Positions 1 to 64,000 of a DNA stretch of 64,000 nt are shown here, piece after piece. The DNA is taken from the NCBI RefSeq assembly GCF_000177675.1, contig NZ_ADGX01000022.1:1-64000 (forward strand), written 5' to 3'. Every line of letters begins with the position of its first letter. The first letter of the stretch is position 1. Under the pieces are notes generated by a model, which had not been told where the DNA came from, searched no databases, and saw nothing but the letters and a program-made list of their open reading frames with translations. The position numbers and the translations under genes are program-made. The stretch is from Parafrankia sp. EUN1f (lineage in GTDB: Bacteria > Actinomycetota > Actinomycetes > Frankiales > Frankiaceae).

Positions 1-481
1 CGGCCTCGTCGAGGACCAGCATGCGCAGGCCGCCCAGATCGAGCGTCCCGCGTTCCAGGTGGTCGATAACCCGCCCGGGAGTGCCGACGACGACCTGCGC
101 GCCGCGGCGGATCCCGGCCAGCTGCGGAGCATAGGCCTGCCCTCCGTAGACCGGCAGCACATGCAGGCCGGGCAGGTGGTGGGCATACCGGCCGAACGCC
201 TCGGCGACCTGCAGGACCAGTTCCCGGGTCGGAGCGAGCACAAGCGCCTGGGTGGAGGTGCTGCGCACGTCGATCCTGGACAGGATCGGGAGAGCGAACG
301 CGGCGGTCTTGCCGGTCCCGGTCTGGGCGAGGCCGACGACGTCACGGCCCTCGAGCAGGGCAGGGATCGTGCCCACCTGGATCGGCGACGGCACCTCGTA
401 GCCGAGTTCGGTGAGGGCTCGCAGGACTGCGGTACCAAGCCCGAGATCATGGAACGTCGGCTGGTCTTCGGACTCGGTCAC
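1..481 (-). CDS. DEAD-box RNA helicase, N-terminal part (runs off window start)
   Basis: Reading the minus strand from a GTG at 481 gives an open frame to the window edge. It carries the Q-motif region (FHDLGLG then PSPIQVGTIP), Walker A AQTGTGKTAAF, motif Ia APTREL, GG, motif Ib TPGRVIDHL and the start of motif II (VLDEA). These are the ordered motifs of DEAD-box ATP-dependent RNA helicases of the DeaD/CsdA/RhlE type, which remodel RNA duplexes in ribosome assembly or mRNA decay. Only about 160 residues are visible, so the subfamily cannot be set. The start follows an in-frame-free short leader. Family assignment is secure. Confidence 0.93.
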   Translation of the reverse strand, partial: MTESEDQPTFHDLGLGTAVLRALTELGYEVPSPIQVGTIPALLEGRDVVGLAQTGTGKTAAFALPILSRIDVRSTSTQALVLAPTRELVLQVAEAFGRYAHHLPGLHVLPVYGGQAYAPQLAGIRRGAQVVVGTPGRVIDHLERGTLDLGGLRMLVLDEA

Positions 482-640
482 ACCTGAGAATACGGTTCCG
501 GCGCGGCAGCCCGTGAAACCGGCGCCCAGGCGACCGGGGCCGGCCCCCGCGCACCACCCAGCCGGGCCGAGGTGGCGCGGGTGCTGCGCCCGGCCGGGGT
601 CACGCCGGCAGATCTGCCTGAAGGCGGGCAGGGCGGAGGG

Positions 641-1405
641 TTACGTCCGGCGGGTGACAGCGGCCGCGAGGACCGTCACACCGAGGCTGGCGGCAAGGCA
701 CTCCGCCGGTGTGCCGACGCCGTACTTCGCCATCACGCCGATGCAGGTCACGGGCAGAGGCAAGGGCACTTCTACTCCCAGCTCCGCGGAGAGCAGCTGG
801 AGTCTCCGTCCCTGCCATCAGGGTGGACTTCGTACGCGCCTTACGGCGGACCAGCACATGCGGAAAGGAAAAGGCCCTCATCGATCTCCGCGGACCGATA
901 CTGCACGAAGCCTCGTTGCCATGCAGCCGCCTTCCCTCGCCAGATGAAGACCCCGAGCCGTAGGCCGGAGGGCATCCACTCGACGTCGGCAAGGTGGCTG
1001 CCAACCGGGTCGAGCCAGCCAGCGATGTCCTCGCCGTTGGATAGGACGGCGGACAGCAATAGTTGCTGGGCGGCGGGAATGCGCTGCTTCCCCCAGGTCG
1101 GCAGCAGCTCCAGACGGAGAACGCGCGGTCCCTCGGCACCGAGCAGGTGGCCCTCGTCGGTGACGAGGAGAACGAGATGGTCCGCGACGGTGTCGTCATG
1201 GCGAAGCGGGAGGTCGAACTTCTCGCTGGTGAGGACGAGCACGTCGCTTCCAGAATCCAGCTCCAGGCTCGTGGTCGACCAGCTCGGCTCGGCCGAAGAT
1301 GCCCGATACCCGTAGACCGAGAGGGCTGAGGCTAGCTCGCGGGTGCCGTTCCACCTCGGCGCCCAGCGCTCGGCTGGGGACGATGGGAAGTGGATGCAGT
1401 ACCGT
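641..1405 (-). pseudogene. Decayed Ski2-like superfamily 2 helicase fragment
   Basis: No single open frame covers this stretch, but conceptual translation of the minus strand recovers helicase blocks in order across frames. These are a motif Ia-like segment (VPSRALGAEVERH) near 1350-1400, then after a frameshift TRELASALSVYGYR and LVLTSEKFD near 1210-1340, motif II as TDEGHLLGAE near 1150, and motif III as LSAVLSNGEDIAGWLD near 1040-1070. After another break comes a helical C-terminal piece ending at the TAA at 641-643. Motif I and the last helicase motifs are missing. The DEGH box and spacing resemble Ski2-like helicases found in actinobacterial defence contexts. This is a remnant, not a functional gene. 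Confidence 0.7.
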
Positions 1406-1412
1406 CGCGCGT

Positions 1413-2066
1413 ATGACCAGGCCGACCCGCCCCGCTGGACGCCAGCGTCCCGGTGGCGCCTTCGGGCCTGCCCGTGACGAGACGCGGAATGCTCGCATCA
1501 TCAATGCGGTCTTGGACCTGATTGTGGAGAGCGGGTACGCGGATCTCACCATGGGTGCGGTGGCCGCGCGCGCGGGGGTGGCCAAGGCCACCGTCTACCG
1601 TCGGTGGGCCTCGCGCGAGGACCTGGTCGCCGACGCCCTGGAAAGCATCATGCTTCCTGCTGTCCCGGCGGCCGGGGTGGCGGCCGCCGGGACACTGCGC
1701 GAGGACCTTGTCGCCACACTGACCCACAGTTCCGCGTGCCTGCACCCCCGCGAGCGTCGCTTCTCGGCTGTGCTGGCCACCGCCACCGCCTCCCACCCCC
1801 AGATTGCGGACACGCTGCGTGAGCGGTACATCGCCGGGCAGCGCGAGGGAATCGTCTCCTGCCTTCGCCGCGCGCAGGAGCGCGGCGAGCTCACTGCGCA
1901 GAGAGTTGAGCGTCTACTGGCGCCGGGCCGGCTGGAGATCGCCGCAGCCGTCGCGGTGCTGGTCCTGCAGGAGGACCTGCTCGGTGCCGTTCTCGACGCC
2001 GAGGGGATAGCTCGCCTGGTGGACCAGGTGCTGCTGCCTCTGGTCGGCGGCACCCCCTCCAGCTGA
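1413..2066 (+). CDS. TetR family transcriptional regulator
   Basis: The 217-residue protein has an N-terminal helix-turn-helix of TetR type (residues about 25-70, with GAVAARAGVAKATVYRRW) followed by an all-helical ligand/dimerisation domain. I chose the ATG at 1413, because upstream codons in the same frame read through the divergent helicase remnant and look non-coding. The gene lies about 245 bp upstream of the NmrA-like gene on the same strand, and a perfect TAGAG/CTCTA inverted repeat sits between them. It probably represses that gene in response to a small ligand. The ligand cannot be inferred. Confidence 0.9.
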   Translation: MTRPTRPAGRQRPGGAFGPARDETRNARIINAVLDLIVESGYADLTMGAVAARAGVAKATVYRRWASREDLVADALESIMLPAVPAAGVAAAGTLREDLVATLTHSSACLHPRERRFSAVLATATASHPQIADTLRERYIAGQREGIVSCLRRAQERGELTAQRVERLLAPGRLEIAAAVAVLVLQEDLLGAVLDAEGIARLVDQVLLPLVGGTPSS

Positions 2067-2238
2067 TCCCGATCACGGCGTTCCCAGCCGCGACACTCGA
2101 TCACGTCCTGCACTGGTCCCGATGGCGAGGCCGCCACCACGCCAACGCCAGGACCAGCCACTGTTGACGCCCAGGCCACCAACCCGACTGATCACAAACA
2201 GCGGCTGCCGAACTAGGTACATGACTGACTCGATACTG

Positions 2239-2249
2239 TAGAGTCTCTA
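2239..2249. promoter_or_regulatory. Candidate TetR operator upstream of NmrA-like gene
   Basis: The 11-bp sequence TAGAGTCTCTA is a perfect inverted repeat with a one-base centre. It is followed immediately by a -35-like TTGACG at 2251-2256, about 60 bp before the GTG at 2311. Its position between tetR and the downstream gene suits an operator. Assignment is by position and symmetry only. Confidence 0.45.
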
Positions 2250-2310
2250 GTTGACGGGTTGTCGTGCCCGTTCACCGTTACGACGTGATCAACCGAAGGC
2301 AGGGCGTGCT

Positions 2311-3885
2311 GTGACACCCGAGAACAAGGCGAGAGTGCTGGTCACCGGGGCAACCGGGATGCAGGGCGGCGCCGCCGTCAAGGCGCTCCTGCGTGCGGGA
2401 CACCCCGTGACCGCGTTCGTGCGTGATCCCTCTTCGGCCGCCGCTCAGGCGCTCGCCGTGCGGGGCGTCGCCCTCGCGACCGGAAACCTGAACGACGCCG
2501 CATCCCTGGAGGCTGCCAGCGCCGGACACGACGCGGTCTTCTCCGTGCAATTGGCGGGCGTTGACCCGGCCGATCCCGGCGCCGAGCAGCGCCAGGCCCG
2601 CAACATCGCCACCGCCGCCAAGCGAGCCGGCGTCACTCAGATCATCCACACGTCCGTGTCCGCGACCGGGTGGCGCAGCCAGCACCCGGACATCGAGCAA
2701 TCCGACCTGTTGAAGGCGTACTGGGACGAGAAGGAGGCCGCGGAAGACGCGATCCGGCAGGCGGGCTTCGACCACTGGACCATCTTCAAGCCCGCCTTCT
2801 ACATGAACAACTTCCTCCCGGCCAAGCGGGACCCCATGTTCCCCGAGCTGCCTCAGGGCAAGCTGGTCACGGCCACGAGCCCGCATACCGTGCTGGCGCT
2901 CATCTGCGCGGACGACTTCGGAGCAGCTGTTGCCGCCGCCGTGGCCGAGCCCGACAAGTTCCACGAAGCAGAGATCGAATTCGCCGGCGATGCGCTGACG
3001 CACACCGACATCGCAGACACTCTCTCCGGCCGCGAGATCACCGCCGTATTCGTCTCCTGGGAGCAGCAGGCGCTGCGTATTGGTGCACCCTCGGCGGACA
3101 GCCAGATCTGGAACGACCGTGTCGGCTACCCCGCACGCCCCCACCACGCCGCCCGCTACGGCCTGACCACGACAACCCTCGAACAGTGGACAGCGCAGCA
3201 GGACTGGCACATCCCGGCCGCCCGAACTCAGGCCGCCCCTCCAGCTCCACCGGCGCAGCGGTTGCGGGTGTTGGCCTGCGTTTTGTTCGCGATTTCGGAT
3301 TCCACCTCGATCGGGTGGATTCGATGTTCACGAGTTCCGGACCCACCTCGGGCGGTGGGAGCATCAGCGGGTCCGGACGGGAGCCCGCCGATGCCCCTGA
3401 TGTCGAAGGTTGATCTGTTCGCGGCGATCCGCCGGGACTCGCGCGGGGATGTCGGTGCGAGCGATGGCCGGCAAAATACGCCGTCAGCCGGCGCACGGTC
3501 CGCGCGGCTCTGGCATCGGCGTGGCCGACGCCGCGAAGAGCGAGCCACCGCGGGCGTCGAAGCTGGACGACTTCAAGGCGGTCATCGACGCCATTTTGCG
3601 CGCGGACCGGGACGCAGCGCGCAAGCAACGGCACCGGGTGAGAGGATCTACGACCGGCTCTTCGCCGAGCACGACATGCCCGCCGGCCACGCTGTCGTGT
3701 TCATCGGCGCTACCCGCAACTCCCTCGTCGTGCTCGCCCTCGCCCTCCCCGACCAGCTCACCGTCACCGTCGTCACCCAGACCCTCGTCGAGGCCGTGGG
3801 CAGGGTCGTCACATCCGTGCCGTCCCACAGCTTCGACAGCACCCACATACCGCCAGAGCGGCGGCGAAACGGCCTTCGACGATGA
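2311..3885 (+). CDS. NmrA-like NAD(P)-binding protein with anomalous read-through tail
   Basis: Residues 1-300 or so form an NmrA/HSCARG-type atypical short-chain dehydrogenase: VLVTGATGMQGGAAV dinucleotide-binding loop at the N-terminus, a TSVSATGW segment and KPAFYMNNFLP in the substrate region. Such proteins act as NADPH sensors or reductases with loose substrate range. I start at the GTG at 2311. The family normally ends near residue 300, close to WTAQQDWHIP (about 3213), yet the frame stays open to 3885 through a decayed IS21 istA sequence. The tail after about 3230 is therefore probably junk fused by loss of the original stop. The upstream TetR gene is the likely regulator. Confidence 0.75.
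   Translation: MTPENKARVLVTGATGMQGGAAVKALLRAGHPVTAFVRDPSSAAAQALAVRGVALATGNLNDAASLEAASAGHDAVFSVQLAGVDPADPGAEQRQARNIATAAKRAGVTQIIHTSVSATGWRSQHPDIEQSDLLKAYWDEKEAAEDAIRQAGFDHWTIFKPAFYMNNFLPAKRDPMFPELPQGKLVTATSPHTVLALICADDFGAAVAAAVAEPDKFHEAEIEFAGDALTHTDIADTLSGREITAVFVSWEQQALRIGAPSADSQIWNDRVGYPARPHHAARYGLTTTTLEQWTAQQDWHIPAARTQAAPPAPPAQRLRVLACVLFAISDSTSIGWIRCSRVPDPPRAVGASAGPDGSPPMPLMSKVDLFAAIRRDSRGDVGASDGRQNTPSAGARSARLWHRRGRRREERATAGVEAGRLQGGHRRHFARGPGRSAQATAPGERIYDRLFAEHDMPAGHAVVFIGATRNSLVVLALALPDQLTVTVVTQTLVEAVGRVVTSVPSHSFDSTHIPPERRRNGLRR
3400..3700 (+). pseudogene. istA: IS21-family istA transposase remnant
   Basis: Pieces of the IstA N-terminal region appear in alternating frames. MSKVDLFAAIRRDSR starts at 3400, GMSVRAMAGK and ASKLDDFKAVIDAILRAD lie in another frame, and RIYDRLFAEHDM returns to the first. 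At least two frameshifts separate them, and the catalytic DDE domain and istB are absent. The 5' part overlaps the anomalous tail of the NmrA-like frame, so the insertion probably removed that gene's own stop codon. This is an old, inactive insertion remnant. Confidence 0.7.
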
Positions 3886-4195
3886 GGAGTATCCGTGTCG
3901 GGATGGCGCCGTGGATAGGTAGCCAAGTGGCTGCTATCCCGTTGCCACCCGCGCCGATGCTGCCCCCCGGCGGCAAGCCTGCCGCCGGCGGACGCGGTCG
4001 GCAATCCCTTGCTGTTCGAGCCGAAGCGTCACAGCCGGAGCGCAAACCGTGCGGTTCGCGCGACAGAAAAGGTGGTCGTCCGTCCGGGGCTCGAACCGGG
4101 CGTCGGCGCCTGACCTGCACCAATCTGGTAGCCGATGTTGAACGAGATAGATCGTAAACCGCATCACCGCAGGTCAGCGCCGTGATCAATAGGTT
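3886..4195. other. Intergenic flank; possible tRNA 3'-end relic
   Basis: No convincing coding sequence is seen. On the minus strand at about 4067-4102 there is a T-arm-like segment (loop TTCGAGC with a five-pair stem carrying one mismatch), seven bases, a discriminator A and an encoded CCA. This resembles the 3' end of a tRNA without its 5' half, and could mark an older attachment site or be chance. Confidence 0.25.
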
Positions 4196-4235
4196 GGTGG
4201 GGCGGGTGGGGCTCGAACCCACGACCGACGGATTA
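4196..4235. repeat. attL: displaced 40-bp copy of tRNA 3' half
   Basis: This copy is identical to 27010-27049 over 40 bp and then diverges on both sides. Outside the repeat, the chromosomal side continues as T at 4195, so the minus strand reads ACCA after the acceptor stem. The ancestral tRNA gene therefore encoded its CCA end. Confidence 0.93.
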
Positions 4236-4348
4236 CTATTGATCATCTATCGGCGTCCGTCATAGACCCCCGAAACCCGTTGCCACTAGGGAACTTTGCT
4301 CCCGAACAGGAGCCAGCGACCTTCATCATCTAGCAAGATTCTTCTTGA

Positions 4349-4370
4349 TTTCCGTGGGGTTTCCGTGGGG
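4349..4370. promoter_or_regulatory. Candidate left integrase arm-type sites
   Basis: Two tandem copies of TTCCGTGGGG occur about 115 bp inside the left core. An 18-bp stretch of this block (4353-4370) recurs exactly at 26934-26951 near the right core in the same orientation. The placement inside both ends suits arm-type binding sites for the tyrosine integrase. Confidence 0.5.
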
Positions 4371-4426
4371 CTCACGGTACCGTCAGAGACACCGGCGAAG
4401 CGCCCAGAACGGACGGCGGTGACCTC

Positions 4427-5569
4427 GTGGCCAGGCCCTCACTGAACCTCGGGACCTACGGCAACCTGTACACGGCGAAGTACGGCGACGGCTACCGCGC
4501 ACGCGCCCGGTACCGCGACTTCGACGGCCGCACGCGGCTCGTCGAACGCCACGCCAAGACCAAGGGCGCCGCCGAGCAAGCCCTACGCACGGCCCTACGG
4601 GACCGCGCCCGCGTCGACATCGGCACCGGCGCCATCACCGCCGAAGCGAAGGTCGCCGTTCTCGCCGAGGCGTGGTTCGAGTCCGTCCAGCGGCAGGACC
4701 GCTCCCCCAACACCACCGCCGCCTACCGGACGCGGCTCGACAAGTCCGTGATCCCTGGCCTCGGCGAACTGCGCATCCGAGAGCTGACGGTCGGCGTCGT
4801 CGACCGCTTCCTGTCCATCATCGCCGAGAAGCACGGACCGGCCGCCGCCAAGCAGACCCGCGCCGTCCTCTCCGGCATGTGCGGTCTCGCGGCCCGTCAC
4901 GACGCCCTTGACCGCAACGTCGTACGCGACGCCGGACCGATCGCCGAGGCCACCCCCAAGGAACAGCCGCGGGCCCTCACCCTCGACCAGCTCCGAGAGC
5001 TACGCGTCGCACTCCGGAACGACCCGAAGGCCGTCGGGCGCGACATCCCCGAGTTCGTCGACCTCCTCATGAGCACCGGCGTCCGCATCGGCGAAGCCGC
5101 CGGTCTGACATGGGGCGCCGTGAACCTCGATGAAGGCTGGATCGAGATCCGCTCGACCGTCGTACGGATCAAGGGCCAAGGACTGTTCAACAAGCCGAAG
5201 CCCAAGACCAAGGCCGGCCACCGCCGCCTGCAACTCCCGTCCTGGATGATCCGGACGCTGAAGCAGCGCTTCGACAACCAGCCGGACGACGTGACGGTCT
5301 TCCCCGCTCAGCTCGGCGGACTACGCGACCCATCGAACACGCAGGCCGACCTACGCGACGCCTTCAAGGCCGTCGGTATGGAGTGGGCAACCTCCCACAT
5401 CGTCGGCCGCAAGTCCGTCGCCTCAGCGATGGACAGCGCCGGACTGACTGCCCGCGCCGCCGCCGACCAACTCGGCCACCGCCAAGTCAGCCTGACCCAA
5501 GACCGCTACTTCGGCCGCAAGGTCGCCGAGACCGGAGCGGCAGCAATTCTTGAAGAGCTGGATACATGA
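4427..5569 (+). CDS. int: Tyrosine site-specific integrase of the element
   Basis: The 380-residue protein has an N-terminal arm-binding region (1-75), a SAM-like core-binding domain (about 75-165) and a C-terminal catalytic domain. Visible catalytic residues are R220 in STGVRIGE, a basic turn around KTKAGHRRLQLP, H324 and R328 in SHIVGRKS, H351 in LGH and the nucleophile Y361 in DRYFGR. It would recombine the 40-bp att cores in the tRNA gene. The HxxR box is one residue longer here (HIVGR) than the usual HxxR spacing. The gene starts with GTG about 190 bp inside attL, downstream of the repeated TTCCGTGGGG sites, and reads into the element. Family assignment is secure. Confidence 0.95.
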   Translation: MARPSLNLGTYGNLYTAKYGDGYRARARYRDFDGRTRLVERHAKTKGAAEQALRTALRDRARVDIGTGAITAEAKVAVLAEAWFESVQRQDRSPNTTAAYRTRLDKSVIPGLGELRIRELTVGVVDRFLSIIAEKHGPAAAKQTRAVLSGMCGLAARHDALDRNVVRDAGPIAEATPKEQPRALTLDQLRELRVALRNDPKAVGRDIPEFVDLLMSTGVRIGEAAGLTWGAVNLDEGWIEIRSTVVRIKGQGLFNKPKPKTKAGHRRLQLPSWMIRTLKQRFDNQPDDVTVFPAQLGGLRDPSNTQADLRDAFKAVGMEWATSHIVGRKSVASAMDSAGLTARAAADQLGHRQVSLTQDRYFGRKVAETGAAAILEELDT

Positions 5570-5686
5570 TGTCCGCCATAGCCGCCATCACACCCACCCA
5601 AAGCCCGAATAATCAAGACTATGTACCCGATAACACTCCCGAATTCGGAATGACGACTCGACCCATGGATCAGTTAAACACCGCGA

Positions 5687-6856
5687 TCACAATCCGGTGT
5701 GGGCGCGGAGGGCGGACCCAATGGCGGCAGCGACGTCAACCGCGACCGCATTTCCAAGGACGCGCATGGCAGCAGTCCGCGTACCAGGAACCTCGTAATC
5801 ATCCGGAAATGACTGTACTCGGGCACTCTCCCGAATAGTTAGGTAACGAAGCGATCCATCACGGAAACGAATCATTGCCTCTCCACCACAGACACCATGA
5901 ACACCAGCCTTCAGGGTCTTAGCTGGCCAATCGAAGAGACCCCCCGTATGCCCCTTGTATGTTCTCGCCCCAGGAATGCCTTTATGGTTGAGAACCTTAG
6001 GATGCTCCTTGTCATCGATTGGATCAGGAAGACCCAGGAGCACTTCACGAGTAGTTTTCCACGCTGGCAGAGAGGAAAATTCTAGCTTCTCCTGACGAAG
6101 AGCCGCTATTCTACTCGCGAGTCTTACAGGACTCTCGCCTTCCGGCGCTAATCTGTGTCGCTCCCAGTACTCGCCAGTAATCCATTGATCCCGAAGAAGA
6201 GAGTCCCGGCTATGCGTGGGAGAAATCTCCGACCATGAATCCGCACCTCTGATATCCCATCGCATACCGACAAGAAAAACTCTCCGCCGCTCCTGCCCGA
6301 CTCCCAGGTCTGCGGCGTTCACCAGCTGTCTGTATACATGATAGCGAAGGCCATCCGAATGCGACCGCCGTACTCTGGCATGGTGCTCCATCCAAGACTC
6401 GCCATCTCGCGGAGTAACCTCCGGGATCGCAAGCTGGTCAGAAATGTAATTGTAGTATGGGAGAAAGCTGGGCCGCAGGAGCCCAGGTACGTTTTCGAAA
6501 ACAAACAATTTCGGGCGTAGGCGACGGACTGTCTCTATCGCAGACGGAAACATATTACGGACATCATTGTGACCAGCATGAGCACCGCTAATAGAAAACG
6601 GCTGACAAGGTGGACCACCCGCAACTAGGTCGATGTCGTCCAGCTCCAGGTTCTCGACATCCTCAAGCCAATCGAGGACGTCGGCCTCCACTACGCTTTC
6701 AGCTTTCCACAGCCACGGGTTCCGCGCCGCATTCGCTAGTAGTACATGGACTGGCCTAGGCTCCCGCTCAATGAGCTGCTCATGCTCGAATCCAGCGTCC
6801 CGCATACCCAGTGCCATGCCCCCGCCACCCGCGAAAAGTTCTACTGATCGCGGCAT
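5687..6856 (-). CDS. DNA (cytosine-5) methyltransferase of the MORC-like R-M operon
   Basis: This 389-residue protein transfers methyl groups from SAM to C5 of cytosine in a defined DNA site. Motif I is LFAGGGGM (residues 7-14), the catalytic Cys is C84 in GGPPCQPFS, and motif VI is FENV near residue 120. Motif VIII is QERRR, and motif X is GNAVAV near the C-terminus. The variable region between VIII and IX should hold the target recognition domain. It is the last gene of a five-gene minus-strand operon, and its start overlaps the vsr gene by 16 bp. It presumably protects host DNA from the nucleases encoded upstream. The target sequence cannot be read from the protein. Confidence 0.95.
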   Translation of the reverse strand: MPRSVELFAGGGGMALGMRDAGFEHEQLIEREPRPVHVLLANAARNPWLWKAESVVEADVLDWLEDVENLELDDIDLVAGGPPCQPFSISGAHAGHNDVRNMFPSAIETVRRLRPKLFVFENVPGLLRPSFLPYYNYISDQLAIPEVTPRDGESWMEHHARVRRSHSDGLRYHVYRQLVNAADLGVGQERRRVFLVGMRWDIRGADSWSEISPTHSRDSLLRDQWITGEYWERHRLAPEGESPVRLASRIAALRQEKLEFSSLPAWKTTREVLLGLPDPIDDKEHPKVLNHKGIPGARTYKGHTGGLFDWPAKTLKAGVHGVCGGEAMIRFRDGSLRYLTIRESARVQSFPDDYEVPGTRTAAMRVLGNAVAVDVAAAIGSALRAHTGL

Positions 6857-7365
6857 TTTCCCTCACCTGACCCATCAACCAATATCCCATTTGATTCCTC
6901 CGGCGACGTGGTCGACTGTCGCCGACGTGACGCAGCTTTGGAACGTACAAGCTGCTCGATTTCGTCAACTACGCTGGCAAGATCTGTCTTCAGCCGCGAC
7001 TCGAAGACTCTATAAACGGTCCAATCCGCGTCTGCCAGATCCTGCGCAACACGCTCGTCACGAAGCATATTTCCAATAATCTTTGCCCGCCAAAATTCCG
7101 CATTATTCATTCGCTCAAACTGTGCTTCAAAAGAAGACATGCCGCGCACACGCCAGGAATTGCCATGCCAAAAATCGCCGTCAACAAACACGGCTACGCG
7201 GGGACCAGGAAAAACAATATCAGGGCGGCCCGTAACGCGGTATCTAACACGGAACCGGAGGCCGCGATGCCAGAGCGCACTACGAAGCACCATTTCGGGC
7301 CGCGTGTCCCGGGACTTGACAGACGACATAATCTTGCTGGTTATTTGAGGATCACGCATAGTCAC
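6841..7365 (-). CDS. vsr: Vsr-type DNA endonuclease
   Basis: The 174-residue protein has the Vsr signature: SSVKSRDTRPEMVLRSAL at residues 14-31 and GRPDIVFPGPRVAVFVDG at 46-63, continuing DFWHG. Asp49 sits where the metal-binding aspartate of E. coli Vsr lies, and the DFWHG histidine follows. Classical Vsr nicks T:G mismatches formed by deamination of 5-methylcytosine. In GHKL/MORC-containing R-M loci, Vsr-like nucleases may instead act as the restriction nuclease. It overlaps the methyltransferase gene downstream and the 200-aa gene upstream (4-bp overlap), so all are co-translated. The last 30 residues are a non-conserved tail. Confidence 0.93.
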   Translation of the reverse strand: MTMRDPQITSKIMSSVKSRDTRPEMVLRSALWHRGLRFRVRYRVTGRPDIVFPGPRVAVFVDGDFWHGNSWRVRGMSSFEAQFERMNNAEFWRAKIIGNMLRDERVAQDLADADWTVYRVFESRLKTDLASVVDEIEQLVRSKAASRRRQSTTSPEESNGILVDGSGEGKCRDQ

Positions 7366-7964
7366 TCTCCACTCATTCGCGGGAGCTCTCGGATGACTGT
7401 ATGCCGTACCTCAATTCCAGCCTGCCCGCCTAGGAGGACGTGGCGTGCGATCTCTCCTTCGGTCAGCCTCTGGCCTTGGCGAACGGAAACAACGATCACG
7501 GGTGTCGGTCCGCCATCGATCCTGGCGTTCAGCCCAGCCCATATCAAAGCCCGAAAGTTACTTGGGTTACCCCAGATCAGAAGCTTCCGAGTCCGCCCGT
7601 CGGTGATCAGACATCGACTTGGTTTTTCTCGCAGCGATTTCGTGTTGATTGACCACTCGGGACCAAATTCCTGATGTACAAGATAGTCGGGTCCAGGAAG
7701 CCTCCGCGTAGCGAACTGAGCATAGGGGCCGATACCATGCCGTGCGCGGTCGTAGTTCTTCATCGGCACATCTTTGATCCATAGCCTTGCCCGTTCGCGT
7801 GGAACGAACTGTGCGAGAACCTCTCCGATCGTTGGATCATCAAGCCACCTGTTATAGGTAGCCGAGCGATCCACCTGCGTTAGGCCGTCCCAATCCAGCT
7901 CGTCAGCTCTACGATAGATCTCAGTGATAAGCTGGCGGCGCACGGCGTCCGGAAGATCACTCAT
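7362..7964 (-). CDS. Uncharacterised 200-aa component of the MORC-like R-M operon
   Basis: I do not recognise this family. The protein is soluble, with an N-terminal helical part containing conserved-looking tryptophans and charged residues (RRADELDWDGL, YNRWLDDP). The C-terminal half is of alpha/beta character (LIWGNPSNFRALIWAG, TPVIVVSV). It has no membrane segment, zinc cluster or Walker motif. Its stop overlaps the vsr start by 4 bp, and only 5 bp separate it from the REase-helicase gene upstream. It is therefore almost certainly part of the R-M system, perhaps a specificity, adaptor or nuclease subunit. That role is inferred from position only. Confidence 0.8.
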   Translation of the reverse strand: MSDLPDAVRRQLITEIYRRADELDWDGLTQVDRSATYNRWLDDPTIGEVLAQFVPRERARLWIKDVPMKNYDRARHGIGPYAQFATRRLPGPDYLVHQEFGPEWSINTKSLREKPSRCLITDGRTRKLLIWGNPSNFRALIWAGLNARIDGGPTPVIVVSVRQGQRLTEGEIARHVLLGGQAGIEVRHTVIRELPRMSGE

Positions 7965-7969
7965 GTGTT

Positions 7970-9643
7970 CTAGTCCGAAAAAACGTTGGGGTCGGGGAAC
8001 TGGAGTTTTGCCTCATCCAGCGCAGTCTCCAGGCTCGCCGCATCCTTGATCCATTCCTGCATCAGATTCTCGACAGCACGATCACTGAATTCGAACCGAG
8101 TGCCCGTATTCGATAGTCTTAGGGTTTCTACTTCGTCAGCAGAAACCCGCTCCCGTAGATTGAGTACCGCAGCAATGCGCCGAATATCACTGACGAAATC
8201 CAATGCTTCGACGTGACTTTTCCCTTGACGTAGCCGAAGCCCTCGGCCTAGCTGCTGGACGAAGATACGACGGCTATGCGTCACGCGAGCGAAACAAATA
8301 ATATTCACGTCGGGAACATCCACGCCTTCATTTAGGATATCGACCGCCGTGATGATCGGCGTGTCACCAGCGCGGAAGCGCATCAGACGAAGCTGTCGTT
8401 CCCTCCGGTGCAGCTCTGCATGGACTGCCTCAGCACCCTTCCACTGGGGAACTTGATCTAGGAGTATCGCCATCCGTTCGGCATGCTCAATAGTTCGACA
8501 AAACACGACTATGCGCGGATCGGGTGTTCGCTCGTAAGCTTCAATAAGTCTGTCGCGAATCGCTTCATCACGTTCGGCAACAAAGAGGCGTGCGTTCAGA
8601 TCCTTAATCGCGTAGTTATTCCGGCTAGCGGCACGCACAAAATCCCAATCGATATTGTCCGCAAACAATCGATAGCGAACCTCGGCCAGAAAACCGAGAC
8701 GCATCCCATCTTCGATACCGAGAGTGTATACCGGCTCACCAAAGCGGTGTCTAATATCATAGCGATCGCCCCGCCAGGGAGTTGCTGTAACACCCAGCTG
8801 GGGCACATCTGACAACAGGTCGAGCAGTTCTGCGAAATACCCATTCTCGGCGACATGGTGAGCTTCATCGACCACAACGAGATCAGGCCGATACCCACTT
8901 CGTACGTATGACAGCGCGCTAAAGACCGTCGCGCAGGTAATGCCCCGAAGGTCATCTGGTCGGTGATCGCCAGTCAGAAGCTGGGTTCGGGTACCTTTGC
9001 TGATATGAAACCAAAGAGCCCGCTCAAGCTGCTCGACGAGCTCTTTGGTGTGGGCAACAACAAGTATCCGGCCCGCCGCATGTCGGCTTAGGTGGCGGGC
9101 GATGACTTCGCCACCGATCACAGTCTTTCCAAGGCCGGTCGCAAGTACCAGCAACGCTCGCTGATGTTCGTCTAGCGCGTCTGTGACCCGCTGAAATGCC
9201 TCCGACTGGTATGGACGGAGCGGACGCTCAGGCAACCGGTTTAGAAAAGCTCGCTCCTCCCCGTAGAGCTGAACGAGTTCTTTACCGGACCAAAGTTCGA
9301 CACGTATTCCAACACGCAGAAGTTCGTCTCGCCGACGAAGCACCGACGGGCCGAAACGAGAGTTCGTGACAACCGCAGCGCGATCGGCGCTGTAGTAATC
9401 CTTCGCTTTAACAACCTCGTCAACCGAGGCGGCGCCAACCGAGGCCGTAGATTTCCATTTCGTCTGGAACACCCATCGCTCTCCGTTACGACGGGCAAGA
9501 ATATCGCCGCCTTGATCATAAGAGCCATCGATGTTCGTAACATCCGTAAATCCGAGGTGGAGTAGTACTCGCTCTACCTGACGGGTGAAGGCGATCGGGC
9601 CGACCTCTTTTAGGAAAAGCGGGTCTACGAAGGAAGATCTCAC
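7970..9643 (-). CDS. Superfamily 2 helicase with N-terminal Mrr-like nuclease domain
   Basis: The 557-residue protein starts with a restriction-endonuclease-fold domain (residues about 15-120). Its core reads DQGGD (Asp47) followed by QTK (60-62), the PD-(D/E)xK arrangement of Mrr-like nucleases. A DEAD/DEAH-type helicase follows, with motif I ATGLGKT (about 167), motif II DEAH, motif III TATP and motif VI QQLGRGLRL. It should translocate on and cut DNA. The start overlaps the GHKL ATPase stop by 4 bp (ATGA). With the ATPase, Vsr and methyltransferase it matches the gene set described for MutL/MORC-associated R-M systems. Confidence 0.93.
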   Translation of the reverse strand: MRSSFVDPLFLKEVGPIAFTRQVERVLLHLGFTDVTNIDGSYDQGGDILARRNGERWVFQTKWKSTASVGAASVDEVVKAKDYYSADRAAVVTNSRFGPSVLRRRDELLRVGIRVELWSGKELVQLYGEERAFLNRLPERPLRPYQSEAFQRVTDALDEHQRALLVLATGLGKTVIGGEVIARHLSRHAAGRILVVAHTKELVEQLERALWFHISKGTRTQLLTGDHRPDDLRGITCATVFSALSYVRSGYRPDLVVVDEAHHVAENGYFAELLDLLSDVPQLGVTATPWRGDRYDIRHRFGEPVYTLGIEDGMRLGFLAEVRYRLFADNIDWDFVRAASRNNYAIKDLNARLFVAERDEAIRDRLIEAYERTPDPRIVVFCRTIEHAERMAILLDQVPQWKGAEAVHAELHRRERQLRLMRFRAGDTPIITAVDILNEGVDVPDVNIICFARVTHSRRIFVQQLGRGLRLRQGKSHVEALDFVSDIRRIAAVLNLRERVSADEVETLRLSNTGTRFEFSDRAVENLMQEWIKDAASLETALDEAKLQFPDPNVFSD

Positions 9644-12042
9644 TGCAGATCCTCCGACCTGAGTTCTTGATCAAGCATGTCTAGCGTGAGCCGAGTCAAC
9701 GAGAGGTCGAGTCGGCCTTTTGCATCGGTATTGACCACAAACTCAGCCAACGATTCAAAGCGTCTTGCGAGTCGCTCGACTTGCCGCGCTTTGGCATCAT
9801 GGCTCGGCCAAGTTGACCAGGTCGTAGTGAAGACAACTCCGTCTAGCACTAGGTCCGGCCGGCTTCTGATGATAGCTGCAACTCCGCCTGGCCCTAGATG
9901 TGCGATAAATCGACCATCGGTTGTGGCCTCGGACCATACCAAGCTTGATTCGGTAGCCTCAGCATTCCGCTCGGCATATTCTTTCTCCGAGATCGGCAAG
10001 CAATTCCATAGAGCAATCGCATGCTCGCGAACGGCGACTACCGATGTTAGTGCTTCGCGGGTCCTCTGCAGTAGACCTTCGATACGTTGCCGCAGTGCCG
10101 AGTCGGTAAAGCGCTGATCGGGTAGGCGGCTTATGATATCCGCAGCGACATAGGCGAGCGGTTCGGTCGTTCTAGCTTGGGTGCGCATTGTTTCCGCCAG
10201 CTGCATAATGGCGTAATCTCGCGGGTCTCGCCCGCATTCCTTGAAGACTGGGTGGCGGCCATCAACAAAGATCTCTATTTTGTTACCTCTTGGGCTGCGG
10301 GCCAAGGTCGGGGTCTCACGGCCGTTTCCGTCCTTGAGAGGCTCCGAAGTCTCGTAGACAACGACCTCCCGACGGCCAAGGTTCGGCAACGCCACTTCAT
10401 GGCACAGGTCAAGGAGGCGTCTGGCTGATGCGCGGTATCGATCAAATCTTTCCTCATCGGTTTCCTGGCGCGTAATAGGACCAGGACCGCTCGGAGAGGT
10501 AGAAGAAGATGCCCCAGTCAGCGATAGTCCTGTAATAGCCAGGATGTCATCTTGGGGGTCCGGTGAACTAACGTTGGGACGGCTAGTTCCCGCCGCCGTA
10601 CTCTTTCTCGACGGCCGCTGGCCTACTCTTACTTCATCGTGGTCGACTGCAGCTTCAAACCATCGGGCATCAGTCCGATACTCCGGCAGTCCTTTATGGA
10701 AATCCCGGCCCCATTCCCGGGCGGTCTCGTGCAGCGCTCGCGCGCCGTCGCCCGGAATTAGATTACGCTGTCCCGGTTTGATATCACGAAATGCTCCGAA
10801 GAACCAGCCAAGGGGAGAGTGGTTCTCCGGGTAGTTTATTTCCTTGGCTTTTTTAGGCTGAAGCGGCCCATCGCCTCGGACGATGTCAACGGCCGTGCGC
10901 CAATCCGAAGATCCCCGTTCAAAATCATTTTTTTGATATGTTACTGGAACGTGGTCTAGGTGTATTTCGCCAACAAAGCGTCCACCGACGGTAGCTCCAA
11001 GTTCGATCGGGTATTCGGTCCACTCTCGTCCCGTGTCGGGATGTTCCCACTTAAAGAGAGATTTGTCTTTCAGGCGAATTTTCCGGCCGTTTCGCAATAG
11101 GTCGAAGCCGAAATCGCTCGTATCGAAGTAGCGCTGCAAGCCTATCCAGCCAAAAACTCGCCGCTCCCGGAGCTGCAAATTCTCACTCTGACACTCAGCA
11201 CAGAAATCCGGATCCGAATGATGCCAGTAACCGCAGTCCATACAAGCCCAAGCAGGCTTAAGAGTCCTCTCAATTTTAGTTATTGCGGATACGTTTGCAC
11301 CTCGATAAGTTACATACCGGTTTGCCGACCAAACACACGGGAGTCGCGGTTTGACACGATTATCATTGACGTAGAGCGCGAAACCTCGACCTACCAGCGC
11401 CGGCCCGGGAAGCTCCGGTACACTATCGGACGATCTCAGCATATACGAGTATACGTCTCCTAGTTTTTCTCGTATCTGAGAACCTGTTGCCTGTCGGCGT
11501 AGCGAGGCACGCGTTTCCGGCTTTAGTCTCCGTACCGTTACTTCGGTTCCGTGAATGGCGATGTCTGCTTTGGGTTGTCTGCTCAGCGGGACGCTAAAGC
11601 TGCCGGCCTTCTCCATCCGCCGAAAATCGATTTCGGCCACGAGCCAATCTGCGTCACCAGCCCTCGTTGTACGCACCTCGGTGAGCGTTCCAAGTCGGGC
11701 GGTGGCTATGTTAAAACCCATACCGAACAGCCCCAAGCTGCCATGCCGTGAGTTGTTCGTGTACCCAGCCCGCAGGGACCTTTCCAGGTCCTCTTTACCC
11801 ATACCGCGTCCGGTGTCGGCCACGCATACGATTTCATCGCCCTTTGGCGTGGTGGGCTTAGGGAGAGTGACGCGTACGGTCGGAGGTTCCTGCGGGTCTC
11901 GTTCTTCATCCGCGATAAAATCGTCGAAGGCATTATCGATCAATTCCGCAAGGCACTGCCAAGGCTGATACGGAATATCTCCCAGGACCTCCAGCAGTCT
12001 GGGAGATGGAGTGAGATCAAGCTGCTCCATGAAGACCCCCAT
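9640..12042 (-). CDS. MORC-like GHKL ATPase of R-M system
   Basis: This 800-residue protein carries a Bergerat-fold ATPase: N-box AELIDNAFDD (32-41), G1 box VADTGRGM (74-81) and G2 box GLFGMGF (104-110). An S5-like transducer region follows, with an inserted zinc ribbon (CMDCGYWHHSDPDFCAEC, near residue 275). The C-terminal half is longer and uncharacterised. Prokaryotic MORC/MutL-like ATPases of this kind act as ATP-driven clamps in restriction systems. It is the first gene of the operon, with a divergent 477-bp spacer to the next transcript upstream. Its A/T-richer sequence than the transfer genes suggests independent import. ATG 12042 is used; an internal Met at codon 5 is an alternative start. 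Confidence 0.92.
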   Translation of the reverse strand: MGVFMEQLDLTPSPRLLEVLGDIPYQPWQCLAELIDNAFDDFIADEERDPQEPPTVRVTLPKPTTPKGDEIVCVADTGRGMGKEDLERSLRAGYTNNSRHGSLGLFGMGFNIATARLGTLTEVRTTRAGDADWLVAEIDFRRMEKAGSFSVPLSRQPKADIAIHGTEVTVRRLKPETRASLRRQATGSQIREKLGDVYSYMLRSSDSVPELPGPALVGRGFALYVNDNRVKPRLPCVWSANRYVTYRGANVSAITKIERTLKPAWACMDCGYWHHSDPDFCAECQSENLQLRERRVFGWIGLQRYFDTSDFGFDLLRNGRKIRLKDKSLFKWEHPDTGREWTEYPIELGATVGGRFVGEIHLDHVPVTYQKNDFERGSSDWRTAVDIVRGDGPLQPKKAKEINYPENHSPLGWFFGAFRDIKPGQRNLIPGDGARALHETAREWGRDFHKGLPEYRTDARWFEAAVDHDEVRVGQRPSRKSTAAGTSRPNVSSPDPQDDILAITGLSLTGASSSTSPSGPGPITRQETDEERFDRYRASARRLLDLCHEVALPNLGRREVVVYETSEPLKDGNGRETPTLARSPRGNKIEIFVDGRHPVFKECGRDPRDYAIMQLAETMRTQARTTEPLAYVAADIISRLPDQRFTDSALRQRIEGLLQRTREALTSVVAVREHAIALWNCLPISEKEYAERNAEATESSLVWSEATTDGRFIAHLGPGGVAAIIRSRPDLVLDGVVFTTTWSTWPSHDAKARQVERLARRFESLAEFVVNTDAKGRLDLSLTRLTLDMLDQELRSEDLQ

Positions 12043-12519
12043 GCGGGCTCTGGATCAAGGCCCCTCCCCTACCGTGACGGACTCGCACCCGGTCGCAACG
12101 GGTGATACTCACCGGATCAAGCGCGCAGCAGATGTAAGCAAGACTACGCAGTCAATCACAAGCGGTCACGATCGTGAAGAAGTGGTCGATCGGTGGCAAA
12201 CCGGCCGCCTGGCGGCTGTGGCCGCGGCAAGACCGTGTCCGACGCATGGGAGTGTGAGGTCAGCCGCACACAGACTCCGACACCCCTATAGGCCTGTGGC
12301 CTGGACCTACGGCCTGCCGTGGATGTTTGTAGATGGGACGTAGGGATCTCTTTGATTCGTCACGCGAGGCCGCCGGCCCTCGGCCCGGTGTCCAGGTGAG
12401 AATCCCGGGTATCCAACTCGGTCGGCCCTAGCCTGACCACTGGCCTTTCAGGCACACGAGAGGACTACTCGTGGAACACTTGACGACGGTGATGGAGTCG
12501 AGCATGCGGCGGGAGGCTG
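12043..12519. other. Divergent intergenic region
   Basis: This 477-bp spacer separates the R-M operon (minus) from the membrane protein operon (plus) and must hold both promoters. I see no gene and no clear operator. A good ribosome-binding site (GGGAGG) precedes the GTG at 12520. Confidence 0.5.
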
Positions 12520-14328
12520 GTGTCGGCGAAGCGCAAGCTGGTGCTTCGATCCCTCGTGGTCGTGGTCGCTGCAGTCGGTGCGGTTGGGCTGTGGGCAGCC
12601 GGAGAGTCGGTGTCAGCGGCGAAGGCCGGTGTCTTATGGCAGCTCGGCTTGGGCCTGTTCACCGCGCTCCTGACCGCGCAGACCATCGTCTTCGCGGTCA
12701 GCGCGGACCCTGAGACAGTCTGGCCGTCCTTCCTCGACCTGGTGGAAGAGACCGGCCTCGTCCTCTGGCTCACGACAGGCACCTTCTCCGTGCTGCTGCC
12801 TGCGGCTGCGGACATCACAGGACGGGGTGGCCTCCTGGCCGACCTCAGTCTCGGTCTCGTCGTCGCACAGCTCATCTTGGGGATCGACTCGCTACAGGCG
12901 CTTCTGCGGGTGCTTGCCGGTGAGGGCCGACAACTCTTCCTTGCTCGTCTTGCGTCCGAGGATCTCAGGCGCGCCGCCCGCTCCGGTCGGCCAGTTCGGG
13001 TCGACCGGGCCCATGCGCTTGCCGGGTACTTGGGCGCGGTCGAGACCGCGATCGATAGCGCGGACGTCGCGGCCCTCGGACAGCGCATGACGGAGGTCGC
13101 CCGGCAGGCCCGCGACGACGAGCACGCCGAGGTCGCCCGATGGCGGTTGGCGTTGCTCACGTACCTGATCGAGCGGGTCGGGCGGGCGGTGCTTTACCAC
13201 GACCTGACCGGCGATGCGGCACGCGTCGCGCTCCCCCATCTCATCGACGGGGCGTTGCACTCCAGCTACCGGCTCACCGAGCTGACCGGCACCGGAGCGG
13301 CGTCGGAAGATCACGTCAGTGAGGTCGAAGCCGCGGTCACCCTCGGCCAGGTCTGCCGTGTGATCGGCTGGCTTCAGCAAGCCGCGCACGAGCGGCTTCA
13401 GGAACGGCCGGACGACGTCAGCGCCCGACAGGTGATCTCATCGGTCGCCAAGGGCCGGCTACGGATCGTTCAGTTCGTCGATCCCGACCCGCCCGGCTTC
13501 TACCGGCAGGCAGAGGACCCGTGGCCGTACGGGTTGAGCGATCCTGCCGCGGTGTTGGTGTGGCTGTGGTCTATGTGCGAGTTCGGCGGGTCCTGGGTCG
13601 GCAGTGGCCTGTACGTACTCGCTGAGGTGATCACCGGTGAGAAGTTCTACGGCAACTACTGGAACGACGAATGCATCTTCACCGAGATCGAGCGGCGGAT
13701 CGGTGCCGACGGTTCCCGGCGGCACCGCACCGAGGACGGGCGCGCCGCCGAGGTTGTCGCGGCGTGTGGAGGGCTGCAAACCGTCGCGCTGGAGCTGTGC
13801 GCGACCGTCATCGCCGGTCTACGGAACACCCGCTTCACCCCACCGGCCGGCTTCGAGCAGGACCCGACCTTCTCGACCGACCGGCGGTATCTGCGCTCAC
13901 AGATCACGATGTTCGCCACGTACGACTGCCTGCCCGACCCGGACGGCGCGTTGAACTGGCTCTCGACCGCGCTGTCTCAGTTCCCGACCCAACGCTCGTT
14001 ATGGCGCACTGTCGACACCGCGGTCTCCGCCGTCGGGCATCCGGGCACCCTCGACCTACACGGGCCGGACGCCCGGCCGGCCGCGACGACGCTAGCGGCC
14101 CTGTGCTGTCTCCAGATGCACCGGCCGGACGACGCCCGCGAGTTCGTCGATCGCCTGCCTGAGCCGCTCGTCGCCGGTGCCTTGCAGCTTGCCCGCTTCT
14201 CGCTGACCATCGACGGACCTGCGGAGCCGGTCATGCTCACCTGGTCGCCCCGCATGGCCGATCGCCTCGGCGACCGACCTGCACGGCGACAGGAACTGTT
14301 GGACATCATCGAAGCGATCCTCCGGTGA
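12520..14328 (+). CDS. Uncharacterised membrane protein, cargo operon
   Basis: The family is unknown to me. The 602-residue protein has four hydrophobic helices near the N-terminus (about 8-28, 36-60, 75-95 and 103-125) and then a long soluble, helix-rich domain facing the cytoplasm. No nuclease, protease or NTPase motif is visible. The GTG start follows GGGAGG at good spacing. Its stop overlaps the next start (GTGA), and the third gene again overlaps, so the three proteins are probably made in equal amounts and act together. The location in the variable part of an integrative element hints at a defence, exclusion or envelope-modifying role, which is inference. Confidence 0.85.
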   Translation: MSAKRKLVLRSLVVVVAAVGAVGLWAAGESVSAAKAGVLWQLGLGLFTALLTAQTIVFAVSADPETVWPSFLDLVEETGLVLWLTTGTFSVLLPAAADITGRGGLLADLSLGLVVAQLILGIDSLQALLRVLAGEGRQLFLARLASEDLRRAARSGRPVRVDRAHALAGYLGAVETAIDSADVAALGQRMTEVARQARDDEHAEVARWRLALLTYLIERVGRAVLYHDLTGDAARVALPHLIDGALHSSYRLTELTGTGAASEDHVSEVEAAVTLGQVCRVIGWLQQAAHERLQERPDDVSARQVISSVAKGRLRIVQFVDPDPPGFYRQAEDPWPYGLSDPAAVLVWLWSMCEFGGSWVGSGLYVLAEVITGEKFYGNYWNDECIFTEIERRIGADGSRRHRTEDGRAAEVVAACGGLQTVALELCATVIAGLRNTRFTPPAGFEQDPTFSTDRRYLRSQITMFATYDCLPDPDGALNWLSTALSQFPTQRSLWRTVDTAVSAVGHPGTLDLHGPDARPAATTLAALCCLQMHRPDDAREFVDRLPEPLVAGALQLARFSLTIDGPAEPVMLTWSPRMADRLGDRPARRQELLDIIEAILR

Positions 14329-14891
14329 GCGCCGGTCCTACCCCCGCGCCGGACATGTGGCGGCGAAGCTTGCCCGCAGTCGAGAGTGCCGCGACCGTGT
14401 GGACGGTGCAGGTCGCAACGCCATGGCTCACCGATCCCGACCACCAACGGGTCCGGGACGACCTCGACCACGCCCTGTTCCGCCGGGCGCTCAAGGAGCA
14501 GACCGGCTTCTGCTTCCGGCGCGTCCTGCTCTACGACCCGCCGAGCGACCTCGGCGGCGCGCCGGACAGGTACGCCGCCGCCCAGGCCGACCACGCGGCC
14601 TGGATCGGTCGGGTCCGTAGGCACCTTGCCGCCATCGGCGCCGTGGGAAGCGCCGGTGGATCGCTTCCCGACGGCTGCGAGTACTCGGTACGGCTGCTCA
14701 TCCTCGGCCGCGCGGGCACACGTACCGCCCCGGCGGTCGAAGATGGGCTCTGGACCGAACAGACACCACCGGCCGACGTCCAGGCCGCGTGGTCCGACCC
14801 GCGGCTGATCCCGCTCGACCCACACGAGGAATCCATCATCGGACCGCATCGGGACCGCAACCCACTGTGGCAAGGAGCGTTCCTTGGCTGA
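14325..14891 (+). CDS. Uncharacterised 188-aa soluble protein, cargo operon
   Basis: Not recognised. The protein is soluble and rich in charged residues, with segments such as TVQVATPWLTDPDHQRVRDD and FRRVLLYDPPSD. No membrane helices or metal clusters are visible. It starts with GTG inside the stop of the membrane protein gene and ends inside the start of the glycosyltransferase gene, so it is translationally coupled to both. It is most likely a partner or regulator of one of them. Confidence 0.8.
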   Translation: MSAGPTPAPDMWRRSLPAVESAATVWTVQVATPWLTDPDHQRVRDDLDHALFRRALKEQTGFCFRRVLLYDPPSDLGGAPDRYAAAQADHAAWIGRVRRHLAAIGAVGSAGGSLPDGCEYSVRLLILGRAGTRTAPAVEDGLWTEQTPPADVQAAWSDPRLIPLDPHEESIIGPHRDRNPLWQGAFLG

Positions 14892-15786
14892 CGAGCCCTT
14901 CATCGATCCGGCCCTCGGCCTCACACTCGTTGGGCACCGCTCCTTGGCCTACCGGGCCGGGCCGGTCAGCATTTGCATCCCTGCCCACAACGAAGCCGAG
15001 ACCATCACCGAGGTCGTGAGCGAGGCTCGCCGAGCGATCGAGATACTCGGCGCGGATGGTGAAGTCATCGTCGCGGCAAGCGACTGCACCGACGAGACTG
15101 CGACGCTCGCCCGTGCGGCTGGCGCCCGCGTGATCGAAGCCGAGAAGGGCAAGGGCAACGCGGTCAAAGCTGCGCTTTTGGAAAGTACCGGCACAGTTGT
15201 AGCGACCGTGGATGGCGACTTTCGATATTTTGGCCCTGAGCCGATCGCCGCGACGCTCCTTCGGCCAATCATGATGGGAATAGTCGACGCGACGATAGCC
15301 GATCTCTATTGGCGCCCCCTCTATCCGCAGATGTGGCTGTACGGTTTTCTTGCACCGTTGGCGGGCCGCATCTTCCCCGAGATGCTCCCCAAGGTTGGCG
15401 CCACCCCTTGGTCAGGTCAACGAGCCGCGATTCGTCGCCTATGGCCTGCCGAACTCCCCGAGGGCTTCACAGTTGACCTGACGTTGAACCTAGTATGGAA
15501 CGACGCAGCAGCCCGTGTTCGCCCTGTACCCGTGGATGACTGGGTTAATCCACAGCGCCCCAAACCGGAGTTGCTCCGCCAAGAATTCGACCTCATCACT
15601 GCACACGGGGTGGCCAAGGGTCGCATTGGCCCGCAGGATGTTATTTCACTGACTTCCTGGTTCGCCGAGGCCCAGCATCGAATGGCCACCTACCAGCCCG
15701 ACAGCGACGACGTAGCAGAGTTCGAGATGATGCTCCTCACCGAGGCCATCCGAACGATGCCGCCACCCGGCATGCAATCAAGCTAG
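14884..15786 (+). CDS. Family 2 glycosyltransferase, GpgS-like
   Basis: The 300-residue protein has a GT-A fold signature: nucleotide-sugar-binding PAHNEAETI near residue 36, acidic patch SDCTDE, and a DxD equivalent DGD near residue 111. Its layout resembles glucosyl-3-phosphoglycerate synthases, which move a sugar from a nucleotide donor to a small acceptor in the cytoplasm. The true acceptor is unknown. It starts with TTG, overlapping the previous gene by 8 bp. Its TAG stop abuts the stop of the opposing gene with no gap. A sugar transferase in this operon suggests a small-molecule or envelope product as part of the cargo function. Confidence 0.88.
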   Translation: MADEPFIDPALGLTLVGHRSLAYRAGPVSICIPAHNEAETITEVVSEARRAIEILGADGEVIVAASDCTDETATLARAAGARVIEAEKGKGNAVKAALLESTGTVVATVDGDFRYFGPEPIAATLLRPIMMGIVDATIADLYWRPLYPQMWLYGFLAPLAGRIFPEMLPKVGATPWSGQRAAIRRLWPAELPEGFTVDLTLNLVWNDAAARVRPVPVDDWVNPQRPKPELLRQEFDLITAHGVAKGRIGPQDVISLTSWFAEAQHRMATYQPDSDDVAEFEMMLLTEAIRTMPPPGMQSS

Positions 15787-16401
15787 TCAATCCGACACCC
15801 AGAATTCTATCTCACTGATCGCCATATCGCTCGCCCTTTTCACGTCTTCACTGTCGTCTCTCCCCGCCCGGACCGCGAGGATTTCTATCGTGATCGCCGA
15901 TGTTTCCCCTTGAGGGCCCTCCAATTTCTGGAATTCGGCAAAGCTGCTCTCATTTTGCTCAGATAGTGCGGATTCTTCGGCATCTTCATCGTTTGTCGAT
16001 ACATTCACCAAACGTAGCCTTGCATTCGTGGTATAGCTGGTCCAGCTTTTCCCGTATCCATTTACTACGCAAATCAGCTTTATGTTCTGTCGCGCAGTCC
16101 AGGTAAAGGTTATTCTCTCTTTTACACCTAGACCATCAGCCCCTTCCACCCAAGCCGTTCCCGTATCGCCGTCAACGAGATTATTTGGCCCATAGGAGAT
16201 CGATTCTTGCGGCGGAAGTTGAGATGTCGCCTCAACTCTGGTTGGCTGCTCTGCGCGATCCAGGCCCTTTGGATCTGCACAACTAGCTTCTTTGAAGCTA
16301 TTCGATATTTCGGGCCCACACATAGCGAGAATGGCAAATACGACAATTGCCGTAACAATGCCTCCGATGGCAGAGCTGAGCCCACTCCAGAAATGATCCA
16401 T
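15787..16401 (-). CDS. Membrane-anchored discoidin-like (NADase-type glycan-binding) protein
   Basis: The 204-residue protein has one N-terminal transmembrane helix (about 10-28, GGIVTAIVVFAILAMCG). An extracytoplasmic jelly-roll domain of the F5/8 type C class, the so-called NADase-type glycan-binding domain, follows. Its hallmarks are TSQLPPQESISYGPNNLVDG, TAWVEGADGLGVKE and VVNGYGKSW. The domain usually binds glycans at the surface. The sequence is A/T-richer than the flanking transfer genes. It converges on the glycosyltransferase gene without spacing, so any pairing with that enzyme is only positional. Confidence 0.8.
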   Translation of the reverse strand: MDHFWSGLSSAIGGIVTAIVVFAILAMCGPEISNSFKEASCADPKGLDRAEQPTRVEATSQLPPQESISYGPNNLVDGDTGTAWVEGADGLGVKERITFTWTARQNIKLICVVNGYGKSWTSYTTNARLRLVNVSTNDEDAEESALSEQNESSFAEFQKLEGPQGETSAITIEILAVRAGRDDSEDVKRASDMAISEIEFWVSD

Positions 16402-16600
16402 ACGCTTATTCCCGTCGCCGCTAGTAGCCCATCTTCACTGGGCCTTACCTCACCTCACCGGAGCGCAAAATATCACGGCGCTAAACTCTGAAAAACGAGA
16501 ATCTTCCGGCCACATAATGACACTCCACCGCCAAAGAGAAGACCAATTTCTGGGCAAAAAATTGCTTCTTGGACATCTGCTAGTCGACCCTTTCATGAAC

Positions 16601-16639
16601 GAGGGCCGCTTCCCCGATCCTCTTTGGGAAGCGGCCCTC
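16601..16639. terminator. Strong hairpin terminator
   Basis: A perfect 14-bp inverted repeat (GAGGGCCGCTTCCC and its complement) flanks an 11-nt loop, just downstream of the minus-strand gene that stops at 16648. No strong T run follows on either strand, but stem length and position fit transcription termination. Confidence 0.7.
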
Positions 16640-16647
16640 GTCGTGTG

Positions 16648-17055
16648 TCAGGCGCAGCCGGTCAGTCGCCCGTAGAGCGCAAGCGCGAGTTCGGTGACGA
16701 ACGCCTGTTCGTAGCGTTCCTCGGACCGGAACGTGACCGGCTGGACGTCGACCAGGTCGGCCGCGCGCGTGCGCCGTGCCGAGAGGGTCATGCCTGCGGT
16801 GCCCGGTGCCAGGCACAGCATGATCGACATGATCCGGTCTATCGGCGGGTCGAGCGCGTCGACGGTGTCAGCCACCAACCGCGCGGCTTCGAGTGCCCGT
16901 TGCGCGTCGGGCGGTGCCTCCTCATTCGGCTTAGCTGGGATGAGCAGGTCGACGAGCGCCATACGGTCGAGCAGCGACCGGGCCCGTGCGCCGCGGCGCA
17001 GGGTCGCGCGCAGCTCGGAGCGGAGAGCCTCGAAGTCAACGGTTGGTGTGATCAT
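16648..17055 (-). CDS. Uncharacterised 135-aa protein of the transfer region
   Basis: Not recognised. I use the ATG at 17055, because the frame continues upstream without coding character. The product is helical, with an N-terminal basic amphipathic segment (FEALRSELRATLRRGARARSL) and a C-terminal acidic and hydrophobic part. It lies opposite to the small transfer genes and ends just before a strong hairpin. Such genes in actinobacterial integrative elements are often regulators, but no DNA-binding motif is visible here. Confidence 0.65.
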   Translation of the reverse strand: MITPTVDFEALRSELRATLRRGARARSLLDRMALVDLLIPAKPNEEAPPDAQRALEAARLVADTVDALDPPIDRIMSIMLCLAPGTAGMTLSARRTRAADLVDVQPVTFRSEERYEQAFVTELALALYGRLTGCA

Positions 17056-17549
17056 CGCGGTTCGACAGGGGCCAGTGTGACCCCACGGCGTCCCCCGTCG
17101 GTTCGCCTCCTCTCTGTGGCGGGTGTCCCGGACCTTGCCGGGGGACGTGTTCCGTCCGGGACGACCCAAGAGCATGCCAGGTTTGCAGCTTGATCGCCAT
17201 GTTTGCCTACGTTTGCCTCGCACAGATGACACTTGAGGCATCTCACGTGTGATCGAGGGCTGTTGTGCCATCGTGGACTGCACCTGCCCTGAGCTGCGCG
17301 GATGGCAGTCGGCCAGCACTTTTCCAGCAGTCCTCCCACACTTTCGCCGCGCAACGCCGACGTTCCGTGCGCAGTTCTTCGCCGTTTCTCAGCCGATACC
17401 CATCCGGAAGTCGGCGTTCTCATCTGCGATTCCAAACAGTCGACTGTCCCATCATGGGAAACGTCGAACGGCAGCCACCAAAAGCGGGTCTGGTCACGGG
17501 TCCACCGAGGGATGGCCGCCGACAGAAGACTCACCTATAGGAGACAAGA
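17056..17549. other. Intergenic region, nothing recognised
   Basis: This 494-bp spacer lies between divergent genes. I see no coding sequence or convincing repeat. It probably holds the promoter of the small transfer genes, and an AGGAGA ribosome-binding site lies just before 17550. Confidence 0.4.
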
Positions 17550-17741
17550 ATGCGGCGCTACTACTATCGATCGCCCTTCGCGACCATCCTCCGATGGACG
17601 CTGGGAACCGGCACCTTGATCCTCTTCCTGACCGGCCTTCAGTGGCTTTTCGTCAAAGCTCTTCCCGCGATTCTTCCGTTCACGGTCGTCGGAATCCTGG
17701 TCGTCGCGGTCGTGTGGAGCCTCCATCGACTCCGAGAGTAG
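17550..17741 (+). CDS. Small membrane protein of the transfer region
   Basis: The 63-residue protein has two hydrophobic helices (about 13-30 and 38-57) after a basic, tyrosine-rich start, and ends in basic residues. A clear TAGGAGA ribosome-binding site precedes the ATG. It belongs to a row of small genes leading to the TraB-like translocase. Small membrane proteins in this position in Streptomyces elements act in plasmid spread (Spd proteins). Equivalence is inferred from context, not sequence. Confidence 0.65.
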   Translation: MRRYYYRSPFATILRWTLGTGTLILFLTGLQWLFVKALPAILPFTVVGILVVAVVWSLHRLRE

Positions 17742-17908
17742 CGAAGAACCTCTGATTCTCACAGCAGGAGCGCCCCCATTTTCGGGGACCTAGCCGAGGA
17801 CGCCGATGGACCTGTAGGGCTCATCCGCCACTTCATGACGCCTGCCATGAACCCGGCACCGAGTTTCCTCACTCCGTTCCCTGACCCACCGCAGAAGGAG
17901 CTATCACG

Positions 17909-18271
17909 ATGTCCAACTCACGCAACGCTCACACCAGCGAGACCGGCGACACCGTGGTTTTCGGAAGTCTGGTGTTGGCCGATCTGGAGAACCGTGCCAC
18001 CCGAGCGTACGCCGATCACGGGGACGGCTACACCGCGTCATCTGTCCTGCATGTGCTGTGGATGGATCACGCCGACGAGTCCGCCCGGGAGGCGCTGAAC
18101 CTCGTCTTTGCCGAGCTGGAAAGGTACCACGCGAGGGCCCGGAAGGCGTGGCACGACCTGTACAACGCGTGGGCGGTGGCGGCGGGTTTGGATCCCATTC
18201 CCGACGAGCCCGACGAGGTTCTCGGCGACGAGCTCGGCACCGACTACGACTTCGACCCCGACAGCACGTGA
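17909..18271 (+). CDS. Uncharacterised 120-aa protein of the transfer region
   Basis: The family function is unknown. The soluble, acidic protein has a helical middle (DESAREALNLVFAELERYHAR, written here as a 21-residue region at about 59-79, shortened: EALNLVFAELERYH) and an Asp/Glu-rich C-terminus. An AAGGAG ribosome-binding site lies 8 bp before the ATG. It is co-directional with the small membrane protein genes and traB, so it is probably a transfer-module gene. Confidence 0.72.
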   Translation: MSNSRNAHTSETGDTVVFGSLVLADLENRATRAYADHGDGYTASSVLHVLWMDHADESAREALNLVFAELERYHARARKAWHDLYNAWAVAAGLDPIPDEPDEVLGDELGTDYDFDPDST

Positions 18272-18320
18272 AACCGCATCGTCCTGTTCACCTCCTCAAG
18301 GAAAGGGTCCGGCACTCACA

Positions 18321-18512
18321 ATGGTGAGCATCTCCATCGTCGTTCTCCTGCTCTTCGCGGTCGTGGTTCTCGTCCGCTCGTACCGACTTTCCATCTCGTC
18401 GGCGCTGCTGTGCATCGTGCTCGGCTTCTACCTGGCCTCCTCCAGCCTAGCCCCGACGATCGGCGACATCATCGGCGAAGTCATCGGGATCGTCTCGACC
18501 GTCGGGGTCTAG
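18321..18512 (+). CDS. Small hydrophobic membrane protein, Spd-like candidate
   Basis: Starting at the ATG at 18321 gives 63 residues that are almost entirely hydrophobic. There are two membrane helices (about 3-19 and 25-42) and a glycine/isoleucine-rich C-terminal segment (PTIGDIIGEVIG). An AAGGAAAG motif precedes it. It lies 50 bp after the 120-aa gene and 250 bp before the translocase. Spread proteins of actinobacterial conjugation have similar size and character. That role is inferred. Confidence 0.62.
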   Translation: MVSISIVVLLLFAVVVLVRSYRLSISSALLCIVLGFYLASSSLAPTIGDIIGEVIGIVSTVGV

Positions 18513-18759
18513 GGGGAAATAGAGTTCCGCCTCTCGTCCTCGCGATGGCTGCCCTCTCGGATGAAAGCCCGCCGGTAATACTGCCGATTCGGCTCGTGCA
18601 AGGAAACCGCAAGACCGTCGGCCTCCACCGCCTGGAGGCAACCTGGCGACGTAAGAAACAAACGACACCGAGCTACTGAATTCGCCCCGGGGCGCGGTCC
18701 TGACCGCCAAGACAGACGCCGCGCCCCGGGCTCCCCGCTCTCACGGAGGAACCATAAGT

Positions 18760-20985
18760 ATGTCCGAGAATTTTCCCTCGACACCGTCCGATCCGGCTGG
18801 GACGCCGTCCGGCACCGGCGGATGGGTGCCTGACGTCAGCCCTGAGGCAGGCTCCCTCGTCCCGTACGGGTCCGGCGACCGGCTGCCCGCTGCACCGGCG
18901 CAGATCGTCTACGACCTCGTGAAGGCCGCACCGCGGGACGGCCGGTCCGACACCGAGGACGTGGTCGTGACCGGCGTCGCGGTCAATCCGCCCGAACCGC
19001 CGCCGAGTCCATGGGCGCTTGCCCGGTCCGGCGCGCGGCGGCCGGTCATGCCGACCTGGCTGCGATCGTGGGCAGCGCTGCGATCGGCGGCCCGGTGGTT
19101 CGCTGGCTACTGCTTCCACACGGCTCTGTTCCATGCCGTCCGGCTACCGTTCTACGCCGCCGTTCTGTTCTGGCGTGCGCCCCGTGGCCTCGGGCGCGCA
19201 GCGACCGGCGCCGCCGGTTGGCTGACCGACGCCGAGACCCGACCGGCCCGTGCAACGGCGATCCGTCGGGAGGAGACGAGCGAGTACCTCAGGCTGGCGA
19301 AGCTGCGGGACGCGCGTGTCCGCGTACGCACCATCGTGGCCATCGCCGCGGGACTGCCGACTACCGCGGCATTCACGATCGCGTGGATGGCCACTCCCCC
19401 GGCGGTCCATCTGGTCATCCTCGCGATTCTGGTCGGCGTCCTGGGCACGCTCGGCGCGCCGGCGGACCGGCCACTCGTCGGGCCGGCCGTCACTCCGACC
19501 AAGGTCGGCCGGCTGACCGCTGACATCGTGGTCCGCGCGCTGGAGTCGCTCGGCATCGCCGAGATCAACAAGGCACGTCGGGAGGGTGGTGGGATCACGT
19601 TTCCCGCGCCGATCACCCGTGATGGGCCCGGATGGCGCGCGGACGTTGACCTTCCCTACGGCGTGACCGTGTCCGACATCCTCGACCGCCGGGAACGTCT
19701 CGCGTCCGGCCTGCGCCGTCCGATCGGGTGCGTGTGGCCCGAAGCCGTCCACGACACCCACGCCGGTCGACTCGTGCTGTGGGTGGGCGACGAGGACATG
19801 TCCAAGGCCAACGCCGCCGAGTGGCCGTTGGCACGGCGCGGCACCGCCGACGTGTTCGCGCCCCTGCCGTTCGGGTCCGATGCCCGCGGCCGACCGGTCA
19901 CGGTCCTGCTACCGGAGAACAACGTGCTCGTCGGGTCGCTGCCGGGCGCGGGCAAGACCTCGGCGGTGCGGGTGCTCTTGCTCGCCTGCGGGCTGGACCC
20001 CACGTGTGAGGTGTGGGTCTACAACCTCAAGGGCACCGGCGACTTGGACGCCGCCGAGAAGTTCGCCCACCGGTGCGTCACGGGCATCGACGATGCCAGC
20101 GTCGAAGCCGCACTCGTCGCGCTTCGCGACCTGCGCGCCGAGGTCGTCCGCCGCGCCACCGCGTTGAAGAACCTCCCGAAGGACCTGTGCCCGGACGGCA
20201 AGGTCACCCGCGCTCTGGCCAACCGCCGATCTCTCGGCCTGCACCTGCTCGTCGCGTTCTTCGACGAGTGCCAGAACCTGTTCACCCATCCCGTCTACGG
20301 GGAGGAAGCCGGCACGCTGGCCACCGACGTCATCAAGCTCGGACGGGCCCTCGGCGTCGTCCTCGTTCTGGCCACCCAGCGCCCGGACGCGAACAGCCTC
20401 CCGACCGGCGTGTCGTCCAGCGTCTCGGTGCGGTTCTGCCTGCGGGTCATGGGCCAGGTCGAAAACGACATGATCCTCGGGACGTCGATGTACAAGAACG
20501 GCATCCGGGCGACCACGCTCCGGCCCACCGACAAGGGAATCGGCTACCTCGTCGGCGCGACGGATGACCCGCTCATCGTCCGGGCCGCCTACATCGACAC
20601 ACCAACAGCCGAGAAGATAGCCGACCGGGCACGCGCAGTCCGTATCCAGGCTGGCGCACTCGCCGGAATCGCGGCAGGCGAAGCCCCACCGGAACCAGCC
20701 GGAAGAACGTCGACCATTCTGGACGACGTGTTGGCCGTGTTTCCTGCCAGCGAAACCAAGGTCTGGTCGGAGACCATCGTCGCTCGACTTGCCGAGCTAC
20801 GCCCCGACGCGTACACCGGGTGGGGCGCCGAGCAACTTACCGTCGCTCTCAAGCCCTATGGGATTTCCCCCGGCCAGGTGTGGGGCACGACCCCCGGTGG
20901 TAAAGGCGCCAACAGGCGCGGGATCGAGCGACAGCAGGTCGTCTCAGCGATCACGGATCGTAGCAGAAGTGGGGGCGGTGACTGA
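18760..20985 (+). CDS. traB: TraB/TraSA-type FtsK-like DNA translocase
   Basis: This 741-residue protein is the predicted transfer motor, which moves double-stranded DNA between mycelial cells as a hexamer. The N-terminal third has a variable acidic/proline region and hydrophobic segments (about 110-145 and 190-225, for example VHLVILAILVGVLGTLG). The FtsK/SpoIIIE motor follows, with Walker A SLPGAGKTSAV near residue 395, Walker B LLVAFFDECQN near 500 and ATQRPDANSLP. The C-terminal domain (about 645-741) could be the winged-helix DNA-reading part. GGAGGA precedes the ATG. Palindromic repeats just after the stop codon are candidate recognition sites. Confidence 0.92.
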   Translation: MSENFPSTPSDPAGTPSGTGGWVPDVSPEAGSLVPYGSGDRLPAAPAQIVYDLVKAAPRDGRSDTEDVVVTGVAVNPPEPPPSPWALARSGARRPVMPTWLRSWAALRSAARWFAGYCFHTALFHAVRLPFYAAVLFWRAPRGLGRAATGAAGWLTDAETRPARATAIRREETSEYLRLAKLRDARVRVRTIVAIAAGLPTTAAFTIAWMATPPAVHLVILAILVGVLGTLGAPADRPLVGPAVTPTKVGRLTADIVVRALESLGIAEINKARREGGGITFPAPITRDGPGWRADVDLPYGVTVSDILDRRERLASGLRRPIGCVWPEAVHDTHAGRLVLWVGDEDMSKANAAEWPLARRGTADVFAPLPFGSDARGRPVTVLLPENNVLVGSLPGAGKTSAVRVLLLACGLDPTCEVWVYNLKGTGDLDAAEKFAHRCVTGIDDASVEAALVALRDLRAEVVRRATALKNLPKDLCPDGKVTRALANRRSLGLHLLVAFFDECQNLFTHPVYGEEAGTLATDVIKLGRALGVVLVLATQRPDANSLPTGVSSSVSVRFCLRVMGQVENDMILGTSMYKNGIRATTLRPTDKGIGYLVGATDDPLIVRAAYIDTPTAEKIADRARAVRIQAGALAGIAAGEAPPEPAGRTSTILDDVLAVFPASETKVWSETIVARLAELRPDAYTGWGAEQLTVALKPYGISPGQVWGTTPGGKGANRRGIERQQVVSAITDRSRSGGGD

Positions 20986-20995
20986 CGGATTGTGC

Positions 20996-21084
20996 TGCTA
21001 GGTCTAGCACCCCTACCTGCTAGGTCTAGCAGCACCTCTAGCAGCCGAAAGCTACTCTGAGCTGGGCTCTAGTCGCCTAGCAGG
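20996..21084. repeat. Palindromic repeat cluster after traB; candidate clt site
   Basis: TGCTAGGTCTAGCA, itself a 6+2+6 palindrome, occurs at 20996-21009 and 21018-21031. Further half-sites TCTAGCAG (21037-21044) and CCTAGCAG (21077-21084) follow. In Streptomyces plasmids the TraB recognition locus (clt), made of short repeats, lies by traB. The unit here differs from published 8-bp repeats. Operator or replication iteron functions are alternatives. Confidence 0.5.
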
Positions 21085-21241
21085 GCTCCAGCGGAGAGCC
21101 GCGAAACGGGCCAGAGAGGGGTTCCCGCCCCTCCCCACCCGTCGCTAGACCACCATAGTCGGACGTGACCTATCGTAGTCGCACACGGCGACGAGGTCGC
21201 ACGGGACCAAGCGGAACACCGCACTCGCGAAGAGGAGAATA

Positions 21242-21469
21242 ATGCCCACAAGGATCTCCGCATCGGCGACGACCCCCGGAACTTCCGAAGAACGCGGCAC
21301 GCGACTATGGACAGCTAACGATCTGGCTCGCTATCTCGGCGTACCCATAAACACCATCTACAAATGGCGAAGTACCGGGGAGGGTCCTCCGGCGTACCGC
21401 GTCGGACGGTACCTCCGCTTCGACGCGGTGGACGTAGCCGACTGGCTTGAGAAGCAGAGGAGTGAGTAA
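21242..21469 (+). CDS. xis: Excisionase / AlpA-like helix-turn-helix protein
   Basis: The 75-residue protein has a winged helix-turn-helix of the MerR/Xis type: LWTANDLARYLGVPINTIYKW, here a 21-residue helix-turn-helix block at about 21-41 with key residues LARYLG and TIYKW. It is followed by the wing YRVGRYLRFDAVDVADWL. Such proteins bend att DNA and steer the integrase towards excision. The ATG follows GAGGAG. A strong hairpin terminator lies 120 bp downstream. It is far from int in the integrated form, unlike the usual adjacent arrangement, though int and xis both belong to the core module. Confidence 0.85.
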   Translation: MPTRISASATTPGTSEERGTRLWTANDLARYLGVPINTIYKWRSTGEGPPAYRVGRYLRFDAVDVADWLEKQRSE

Positions 21470-21590
21470 CAGCGGGAATCCACCGCCAGCCAGGGAACGC
21501 CGGCCCGCGAGTCAACGCTAACCAGTTTCGACGAGCGAACCAGTCAACCAGGGACCCGAACGCCGGACAACAGAAATCCCTGAAGTAAAA

Positions 21591-21626
21591 ACGACCCCCA
21601 ACACCCGGTGAGGTGTTGGGGGTCGT
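21591..21626. terminator. Hairpin terminator after xis
   Basis: A perfect 15-bp inverted repeat (ACGACCCCCAACACC and its complement) with a six-base loop is followed by TTCGGTTTT on the plus strand and preceded by an A-rich stretch. It can stop transcription of xis and also the convergent minus-strand genes. Confidence 0.85.
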
Positions 21627-21713
21627 TTCGGTTTTCGGTGATGAAGTTCAGATTTTCCTGTGCCTGAGCTGACCGACGGTGCCGTCAGGCGACCGACGGC
21701 CACCCCGGCATGG

Positions 21714-21962
21714 TCAGGAACCTCCCTGCGTCGATCCGCAGCCACACGGGCTGACCAGCCACGTCCGCCGCGCGGAGACGCTCGGGTCGATGATCCCGGT
21801 CATCGCCTCCACGTACCGCACGGCGAGCATGGCCGACGGCCGGTGCCGTAGCGGCGACGGCTGACCGTCAGACTCGACGAACATCAGGTGTACCGGCCCT
21901 GGATCGTCGCTCGCGAGGATCACGACACGGGCGGCCGTCGTCGCGCCCACGGCCCTACCCAC
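21714..21962 (-). CDS. Uncharacterised 82-aa protein
   Basis: Starting at GTG 21962, the frame begins inside the end of the upstream gene (GTGGGTAG overlap), which argues for coupled translation. The product has a beta-like N-terminal half (ARVVILASDDPGPVHLMFVE) and a short helical part. The family is unknown. It lies between the terminator and a second small gene on the same strand. Confidence 0.5.
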   Translation of the reverse strand: MGRAVGATTAARVVILASDDPGPVHLMFVESDGQPSPLRHRPSAMLAVRYVEAMTGIIDPSVSARRTWLVSPCGCGSTQGGS

Positions 21963-22245
21963 CGGTGCGGGCGCCGAGGGCCGCGCCAACGGCCTTCCAG
22001 TCGGCGTCCTCTTCATCGTGGCCGATGACCTTGAACGACATTTCGCCGTCCACCATCGACGCCAGGGTGCACGCGATGGGCAGCGTGCGCAGTGCGGCCG
22101 CCAGCGTCGCGGGATGGACGCCGTCCGGGACGGTCACCGTGACGTAGCGGTAGGGGCCTGTTCCTTCCTCTCGGATCGTGAGCGCGGTGTCGGGGATGCT
22201 CCCAGCGCGGGCGGCGCGCTTGGGGGCTGACAACATGTCGGACAC
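21955..22245 (-). CDS. Uncharacterised 96-aa protein
   Basis: A near-ideal AGGAGG lies 8 bp before the GTG at 22245, which decides the start. The product combines a basic N-terminus with a small alpha/beta domain (YRYVTVTVPDGVHPATLAAA) and an acidic helical end. No known motif is seen. It is the first gene of a two-gene minus-strand unit convergent with xis, probably an accessory or regulatory gene of the element. Confidence 0.6.
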   Translation of the reverse strand: MSDMLSAPKRAARAGSIPDTALTIREEGTGPYRYVTVTVPDGVHPATLAAALRTLPIACTLASMVDGEMSFKVIGHDEEDADWKAVGAALGARTGG

Positions 22246-22364
22246 GGTGTCGACCTCCTGAAGGGTCGGTGCCGAGGGCCGCCCCTGGTGCTGACTCACC
22301 GGAGGCGGCCCGCCCTCTTTTCGGGCTACTGGGCACGCTACACGCCCCCTTCCACCATCGGTAG

Positions 22365-22386
22365 CCCTAGGGTGGTAGTCCCTAGG
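22365..22386. promoter_or_regulatory. Direct repeats before the small HTH gene; candidate operator
   Basis: CCCTAGGG at 22365-22372 and CCCTAGG at 22380-22386 lie in a 15-bp periodic arrangement, each preceded by GGTAG. They end 7 bp before the GTG of the downstream DNA-binding protein. No ribosome-binding site is visible between, so the transcript may be leaderless and autoregulated through these sites. Confidence 0.45.
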
Positions 22387-22392
22387 TTAGTA

Positions 22393-22605
22393 GTGGTGGG
22401 CCGGCTGATCACGATCTCCGAGGTGCAGGAGCTACTGCGCCCGTCGTCACCGGACGGGCACCTCTCACGCCGCCGCGCGGACCAGATCACGCGGAAGGTC
22501 GGCTTCCCGGAACCCGCACAGAAGACCCCAGCCGGCCGATTCTGGGACGAGGAGGAGGTCCGCACGTGGATCGCGGCGAATCGATCATCAGACGATGTCG
22601 AATGA
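22393..22605 (+). CDS. Small AlpA/Xis-like DNA-binding protein
   Basis: From GTG 22393 the product is 70 residues with a winged-HTH layout. ITISEVQELLRP leads to a helix with RRADQITRKVGFPEP, and the wing reads PAGRFWDEEEVRTWI. This resembles the AlpA/MerR-like regulators of actinobacterial elements. It converges on the NB-ARC gene and sits next to CCTAGG repeats. It could be a second directionality factor or a transcription regulator of the element. Confidence 0.72.
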   Translation: MVGRLITISEVQELLRPSSPDGHLSRRRADQITRKVGFPEPAQKTPAGRFWDEEEVRTWIAANRSSDDVE

Positions 22606-22643
22606 TGCGATTACTGAAGATTAGTGCCGGTTCCGGCAAACGC

Positions 22644-25600
22644 TCACGGCCACCAGCGCTGACAGTCCAGTATGCCAAGAGCAGCTTCTTCCACAGCCTC
22701 GTTCCCGCCATATTTGGCGACAACTGACGCAGCAGGAAGAATAGCTTGAACAAAAGTTGACCGCCCCATCTTGGCTCCCTCTTCGAGAACTAGCCTCCAC
22801 CAGAAGATCATAGATTTGGCGGTCGCCAACCGCATAAGCGTCTTCGAAAGACGGTCAGCAATTACACCTTGCGGCCTGGATCTGCAGATCAATTCCGCGA
22901 CACGCGAATGATGACCATCCAGCATTGATTCCGGGATGCCCGGCACCATGCGCCAGCCGTCGCGCGGACACAAAATATCGATCAGGTCAAGAAAAGGTCG
23001 AAATCGTCGAGAATCTACATAAGGTGCAACGGCCGCAAGGAAGAACGCCCATTGCAATGTGTCCGAAACCTTCCGCATACTATGGAGGGCTGCTCGCACA
23101 AGTACTTCTCGTGATTCTCCGTCTGCACACCGACATAGACACAGTAGTGCGCGAGCGTACACATACCCCTCAGTCTCACCTGCCAATGCTGCTGCGGGAT
23201 CGTCTGCCAATCCAAGGTCTGTCTCCCAGTCACCCCGCATCGCAATCGCGGCCAGCGTCCACGGCATTACGTAGCCGCCCAGTTCGCGTGCAGTCGCAAG
23301 GGCCTCCGGCCCCATGTCGGCAGGGACATACTGCACAAGTTCTGCGAATTCCCGCGCCTTCACCAAGTCATCGTTATTTATATCAAGAACCGAGCGGAAT
23401 GCCAAGACGGCGATGTCGCGACGAAGTCGGGGATCCGGAAGATTATGTTTAAGTAGCTGAACCGTTAGATCGAGACGACTGGAAGGCCACTGCTCGGTAT
23501 TAATTATATCCTCAAGGCGCGCGGCGATTCGACCATCGTCAACACCCGCGGTCACGAATGGCAGCAGCTCATCAAACTCGACCGCACTCCATCCCGCCAC
23601 GTGAAGGGGCTCGACAGCATCTAGAATGGAACTTACCGACAGATCATTATCAATTCGAAGGATCGCAACTTCAAGCGCGGCCCGCTGCTCCGGAGACTTT
23701 GCCGAGCTGCGCATATCCTTAAACTCTGTAGACGACACCACCTGGCGTTCCTCGCCCAATATCAAGGCATACTCAGATACAGTCTTTGCAACATCACCCG
23801 CGTCGTCGATCCTCTGACATACCAGAAATGCCCGCCGCAGAAGCGAGTGGTCGAGTTCGAGGGATATTCCGTCAAGTGTGTAGAACCAGTCATCGAGATT
23901 ATCGCTGCGAGCAAGTAGATCCAACGCTTCCAGCTGTGCATTAATTCTTGCAGTCTCGGAAAGAAATTCCGAGACTGCACCGAGGCACTCAGCCCGCATC
24001 GCATCACTATCGACCGAGTGTGTGCAGCGCAGCATCTCGTCCACCAAAAGAGGCGTAACCTTTTCGCCGCATTCGATTACCGATCGTATCGAAAATAGTC
24101 TGTGGTAAGGATCCTCGACACTGAGTGCGATGTCAACAAGTCTCGACCGTCGATCGGGAATCATTTCGTCATCGAATGCGAGAAATGCCTCGAATCGCTG
24201 CGGGTGCCCCTCTATCCCAGAGGCCAGCGCGAGGGCCCAGCGAGAGAATATCGAACGCTGATCCCCGTCGAGTCGTCGAGAAATTTCACATAGCGCCTGG
24301 ACTTTATGTACCCTATATACCTCGCCAGCGTCGCTACTCCAGGATCTCAACGACTCGATAATCCGATCTAGCCTCGACTGATCTAGATGTGGGATCAGTA
24401 CAGATAGGGCGCCACTGCTCTTCTCCGTAAGAGCCCGAGAAAACGCTTCGATCAACATCTCGGAAAACTCGACGGGGTCGATATGATGCTTTAGAAGTAT
24501 CAAATTTCTGGACCATCGTTCGATAGTCGACACCTTCGCGCCATCGACCACCATCCGCAGTAGCGTCAAAGGCATGGAGCGAGCAAGGCTTGCCAAGCGC
24601 ACGGAATCAGAGTAGATGAAGTCATCCAGGCGATCGAGAGTTTCGTGGATTAATGCGTCACGCGATGCTTCAGGAACAAGGTCGATAATCTCGCAGACCG
24701 CTGAGACTCTGTCTCGACCCTCAGGGATCGCACCTACATGCTCCAAGCAGTATTCGAGCGTCCAAATCCCAGATTCTACGAGACGATACATCAGCTTGGG
24801 AGGAACTCGGGATACTCGGAGCAGAATCGAGCCCTTCATCGCGACATAACGGATCTCCATCCCAAGAGTGGTGGCCAGCCGGCCTTCCGCTAAGTCGCGA
24901 TCAGTACGCTCCTTTGCCAGCCTCCAAGCCGTGTCAACGTCCGATAGATAAGAGTTAATCATCCCCAACTGTTCATGTACATCGAACCAAACATTAATCA
25001 GTACTCCGTCGCCGCTACCCTCTAGAGCAAGAACTTGATCAATAGTATTAGGAATGTCGCTTGCCGCCAAATGGGGTATTAGCCAGGCTAGTCCATAGCG
25101 GTCGGCGAGATCGATACTGACCCGTTCGCGCAGCCCAGGAAATCCGCTCTGGACTCCTCCCCACCGGCACAGAAGTGCTTCCGAGAGCACGCGGTTCAAC
25201 CACTCATAACGACCTTCGGGAATGCTGACCCGCATGTAGTCAAAGAGAAGATCATGAAGAGTTATTGTGCCTGTAAATCGGTCGACACGGACGAGAGAGC
25301 GCAGCCCGAGCAGGTTGACCATTTCCTCGACGTCAAGGGAGTCAAGGCCCCCTGTCGCTCCCCACAGCAAGGCGACGATATCAATCGGCACTGGCCCACG
25401 GCCGGCAAATACAACCAGGTCTCGAAAACGATCAGATTCAGATGGCGGCAGCGCTTGGACCGAAACATCGAGCGCAGCGAACAGATTTTGGTATAGGTAG
25501 CCGGGAAAGCGAGCTGTTAGTTTATGCAGAGTGGCACCACGAAGTCGTTCTACAATATACTGCCATCGGCTTCCGAGCCGAAACATGGAGCCGACCAATG

Positions 25601-26480
25601 CAAGCGCCAAGGCCAGTCCATCGCAGCGCTCCACGATTTCATCTGCGACGGCCGGTAGCTCATCGACTGTAAGACCGGCATACTTAGCCAGCATCCGTCG
25701 AGCCGTGTGCTCGTCGAGCATCGCCAGCTCATAGGCTGCGGCGTCCGCGTACCACGCAGCGCGGGTGCGGGAGGTGACCAGGACTCGCACACTGGAAGGG
25801 AGTCGGAGAGCCTCAACGATCGCGATATCCCACACGTCGTCGAGCACGATCAAACATTGAGCGCCACTCAGCAATGATCTCAGGCGCCTTACGCCGACAT
25901 CTACATCACTAACGTGCGACGAGTCACCGAAAGCATTCAAGAGGTGTCTGAGGATTCCAGCGATGTCCGGCTCGGATCCGATTCGTTCCCACACGATGCC
26001 ATCGGGGAACAAACTGCAGACTACTGGATCATGAATCAGCGCAACGGCCAACGTGGATTTTCCGGCGCCGCCCATGGCCCAGACTCCGACTACCTGAGAA
26101 TTAGTCGAGTCCGTTAACAGCGCGCGAAGCGCATGGAGGTCCTCGGCGCGAATGACGTGATGAGGCGGAAGGGACGGCAGCAGGTCTCGCGCTGGCTGAA
26201 CTCGGCTGCGCGCGGTGCTCGTAGTCGATCCGCAGGAAAATACCGCGTTCCCTGGGAAGAGCTGCGCCGCTTCCTTGAACAGCGCATCCTGAAGACCAGG
26301 CCGGACGCCGCTAGCAATCAAACTTGAGACTTCGGCCCAGAAGGTCTGTGCATCAGATGCCTGCCAGGACGGATGTCGATTGGCAGGTAGACCGGCGTTC
26401 GTTAAGAGATGACGCGCTCTCGCTGGATCACAAAACGCGTCCGCGAACGCCTCGACCTCGACCTGTGATAGCGCACTCAC
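22644..26480 (-). CDS. EAD1-NB-ARC STAND ATPase (NLR-like sensor)
   Basis: The 1278-residue protein begins with an effector-associated domain of EAD1 type (residues 1-82, with LLTNAGLPANRHP and the end motif FPGNAVF). An NB-ARC ATPase follows: Walker A MGGAGKSTLAV (136-146), Walker B CLIVLDDVWD (209-218), sensor VLVTSRTR and a GLALALALVG block. Winged-helix and about 750 residues of helical sensor repeats complete it. In bacterial STAND systems the sensor detects invasion, oligomerises and recruits an effector through a matching EAD. No second EAD1 protein is seen in this window, so its effector is missing or located elsewhere. Its sequence is A/T-richer than neighbouring transfer genes. Start is GTG 26480. 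Confidence 0.9.
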   Translation of the reverse strand: MSALSQVEVEAFADAFCDPARARHLLTNAGLPANRHPSWQASDAQTFWAEVSSLIASGVRPGLQDALFKEAAQLFPGNAVFSCGSTTSTARSRVQPARDLLPSLPPHHVIRAEDLHALRALLTDSTNSQVVGVWAMGGAGKSTLAVALIHDPVVCSLFPDGIVWERIGSEPDIAGILRHLLNAFGDSSHVSDVDVGVRRLRSLLSGAQCLIVLDDVWDIAIVEALRLPSSVRVLVTSRTRAAWYADAAAYELAMLDEHTARRMLAKYAGLTVDELPAVADEIVERCDGLALALALVGSMFRLGSRWQYIVERLRGATLHKLTARFPGYLYQNLFAALDVSVQALPPSESDRFRDLVVFAGRGPVPIDIVALLWGATGGLDSLDVEEMVNLLGLRSLVRVDRFTGTITLHDLLFDYMRVSIPEGRYEWLNRVLSEALLCRWGGVQSGFPGLRERVSIDLADRYGLAWLIPHLAASDIPNTIDQVLALEGSGDGVLINVWFDVHEQLGMINSYLSDVDTAWRLAKERTDRDLAEGRLATTLGMEIRYVAMKGSILLRVSRVPPKLMYRLVESGIWTLEYCLEHVGAIPEGRDRVSAVCEIIDLVPEASRDALIHETLDRLDDFIYSDSVRLASLARSMPLTLLRMVVDGAKVSTIERWSRNLILLKHHIDPVEFSEMLIEAFSRALTEKSSGALSVLIPHLDQSRLDRIIESLRSWSSDAGEVYRVHKVQALCEISRRLDGDQRSIFSRWALALASGIEGHPQRFEAFLAFDDEMIPDRRSRLVDIALSVEDPYHRLFSIRSVIECGEKVTPLLVDEMLRCTHSVDSDAMRAECLGAVSEFLSETARINAQLEALDLLARSDNLDDWFYTLDGISLELDHSLLRRAFLVCQRIDDAGDVAKTVSEYALILGEERQVVSSTEFKDMRSSAKSPEQRAALEVAILRIDNDLSVSSILDAVEPLHVAGWSAVEFDELLPFVTAGVDDGRIAARLEDIINTEQWPSSRLDLTVQLLKHNLPDPRLRRDIAVLAFRSVLDINNDDLVKAREFAELVQYVPADMGPEALATARELGGYVMPWTLAAIAMRGDWETDLGLADDPAAALAGETEGYVYARALLCLCRCADGESREVLVRAALHSMRKVSDTLQWAFFLAAVAPYVDSRRFRPFLDLIDILCPRDGWRMVPGIPESMLDGHHSRVAELICRSRPQGVIADRLSKTLMRLATAKSMIFWWRLVLEEGAKMGRSTFVQAILPAASVVAKYGGNEAVEEAALGILDCQRWWP

Positions 26481-35000: not shown

Positions 35001-35486
35001 TCAGGTTCGCCGCGGTATTCGTGCCGACGCCGACGGGACGGGGCCGCGCGCCTCGCTGCTCGCGAGGTCGTCGCGCTGCTGGTTGAGGAATCGGCGCAGC
35101 TCGGTGCTGGACGTGTGGACCGTGTACGGGAAGTACACGACGCGGGCCCCGACCGTGGCCAGGTCGGCTTCCAGCTTCCGTCCCTTCGGGGTGTCCTGCC
35201 AGTCGTCGCCCTTGAACAGGATGTCGTAGCGGACCGCCGGCCACATGGCGAACTTGTCGTGGTGCGAATCGACGACGACCTCGTCGACCAGGCGCAGGCT
35301 GCCGACGATCTCGAGGCGTTCGGTGAGCGGGACGACGGGCAGGTGGCCTTTCACCGCGAGGACGACCTCGTCGGTCACCACACCCACGACGAGATGGTCG
35401 CAGGCCCCGCGGGCACGGCGGATGATGTTCAGGTGGCCGATGTGGAACATGTCGTAGACGCCGGGAACGTAGCCGACGACGGTCAC
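35001..35486 (-). CDS. Cytidylyltransferase-like nucleotidyltransferase
   Basis: From the GTG at 35486 the product is 161 residues with the cytidylyltransferase signature: GVYDMFHIGHLNIIRRA (HxGH), KGDDWQDT and the ISSTxxR-equivalent TSSTELRRF near the C-terminus. It should activate a phosphoalcohol or sugar-phosphate with CTP (glycerol-3-phosphate or related). The GTG overlaps the stop of the CDP-alcohol phosphatidyltransferase upstream, so the two enzymes are coupled. One makes a CDP-alcohol and the other transfers it. This suits decoration of a lipid or polysaccharide. Confidence 0.88.
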   Translation of the reverse strand: MTVVGYVPGVYDMFHIGHLNIIRRARGACDHLVVGVVTDEVVLAVKGHLPVVPLTERLEIVGSLRLVDEVVVDSHHDKFAMWPAVRYDILFKGDDWQDTPKGRKLEADLATVGARVVYFPYTVHTSSTELRRFLNQQRDDLASSEARGPVPSASARIPRRT

Positions 35487-36508
35487 CGTCGGCCGCCACG
35501 CACAGCGTTCACGACGCGGACGTTCACCCCAGGCATGAACGTCGTCGGAGCGGGCGCCGTCGGAGCGGGCGGCCCTGAAGCCGCCGAGGTCGCACCGGCG
35601 CCGGTCACGCCGGTCGGGGCGTCGGCAGCGGTCACGCCGGTCACGCCGGTCGGGGCGTCGGCGGCGGTCGCGGCGGTCGCGGCGGTCGCGCCCAGTGCGG
35701 TCATCGCGCGGTAGCCGCGCAGCAGCACGCCGAGCAGGTAGAGCGTGTTCGCGGCGGCGAGGGCGGCGTAGGAGACGCAGAACGGGGCGCTGAACGCGGT
35801 ACCGGCGCCGAGCAGGACGAAAATCAGGCACAGCAGCCCGTAGTCGCTGGGCAGTACGAGAAGCGACCGCCAGACCGGCGCGTGTGTCCCGGGCGCAGCG
35901 CCCGACGCGACCGGCTGGCTCCCCGCGACTGGCTGGCCTGCCGAAGCCGAAGGGCCCCCCGAAGCCGGAGGGGCAGCGACGGCCGCTGGGCGGGTCCGGC
36001 GCAGGAAGTCGCTGATGATCATTGAGAAGAAGGTGGTCGTGGCGACTGCCGCGAAGGCCAGCGGGACCAGGAGGAACCCGCCGCGGCCGAGGGCGGAGAA
36101 GCGGTAGCAGGAGACCGCGACGGACAGGTGCAGCAGCGGGATCTTCGCCGAGTCGCAGACGTGGTCGAGCCATTCGCCGACCGGGCTGCCGCCGCCGCGC
36201 AGCCGGGCCAGCTGGCCGTCAGCCGAGTCGAGGGCGTAGCCGATCACGAGGGCGAGGCAGACGGCGACGCCGACGGGTGCGGTCGGACGGACAGTCGCGA
36301 GCAGGGCGATACCGCCGAAGGTGAACAGCCCGCTGATGGCGGTCACCTGGTTCGGGGTGAGCCCGACGGTGTAGCCGGCGGCGGCGAACAGCCGGCCTAG
36401 CCGCCGGTTCACGAAACGCGAGTAGGCGGGCGCGCCTTTCGGCGACTTCTGCGCGGAGCTCAGCCGGTCCAGGGCCGCGTGGAAACCGGCCGGCGGGGAG
36501 GCGCTCAC
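35483..36508 (-). CDS. CDP-alcohol phosphatidyltransferase
   Basis: This 341-residue membrane enzyme carries the full family motif D-x2-D-G-x2-A-R-x8-G-x3-D-x3-D as DSADGQLARLRGGGSPVGEW, continuing LDHVCD (about 92-117), among six or so membrane helices. It transfers a phosphoalcohol from a CDP-alcohol to an acceptor in the inner membrane. An inserted Ala/Pro/Ser loop (about 175-210) and an Ala/Thr-rich repetitive C-terminal tail are unusual. It overlaps the glycosyltransferase gene upstream (GTGA) and the cytidylyltransferase gene downstream, placing it inside the exopolysaccharide operon. Confidence 0.9.
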   Translation of the reverse strand: MSASPPAGFHAALDRLSSAQKSPKGAPAYSRFVNRRLGRLFAAAGYTVGLTPNQVTAISGLFTFGGIALLATVRPTAPVGVAVCLALVIGYALDSADGQLARLRGGGSPVGEWLDHVCDSAKIPLLHLSVAVSCYRFSALGRGGFLLVPLAFAAVATTTFFSMIISDFLRRTRPAAVAAPPASGGPSASAGQPVAGSQPVASGAAPGTHAPVWRSLLVLPSDYGLLCLIFVLLGAGTAFSAPFCVSYAALAAANTLYLLGVLLRGYRAMTALGATAATAATAADAPTGVTGVTAADAPTGVTGAGATSAASGPPAPTAPAPTTFMPGVNVRVVNAVRGGRR

Positions 36509-37857
36509 GCGTGCCTCCGATTCCCGAGGCGCAGCGCCTGCCGCCGCGGCGCCGAGCCCGGAAGCGAAAGCGGACCCGAAAGCGGAATCGGACCCGAAAG
36601 CGGAATCGGACCCGAAAGCGGAAGTGGAAGCTGGAGCGGGAGCTGAAGCTGAACAGCGGCGGGAACCGAAACGGGGACGGGAACGGGAACGGGAGCGGTG
36701 ATGGGCCCGAGGTCCCCGCTCTCGGTGAAGCGGCGAAGGGAGCTGGTCAGAGTGGGCCGCCAGTGCGGGTCACGGCCGGCGAGGCGCAGGCAGAGTTTCT
36801 CGTAGCCGATCGCGACCTCGTCCCAGTCGAATTTCGCGGCGGCCCGGTTTCGCGCGAGCAGGCCGTACCGCTCACCGATGAGCGGATTCTGTTCGGTCGA
36901 CTCGAGGTGGCGGGCCAGCTCGTCCGGTTCGGTGAAATAGAAACCGGCGTCGCCGAGCACTTCGCGGTTGAAGCGGTTCCCGGTGGCTATCACGGTGGCG
37001 CCCGCGCCCATCGCGCGCAGCAGCGACGGGTTGGTGCCGCCGACGCTGTGCCCGTGCAGGTAGGTCAGGCTGGCCGCGTAGAGCGCGTTGAGCAGTTCCT
37101 GGTCGTAGACCGAGCCCAGGGAGATGACCCGCGGGTCGGCGGCGAGGAGCTGGGTGAGGTCGCGGGTGTACCGCGTCGGGTAGGGATTACCGCCGACGAC
37201 CACGAGTGGATGTCGGGCACCGCTCGCCAGGTATCCGCGGGCGATGAGGTCGATGTTGTTCTCCGGTTCCATCCGGGCGACGACCAGGTGGAACTCCTTC
37301 GCGCGCAGGCCGAGCTCGGCGACCCGGGCGGTCGCGGCGGATTCGAGCAGCGGTGCGCCGTAGGTGAGCACGGTCGAGTCCGCGTGGAACTTCCAGCGGT
37401 AGTAGTCCGCGATGGCGGTGCAGTCGGCGATCAGGTCATCGGCCCAGGCCACCGCGAGGGCCTCGGCCATCATGTAGTAGCGCCGGCCGGCACCGGCCCA
37501 TTTGCCGCGGCGCCACTCCAGGCCGTCGACGTGCACGGCCACCGGGATTCTCCGCAGCCGCAGCAGGGGTAAGAGGGGGGCGTTGGCGGCGTTGAAGAGC
37601 AGCGCCACGTCCGGCCGGTGCCGCAGGGCGTGCGCGACGCTCACGGTGGTGTGGCTGAGCGTCTCCAGCGATCGGCGGCGCAGCGCCGGCAGCTCGATTC
37701 TGCGCATTCCCAGGAATTCGTCCGGTCCTTTTCCCCGGCAGTAGACGGTGACGTCGTGGCCCAGCTCGACGAGCCGGCGGCCGACCTCCTCCACCGCCGT
37801 CTCGAAGCCGCCGTAGTTCGCCGGCACACCACGGGTACCGAGCATGGCTATTCGCAT
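36505..37857 (-). CDS. DUF1972-type glycosyltransferase
   Basis: I start at ATG 37857 (MRIAMLGTRGVPANYGGFET), the standard opening of DUF1972/GT4 rhamnosyltransferase-like enzymes. Earlier codons look non-coding. Further motifs are YCRG, VHVDGLEWRRGKW, the donor-site GGNPYPTRYT and the HGHSVGGTNPSLLRAMG block that binds the nucleotide-sugar. It should add a sugar to a lipid-linked repeat unit on the cytoplasmic face. The last 70 residues are a low-complexity Pro/Leu/Ser repeat (PLSGPIPLSGPI) built from 18-bp DNA repeats. It is coupled to the CDP-alcohol enzyme gene. Confidence 0.9.
   Translation of the reverse strand: MRIAMLGTRGVPANYGGFETAVEEVGRRLVELGHDVTVYCRGKGPDEFLGMRRIELPALRRRSLETLSHTTVSVAHALRHRPDVALLFNAANAPLLPLLRLRRIPVAVHVDGLEWRRGKWAGAGRRYYMMAEALAVAWADDLIADCTAIADYYRWKFHADSTVLTYGAPLLESAATARVAELGLRAKEFHLVVARMEPENNIDLIARGYLASGARHPLVVVGGNPYPTRYTRDLTQLLAADPRVISLGSVYDQELLNALYAASLTYLHGHSVGGTNPSLLRAMGAGATVIATGNRFNREVLGDAGFYFTEPDELARHLESTEQNPLIGERYGLLARNRAAAKFDWDEVAIGYEKLCLRLAGRDPHWRPTLTSSLRRFTESGDLGPITAPVPVPVPVSVPAAVQLQLPLQLPLPLSGPIPLSGPIPLSGPLSLPGSAPRRQALRLGNRRHA
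36548..36620 (-). repeat. 18-bp minisatellite at the glycosyltransferase C-terminus
   Basis: A pattern GAATCGGACCCGAAAGCG (plus-strand reading) recurs about three times with 18-bp period. It encodes the Pro-Leu-Ser-Gly-Pro-Ile tail. Confidence 0.7.
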
Positions 37858-37898
37858 TGCGCCCCACCCCACGTTCAGATTCCGTGCGTGCCCCGCAA

Positions 37899-40439
37899 CT
37901 AATTTGTTCTTCCGGCCTGGTTGTGCCGTTGGATCTGGGCCGGTGTCAGCGCGGTCGGGTAGATCGCCACCTCGTCGATCGCACCGGCGAGGAAGTTGCT
38001 GGTCGGCCGGTCCGGCCAGAAACCCAGGGCGTCCCCGCCGACCCGCCAGTAGCCACTGAACGCCTGGGCGGACGTCGTCGCCGGGTCCTGGCCGACCTGG
38101 GCACCGTCGACGTAGAGCGACATCCCCGCGCTGGACAGGGTGGCCACCACGTGGTGCCACCGCCCGTCGTTGTAGGCGCCGGCGCTGGTGATCGTCCGGA
38201 AGCCGCCCGGGTTCACGCCGAACGTGACGCGGCCGGCGTTGGTCAGGTATATGTGCCGGTCGTAGCTGAAGGACGTCCCGGTGTTGCTGGCGCCGAATCC
38301 GAGGAGCTTCCCGCCACGGGCCGAGGCGGTGTTGAACCAGGCCTCGGCGCTGAACGTGGCCGGCCCGGTCACCGCCGTCGGCGTGGCACCGAAGCCGGTG
38401 GAGGTGCCGCTGAAGGTCGAGGCGGTGTCCGCGTCACCGGCGATCGCCCCCGGGGTGCCACGGGTCACGGTGCTCCCCAGGCGCAGGTCCGCGCCGCCTG
38501 CCAGGTCGACGGAGGTGGTGGTGCCGGCCGTCTCGCCGAGGCGCCAGTAGTTCGTCGGCCCGTCGGCAAGGACGGTCCGGGCGTAGGCGCTGGTCGGCGC
38601 GGGGCCCGCGCCCGTCACCGTCACCGGTGCGCTGGTCGGGCCCGGGGTGATGTTGCCGAGCGGGTCGGACACGTAGACGCGGTAGGTGTGGGTGCCGGCG
38701 CTCAGGCCGGTGTCGACGAACGTGGCCTGCTGCGGTTTCCAGAACCGCCCGTTGATCGTCGTGGTGTGGACGGGGCTCGCGGTGTTGCCGTCCCGGACGA
38801 TCCGGTAGGTGAGGGCCTCGTTGTCGTTGTCGTAGGTCGTCGTCCAGCTGACCCGCGCCGTGCCCGCGCCCACGGCCTGGACGGTCGGGGTGAGAGCCGC
38901 GGCGGAGTAGACCGGGCCGACCCGGTTCGGCGCCACCGCGCGGATCGCGAAGCGGACCAGGCCCTGCTGGGGCGTCCCGTTCACGGACGGGAACTCACCG
39001 CCGAGCGACAGGTAGCCGCTGTTCCCGGTGATCGACCAGGCAGCCTGACCCTGGCCGGTGAACGTGCCGGCGGCGAGCCTCGGGTACCAGTTGAGCTGCG
39101 TCGGGGCCGGGTTGCTGGCGAAGTCGGCGTAGCCGATCAGCGTGTTGCGCCCGACGGTGCCGGTCGCCGCGGTGGTGTGCGCCAGCGCCCGGTAGTAGGA
39201 CATCGGATCGGTCTGCGGGAAGGCTCCGATGTTGCCGCAGAAGTGCGCGTGCCCCACGTTGTACAGGACGCCGCCGACGGCGAAGTTGTCGTAGGTGTCG
39301 CCGTGGCAGTCCTCGATCCAGATCAGGTCACCGGTGGTGGGGTTCGCGGCGAAACTGCCCTCGAGGTTGCCGCTCGTCGCCCCGGACACCCAGCCCGACC
39401 CGTAGATGTTCGTGCCGTCGGTGCGCAGGCTGTCGATGCTCGCCTTGTCGCCCGAGTTGCGCACGGTCTTGTTCGCCGCCCACGGCAGGGTCGCGCCGGT
39501 GGTGGCGTCGACGGCGCCGAGCCCGACCGCGGACACGCCGTTGAGGGAGTTGAACTGGCCGCCGACGATGACCCGGGACCGGTCAGGGGTCAGGACCATC
39601 GCGTTGACCTGGCCGTTCGCGGCCGCCGGCGCCCAGTTCAGCAAAGCCCCGGTGGACGTCGAGTAGGCGGCCAGGCGGGAGCGGGTGTTCCCCATCGCCG
39701 AGGCGAAGACCCCGCCGGCGTAGAGGGTCGAGTCGGAGGCGGTCAGGGCGCGTACCGACGCGGCGGCGCCGCCGGTCCAGCCGCTGACGAGTGAGCCGTC
39801 GACGGTGTTGAACGCGGCGATCCGGTTGCGGGTCTGCCCGTCGACGGAGGTGAAGTCGCCGCCGACATAGATCCTGCGGCTGTCGGGTGAGGCGGTGATC
39901 GCCCGGCCCTGGGCGTTGAGCGTGTGGTTGAAGCCCGCGATCAGGTTGCCGGTCGTGATGTCGTAGGCGAGCAGGTTGCCCCGCGGGGTCTCGTTCACGC
40001 CGGCGGCGGCGCCGGCGGGCCGGGCCGCGGTGAAGCTGCCTGTCACGAAGACCGTGTTGCCGACGGTCGCCTGCGCCCACACGACGCCGTTCACCTGGAC
40101 GGTCGGCAGCGCGTCCGCGCTGACCGTCGCCGGTGTCGACGGGTCGGGTGGCGCGGTGTCCGCCGCGGCGCCCGGTGCCGTCAGCAGGACGGACGCGCCG
40201 GTACCGACGGCGGCCAGGGCGGCGACCGCGGCCACGCCGACGAGGCGCCTGGCGAACCTGCCACGCCCGGTAGACCGCTTGTCCGGCTGCCCGACGCCGC
40301 CGGCCGGCCGGCCAGGCCTGCCGGCAGGTAAACCTCCGCCTCGCCCTGACTTTCGCCGTGTCACACGCATCACGCTCTTCCCACGCCGAGCGTGACCAGA
40401 AGCACGCCCGCCATTGCCCGCCGAAGAATTAACCGCCAC
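37899..40439 (-). CDS. Large secreted beta-propeller/FN3/LamG protein
   Basis: The 846-residue protein has a long basic N-terminus and a signal/anchor helix (about 65-92, VGVAAVAALAAVGTGASVLL, ending APGAAAD). A repeated propeller of delta-60/NHL-like blades follows (YVGGDFTSVDGQTRNRIAAF, VIVGGQFNSLNG), then an FN3 domain (about 535-620) and a C-terminal LamG/concanavalin-like domain (DGRWHHVVATLSSAGMSLYV). It is exported and probably binds surface polysaccharide. It sits inside the exopolysaccharide cluster between two glycosyltransferase genes. A shorter start at an internal Met (codon 24, 40370) is possible. Confidence 0.85.
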   Translation of the reverse strand: MAVNSSAGNGGRASGHARRGKSVMRVTRRKSGRGGGLPAGRPGRPAGGVGQPDKRSTGRGRFARRLVGVAAVAALAAVGTGASVLLTAPGAAADTAPPDPSTPATVSADALPTVQVNGVVWAQATVGNTVFVTGSFTAARPAGAAAGVNETPRGNLLAYDITTGNLIAGFNHTLNAQGRAITASPDSRRIYVGGDFTSVDGQTRNRIAAFNTVDGSLVSGWTGGAAASVRALTASDSTLYAGGVFASAMGNTRSRLAAYSTSTGALLNWAPAAANGQVNAMVLTPDRSRVIVGGQFNSLNGVSAVGLGAVDATTGATLPWAANKTVRNSGDKASIDSLRTDGTNIYGSGWVSGATSGNLEGSFAANPTTGDLIWIEDCHGDTYDNFAVGGVLYNVGHAHFCGNIGAFPQTDPMSYYRALAHTTAATGTVGRNTLIGYADFASNPAPTQLNWYPRLAAGTFTGQGQAAWSITGNSGYLSLGGEFPSVNGTPQQGLVRFAIRAVAPNRVGPVYSAAALTPTVQAVGAGTARVSWTTTYDNDNEALTYRIVRDGNTASPVHTTTINGRFWKPQQATFVDTGLSAGTHTYRVYVSDPLGNITPGPTSAPVTVTGAGPAPTSAYARTVLADGPTNYWRLGETAGTTTSVDLAGGADLRLGSTVTRGTPGAIAGDADTASTFSGTSTGFGATPTAVTGPATFSAEAWFNTASARGGKLLGFGASNTGTSFSYDRHIYLTNAGRVTFGVNPGGFRTITSAGAYNDGRWHHVVATLSSAGMSLYVDGAQVGQDPATTSAQAFSGYWRVGGDALGFWPDRPTSNFLAGAIDEVAIYPTALTPAQIQRHNQAGRTN

Positions 40440-40700
40440 ACGCCGGTATTTCGGGGAACCCTACACAGCTGCCCACGCCACCTCAACCGTTAAGCATTGC
40501 GACGAATTCAGCCGTGCGGCGGCACGTCACGGAAACCGACGAGAACCAACGGCGAGCCAACCGGGCTCGGCCAGAATTTCGTCGACCCGATAAAGAGATC
40601 AGGCTGCTTTTTGAAACCGGTGCCGGCGGTGGATGTGCACCAAACGGGACGCCAGCGGACCGCTACGTCAGCGGACCGCCGCGCCGGCAGACCGGCCCCG

Positions 40701-41270
40701 TCAGCCGACGGGACCGGTGAAGACGACCGCCGGTTTCGTCGGGTCGTAGCTGACGACGGCTGTGACCCTGGCCCGCTGGTCCTCGGGGACGAGGAACACG
40801 TAGACGCCGCCCGCGGTACGCCCCGGCTGCAGCGTTCCGGCCAGGGGCCGCACCGTTCCGCCGTCGTCGGGCTGCGCCGGCGTGTCGTCCGCGCCGTAGG
40901 ACACGGTGATGTTGGCCCCGCTCAGGTCGAGGACCTGCCCGGAGTCATTGCGCAGGGCGAACGTGAAGGCGACGGCGGGCCGGCCGGTGAACTGCCCCGG
41001 CCCCTCGCCTGCCGAGCGCACCGGGCTGATGTCGGCCACCGAGACGACGACCCTGCCAGCCCCGGACGCCGGTGCCGTGAACGGTGCCGGGCCGGCGGTC
41101 GGTGCCGGCGCGCTCGGCACGGCGGCGAGCGCGGTCGGGAAGGGGCCCTGCTTTCGGTAGGGGTCGTCCCCCGCCCCGTCGTCGTCGCCACCTCCGCAGC
41201 CGGCCAGCGCGACCACGGCCGCGAGAACCCCGGCCAGCACCCCGGATTCAAGGACGGATAACGATCTCAC
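40701..41270 (-). CDS. Secreted lipoprotein, unknown function
   Basis: The 189-residue protein begins with a type II signal peptide whose lipobox ends LAGC (Cys25), then a Gly/Asp-rich linker. A beta-rich domain with DUF4352-like character follows (VVVSVADISPV, AVAFTFALRNDSGQVLDLSG, LQPGRTAGGVYVFLVPED). It should be anchored on the outer face of the membrane. It lies between the LamG protein and the second glycosyltransferase, on the same strand, and may act in polymer export or anchoring. Confidence 0.82.
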   Translation of the reverse strand: MRSLSVLESGVLAGVLAAVVALAGCGGGDDDGAGDDPYRKQGPFPTALAAVPSAPAPTAGPAPFTAPASGAGRVVVSVADISPVRSAGEGPGQFTGRPAVAFTFALRNDSGQVLDLSGANITVSYGADDTPAQPDDGGTVRPLAGTLQPGRTAGGVYVFLVPEDQRARVTAVVSYDPTKPAVVFTGPVG

Positions 41271-41767
41271 GCCGGGAACCCTACGACCCGTCGCGCTTCA
41301 CCAGCCAGTTCCCGCCCGAGGCGCCGGCGAATTCCATCGATTCCTACGACCTTTTCCTCAGACCACGGACGAGAGACGGATACCCGGCCCTCCGTTATGG
41401 TGCACCTGCTTTCCGGCCGCTGAGCCGACCGGCACTTCAGTGCCATCCTTCCCGCGGATTTCCGATGGGCCCGCGGAATACCCGTGACCTCGTTCCGAAG
41501 CCCGTCGCGGGCTCCCGAGCCTCGGGCTTCCGCGGCCACCGCCGCTCCCGAGCAAGAAGCGGGGATTTTGGCTGTTGCAGCAACCTGAATCGTCACTTCT
41601 TGCGGATTGCCAAGTGACTTTATGTCCCTTTTATCACTATTGGGGGGACTTGATCGGTGGGACTTGCTGGCGCCGTGCGGCGCCGCTGGCCGGTGAAGCG
41701 GGAGCGCGCCGGAGTTGTGCTGGTGCAGGCACGAGATGTGCCGGAGCCCTGCTGGTTCCGGCGCCGG
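41271..41767. other. Intergenic region with hairpin repeat copy B
   Basis: This 497-bp stretch holds no credible gene. It contains copy B of the dispersed hairpin repeat at 41552-41603. Confidence 0.6.
41552..41603. repeat. Dispersed 52-nt hairpin repeat, copy B
   Basis: It begins GCAAGAAGCGGGGATTTTGG and ends CGTCACTTCTTGC, with the same central TGTTGCAGCA as copy A. The arms are less perfect than in copy D. Confidence 0.75.
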
Positions 41768-43048
41768 TCAGCCCGGGTTTGCCAGGCGGGCCGCGGCCAG
41801 CGTGCCGATCAGGGCGTTGATGTGGGCGTGGTAGCGCTCCAGGCCGAACCGTTCGGCGGCGTCGGCGCGCCCCGCCGCCGCCAGTCGGGCGGCGAACGGC
41901 CAGTCGTCGAGCAGGGCGCCGACCGCCGCCGCCAGGGCCGCGGGGTCGTCCGGGGGGACCAGCAGGCCGGTGCGTTCCGCGATGACGATCTCCGCGAGCC
42001 CCTGGGTGGCGCTCGCGACCAGCGGACGTCCGGCGAGCAGGGCCTCGACCGCGACGTTCCCGAACGGTTCGACCCGGGACGGGACCAGGACGATGTCCGC
42101 CGCGCGGAGGAAGGGCTCGATGTCGGGCTGGAAGCCGTGGAAGCGCACCCGGCCGGCGAGCCGAGGGCCGGCGGCGACGTCCCGCAGCTGCCGCTCGTAC
42201 CACTCGTACCCCTCGAATGTGCTGCCGACCAGGTCGAGCTCGACGTCGCGGCCGGCGTCGCGGAGCCTGAGCAGCGCGTCGAGGGCGACGTCGGTGCCCT
42301 TGCGCGGGGAGAGCCGGCCGACGAGAACCAGCCGAGCCGGAGTGCCCGGCCGCACCGGCAGCGGTGACGGCGGTGACAGCGGTGACAGCGCGGGCGATGC
42401 CAGCCGGCGCGGCGGCAGCGCGGGCGACGCCAGCTCGGGCGATATCAGGGCGGGCGATGACGGCGAGGGCGGCGACGGCGAGGGCGGCGGCGCTGGTCCG
42501 CCGGCGCGTGCGACCCCGTTGTAGACGAGCTCGGTCCGTCCGGCCAGCGCCGGCACGGCCGCGGCGAGGGTGGCCGCCGCGGCGGAGCTGTTGACCACGA
42601 TCGTCCGGGCCAGCAGCAGCGGGGCGGTGAGGGCGACGCCGACGAGCCGGCCGGTGCGCTCCGCCTCGTGCACGTGGACCAGGCTCGGCAGCCGGCACAG
42701 CCGCGCGGCCACCAGCCAGACCGGGATCGTGATCGTGTTCACGTAGAGGACGTCCGGCCGGACCAGCCGGATCAGGCGGACCAGCCGCCCGACCGCGGCC
42801 ACCATCCGCGCCGCGAGGCCGAAGGCCCGATGCGGGCGCAGGTACCGCTTGCGCAGAACGGGGACGTCACCGGCCCGGACCTCGGCCCCGGCCTGTTCCA
42901 GTAGCGGCCACAGCGGCCCCGGGTTCGGCAGGACCACGACCGCACGTGCGCCGGCGGCGACGACCCCGCGCACCGAGTCGAGCAGCATCCGGTCCGCGCC
43001 GTACAGCTCGGCGGAGGGATGCGCGAACAGGACCGTCCGGCGGGCCAT
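41768..43048 (-). CDS. GT4-family glycosyltransferase
   Basis: Starting at ATG 43048 gives 426 residues with a GT-B fold. The N-terminal Rossmann part begins VLFAHPSAELYGADRMLLDS, the linker is VYNGVA, and the donor-binding half contains LVLVGRLSPRKGTDVALDAL and VPSRVEPFGNVAVEALLAGR with the catalytic-site Glu pair. It transfers a sugar from a nucleotide donor during repeat-unit assembly. A long Pro/Ser/Ala insertion (about 190-235) of repetitive DNA separates the two halves. Its ATG overlaps the stop of the Wzx-Wzy gene. Confidence 0.92.
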   Translation of the reverse strand: MARRTVLFAHPSAELYGADRMLLDSVRGVVAAGARAVVVLPNPGPLWPLLEQAGAEVRAGDVPVLRKRYLRPHRAFGLAARMVAAVGRLVRLIRLVRPDVLYVNTITIPVWLVAARLCRLPSLVHVHEAERTGRLVGVALTAPLLLARTIVVNSSAAAATLAAAVPALAGRTELVYNGVARAGGPAPPPSPSPPSPSSPALISPELASPALPPRRLASPALSPLSPPSPLPVRPGTPARLVLVGRLSPRKGTDVALDALLRLRDAGRDVELDLVGSTFEGYEWYERQLRDVAAGPRLAGRVRFHGFQPDIEPFLRAADIVLVPSRVEPFGNVAVEALLAGRPLVASATQGLAEIVIAERTGLLVPPDDPAALAAAVGALLDDWPFAARLAAAGRADAAERFGLERYHAHINALIGTLAAARLANPG

Positions 43049-45846
43049 CAGCCGGCCCCGGCCGGGATCCGCTCCGGCGCCGGCCGGCCCGTCGGGCGCA
43101 CCGGCACCGAACCGTCGAGACCGTCCGGACCTCCCGCTCGCGCCGAACCTCCGGGACGTCCCGCAGGCACCGGACCTCGTTCGGGCGCCGGCCCCGCGGA
43201 ACCGGCTTGCCGGCGGGTCAAGGCGCCGGTCCAGCCCACGATCACCGCCAGCAGGATGTTCGCGACGTTGGCGGGTGCCGCCATGTGCTCGGCGGTCAGG
43301 CCGTCGAAGAGGAGGAACAGCAGCAGCGCGGTCAGCAACGTCAGGTCCGCCCGCTCGTCCGGCCGGACCCGGCGCCACAGCCCGCGCAGCGCGACCACGA
43401 TCCCGCCCAGCAGCGCCAGCCAGAGCAGCGCACCGATCGCACCTCCGTCGACCAGGACGTTGACGAACGCGTTGTGCCCGCCGCCGAGACCGATCGCGTC
43501 GAGGAAGATCCCGCGGGAGGCGGTCAGCCCCCAGCCGGTCATCGGTTTCCGCTCGAACGCGTCGAGGGCGAGCGACCACAGGTTGGTGCGCTCGTTGAGC
43601 GTGGCCAGCTTCTCGGCGGACTCGCCCCGGCTGAGGTAGGACAGGACGACGTCCGAGGAGGTGACCGCCGCGATCGCGGCGAAGACACCGATCGTGACCA
43701 GCAGGTCGAGCCGGCGGGTACCGCGGGTGCTGCAGACCATCGCCAGCAGCGCGGCGACGACCGCCCCGCCGAGGGCGCCCCTGGTCCGCGAGGCGAGCAG
43801 CCCGGACCCGACGACGACCAGCAGCACCTGGTACGTCCAGGTCGGCCAGATGCGGTGCTCCCGGCCCGGCCGGGTCAGGTAGACGGTCAGGATCACCGTC
43901 GCGGCGCCCAGGTAGATCCCGGCGACGACCGGGTGGACGTACAGCCAGGTGAAGCGTCCGGCGGTCTCGCCGCTCACCGGCGGGAACCGGTGCAGCGCAC
44001 CGAACAGCACCGAGCCGGCGACGGTCGCGGCGAAGGCGTGGGCCAGGCCGTGCAGCTGGGCGCGGCTGGCGTACCGCGCCGCGGTCTGCGCGACGGCCAC
44101 CGTGAGCAGCAGCTGCGCCGCACGCACCACCGCCAGGCTGCCGTACGGCGACCAGAGCACCGACAGCGCACAGTAGGACCCGAAAACCCAGGCCAGGACG
44201 ACGACGGTGGCGTTGCGCCGCTGGGCGGGCGCCCGCGCCACGGTCAGCAGCAGCACAACACCGACCGTCGCGTACACGGCCATCTCCGCCAGGATGAACA
44301 GGTCAGCCTGCCCGGACGTCGTCGCCTCCCTGCCGCGCATCCGGAGCTTGTAGTCGCTGGCGAGCATGAGCGGGAGCACGACGGCCGCCAGCGCCCACCG
44401 GTTCGGGCTGGGAAGGAGCCGGGGCAGCCGCCGCGCGCCCGCGCCCGGCGACCGAAGGCTTCGCGCCCGGGTCCGGGAACGGGACCAGCCCGGGTGCTGG
44501 GACCGGTGCCGGTGCCGGGAGCGGGGCTGCTCATCCGCGCGGCTGGCCAGGACGTGCAGGCACAGTGCGCTCCCCAGCCGGGCGACCGCCAGGCCCACCG
44601 GGACCGCGACCGGATGCCCTGCGGCCAGAATGACGACCACCAGTGTGACCCCGACCAGCGCGTCGCCGAGCCAGGCCAGGAACACCGTCCTGGTGCGCCG
44701 GCGCGCGACCAGCGCGGTCGCGGCGGGCAGGCCGGCCGCGAGTGCGCAGCAGTACGCCGACCAGGCGAGCACGGCGGTGCGGGGCACCTCGACCCCCGGC
44801 CCGACGACCAGATCCGCGAACGGGCCGACGAGGAGCAAGGCGACCGCGCCGACCAGCACCGTCGCCCCGATCAGCGCCGCGCTCGCGCGACGGGCCCGCC
44901 GGGCGGACGTCGCACCATCCGCCGCGAACGCCGGCAGCAGGACGTTTCCCGCCGCCGCGACCACCGTCTGCGCCGGCGCGACCATCAGCCGAGCCGCCTC
45001 GACCTGGCCGAGCACGCCACGCCCGGCGACAGCGCTGATCAGCACCCGCGCCGTGAACAGCAGTGCCGGGGTGAGTCCGGCCTGCAGCGAACGCCACACC
45101 GCGAAAGCGGCGACATCGCGCACCAGGCCCGGCGTGGGCCGGGCGGGACGCAGCTGGGCGACCGGGAGCTGTCCGAGCGCGAGCCCGATGGCGAAGGAGG
45201 CCCCCGCGCCCATCGCGAAGATCACCATGAGCAGACTGACCGTCATCCCGGCCGCTCCGGCGGCGGTGAGGGTCAGGAGCGTCACCGCGACGTAGCCGGC
45301 ATCGTTCGCCGCCAGCTTCCAGAACGACAACCCGGCCATCAGCGCCCGGCGCCCGAGCTCCTCGTGCAGCCAGAGCACGATCAGCCCGGCGTACGCGGCC
45401 CCGACACCCGGCCCGAGGCCTGCGAGCCCGACCGCCACCCCGAAACCGACCACCGCGGCGGACGTCACCAGGACCCCGTGCGCGACCAGCACGGCGCCGC
45501 GCACCGCCGGATCGTCCCGGCCGAGCACGGTCAGCGCGTCACCGACGAACGCGGTGTAGAGCGCCGTGCACAGGACCAGGCAGGAGACGAGCAGGACCAG
45601 CGCGCCGAACCGGTCGGCGCCGAGGGCACGGGCGGCGGCGAGCTGCACCACCAGGCTTCCGCCCGCGTTGATGGCCTGTGCGGCGACCGCGCCGCCGGCC
45701 CGTCCACCGATCCGTCGGCCGATCCGTCGGCCGGGCGGTCCACCGGGCGGTCCACCGGGCCGTCCGCCGATCAGCCGCGGCCGCCGCGGCCGCTTTGGCA
45801 GCTTTGGCGGCTTTGGCGGCTTTGGCGGCCCGTCGCTGCGGGGCAT
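43048..45846 (-). CDS. Wzx-like flippase fused to Wzy-like polymerase
   Basis: A single 932-codon frame encodes two membrane modules. Residues about 50-470 resemble the MOP-superfamily flippases that move lipid-linked repeat units across the membrane (many helices, SLVVQLAAARALGADRFGAL near the start). A basic linker (about 470-510) leads to residues 510-880. These resemble O-antigen ligase/polymerase proteins, with SRTRGALGG, the block ERTNLWSLALDAFERKPMTG and the following HNAFVNVLVDGG (Wzy_C type). These are separate proteins in most clusters. The N-terminus is a Pro/Lys/Arg repeat. It is translationally coupled to the Wzz-like gene upstream and GT4 downstream. Confidence 0.85.
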   Translation of the reverse strand: MPRSDGPPKPPKPPKLPKRPRRPRLIGGRPGGPPGGPPGRRIGRRIGGRAGGAVAAQAINAGGSLVVQLAAARALGADRFGALVLLVSCLVLCTALYTAFVGDALTVLGRDDPAVRGAVLVAHGVLVTSAAVVGFGVAVGLAGLGPGVGAAYAGLIVLWLHEELGRRALMAGLSFWKLAANDAGYVAVTLLTLTAAGAAGMTVSLLMVIFAMGAGASFAIGLALGQLPVAQLRPARPTPGLVRDVAAFAVWRSLQAGLTPALLFTARVLISAVAGRGVLGQVEAARLMVAPAQTVVAAAGNVLLPAFAADGATSARRARRASAALIGATVLVGAVALLLVGPFADLVVGPGVEVPRTAVLAWSAYCCALAAGLPAATALVARRRTRTVFLAWLGDALVGVTLVVVILAAGHPVAVPVGLAVARLGSALCLHVLASRADEQPRSRHRHRSQHPGWSRSRTRARSLRSPGAGARRLPRLLPSPNRWALAAVVLPLMLASDYKLRMRGREATTSGQADLFILAEMAVYATVGVVLLLTVARAPAQRRNATVVVLAWVFGSYCALSVLWSPYGSLAVVRAAQLLLTVAVAQTAARYASRAQLHGLAHAFAATVAGSVLFGALHRFPPVSGETAGRFTWLYVHPVVAGIYLGAATVILTVYLTRPGREHRIWPTWTYQVLLVVVGSGLLASRTRGALGGAVVAALLAMVCSTRGTRRLDLLVTIGVFAAIAAVTSSDVVLSYLSRGESAEKLATLNERTNLWSLALDAFERKPMTGWGLTASRGIFLDAIGLGGGHNAFVNVLVDGGAIGALLWLALLGGIVVALRGLWRRVRPDERADLTLLTALLLFLLFDGLTAEHMAAPANVANILLAVIVGWTGALTRRQAGSAGPAPERGPVPAGRPGGSARAGGPDGLDGSVPVRPTGRPAPERIPAGAG

Positions 45847-47624
45847 CAGAGCCGGGCGGCGACGGATGGCTTGTGCACCGACGGCCTGTGCACGGGTGAC
45901 TTGTGCAGGGCCGCGGCTTCGTGCGGCGGGGTTCGGTCAGGCCGGTCCCCGGACGTCCGCGGCCGCAGCGTCTGGGTCCGCTCGACGTCGAAGGCGATCT
46001 GGTCGCCGTAGGCGTCCTGGTAGCCGCCACGCACCCGGGGGCCATGGGTGAGCACCACTCCGACCAGGGGAACGGCTGTGGCGTCGGCCTGCGCGCGCAG
46101 CCGCCGCAGCGGACCGCCCGGGGTGCGCCAACGAGCCACCGCGATGATCCCGGTCGCGGTCGCGGCGAGCAGGAACGCGTCGGCGGTCGGACCGGTCGCC
46201 GGTGTGTCGACGAGGACGATGTCGAAGAGCTTCTTGAGCCGGCCCATCGTCTCGGTGAGCTCCGCCCTGCCCAGCAGCCCGGCCGGGTCGGTGGCCAGCT
46301 GGCCCCGGGGAACGAAGGCGAGCTCGCCGCCCTCCGCGGTCGAATACGTCCGTATGGCGGTGGCGAGGTCGGTGGTTCCCCGCGCGAGCTGGGCGAGCCC
46401 CACCGCGGCCGCGGGGAGCCCGAACCGGGCGGTGAGCCGGCCGGTTCGCAGGTCACCGTCCACCAGCGCCACCCGGCAGCCGCCGGCCGCCAGCGCCGTC
46501 GCGAGGCCCAGGGCTGTCGCCGTCCGCCCGTCCTGGCGTCCGGGGCTGGCCAGCACGTACAGCCCGCGCCCGCCGACCGCGGTGAGCACACCGGCGGCGG
46601 CGTGGTGGCCAGGCTGCGGAGAGCTCCGCGGCCCGTCAGCCTCGTCGGCGCGGCCACGATCCCCGGGACGGCCACGTCGCCTGATACCGCCGCGCTCCCT
46701 GACACCGCGACGCTCCCTGACACCGTCACGCTCAGCGGAACGGTCGCGTTCCCCGAAACGGCCGCGTTCCCCGGTGGCGGGGACCTCGCCCAGCAGCCGG
46801 GTGCCCAACAACCGGGCGGCCGCCTCGCCGTCACCGACCTCGCGCCGCCGGCCGGCCCGGAGCCAGGCCACCGTGCCCGCGAGAAGCACTCCCAGCAGCA
46901 GCCCGAGCAGGCCGCCCCGCTCCGCCCGGGCCGCACCACTGGACGGATGCGGCACCGTCGCGTTCTCGACGAACACCGTTCCCGAGCCGAACAGCGCCGC
47001 CTCCGTCTGGGCCCGGGCGGCGGTCTGCTGAAGCTCGCCGAGCGCGGTGGCCGCCGCGGCGGCCCGCGCGCTGTCGCCGGGGCCAGGCGTGAACAGCTGG
47101 TCGAGCTGGGCCTGCGCCCGTGCCACCGCGGCGAGCTGGCTGTTCACCGTGTCGTTCGTGGCCTGCAGGGTCAGCTCCCGGAAGGCCGCCACGACAGCGT
47201 CCGCCCGGCGTTCCGCCTGCTCGGCACCCGAGCCGGTGGCCGTCACTATCAGAACGTCCGCATCCGCGGTGGCGGTGACCTCGACCACCGTCTGCAGCGT
47301 CGCCAGCGACGTCCCGTCCTTCAGTGACCGCGCTGCCGTCGCCAGCACGTCGGTACTCTCGGCAAACCTTGCCCGGGCACTCGCGTACCGGCCGAGATCC
47401 GCACCGGAGGCACTGCCGCCCAGAATCACCGTGAGACCGCGGGGATTCGCCAGGCCGATCCGGGCGAGGGATTTCGTGGGCGGCGCGGCCAGCACACCAT
47501 GAATCACGCCGACGAGTACGGCCAGAACTATGACCACGGATGAGGCGAGCCGGTAACGCCAGAGCGACGCCAGCGGCCCGGGGCCGACGTCGTAGTCCGG
47601 GTCATGGTCGGAGACCTGCATCAC
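45846..47624 (-). CDS. Wzz-like chain-length regulator with BY-kinase-type domain
   Basis: The 592-residue protein has two membrane helices (about 28-48 and 238-256) flanking an extracytoplasmic Wzz-type helical domain (KSLARIGLANPRG through repeated Ala-rich helices). A cytoplasmic ParA/MinD-fold domain of bacterial tyrosine-kinase type follows. The Walker A' VALVDGDLRTG and Walker B DIVLVDTPAT are present, but the P-loop reads SPGRQDGRTATA, with Arg in place of the conserved Lys. It has no C-terminal tyrosine cluster. It should set polymer length with the Wzx-Wzy protein. Kinase activity is doubtful. Start is GTG 47624, with ATG 47621 as an alternative. Confidence 0.85.
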   Translation of the reverse strand: MMQVSDHDPDYDVGPGPLASLWRYRLASSVVIVLAVLVGVIHGVLAAPPTKSLARIGLANPRGLTVILGGSASGADLGRYASARARFAESTDVLATAARSLKDGTSLATLQTVVEVTATADADVLIVTATGSGAEQAERRADAVVAAFRELTLQATNDTVNSQLAAVARAQAQLDQLFTPGPGDSARAAAAATALGELQQTAARAQTEAALFGSGTVFVENATVPHPSSGAARAERGGLLGLLLGVLLAGTVAWLRAGRRREVGDGEAAARLLGTRLLGEVPATGERGRFGERDRSAERDGVRERRGVRERGGIRRRGRPGDRGRADEADGPRSSPQPGHHAAAGVLTAVGGRGLYVLASPGRQDGRTATALGLATALAAGGCRVALVDGDLRTGRLTARFGLPAAAVGLAQLARGTTDLATAIRTYSTAEGGELAFVPRGQLATDPAGLLGRAELTETMGRLKKLFDIVLVDTPATGPTADAFLLAATATGIIAVARWRTPGGPLRRLRAQADATAVPLVGVVLTHGPRVRGGYQDAYGDQIAFDVERTQTLRPRTSGDRPDRTPPHEAAALHKSPVHRPSVHKPSVAARL

Positions 47625-48683
47625 ACCCCCCTGGGAGTCGGTAACGCTAACACGAACCCGACAACCGGACGGGAATCAGGAGCAAGAATTGACCATGCAA
47701 GCCAAGGCGCATCGCGGCTCGGCGAACGAAGTCAACTACCGCACCGACGCGGCAACGAATCGGTCACCCTTTTATTGCCGTGCACTGAATGATGATCCAG
47801 GATTCACCGTGGGACTTCGATACGCTCGCGCTATCCGACAGATCGGACCGATCAGTCCGGCACACTGCCGCACGATCATCAATGTGGTCGTGGATCAGCC
47901 CCGCCACGTGCCAGCGCCACGGCACGGCACGGCACCGTCTGCGCGGCGGCGCCGACGGCCGGTTGACACGGGCGGCGCGGGCCGGGTCAGGCGGCGCAGC
48001 GTTGGCTGACCCGGGGAACGCCGGAGAGCCCCAGTGGACGCTCTTCCGGCTCACCCGAAAGGTGACAGAGATGTCTGAACCAGAATCGTTCCCATCTTTT
48101 TGATGAATGACAGGCGGGCCGCGATCGGTCGTCGCAGGCTCATACGCACCGCGGGTGACCCGCGCCTCCGACATCGTCGACCCGCCACGGCGTCAGGGTG
48201 GCTGGTGGAACCCCCAGCCACCCCCGAGACCAGCGGTTTGAGGGCCCTCCGGAAGCGCCCACGGCTCGCCGGGCGGACGAAATCCCACTCCCGCAGGAGT
48301 CGGCAAGGTGCGCGGAATCGGCAACTAAAGGGCTCTTCGTGGCTCTTCCAATAAGCACCACGCGGAAGCTTGCGAAACCGGCAAAGAAATGGATGTCAAG
48401 AGATCGAGAGGAAGAGAAACGCAAAGCCCTTTAGGTTCACGAACGGAAAGGTCGCGCCCGCGTCGAAAGCTGACCAGCGCTGTCAGAAACACAGAAGTTC
48501 GACGAGATGCGCAGCCCACAAGCCCATCCCTCGGCATGCGAGGTACGGGGGCGGGAACGTCCTCAGCCCGCGGCTCCGAGCAGCGTCCGCGGCTGCCGCC
48601 GCTTCCGGCCGCGTTTTTCGCCCGGTTCCAGAACAGCCGAAATCTTCAGCTCTTCAAGCTCCGGGTTCGAGCTCAGCTCAGGC
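47625..48683. other. Long intergenic region, no gene recognised
   Basis: About 1.06 kb lies upstream of the exopolysaccharide operon and downstream of the FhuF-like gene. Short open frames here have no coding character or recognisable motif. It should contain the operon promoter. I see no riboswitch consensus. Confidence 0.5.
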
Positions 48684-49652
48684 TCAGGGCCGCGCCAGCG
48701 GACAGTCGCCGCAGGTGCCGCCGCCGGGTACCCGGTAGAACAGGCAACAGCTGCGCCGCACCACGGACGGGACCACCAGCTGACCGTCCAGGGTCAGACT
48801 GTGGACCGTCGTGCCGGCCAGCGGTGGGGTCGCGAGCAGCCGCGCGGTCAACCGGCCAACGCCCTCAGCCGTCACCGGAGCCGGAGCCGAGGCCGGACCA
48901 GCAGCCGAAACCATGGCCTGAGCCTGCGACTGAGCCGCCGCCACGGTGGTCGTACTGCTCGGCTCGATACGGAGGAACCGGATCAGCATCCCTGTCGCGC
49001 CGACCAGCGCGGAGGCTGCGTTCCCCCACAGCAGGCCGAGCGCGAGCCCGGTCTCGGCCCGCACGGCCGCGAAGTACGGCCGCAGGTTCCGCTCGACGAT
49101 CACCTCGTGGATCAGGTCCGCAGCTTCCAGGTGGTCATCGGCCTGCACCGCCGGCGAGGTCGGTGAGGCCGTGGTCGGTGTCGCCGACGCGGCAGTTGCG
49201 GCTGGTGTCGCCGGTGTCGTTGGTGCGGGTCGCCAGCCGGCAGGCCGGTCCACGATCAGCCGGAGCGGCGCTGTCAGCCGCGGCTGCACCCGCAGCACCG
49301 CCGGGTCGAGATCGGGGACGATGCCCGAGGTCGCCCAGGTGCCCAGCGCCACCGACCACAACCGGGCCGCATGGCCGAGCGCGAGCGTTGACGCGGCCAC
49401 CCGCCGTTCGACGCCGCCCAGCCGCTCGTTGACCCCGTCGACGGCCGCGGCGAGCGCGGCGCCTCCGCTGTTGAGCTCAGCGACCGCAACGGGCTCGAAC
49501 CGAGCATGTTCGACGTTGCTGGCGGAGGCCGTGGGCGCGAGGCGTTCGATGGCGTCCAGAACGTCGGCCTCGAAGTACGGGCTGATGGCAGCAAGGCTCG
49601 CCAGCGCCGAGCGCGCCCGCGAACCGTCGACCGGTACCCAGGCAGGACTCAA
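48684..49652 (-). CDS. FhuF-like (2Fe-2S) ferric reductase
   Basis: From TTG 49652, preceded by AGGAGG at 6-7 bp, the product is 322 residues. The C-terminal motif CCLFYRVPGGGTCGDCP matches the C-C-x10-C-x2-C iron-sulfur ligand pattern of FhuF ferric iron reductases, which release iron from siderophores in the cytoplasm. The N-terminal and middle parts are Ala-rich with a Thr/Pro linker (about 188-215). The open frame extends upstream to 49838 but that part overlaps a dispersed hairpin repeat, so I reject the longer start. No siderophore genes are adjacent. Confidence 0.85.
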   Translation of the reverse strand: MSPAWVPVDGSRARSALASLAAISPYFEADVLDAIERLAPTASASNVEHARFEPVAVAELNSGGAALAAAVDGVNERLGGVERRVAASTLALGHAARLWSVALGTWATSGIVPDLDPAVLRVQPRLTAPLRLIVDRPAGWRPAPTTPATPAATAASATPTTASPTSPAVQADDHLEAADLIHEVIVERNLRPYFAAVRAETGLALGLLWGNAASALVGATGMLIRFLRIEPSSTTTVAAAQSQAQAMVSAAGPASAPAPVTAEGVGRLTARLLATPPLAGTTVHSLTLDGQLVVPSVVRRSCCLFYRVPGGGTCGDCPLARP

Positions 49653-49790
49653 CCGCGCCTCCTGTCGGCATGCACGACGTCCGCAGACGTCCGCACCGGG
49701 CGGTGCGCACTCCCTGGCGACCTTATCCTCAGATCTCGCCCGGCAGCAGCGGCAGTTCCAAGCCCCAGCCCCAGCCCCAGCCCCAGCCCG

Positions 49791-49845
49791 AAGAATTGAG
49801 GATTTTCGTCGTTCCAGCGACCAGAATCCCTCACTCAATTCTTGC
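49791..49845. repeat. Dispersed hairpin repeat, copy C
   Basis: Arms AAGAATTGAG and CTCA(A)TTCTT flank a centre with GTCGTTCCAGCGACC. It is less conserved than copies A and D but has the same layout. Confidence 0.65.
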
Positions 49846-49974
49846 CACGTAACAACGGCAGCCGAATCGGCAGCCCGAAGCCACGCCTAGTGGATCTGCG
49901 GATTTTCATCATTCCAGAGCGAACGCAAAATCCCGAGAAGCCGCGGATCCGGCCTCCGATGTCGACCTGGCGCT

Positions 49975-50165
49975 CCAGTCCACTCCGCACCACCCGCCGC
50001 ACGGCGTACCACCGGGGATCCCGCGCCGCCACACAGCGCCAGCAATTCACACCAATAGGTGCAAACGGAGCCACGGAGTCGGTTGACGATCCGCAAGAAT
50101 TGAGGATCTCGGTTGCTGCAGCAGCCAGAATCCTCAATTCTTGCTCGGCAGCAGCGGCGGCGGTG
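49975..50165. repeat. Dispersed repeat unit, copy D, with perfect hairpin
   Basis: The hairpin at 50093-50144 has perfect 14-bp outer arms (GCAAGAATTGAGGA and TCCTCAATTCTTGC) and a GCTGCAGCAGC centre. The upstream 100 bp, including an ACCGGGGATC-CGCGCCGC-ACACAGC run, match copy A at 34797-34975. Confidence 0.85.
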
Positions 50166-50262
50166 GCGGTGGCCAGGGGTCTTGCTCGGCAGCAGCGGCG
50201 GCGGTGGCGGTGGCCAGGGGTCTTGCTCGGAAGCAGCGGCGGCGGTGGCCCAGGGCTCGGGA
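50140..50262. repeat. 41-bp tandem repeat
   Basis: The unit starting CTTGCTCGGCAGCAGCGGCG begins at 50140, 50181 and 50222. The first two are identical and the third is diverged. It abuts hairpin copy D, as if the end of that repeat had been duplicated. Confidence 0.9.
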
Positions 50263-50317
50263 TCACTGACTACTCGCACCGCGTGCACGGATCGGGAAAC
50301 TCATCGTGAGCTGATCG

Positions 50318-51127
50318 ATGATGCCTGACCGTGACGGGGTGTCCCGTGCCTGGCATGCCGGGCCTACCAGGCGACGATGTGTACGGCCACGCGGTGCGAA
50401 ACTGCGTCTGAGCTGTGTCTTCAGTGGGATCGGAGTGGTCAGGTCAGTGCCGTCGCCGTCGCACCCCCGCCCGGTCGACCCCGATGTCGACCTGTCCGAT
50501 CCTGACGAACGGGCGGAGCTGCGGCCCGGCCCCTGGCCGGTGCTCGGAGCCATCGCCGTCGGTGGTGCGCTGGGGGCGCTCGCCCGCCACGGGCTCGCGG
50601 TGACCTTCCCGCACGAGCCGGGCGACTTCGACGGCGCGACACTGGCGATCAACACCTCCGGGTGCTTTCTCATCGGTGTGCTGATGGAACTGGTCGCGAC
50701 CGTCTGGGCGGGGCGGCGGCTGGTCCGGCCATTTCTCGGCGTCGGTGTGCTCGGCGGTTACACGACGTTCTCCACCTACGTCGTCGACGTGCAGCAGTCG
50801 GTCGACGCGGGCGCGGTCGACACGGCGCTGGTGTTCCTCGCCGTGTCGGTCGTCGCCGCGCTCGCCGCCGTCGCGGCGGGTTCCGCCCTGGCGGAGCGCG
50901 CCCTGCGCCGGGACCCTCCGACCGACCCTGGCCTCATCGCCGACCCTGGCCTCATCGCCGACCCTGGCCTCATCGCCGACCCTGGCCTCATCGCCGACCC
51001 TGGCCTCATCGCCGACGTCGGCCCCGACCTAAGCCCTGGTCTGAGCGCCGACACCCATGCCGACGCCGGCGGCGGCGCTCGGGACTGCGACGGAGGCGGA
51101 AGCGGAAGCGGAGGTGGTGCGCGGTGA
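50318..51127 (+). CDS. crcB: CrcB/Fluc fluoride channel subunit 1, with repetitive tail
   Basis: The core (about residues 55-200) has four membrane helices and the Fluc motifs GALGALARHG, INTSGCFLIG and GGYTTFSTYVVD with the TTFST pore segment. Fluc channels export fluoride as antiparallel dimers. When two genes occur in tandem they usually form a heterodimer. Its stop overlaps the start of the second crcB (GTGA). After the last helix the frame adds a tail of five Asp-Pro-Gly-Leu-Ile-Ala repeats and a Gly/Ser end, which is unusual for the family. The start is uncertain, with an internal GTG near 50437 as an alternative. Confidence 0.9.
   Translation: MMPDRDGVSRAWHAGPTRRRCVRPRGAKLRLSCVFSGIGVVRSVPSPSHPRPVDPDVDLSDPDERAELRPGPWPVLGAIAVGGALGALARHGLAVTFPHEPGDFDGATLAINTSGCFLIGVLMELVATVWAGRRLVRPFLGVGVLGGYTTFSTYVVDVQQSVDAGAVDTALVFLAVSVVAALAAVAAGSALAERALRRDPPTDPGLIADPGLIADPGLIADPGLIADPGLIADVGPDLSPGLSADTHADAGGGARDCDGGGSGSGGGAR
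50924..51013 (+). repeat. 18-bp tandem repeat, five copies, in crcB1
   Basis: GACCCTGGCCTCATCGCC is repeated five times without change and encodes (Asp-Pro-Gly-Leu-Ile-Ala)5. Confidence 0.97.
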
Positions 51128-51495
51128 CCGTTCTGTGGGTCGCGCTGGGGGCGGCGCTCGGAGCGCCGCTGCGGTATCTCACCAACCGGGCGGTCCAGTC
51201 CTGGCACCGTTCGGTCATGCCCTGGGGCACCCTGGCCGTCAATGTCGTCGGGTCACTGCTGCTGGGGTTCCTGGTCGGGCTGCCGGCATCCGCGGCGGTC
51301 CGGGCCGCCGCCGGCACGGGGCTGTGCGGTGCGCTGACCACGTACTCCACGTTCGGGTACGAGACGGTGCGGCTGGCTCGGGACGGCGACCGCCGCCAGG
51401 CCGTCCTGAATGTCGCGCTGAGCGTCAGTGCAGGTCTCGGCGCCGCGTTCCTCGGCGTGGCTCTCGGCCACGCGGTCGGCGGGCCCACCGCGTAG
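51124..51495 (+). CDS. crcB: CrcB/Fluc fluoride channel subunit 2
   Basis: From GTG 51124 the product is 123 residues, the usual length. It has four helices and the motifs GAALGAPLRYL, VNVVGSLLLGF and GALTTYSTFGYE. It is translationally coupled to the first crcB and most likely forms the second half of a heterodimeric channel. No fluoride riboswitch consensus is visible upstream of the pair. Confidence 0.93.
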   Translation: MTVLWVALGAALGAPLRYLTNRAVQSWHRSVMPWGTLAVNVVGSLLLGFLVGLPASAAVRAAAGTGLCGALTTYSTFGYETVRLARDGDRRQAVLNVALSVSAGLGAAFLGVALGHAVGGPTA

Positions 51496-51673
51496 GCCAC
51501 CGCGACCACCACGGCGGACCCTCCGGCCGGGCGATGCGGGTTCGCCCCGCGAATCCCCAGCGCGAATCCCAGCGCGAATTCCCAGCGAAGGCGGTGCGCC
51601 GGGCGTGCTGCCAGCCATACGTTCGTTCGGCACCGTCGCGCACGGCGGGCACCCGGCCCACGAAGGGACAACG

Positions 51674-52126
51674 ATGAGAGAGCAGCGCCGAGGCCGCAAG
51701 ATCGCCATGAGCCAGGCCGAGATCGACGACTTCCTCGCCGAGCAGCGGACCTGCCGCGTGGCGACCTCAAGCCCGAGCGGCCCTCATCTGACACCGCTGT
51801 GGTTCGCCTGGGACGGTACGTCGCTGTGGCTGAACTCGGTCGTGAAGAGTCAGCGCTGGACGGACCTTGAGCGGGATCCGCGGGTGGCGGTGGTCGTCGA
51901 CACCGGTGACGCGTTCACCGAGCTGCGCGGGGTGGAGATCCGCGGCCGGGTGGAGAGCGTCGGGGACGTCCCGCGCAGCGGCGCCCCCGACCCCGACCTG
52001 GAAACCCCGGAGCTGCTGTACGCCCGCAAGTACACCGGTGGCGACAAGATGCACTACGACGGCCGGCACGCGTGGCTGCGGGTCACCCCGGAGAAGCTCA
52101 CCAGCTGGGACTTCCGGAAGATGTAG
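51674..52126 (+). CDS. PPOX-class (pyridoxamine oxidase-like) flavin/F420 protein
   Basis: The 150-residue protein has the split beta-barrel fold of the PNPOx-like family: RTCRVATSSPSGPHLTPLWF, LWLNSVVKSQRWTDLERDP and VAVVVDTGDAF. Members bind FMN or F420 and reduce small substrates. Cofactor and substrate cannot be told from sequence. It starts at ATG 51674 and stands alone between crcB2 and the molbindin gene. Confidence 0.88.
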   Translation: MREQRRGRKIAMSQAEIDDFLAEQRTCRVATSSPSGPHLTPLWFAWDGTSLWLNSVVKSQRWTDLERDPRVAVVVDTGDAFTELRGVEIRGRVESVGDVPRSGAPDPDLETPELLYARKYTGGDKMHYDGRHAWLRVTPEKLTSWDFRKM

Positions 52127-52176
52127 TACCGCGCCGCGCAGCCAGCTGTGCCGCGAGGCCAGCTGTGCCGCGAGGC

Positions 52177-52599
52177 TCAGAGCGCGGAGAAGGCGACCTC
52201 CGTCGACTTGATCAGGGCGGTGACCGGTGTGCCCGGGGTGAGGCCCAGGTCGTCGGCGGAGGCGCGGGTGATCGCCGCGGTCAGCTCGACGTCGGACGAG
52301 AGGGCGACGCGGGCGAGTGCCATCGCGCCGCCGGTGTCGAGGCCGACCAGGGTGCCGCTGAGCTGGTTGCGGATGGTCAGCCCGGACGTCTCACCGGTGG
52401 CGAGGGAGACGTCGGTCGCCTTCACGAGCACCTCGACGGCGGAGCCGATTCCGACGCCGACCTCCTTGATGGCGTCCATGGTGACCGCGGAGGTGACGAT
52501 TTCACCGTTCGGGAGCTCAATGCGAACGGTACCCATCACCGTGCCACTGGTTATGTCGGACACGGTCCCGGTCAGCCGGTTACGGATGCTCAAGGTCAT
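52177..52599 (-). CDS. Di-TOBE molbindin (molybdate-binding protein)
   Basis: The 140-residue protein consists of two Mop/TOBE repeats (about 1-68 and 72-140). Each opens with an IRNxLxGTV-like strand (SIRNRLTGTVSDI and TIRNQLSGTLVGL) and ends with a VKATDVSL or IKSTEVAF helix-strand. Such molbindins bind molybdate oligomers in the cytoplasm for storage or buffering. A remnant of a molybdenum enzyme gene lies just upstream, consistent with molybdenum metabolism. Confidence 0.93.
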   Translation of the reverse strand: MTLSIRNRLTGTVSDITSGTVMGTVRIELPNGEIVTSAVTMDAIKEVGVGIGSAVEVLVKATDVSLATGETSGLTIRNQLSGTLVGLDTGGAMALARVALSSDVELTAAITRASADDLGLTPGTPVTALIKSTEVAFSAL

Positions 52600-52965
52600 G
52601 TCTGGGACAGTAACGAGGTCCTGTTGCGGTCCGGTTGCGTCCGCGCGGAAGTGCCGCGGCCGGTGTCACCTGACCTGGTCGGATCCACACCATCGTGCGG
52701 GTGGCCCGACCGGCGTGGCCGCGTGCACATCCCGAATCGGATCCCGGTTTCCGGCTTCCATGGGCCGGGCGCCGGAATCGGCGATTCCGGAAGCGGTGGT
52801 CGTCGGGTTCGGCGAATATCCGGGGCCCTCGGAGCTCCCCTGAGTCCCCCGAGGATTCCCGCGCTGTTCCGACCCGGGAATCGCCCAGCTCACCTCCGGA
52901 CCGGGCCCGGTTCCGGCACCGGGCCCGGCGCAGGTCCGCGCGCGGACCTGGCATGCGGGAGCGGG
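52600..52965. other. Intergenic region, nothing recognised
   Basis: This 366-bp stretch lies between the molbindin gene and the molybdoenzyme remnant. I see no gene or clear regulatory motif. Confidence 0.4.
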
Positions 52966-53400
52966 TCAGGAACCCACGCGCACCAGGGTGATCGAGGTGA
53001 TCCACGAGACGTACCGGCCGCCCTTGGTGTCGGAGGGCACAGTCAACCGCGGGCCGACGTCGGCGAGGGAGACGCCGTCCTCGGTCGAGGCGACGAGGGC
53101 CTGGACGCCACCGAAGCCGGAGGTGATCTCGGGCCAGGACAGGACCGACTCGTAGCCGTCACTGGCCTTGACCAGCACCGCGTAGCGCAGCAGGTCGTTC
53201 TTGACCTCGGTGCGGAACTTCGGCACGGCCGCGGTGATCAGGTCGACGAGCTTCGCACCGGTGTAGGTGTGGGTCTGCGTGCCGGAGCCGCTGACGAACG
53301 AGACCGTCTGGAATTCGGCCTTCCCGGTGGCCGGGGCGACCTCGACACGACGCGACCCGACTGGCGCGAGGCCCGTGCGGTTCGTGCCTGGCGGGACCTG
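52966..53400 (-). pseudogene. 5'-truncated molybdopterin-dependent oxidoreductase
   Basis: The frame encodes the C-terminal part of a small sulfite-oxidase-fold molybdopterin protein: FQTVSFVSGSGTQTHTYTGA, KNDLLRYAVLVKASDGY and SVLSWPEITSGFGGV. Full members carry a signal peptide and an N-terminal strand-rich part before this block. Here homology begins abruptly near 53400, next to the stop of the opposing-origin LLM gene on the same strand, and the upstream codons are shadow sequence. A deletion or insertion probably removed the 5' end. Confidence 0.65.
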
Positions 53401-53413
53401 CGCCGCGCCTGCG

Positions 53414-54352
53414 CTACAGGCTGGGCAGCCGCTCCGCACGCACTTCGGGCAGGACCTCGTCGAGCAACCGCCGTACGATGACGTCGGCGTCACCGGTGCC
53501 CGGCACCGGCGTGAAGATGAAGTGCCGGACGCCGGCGGCGACGAAGTCCCGCAGTTTCCGGATCACTTCGGCTGGCGTTCCCACCGCGGCCACGCTGTCG
53601 ATCATGGCATGAACATCCTGGTTGTAGTTGCCGCCGATGGTGCGTGCCGCCTCCTCACGAGCGCGCCGGCCGTCGCTGTCGACGTTGACGAAGACGAAGG
53701 CGTACCACTCGAACCCGCGCAGATCGCGGTCGATCTCAGCCGCGACGGTGCGGATCGTCTCGACTGACGCGGCGTATCGACGCGGCGAGTACAGGTAGGG
53801 CATCCACCCGTCGCCGATCAGCGCCGCACGTCGCATCGCCGGCAGCTTGCGGCCGGCGACGACGATCGACGGTCCGCCGGACTGCGCCGGTGCGGGGTGG
53901 ACCTTTACATCCCGCATCGCGTAGAAGGGCCCGTCGTGGGAGATCTCCTGCGCGGTCCACAACCGCCGCAGGAGCGGAATCGCCTCGTCCAGCCGCCGCC
54001 CACGCTCATGTATGGGCACCTGGCATGCGCGGAACTCCTGCGGATACTCGCCCCCGACCCCGACCCCGAGGACGAGCCGGCCTCCGGTGGACCGGTCGAG
54101 GTCCGCCACCTGCTTCGCGATGATCGCCGGCGGGTAGAGCGGCAACAACAGGATCGAGGTGCCGAGTCGCACCCGGTCGGTCACGGCGGACAGCCGCGCG
54201 AGGTTCATCATCGCCTCTGGCGACGGGTTACGTGAGGCTATGTGGCCCCCCGTCCACAGCGAGTCGACCCCGAGTTCCTCAAGCTGGGCGGCTCGTTTGA
54301 GGTCGCCGCCGGCAACGAACCCGACCTCGACCTTCTGCCCCGTCCGGATCAT
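53414..54352 (-). CDS. LLM-class flavin-dependent oxidoreductase
   Basis: The 312-residue TIM-barrel protein has the luciferase-like pattern of F420/FMN enzymes: EELGVDSLWTGGHIA, RVRLGTSILLLPLYPPAIIA, GRLVLGVGVGGEYPQEF and GGPSIVVAG. It is likely a monooxygenase or F420-dependent dehydrogenase. It is on the same strand as the FadR-type regulator gene, 71 bp downstream of it. That places it in the catabolic set with the hydrolase and amidohydrolase. Substrate is unknown. Confidence 0.9.
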   Translation of the reverse strand: MIRTGQKVEVGFVAGGDLKRAAQLEELGVDSLWTGGHIASRNPSPEAMMNLARLSAVTDRVRLGTSILLLPLYPPAIIAKQVADLDRSTGGRLVLGVGVGGEYPQEFRACQVPIHERGRRLDEAIPLLRRLWTAQEISHDGPFYAMRDVKVHPAPAQSGGPSIVVAGRKLPAMRRAALIGDGWMPYLYSPRRYAASVETIRTVAAEIDRDLRGFEWYAFVFVNVDSDGRRAREEAARTIGGNYNQDVHAMIDSVAAVGTPAEVIRKLRDFVAAGVRHFIFTPVPGTGDADVIVRRLLDEVLPEVRAERLPSL

Positions 54353-54423
54353 CGGAACACACCCCCCCTCATGACAAGTGCCTTCCGGCGGCCGCCACGG
54401 GCGACCGGCATCCGCGACGCTGG

Positions 54424-55272
54424 CTAGCGTGAGCGGGTGGGGGCGACCGACCCGGCGCGAGGGCGCTGCGTACCTGCTGTCGGCGCTTCCGCAAGATCGA
54501 TCACTGTGGAGCCGTAGGTTCCGATCACTTCCTGTTGCATCTCGGTGATGTGCTTGCGCATCTCACGGTTTGCCCGATCACTGTCGCCGGCGGCGATCGC
54601 CGCGATGAGGCGCCGGTGAGACGCGATGGCCCGCCGTCTCATCTTCATGTTGTCGGGGTGGTCCTCGGTGTCGAGGATGACTCGGGCGACCCGGGACTCC
54701 TGGAAGCTCCAGACCGCCTCCAACGTGCCCGCGAGCAGCGTCATGGTCGTATTGCCGCACAGTTCGGTGAGTCGAAGGTGGAACGCCTGCGCCGCCTCGG
54801 TGAACGCCGAGGTCGTGGGGCACGTCGCGCTGTCGTCGACGAGGCGCGTGAGCTCGGCGACGACAGCTCGACGATCGGGCAGGCCGGCCGCCAACGAGGC
54901 GCAGCTCGGCTCGATCGCCAGCCGAGCGGTGGCCAGGTCCTCGTGCGTGACGCTGTGAGCCTTGAGGGTCAGTGCCAGGTGATATGCGGCGCTGGCGGCG
55001 GTGGGTCGCCTGACCACGCCACCGCCGACCTTCCCTCGTCGAATGCGAACGAGGCCTTCGGTCTCGAGAATCCGCAGTGCCTCACGCACGCTGGGCCTGC
55101 TCACCTGGAACTCGTCCTGCATGTCCGACTCGCGAGGGAGTTCGTCACCGTCGCGGAGCTCGCCACCCACGATCCGTCGCCGGACCTCGGCGGCAACGAG
55201 CTCTGCCACCTTCGGCACGTGGACGAGCGGCGCGCGGCGGTCAGCTGCAAGCTGCTGCTCGGACTGCCCCAT
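54424..55272 (-). CDS. FadR/GntR-family regulator with FCD domain
   Basis: The 282-residue protein has an N-terminal GntR winged helix (about 18-90, DGDELPRESDMQDEFQVSRP, SVREALRILE) and a C-terminal FCD ligand-binding helical domain. The FCD metal-site residues read around AQAFHLRL and ASHRRLIAAI. Such proteins release DNA on binding a carboxylic acid metabolite. It is divergent from the hydrolase gene across an A/T-rich spacer with an ATCA/TGAT palindrome, which it probably binds. Confidence 0.93.
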   Translation of the reverse strand: MGQSEQQLAADRRAPLVHVPKVAELVAAEVRRRIVGGELRDGDELPRESDMQDEFQVSRPSVREALRILETEGLVRIRRGKVGGGVVRRPTAASAAYHLALTLKAHSVTHEDLATARLAIEPSCASLAAGLPDRRAVVAELTRLVDDSATCPTTSAFTEAAQAFHLRLTELCGNTTMTLLAGTLEAVWSFQESRVARVILDTEDHPDNMKMRRRAIASHRRLIAAIAAGDSDRANREMRKHITEMQQEVIGTYGSTVIDLAEAPTAGTQRPRAGSVAPTRSR

Positions 55273-55339
55273 GAGACGTCGACTCTAGCAGCCTCGTCCG
55301 CGCCCTACGAATAAAAGATATTTACTTGTCCTGCAGATG

Positions 55340-55354
55340 ATCAATATATATGAT
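55340..55354. promoter_or_regulatory. Candidate FadR-type operator in divergent promoter
   Basis: ATCA and TGAT half-sites flank a 7-bp A/T core within the only strongly A/T-rich stretch of this region (about 55305-55370). The stretch lies between the divergent regulator and hydrolase genes. Inference from position and symmetry. Confidence 0.4.
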
Positions 55355-55489
55355 TAAGATATTGAGATCGCCCGTTGAGATCATCACCTCGATGGGTGCC
55401 GGGAGCTGTCGTCATCCGGCGACGCCCGCGAGTCGTCGCCCTGAGGCCCGCACCGCGCGGGCAACCGTCGAGATGCCAGAGGGAGGGCC

Positions 55490-56371
55490 ATGCCTGATCT
55501 CGAGATCGAGGTCAACGGCGGTGTCGTCGTCTATGAGTTCGTCGGGCCGGAGAACGGCGAGATCGTCGTCCTCACCCCGGGAGGCCGCTTCAGCAAGGAC
55601 GTGGGTGGCCTGCACGAACTCGCCAACGCGCTGGCCGAAGGTGGCAAGCGGGTCCTGCTGTGGGACCGGCCGAACTGCGGCAGGTCCGACGTGCAGTTGT
55701 ATGGGCGTTCGGAGTCGCACATGCGGGCCGAGACCCTCGGTCTGATGCTGCGGGCGCTCGGAGTGGAGCGGGTCATCGCGGCGGGCGGTTCCGGCGGCGC
55801 ACGGGACTCGATCATCTTCACCATGAGGTGGCCTCAACTGGTCCGGAAACTGGCCTTGTGGTCGATCGTCGGTGGCACGTTCAGCACCATGTCGCTCGCG
55901 CAGGTGTACGTCATCAACGAGCTGCGCACGGTGCGAGCCAGGGGCATCGAGGGCGTCATGGAGACATCGGGCGCCGCGGGCGGCTGGGCCGAGGCCATCG
56001 CCGCGAATCCACGTAACAGAGATCGGCTGCTTGCTTTGGGGAGCGAGCAGTTCGAACGAGTTATGAACCGGTGGCTGGACGCGTTCGTGCCGAAGCCCAA
56101 CGAGCCCATCCCCGGGGTAAGCGACTGGGAGTTCGACCAGATCAAGGTACCCACACTGATCATCCGCGGTGGCGAGAAAGATTACGACCACCCGAAGCGG
56201 ACGTCGCTGGAAGTGCACTCACTCATCGAGGGATCCCGCCTGATCGAGCCTCCCTGGCCCGAGGACGCCTGGGAGCGCGCCGTCGCCGCGTCACTCGCGG
56301 GCACAGGCGACCTTTTCAGCCCGTGGGTGCTGGCGGCACCCGTCCTCCTGGAGTTCTTCGACGAACCGTGA
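55490..56371 (+). CDS. Alpha/beta hydrolase
   Basis: The 293-residue protein has an alpha/beta-hydrolase fold: VLTPGGRFSKD oxyanion region, WDRPNCGRSDV, the nucleophile elbow GGSGGAR (Ser near residue 105), an acid in PTLIIRGGEKDYDHP and a late His in the ETHP-like region. It resembles C-C bond or ester hydrolases of ring-cleavage pathways. It is divergent from the FadR-type regulator, which probably controls it, and precedes the amidohydrolase on the same strand. Start follows GGAGGG. Confidence 0.9.
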   Translation: MPDLEIEVNGGVVVYEFVGPENGEIVVLTPGGRFSKDVGGLHELANALAEGGKRVLLWDRPNCGRSDVQLYGRSESHMRAETLGLMLRALGVERVIAAGGSGGARDSIIFTMRWPQLVRKLALWSIVGGTFSTMSLAQVYVINELRTVRARGIEGVMETSGAAGGWAEAIAANPRNRDRLLALGSEQFERVMNRWLDAFVPKPNEPIPGVSDWEFDQIKVPTLIIRGGEKDYDHPKRTSLEVHSLIEGSRLIEPPWPEDAWERAVAASLAGTGDLFSPWVLAAPVLLEFFDEP

Positions 56372-56704
56372 CAGGACGAGCCAGCTTGCTCGTGGGACCT
56401 CCAGTCCCGTGTCCGAGTCGGGTCCCCGGGCGACCGGTCACGGAGGCTGCTGCCGGGAGACGTCTACCGCGGCCGCAATCGGCTTTGGGCTTCGGAAGAA
56501 CAACAGAACGAGCCTGCCGGCGGATCATTCCGCCCGAATGCACCCTTCTCGCCACTATGCGGCGCCCGTGGTGACGGATTCCCGCATGCCCGGGGAACCG
56601 TCCAGCGCAATGACCTCCGACCACCTCGCCGCGGACGAAATAATTGCCCATAAGAACCCATTCACCATTGCCCGCCACTCAGTCAAAGGCTAGCATCGGA
56701 CACC
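56372..56704. other. Intergenic region, nothing recognised
   Basis: This 333-bp spacer between the hydrolase and amidohydrolase genes has no credible gene. Its last 60 bp are A/T-richer and may carry a promoter. Confidence 0.4.
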
Positions 56705-57868
56705 ATGACGAACAGTGATCTCTTCATCGTCGACTCCGACTCCCACTGGTCCGAACCCGCTGATCTTTTCACCAAGCGCGCACCGGCCGAGTTCCGCGAC
56801 CGGGTTCCGCGCGTGGAGACGATCGACGGGCAACAGATGTGGGTCTTCGACGGAAAGCCTGTCGGAAACTACAGCGCCGGCGGCGTGATCGGCCGTGACG
56901 GCAAGAAGGAAAGCGCCGAAAAGGCCTTATTCGAGTGGACGATCGACGAGATCCACGTCGGCGCCTACGACCCGAAGGTCCGGCTCCAGGTCCTGGACGA
57001 GTGCGGCATCGACGCCCAGATCATCTTCCCGAGCACCATCGGGCTCGGGGGCCAGGGCCTCGGCCTGGCGGACGACGCCTCCCTCACCCGGCTGTCGATC
57101 GAGATCTACAACGACGCGATGGCGGAGATCCAGAGCGAGTCGGGCAACCGCCTGCTACCGCTGCCGCTGATGCCGGCATGGGACATCGACCTGTGTGTCA
57201 GCGAGGCGAAGCGGGTCGCGGCGCTGGGGGCGCGCGGGGTCAACATGACCTCGGACCCGCAGGACCTGGGTTCTCCGGACCTGGCGAACAGGGCCTGGGA
57301 CCCGTTCTGGGAGACCTGCACCGAACTGCGGCTGCCAGTGCACTTCCACATCGGCGCCAGCATCACCGGCATGACGTTCTACGGGAAGTACCCGTGGGAG
57401 TCCCACGGCCCGAACACCAAGCTTGCGATCGGTGGCACGCTCCTTTTCATCGGTAACGCGCGGGTCGTGACAAACCTGATTCTTTCCGGTATCTTCGACC
57501 GCCACCCCGACCTGCAGACGGTGTCAGTGGAAAGCGGCGTGGGCTGGATCCCGTTCATTCTCGAAGCGCTCGACTACGAGATGGCGGAAAACGCTCCGGC
57601 AGAGCTCGCACAGCTGAAGAAGATGCCGTCGGACTACTTCCGCAGCAACATCTACGCCACATTCTGGTTCGAGAACAACCGAAACAGGCTGCCAGATCTC
57701 ATCGAGGCAGTCGGCGAGGACCGGATCCTGTTCGAGACCGACTTCCCGCACCCGACCTGCCTCTACCCGGATCCGTTGCAGAGCGTCGAGACGAAGATGG
57801 CAACCCTGTCCCACGACGCGCGCGCAAAGATTCTCGGCGAGAACGCCAGGAAGCTCTACCGACTCTGA
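56705..57868 (+). CDS. Amidohydrolase-2 family metal-dependent hydrolase/decarboxylase
   Basis: The 387-residue TIM-barrel enzyme belongs to the ACMSD-like amidohydrolase family. Features are the N-terminal VDSDSHWSEP metal site, IIFPSTIG, the mid-barrel LPVHFHIGAS His pair, VSVESGVGW and the C-terminal acid in FETDFPHPTCLYP. Members decarboxylate or hydrolyse aromatic and meta-cleavage acids. With the LLM oxidoreductase and alpha/beta hydrolase it suggests a short degradative pathway for an aromatic or cyclic compound, which is inference. Confidence 0.92.
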   Translation: MTNSDLFIVDSDSHWSEPADLFTKRAPAEFRDRVPRVETIDGQQMWVFDGKPVGNYSAGGVIGRDGKKESAEKALFEWTIDEIHVGAYDPKVRLQVLDECGIDAQIIFPSTIGLGGQGLGLADDASLTRLSIEIYNDAMAEIQSESGNRLLPLPLMPAWDIDLCVSEAKRVAALGARGVNMTSDPQDLGSPDLANRAWDPFWETCTELRLPVHFHIGASITGMTFYGKYPWESHGPNTKLAIGGTLLFIGNARVVTNLILSGIFDRHPDLQTVSVESGVGWIPFILEALDYEMAENAPAELAQLKKMPSDYFRSNIYATFWFENNRNRLPDLIEAVGEDRILFETDFPHPTCLYPDPLQSVETKMATLSHDARAKILGENARKLYRL

Positions 57869-58290
57869 GTTCCAGTCAGCCAGCCACCAGCGCCGATTCA
57901 CGCGGCCGACCCGATGGCAGTCGTACCCTCGCGCCAACCACCAGACCCCAGGCGGGCGCACAGCGCGGTGGTCAGCGCGCCTTCGGAGCATGTGCGAACC
58001 GCCTCAACACCGAGAACGGCGACGATCTAACACTCCCGGCGGCGTACGGGTTGGGCTACCACGCCTGGCCGCCGGGTATACGAGTCGTCATCCGGTGGGA
58101 ACGCCCGCACCCCGGCTCCCAGCTGTGCGTCACCGACGGCCAGCACCGACGTCCAGCGCCGATGGCCGGCGCCGACGGCCTCGGCGGCTGATCGACGTGG
58201 ATGTTCGGCGCGATCCAGGATGTCGGCCCGCGTGGTCTCCGCAGGTAGGGGGCATCTGCGCCGGGATGGGACGGGTTTAGCGTCGTACGC
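57869..58290. other. Intergenic region, nothing recognised
   Basis: This 422-bp spacer before the SNF2 gene has no credible coding sequence on either strand and no clear repeat or operator. Confidence 0.4.
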
Positions 58291-61887
<3,597 letters not shown>

Positions 61888-62065
61888 CATCGGGGACATT
61901 CCCGAAACAGAGCCGCAGCACGGATCCACATGGCGGGTCCACCGCGAAGAACCCGCCGTGCTTCAGGTCCGCTCCTCGCGGGCATCAGGCAGAGTACACG
62001 CGCTTTGGTCCGCGTTTTCGGACACCAGGCCACGGATCGGAACGGCACGGACTCCGGGGGGAGAC

Positions 62066-62944
62066 ATGCTGCACTTCTCCGATATCTCAGTGCACAACAC
62101 CTTCTTCAACGCAGACGTTTACAAGAACGCCGGCCACAACCTGATCATAATAAAGGCGACCGAGGGGGCGACCTACGTCAACGAAAGATGGGAGGGGTGG
62201 GTCAAGGACGCCCGCCGTGCCGGGCTACGCGTCGGCCACTACCACTTCGCCTCCATACGGGACAGCGCGGACCAGGCAACACACTTCCTGAACGTGGTGA
62301 ACCGGAACTACCGCAACGACGACATCCTGGTGCTCGACCTGGAAAAGGCGTCGCTCCCGGCCGCTCGCCGCGGCGCCCTGGCCCGCGACTTCCTCGACAG
62401 GGTGCCAGGCGAGAAGTGGCTTTATTCAGGAATATACTATCTCCAGGAGGGAGGGGTGAAGCCTTTCGGCACACCTCTCTGGCTCGCCTCCTACACCGAC
62501 ACCTGGCGAGACAGCCTGCTCCCGCATGGTTGGGACAAACAGACGTTGGTGGCATGGCAGTACACGTCCACGGGCTCGGTCTCGGGCATCGGGCGGGCCA
62601 CCGGAGGGGTCGACTACAACGAGTGGTATCCGACCCGCGCGCAGCCGGCCAATCGTTTTCACGGGTACCCGGTGCTGCGCCAGGACGCCCGGGATCCGCA
62701 CCGCAGTACCGGCTTCCCCGACCGGAGCGCTCCGGTACAGACGCTCCAGCGCGCCCTGAACAGGGCGTTGAAGCGCCAGGAGGGGACCCCGGAGTGGCTG
62801 AATCCGGACGGCGATTTCGGGCCGGTGACCCATCAGGTCGTGCTGCACTACCAGCAGGAGAAGGCCCTGGCCGCCGACGGCGTGGTCGGTAGCCTGACGT
62901 GGTCGAGCCTGGACTCCGCTCTCGACGCGGAGGAGCACGGCTGA
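62066..62944 (+). CDS. GH25-like lysozyme with peptidoglycan-binding domain
   Basis: From ATG 62066, preceded by GGGGGGA, the product is 292 residues. Residues 1-200 form a GH25 muramidase-like barrel (MLHFSDISVHN, LIIIKATEG, GHYHFAS, VLDLEKA with the catalytic acid pair, WLYSGIYYL, AWQYTSTG). Residues 220-290 form a PG_binding_1 domain ending GDFGPVTHQVV and GVVGSLTW. It would cleave peptidoglycan glycan strands. No signal peptide is visible, so export would need another route or phage-type lysis. Confidence 0.9.
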   Translation: MLHFSDISVHNTFFNADVYKNAGHNLIIIKATEGATYVNERWEGWVKDARRAGLRVGHYHFASIRDSADQATHFLNVVNRNYRNDDILVLDLEKASLPAARRGALARDFLDRVPGEKWLYSGIYYLQEGGVKPFGTPLWLASYTDTWRDSLLPHGWDKQTLVAWQYTSTGSVSGIGRATGGVDYNEWYPTRAQPANRFHGYPVLRQDARDPHRSTGFPDRSAPVQTLQRALNRALKRQEGTPEWLNPDGDFGPVTHQVVLHYQQEKALAADGVVGSLTWSSLDSALDAEEHG

Positions 62945-62977
62945 CGACCAGGCCGGAGGATGACCGGTCGGAGGCCG

Positions 62978-63663
62978 CTATCCCGCGGCCAGACCGGTTA
63001 CGGCGGCCGTGATCCCGGCCAGGCCGCGGTCGAGGATCTCGGCGCGCCAGGTCTCCTCCGGCGGGTCGAACGCCGCCCGGACAAGCCCGGCCACGCGCGC
63101 GACCTGTTCCTCGGCCGCCTCGGCGCGGTGCAGCCAGAGCCAGTTGTCGGCCTGCAGCGCCCGCAGGACCGTGATCGCGTCCTGGGTGCCGAACTCCAGG
63201 GTGATCGCGGTCAGCTCGGTGCCGGGCAGCTCGTCCATCAGTGCCCGCGCGGAGTTCCCGCCGATGCGCGTCGAGCTGGACGTCCCATCGTCGGAGTCCG
63301 TCAGCGCCGGCTCGTACCAGGCGCGAGCCCGGTCGAACGCGGCCGGGTCCTCGCCGCCGCGGAAGATCGGCTCCGCGGCACCGCGCGCCCCCAGACCGGT
63401 GTGCAGGTCGAGGTAGGCGATCCGGTCGTAGCCCGTCAGGTGCTCGCGGATGATCGATCGCCAGGTCGTGTTCGACCAGCAGGGCTCGGCGCCGCCGTAG
63501 AACAGGCCGTCGGGGTGGTGGTACTGACCGGCTGTGATCGCGAGCTGGGTGGCACGCTCCCCCGCCGCGGCGAGGTGCGCGAAGATGCGCTCGTCGGCCG
63601 CGGCGTGCGCGGGACCCTCCCAGTCGGCCCGCGGGCCTCGGCGTAGGTGGTGGAGAAGTACAT
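62978..63663 (-). pseudogene. DUF2817 (M14-like carboxypeptidase) gene with internal deletion
   Basis: The 5' end encodes MYFSTTYAEAR, the normal opening of DUF2817 proteins. After a frame change it continues ADWEGPAHAAADERIF, a segment that normally lies over 100 residues further on. It then keeps frame through AYLDLHTGLGARG, EPCWSNTTWR and ITLEFGTQDAITVLRAL to the TAG at 62978. The missing part includes the HGVEG zinc-site block. The gene is therefore inactive. Confidence 0.75.
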
Positions 63664-63724
63664 CCAGCCCTCCAGACGATCGCGGGGCGCGGCTCGGGCG
63701 GGTTCGGGTTCGGGTTCAGGTTCG

Positions 63725-63782
63725 GGGCGGTTCCGCGGAACCGCGGAACCGCCGTGTTCAGGCCGGTTCCGCGGAACCGCCA
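63725..63782. repeat. Palindromic GGTTCCGCGGAACC repeats
   Basis: GGTTCCGCGGAACC, a perfect 14-bp palindrome, occurs at 63728-63741 and 63763-63776, with an extra half-unit between. The cluster overlaps the end of the MFS gene and the spacer to the DUF2817 remnant. Confidence 0.8.
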
Positions 63783-64000
63783 TCCGCCACCGCGGCAGCC
63801 GGGACGGACTGCAGCGGCGGCGCCGCCACGGGTTCTGCGCGGCGGCCGCGGATCTGGCCGAGCGCGGTGACGGCTGCCGTGATGCCGATGAGCAGAGCGA
63901 ACAGCCCGCGGTACCCGGCCGAGCCGACGACGGCCCCGGCGACCAGCGGGAAGACCAGGATCGCCACCTCGAACAGCAGGCCCGCCATCGGCAGCATCCG
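63758..64000 (-). CDS. MFS transporter, C-terminal end (runs off window)
   Basis: The minus-strand frame enters from the right edge and encodes two hydrophobic helices (GLLFEVAILVFPLVAGAVVG and GLFALLIGITAAVTALG) typical of the last helices of a major facilitator transporter. A Pro/Ala-rich tail ends at 63758. Only about 80 residues are visible, so substrate class is unknown. Confidence 0.7.
   Translation of the reverse strand, partial: RMLPMAGLLFEVAILVFPLVAGAVVGSAGYRGLFALLIGITAAVTALGQIRGRRAEPVAAPPLQSVPAAAVADGGSAEPA

What the first reader, a model, noticed from the sequence alone, without database searches (positions are those of the whole stretch)
5687..12042. Five-gene MORC-like R-M operon with overlapping starts
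Seen: a GHKL ATPase with zinc ribbon, Mrr-REase/SF2 helicase, 200-aa unknown, Vsr nuclease and C5-methyltransferase on one strand, with 4-, 4- and 16-bp overlaps and one 5-bp gap. Known: MutL/MORC ATPases occur in R-M loci with methylases, Vsr and helicases (Iyer, Abhiman and Aravind described this class computationally). Mechanism in bacteria is largely untested, including why two nucleases are present.
Basis: partly seen in the sequence, partly recalled or inferred. Interest (0 to 1): 0.72.

Follow-up and report, generated by a model that had tools for sequence, protein, structure and literature searches.

The report
MORC-type restriction-modification operon with pseudonuclease subunit
A mobile five-gene bacterial DNA-defence operon, of a class predicted from computation in 2008, is confirmed here, and comparison with about 100 relatives shows that its 'unknown' gene is a conserved third core subunit shaped like a nuclease but lacking the cutting residues, and that its DNA tag is probably placed at CCGCGG-type sites.

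Summary
Five minus-strand genes (12042->5687) encode a MORC-like GHKL ATPase with a 4-Cys zinc ribbon, an Mrr-nuclease/SF2 helicase, a 200-aa protein ("C200"), a Vsr nuclease and a C5-methyltransferase. They sit in a ~22.8-kb tRNA-integrated island of a Frankiaceae genome.

Relatives (80 genome loci, plus plasmid and IMG/VR loci) show two evolutionary modules. MORC-helicase-C200 is an invariant core. MTase-Vsr is a partner module whose position and orientation vary and whose history differs from the core's. All catalytic motifs are conserved. C200 has no match in Pfam, NCBIfam, PADLOC or PHROGs. It is predicted with high confidence as a helical domain plus a restriction-endonuclease-like fold, without conserved acidic residues: most likely a DNA-binding pseudonuclease.

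The MTases belong to the Eco29kI (CCGCGG) type. A related locus on plasmid pDrdI has a published motif, YCGCGR, and lacks Vsr, so Vsr is dispensable and probably protects the host's own 5mC sites.

New here: the third core subunit, the two-module evolution, the motif, and a testable answer to "why two nucleases". Restriction itself remains untested.

The parts
9640..12042 (-). MORC-like GHKL ATPase with S5 domain, 4-Cys zinc ribbon (C267,C270,C281,C284) and a conserved C-terminal domain (526-800)
   Evidence: Pfam HATPase_c_3; nearest PDB chains are human MORC3/MORC4; GHKL motifs invariant in 85 homologues; C-terminal domain pLDDT 95, no PDB match with Z>=8
7970..9643 (-). Mrr-type PD-(D/E)XK nuclease fused to a RadD/XPB-like SF2 helicase
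   Evidence: Pfam Mrr_cat, ResIII, Helicase_C; D43, D47, Q60xK62 invariant in 85 of 85 and DExH motif in all aligned homologues; closest PDB is RadD 6jde
7362..7964 (-). C200: third core subunit; N-terminal helical domain plus restriction-endonuclease-like fold without conserved acidic residues
   Evidence: found in 83 loci; no Pfam family in 68 members; AF2 pLDDT 93.9; top structural neighbours EndoMS/NucS, XisH, PaqCI, FokI; invariant K64, K69, R73, K114, P115
6841..7365 (-). Vsr-family endonuclease, zinc-less subclass (E. coli C66/H71/C73/C117 replaced by D/N/W/S)
   Evidence: Pfam/NCBIfam Vsr; aligned with E. coli Vsr 1cw0; E24, D49, H67, M13, W66 kept
5687..6856 (-). C5-cytosine methyltransferase of the Eco29kI type (predicted CCGCGG / YCGCGR-like target)
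   Evidence: Pfam DNA_methylase; family profile separates MORC- and Eco29kI-linked MTases (459-620 bits) from 30 background C5-MTases (67-202 bits); motif of the pDrdI relative from PMC6430315
12043..12202 (-). upstream region (probable promoter) that travels with the operon
   Evidence: 83% DNA identity to the Frankia sp. R82 locus covers exactly 5682-12202
4427..5569 (+). tyrosine integrase of the island that carries the operon
   Evidence: Pfam Phage_integrase
4196..4235 (.). left copy of a 40-bp perfect repeat (attachment site; tRNA 3' end fragment)
   Evidence: identical to 27010-27049
27010..27085 (-). intact tRNA-Met(CAT); its 3' end (27010-27049) is the right attachment repeat and marks the far end of the island
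   Evidence: ARAGORN; repeat
18760..20985 (+). FtsK/SpoIIIE-like translocase, candidate conjugal transfer gene of the island
   Evidence: Pfam FtsK_SpoIIIE 0.0017, below its cut-off

Best explanation
The operon is a mobile, ATP-dependent restriction-modification system of the MORC class. SHOWN by sequence: an intact Eco29kI-type C5-methyltransferase; an invariant core of MORC ATPase, Mrr-nuclease/helicase and C200; a Vsr that evolves with the methyltransferase. INFERRED: the methyltransferase marks host CCGCGG-type sites (YCGCGR for the pDrdI relative). On unmodified DNA the C200 pseudonuclease binds or recognises the site. The MORC dimer closes on the DNA and hydrolyses ATP, as MutL/MORC clamps do. 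The helicase tracks along the DNA and its Mrr domain makes the cuts. Vsr is mainly a companion of the methyltransferase: it nicks T:G mismatches that arise when 5-methylcytosine at the host's own sites deaminates. That would be why two nucleases are present: one for attack, one for upkeep of the tag.
For: Active-site motifs of all four enzymes are conserved across about 80-85 diverged loci. MORC-Hel-C200 keeps order and orientation, while MTase/Vsr occupy many positions and strands. Pairwise distances correlate within {MORC, Hel, C200} (0.70-0.86) and {Vsr, MTase} (0.79) but only 0.12-0.33 across, and AU tests reject a shared history for the window's clade (p 1.7e-94, 3e-57). An MTase is present in every locus with enough flank except one (L008 resolved), also in the 45 of 81 loci without an Eco29kI REase, so something else in the locus makes modification necessary. 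The pDrdI copy (MTase-MORC-Hel-C200) has no Vsr or Eco29kI REase on the whole plasmid and one C5-MTase, and M.DrdVII on pDrdI modifies YCGCGR. In C200, K114-P115 and K/R69 occur in all Eco29kI-type loci inspected, diverged ones included, and in none of four loci with another C5-MTase. Vsr is a general companion: 44 of 80 C5-MTase loci of the class have one within 8 kb.
Against: No restriction, cleavage or phage-defence experiment exists for this operon or, as far as found, for a relative. That C200 reads the site rests on one evolutionary switch: the four exceptions form one clade. Its distances do not follow the MTase recognition domain in a partial test, though no such signal is expected if the site is constant. 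Vsr is more tightly linked here (78 of 81) than in the background (55%), which leaves room for a role in restriction. The linkage of M.DrdVII to the pDrdI MTase is by elimination (only C5-MTase on that plasmid).
Confidence: 0.58

Rival explanations
1. Vsr is the sequence-specific restriction nickase: it nicks unmethylated motif sites in foreign DNA, and MORC-helicase-Mrr then loads at the nick and degrades the DNA. This is the MutL-Vsr-helicase logic turned to attack.
For: Vsr is active-site intact and tracks the MTase. It is present in 78 of 81 loci against 55% background. Vsr endonucleases bind MutL and are stimulated by it (PMC6116569), and MORC is MutL-like. A Vsr-like protein damages unmethylated DNA in Caulobacter (PMC12907096).
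Against: The pDrdI copy has MTase, MORC, helicase and C200 but no Vsr on the plasmid, and L070 has Eco29kI instead. 36 of 81 loci already carry a site-specific Eco29kI-family REase. The mismatch-wedge residues (M13, W66) are kept, as expected for T:G recognition.
Confidence: 0.2
2. The methyltransferase itself is the target-recognition subunit of a complex with the core (as in Type I/III or BREX-like systems), and C200 is only a scaffold or DNA clamp.
For: The core has no recognisable target-recognition domain. MTase is obligate and the core has swapped between two MTase classes. Mrr and helicase domains show a weak partial correlation with the MTase TRD (0.21-0.23, none of 300 permutations).
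Against: MTase often lies on the opposite strand or kilobases away, unlike a stoichiometric subunit. The Eco29kI-type MTases are a standalone Type II family that works alone with its REase.
Confidence: 0.2
3. The core is not a restriction effector: it is a motif-independent defence or DNA-processing complex that hitch-hikes with a Type II R-M module whose REase is missing in the window's clade.
For: 36 loci hold a complete Eco29kI-type R-M set beside the core. The window clade has lost or never had the REase.
Against: In 45 loci without the REase the MTase and Vsr persist and stay intact. The core is essentially never found without an MTase.
Confidence: 0.12

Closest known systems
MORC/paraMORC restriction-modification operons, Rad25-like helicase type (Iyer, Abhiman & Aravind 2008, PMC2292703)
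   Same: MORC GHKL+S5 ATPase, Rad25/XPB-like SF2 helicase with N-terminal nuclease, C5-methylase, Vsr, lateral mobility
   Different: The text read here does not mention the inactive third subunit (C200), the split into two evolutionary modules, the Eco29kI-type MTase link or a motif; Fig. 2 could not be viewed
Eco29kI-type Type II R-M systems (R.Eco29kI cuts CCGCGG; PMC1952068, PMC10855626)
   Same: The methyltransferase family; many loci also carry the Eco29kI GIY-YIG nuclease. PMC10855626 notes Vsr ('V') and helicase ('H') elements in some CCGCGG systems
   Different: The window has no Eco29kI nuclease; in its place are an ATPase, a helicase-nuclease and C200
M.DrdVII locus of Deinococcus wulumuqiensis 479, plasmid pDrdI (PMC6430315)
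   Same: MTase-MORC-helicase-C200 in the same order; motif YCGCGR reported
   Different: No Vsr; MORC only about 36% identical over its N-terminal half
E. coli Vsr / VSP repair
   Same: Vsr fold, catalytic and wedge residues (1cw0)
   Different: The window's Vsr lacks the zinc ligands and H64 is D
EndoMS/NucS and other PD-(D/E)XK-fold proteins
   Same: Best structural neighbours of C200 residues 88-194 (Z 7.4-7.6, 87-95 residues, rmsd 2.6-2.8; below the tool's Z 8 caution line)
   Different: No sequence similarity; no conserved acidic or ExK residues in C200
VcSduA / Shedu with GHKL domain (PMC12137116)
   Same: A GHKL ATPase controls a nuclease in phage defence (experimentally shown there)
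   Different: Single protein, no methyltransferase, different nuclease

Membership tests
MORC-type R-M operon (Iyer et al. 2008) | GHKL motifs plus S5 domain with the GhXhhpXXRhl motif | tested here: met
   N-box, DxGxG, GLFGMG and S5 G312/R317/R320 invariant in 85 of 85; window GFDLLRNGRKI fits except K at one hydrophobic position; nearest PDB MORC3/4
MORC-type R-M operon (Iyer et al. 2008) | linked SF2 (Rad25-like) helicase with nuclease domain | tested here: met
   Mrr_cat + ResIII + Helicase_C; PDB kin RadD, XPB/RAD25
MORC-type R-M operon (Iyer et al. 2008) | linked cytosine methylase and Vsr | tested here: met
MORC-type R-M operon (Iyer et al. 2008) | restriction of unmodified DNA | not testable with these tools
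   needs experiment
Eco29kI-type Type II R-M | MTase of the Eco29kI-associated family | tested here: met
   family profile 459-620 bits against 67-202 for background C5-MTases
Eco29kI-type Type II R-M | Eco29kI GIY-YIG nuclease next to the MTase | tested here: not met
   no GIY-YIG hit in the first 30 kb of the window, which hold the operon and its island; present in 36 of 81 related loci
Eco29kI-type Type II R-M | methylation of CCGCGG | not testable with these tools
   inferred from the family and from YCGCGR of the pDrdI relative
Vsr endonuclease | catalytic E25/D51/H69 and structural zinc ligands (E. coli numbering) | tested here: inconclusive
   catalytic residues met in 78 Vsrs; zinc ligands C66/H71/C73/C117 are D/N/W/S in the window, and C66/H71/C117 are lost in 15 Vsrs in all
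PD-(D/E)XK nuclease (C200) | restriction-endonuclease-like fold | tested here: inconclusive
   AF2 pLDDT 93.9, alpha-beta3-alpha-beta-alpha-beta; top neighbours mostly of this fold, Z up to 7.6; Foldseek alone gave no E<0.001
PD-(D/E)XK nuclease (C200) | conserved acidic residues and (E/Q)xK active site | tested here: not met
   no acidic residue above 62% conservation in 88-194; W131 and R/H117 at the likely sites
PADLOC-catalogued defence systems | model matches to the core proteins | tested here: not met
   MORC and C200: no PADLOC model at E<0.01; MTase, Vsr, helicase match generic models only
Actinomycete integrative conjugative element | tyrosine integrase, tRNA attachment repeats, FtsK-like transfer protein | tested here: inconclusive
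   integrase and 40-bp repeat met; FtsK match below cut-off; replication and excision genes not established

The most novel reading that the evidence does not exclude
C200 is a new kind of target-recognition subunit: a dead nuclease fold that reads the (unmethylated) CCGCGG/YCGCGR-type site and licenses a MORC ATPase clamp and a helicase-nuclease. The system would then be an ATP-dependent restriction machine that is neither Type I, II nor III, built beside or in place of the Eco29kI nuclease.
Probability: 0.25. Interest if true: 0.8.

Novelty: new variant of a known kind. Interest (0 to 1): 0.56.

Why it matters
Bacterial MORC proteins are the proposed source of eukaryotic MORC chromatin silencers, and their mechanism in bacteria is untested. 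This work gives a defined minimal system (MTase, MORC, helicase-nuclease, C200), a likely DNA motif, a named, culturable source strain whose methylome has been measured (D. wulumuqiensis 479, pDrdI), residue-level targets for mutation, and a concrete hypothesis for each of the nuclease-fold proteins. That makes a question open since 2008 directly testable.

Tried and rejected
C200 as an active PD-(D/E)XK nuclease: rejected, no conserved acidic residues. C200 as the subunit that co-varies with the MTase TRD: not seen in partial correlations. Core as motif-agnostic because it swaps MTases: withdrawn, since the swapped MTases are all of the Eco29kI type and may share one site. Strict obligate link to Eco29kI-type MTases: holds for the 81 main loci but not for a diverged branch in IMG/VR with other C5-MTases. 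Vsr as a MORC-specific part: weakened, 55% of C5-MTase loci in the class have one. Fold of the MORC C-terminal domain: high-confidence model but no clear PDB match. Phage records: no MORC relative. Prevalence by C200 in 396 evenly drawn genomes: only the window's own genome (only 8 candidates per genome were scored, so a lower bound); the MORC scan gave 262 relatives among 84,980 genomes. C345 GHKL locus of the same genome: a different paraMORC-type operon. The Vsr count of 79 includes one false hit (L056, only the N-terminal extension domain); the true count is 78 of 81, and the Fisher value used 79.
Full report
OBSERVATION. Pfam gives HATPase_c_3, Mrr_cat+ResIII+Helicase_C, nothing, Vsr, DNA_methylase. 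The operon is 55% GC in a 70% GC genome.

SETTING. The window lies in contig C375 of a 9.35-Mb genome. One family member in the genome set (G009) has the contig length and coordinates of Frankia sp. R82, so the family is Frankiaceae. A 40-bp perfect repeat at 4196-4235 and 27010-27049 equals the 3' end of an intact tRNA-Met at 27010-27085; a tyrosine integrase gene lies just inside the left copy. The operon thus sits in an integrated island of about 22.8 kb that also holds an FtsK-like gene, an NB-ARC STAND protein and an NAD-glycohydrolase-translocation-domain protein. DNA identity with Frankia R82 (83%) covers 5682-12202 only, so the operon and its upstream 160 bp moved as a unit.

RELATIVES. 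A scan of 84,980 genomes with the MORC alignment found 262 relatives; 80 loci were fetched, with three plasmid loci and Frankia loci. C200 homologues are in 83 loci. Nearly all loci have all five families. MORC-Hel-C200 always has that order and strand. MTase and Vsr lie before, after or around it, on either strand. Loci that seemed to lack the MTase are mostly short contigs; in L008 the MTase and an Eco29kI nuclease lie upstream of an insertion sequence.

TWO MODULES. Distances over 78 loci correlate 0.86, 0.71 and 0.70 among MORC, Hel and C200 and 0.79 between Vsr and MTase, but 0.12-0.33 across the modules. The window's helicase groups with loci bearing a different MTase class, while its MTase groups with loci bearing a distant helicase; AU tests reject the alternatives. 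MTase class changes 5 times on the helicase tree. Related sequences are not independent, so the correlations are descriptive.

ENZYMES ARE INTACT. Across 79-85 sequences per family, GHKL motifs, zinc-ribbon Cys, Mrr D/D/QxK, helicase DExH and motif VI, Vsr E/D/H and MTase PCQ/ENV are invariant or nearly so. The Vsrs fall into a zinc-binding majority and 15 (window included) in which the zinc ligands C66/H71/C117 are replaced by D/N/S.

C200. No match in Pfam for 68 members, nor in PADLOC, NCBIfam or PHROGs. AF2 with 64 sequences gives pLDDT 93.9. Residues 88-194 form alpha-beta-beta-beta-alpha-beta-alpha-beta. The best structural neighbours are EndoMS/NucS, CdiA toxin domain, XisH, PaqCI, SfsA, Can2, FokI and EcoT38I (Z 5.5-7.6), families that to my knowledge share the PD-(D/E)XK fold. 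The Z values are below 8, so the fold is likely rather than proven. No acidic residue in this domain is conserved above 62%, while R60, K64, K69, R73 and K114-P115 are invariant or nearly so. I infer a DNA-binding pseudonuclease.

MOTIF. Plasmid searches showed that the closest MTases outside these loci are neighbours of Eco29kI nucleases. A profile of MORC-linked MTases scores Eco29kI-linked ones 460-542 bits and 30 other actinobacterial C5-MTases 67-202 bits. Eco29kI cuts CCGCGG. 36 of 81 loci also have an Eco29kI-family nuclease near the MTase; the window's own clade has none. Plasmid pDrdI of Deinococcus wulumuqiensis 479 carries MTase-MORC-Hel-C200 in order. That plasmid has a single C5-MTase and neither Vsr nor Eco29kI. 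Published work assigns M.DrdVII, 5mC, YCGCGR to pDrdI (PMC6430315), and YCGCGR methylation was measured in the strain then called D. radiodurans (PMC8112702). YCGCGR contains CCGCGG. The window's MTase is therefore predicted to act on CCGCGG or a relaxed form; this is an inference from family membership.

WHAT C200 MAY DO. In more diverged loci from IMG/VR, four whose MTase is not Eco29kI-type also lack K114-P115 and have N at 69. Equally or more diverged Eco29kI-type loci (pDrdI, L007, L174, L176, L179, L180) keep K114-P115 and, except R in pDrdI, K69. The four form one clade, so this is a single event: suggestive, not proof, that C200 reads the site.

WHY TWO NUCLEASES. Vsr follows the MTase, not the core; it is absent from pDrdI; and it is a common neighbour of C5-MTases in the class (44 of 80 within 8 kb). 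Here it is present in 78 of 81 loci. A repair role at the host's own 5mC sites is the simplest reading. The stronger linkage, the MutL-like nature of MORC and the stimulation of Vsr by MutL (PMC6116569) keep a role in attack open.

NOVELTY. The class was described computationally in 2008 (PMC2292703). In the papers that could be searched I found no experiment on such a MORC operon and no description of C200 or of the MTase-motif link; PMC10855626 noted Vsr and helicase elements in some CCGCGG systems. REBASE and DefenseFinder were not available, and the figures of the 2008 paper were not viewable.

Noticed in passing
window 22644-26480 (-): 1278-aa NB-ARC STAND protein with an Effector-associated domain 1 on the same island: a second candidate defence gene.
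   Followed up: partly
window 15787-16401 (-): Protein with an NAD-glycohydrolase translocation F5/8 type C domain on the island (Pfam NADase_transloc 2e-27).
   Followed up: no
L158 (G000:C345:10000-28000), about 6442-14572: A second GHKL-containing R-M locus in the same genome: 434-aa GHKL protein, two C5-MTases, Vsr and a large protein that looks like an AIPR family member.
   Followed up: partly
L084:13619-14971 and 22 further strong loci (L061-L092 clade): A 450-aa protein with a sigma70 region-4 helix-turn-helix follows C200 directly in one large clade of the core: a lineage-specific fourth core gene.
   Followed up: partly
L046:13684-15225 and L050:13677-15224: Second, longer ORF (about 513 aa) with a C200 domain directly after C200, a possible paralogue fusion.
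   Followed up: no
L065:6314-6817, L056:6528-6878: Standalone genes homologous to the N-terminal extension of the long (about 260 aa) Vsr class; no Pfam family (L065 scanned).
   Followed up: partly
15 Vsr proteins including window 6841-7365: Zinc-less Vsr subclass in which the zinc ligands change together to D/N/S.
   Followed up: partly
L164 15235-19241: On pDrdI the MORC system is followed by what look like CBASS genes (nucleotidyltransferase, E2, JAB, SAVED).
   Followed up: no
L007:9529-10608 and L008:9529-10608: Alphaproteobacterial copies carry a PIN_8-domain gene directly after C200.
   Followed up: no
L009, L010, L011: Three Frankia copies of the operon sit beside the same response-regulator gene: probably a shared insertion hotspot.
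   Followed up: no
L170: A locus with a core close to the main set but a non-Eco29kI C5-MTase; the contig ends inside the helicase so C200 cannot be seen.
   Followed up: no
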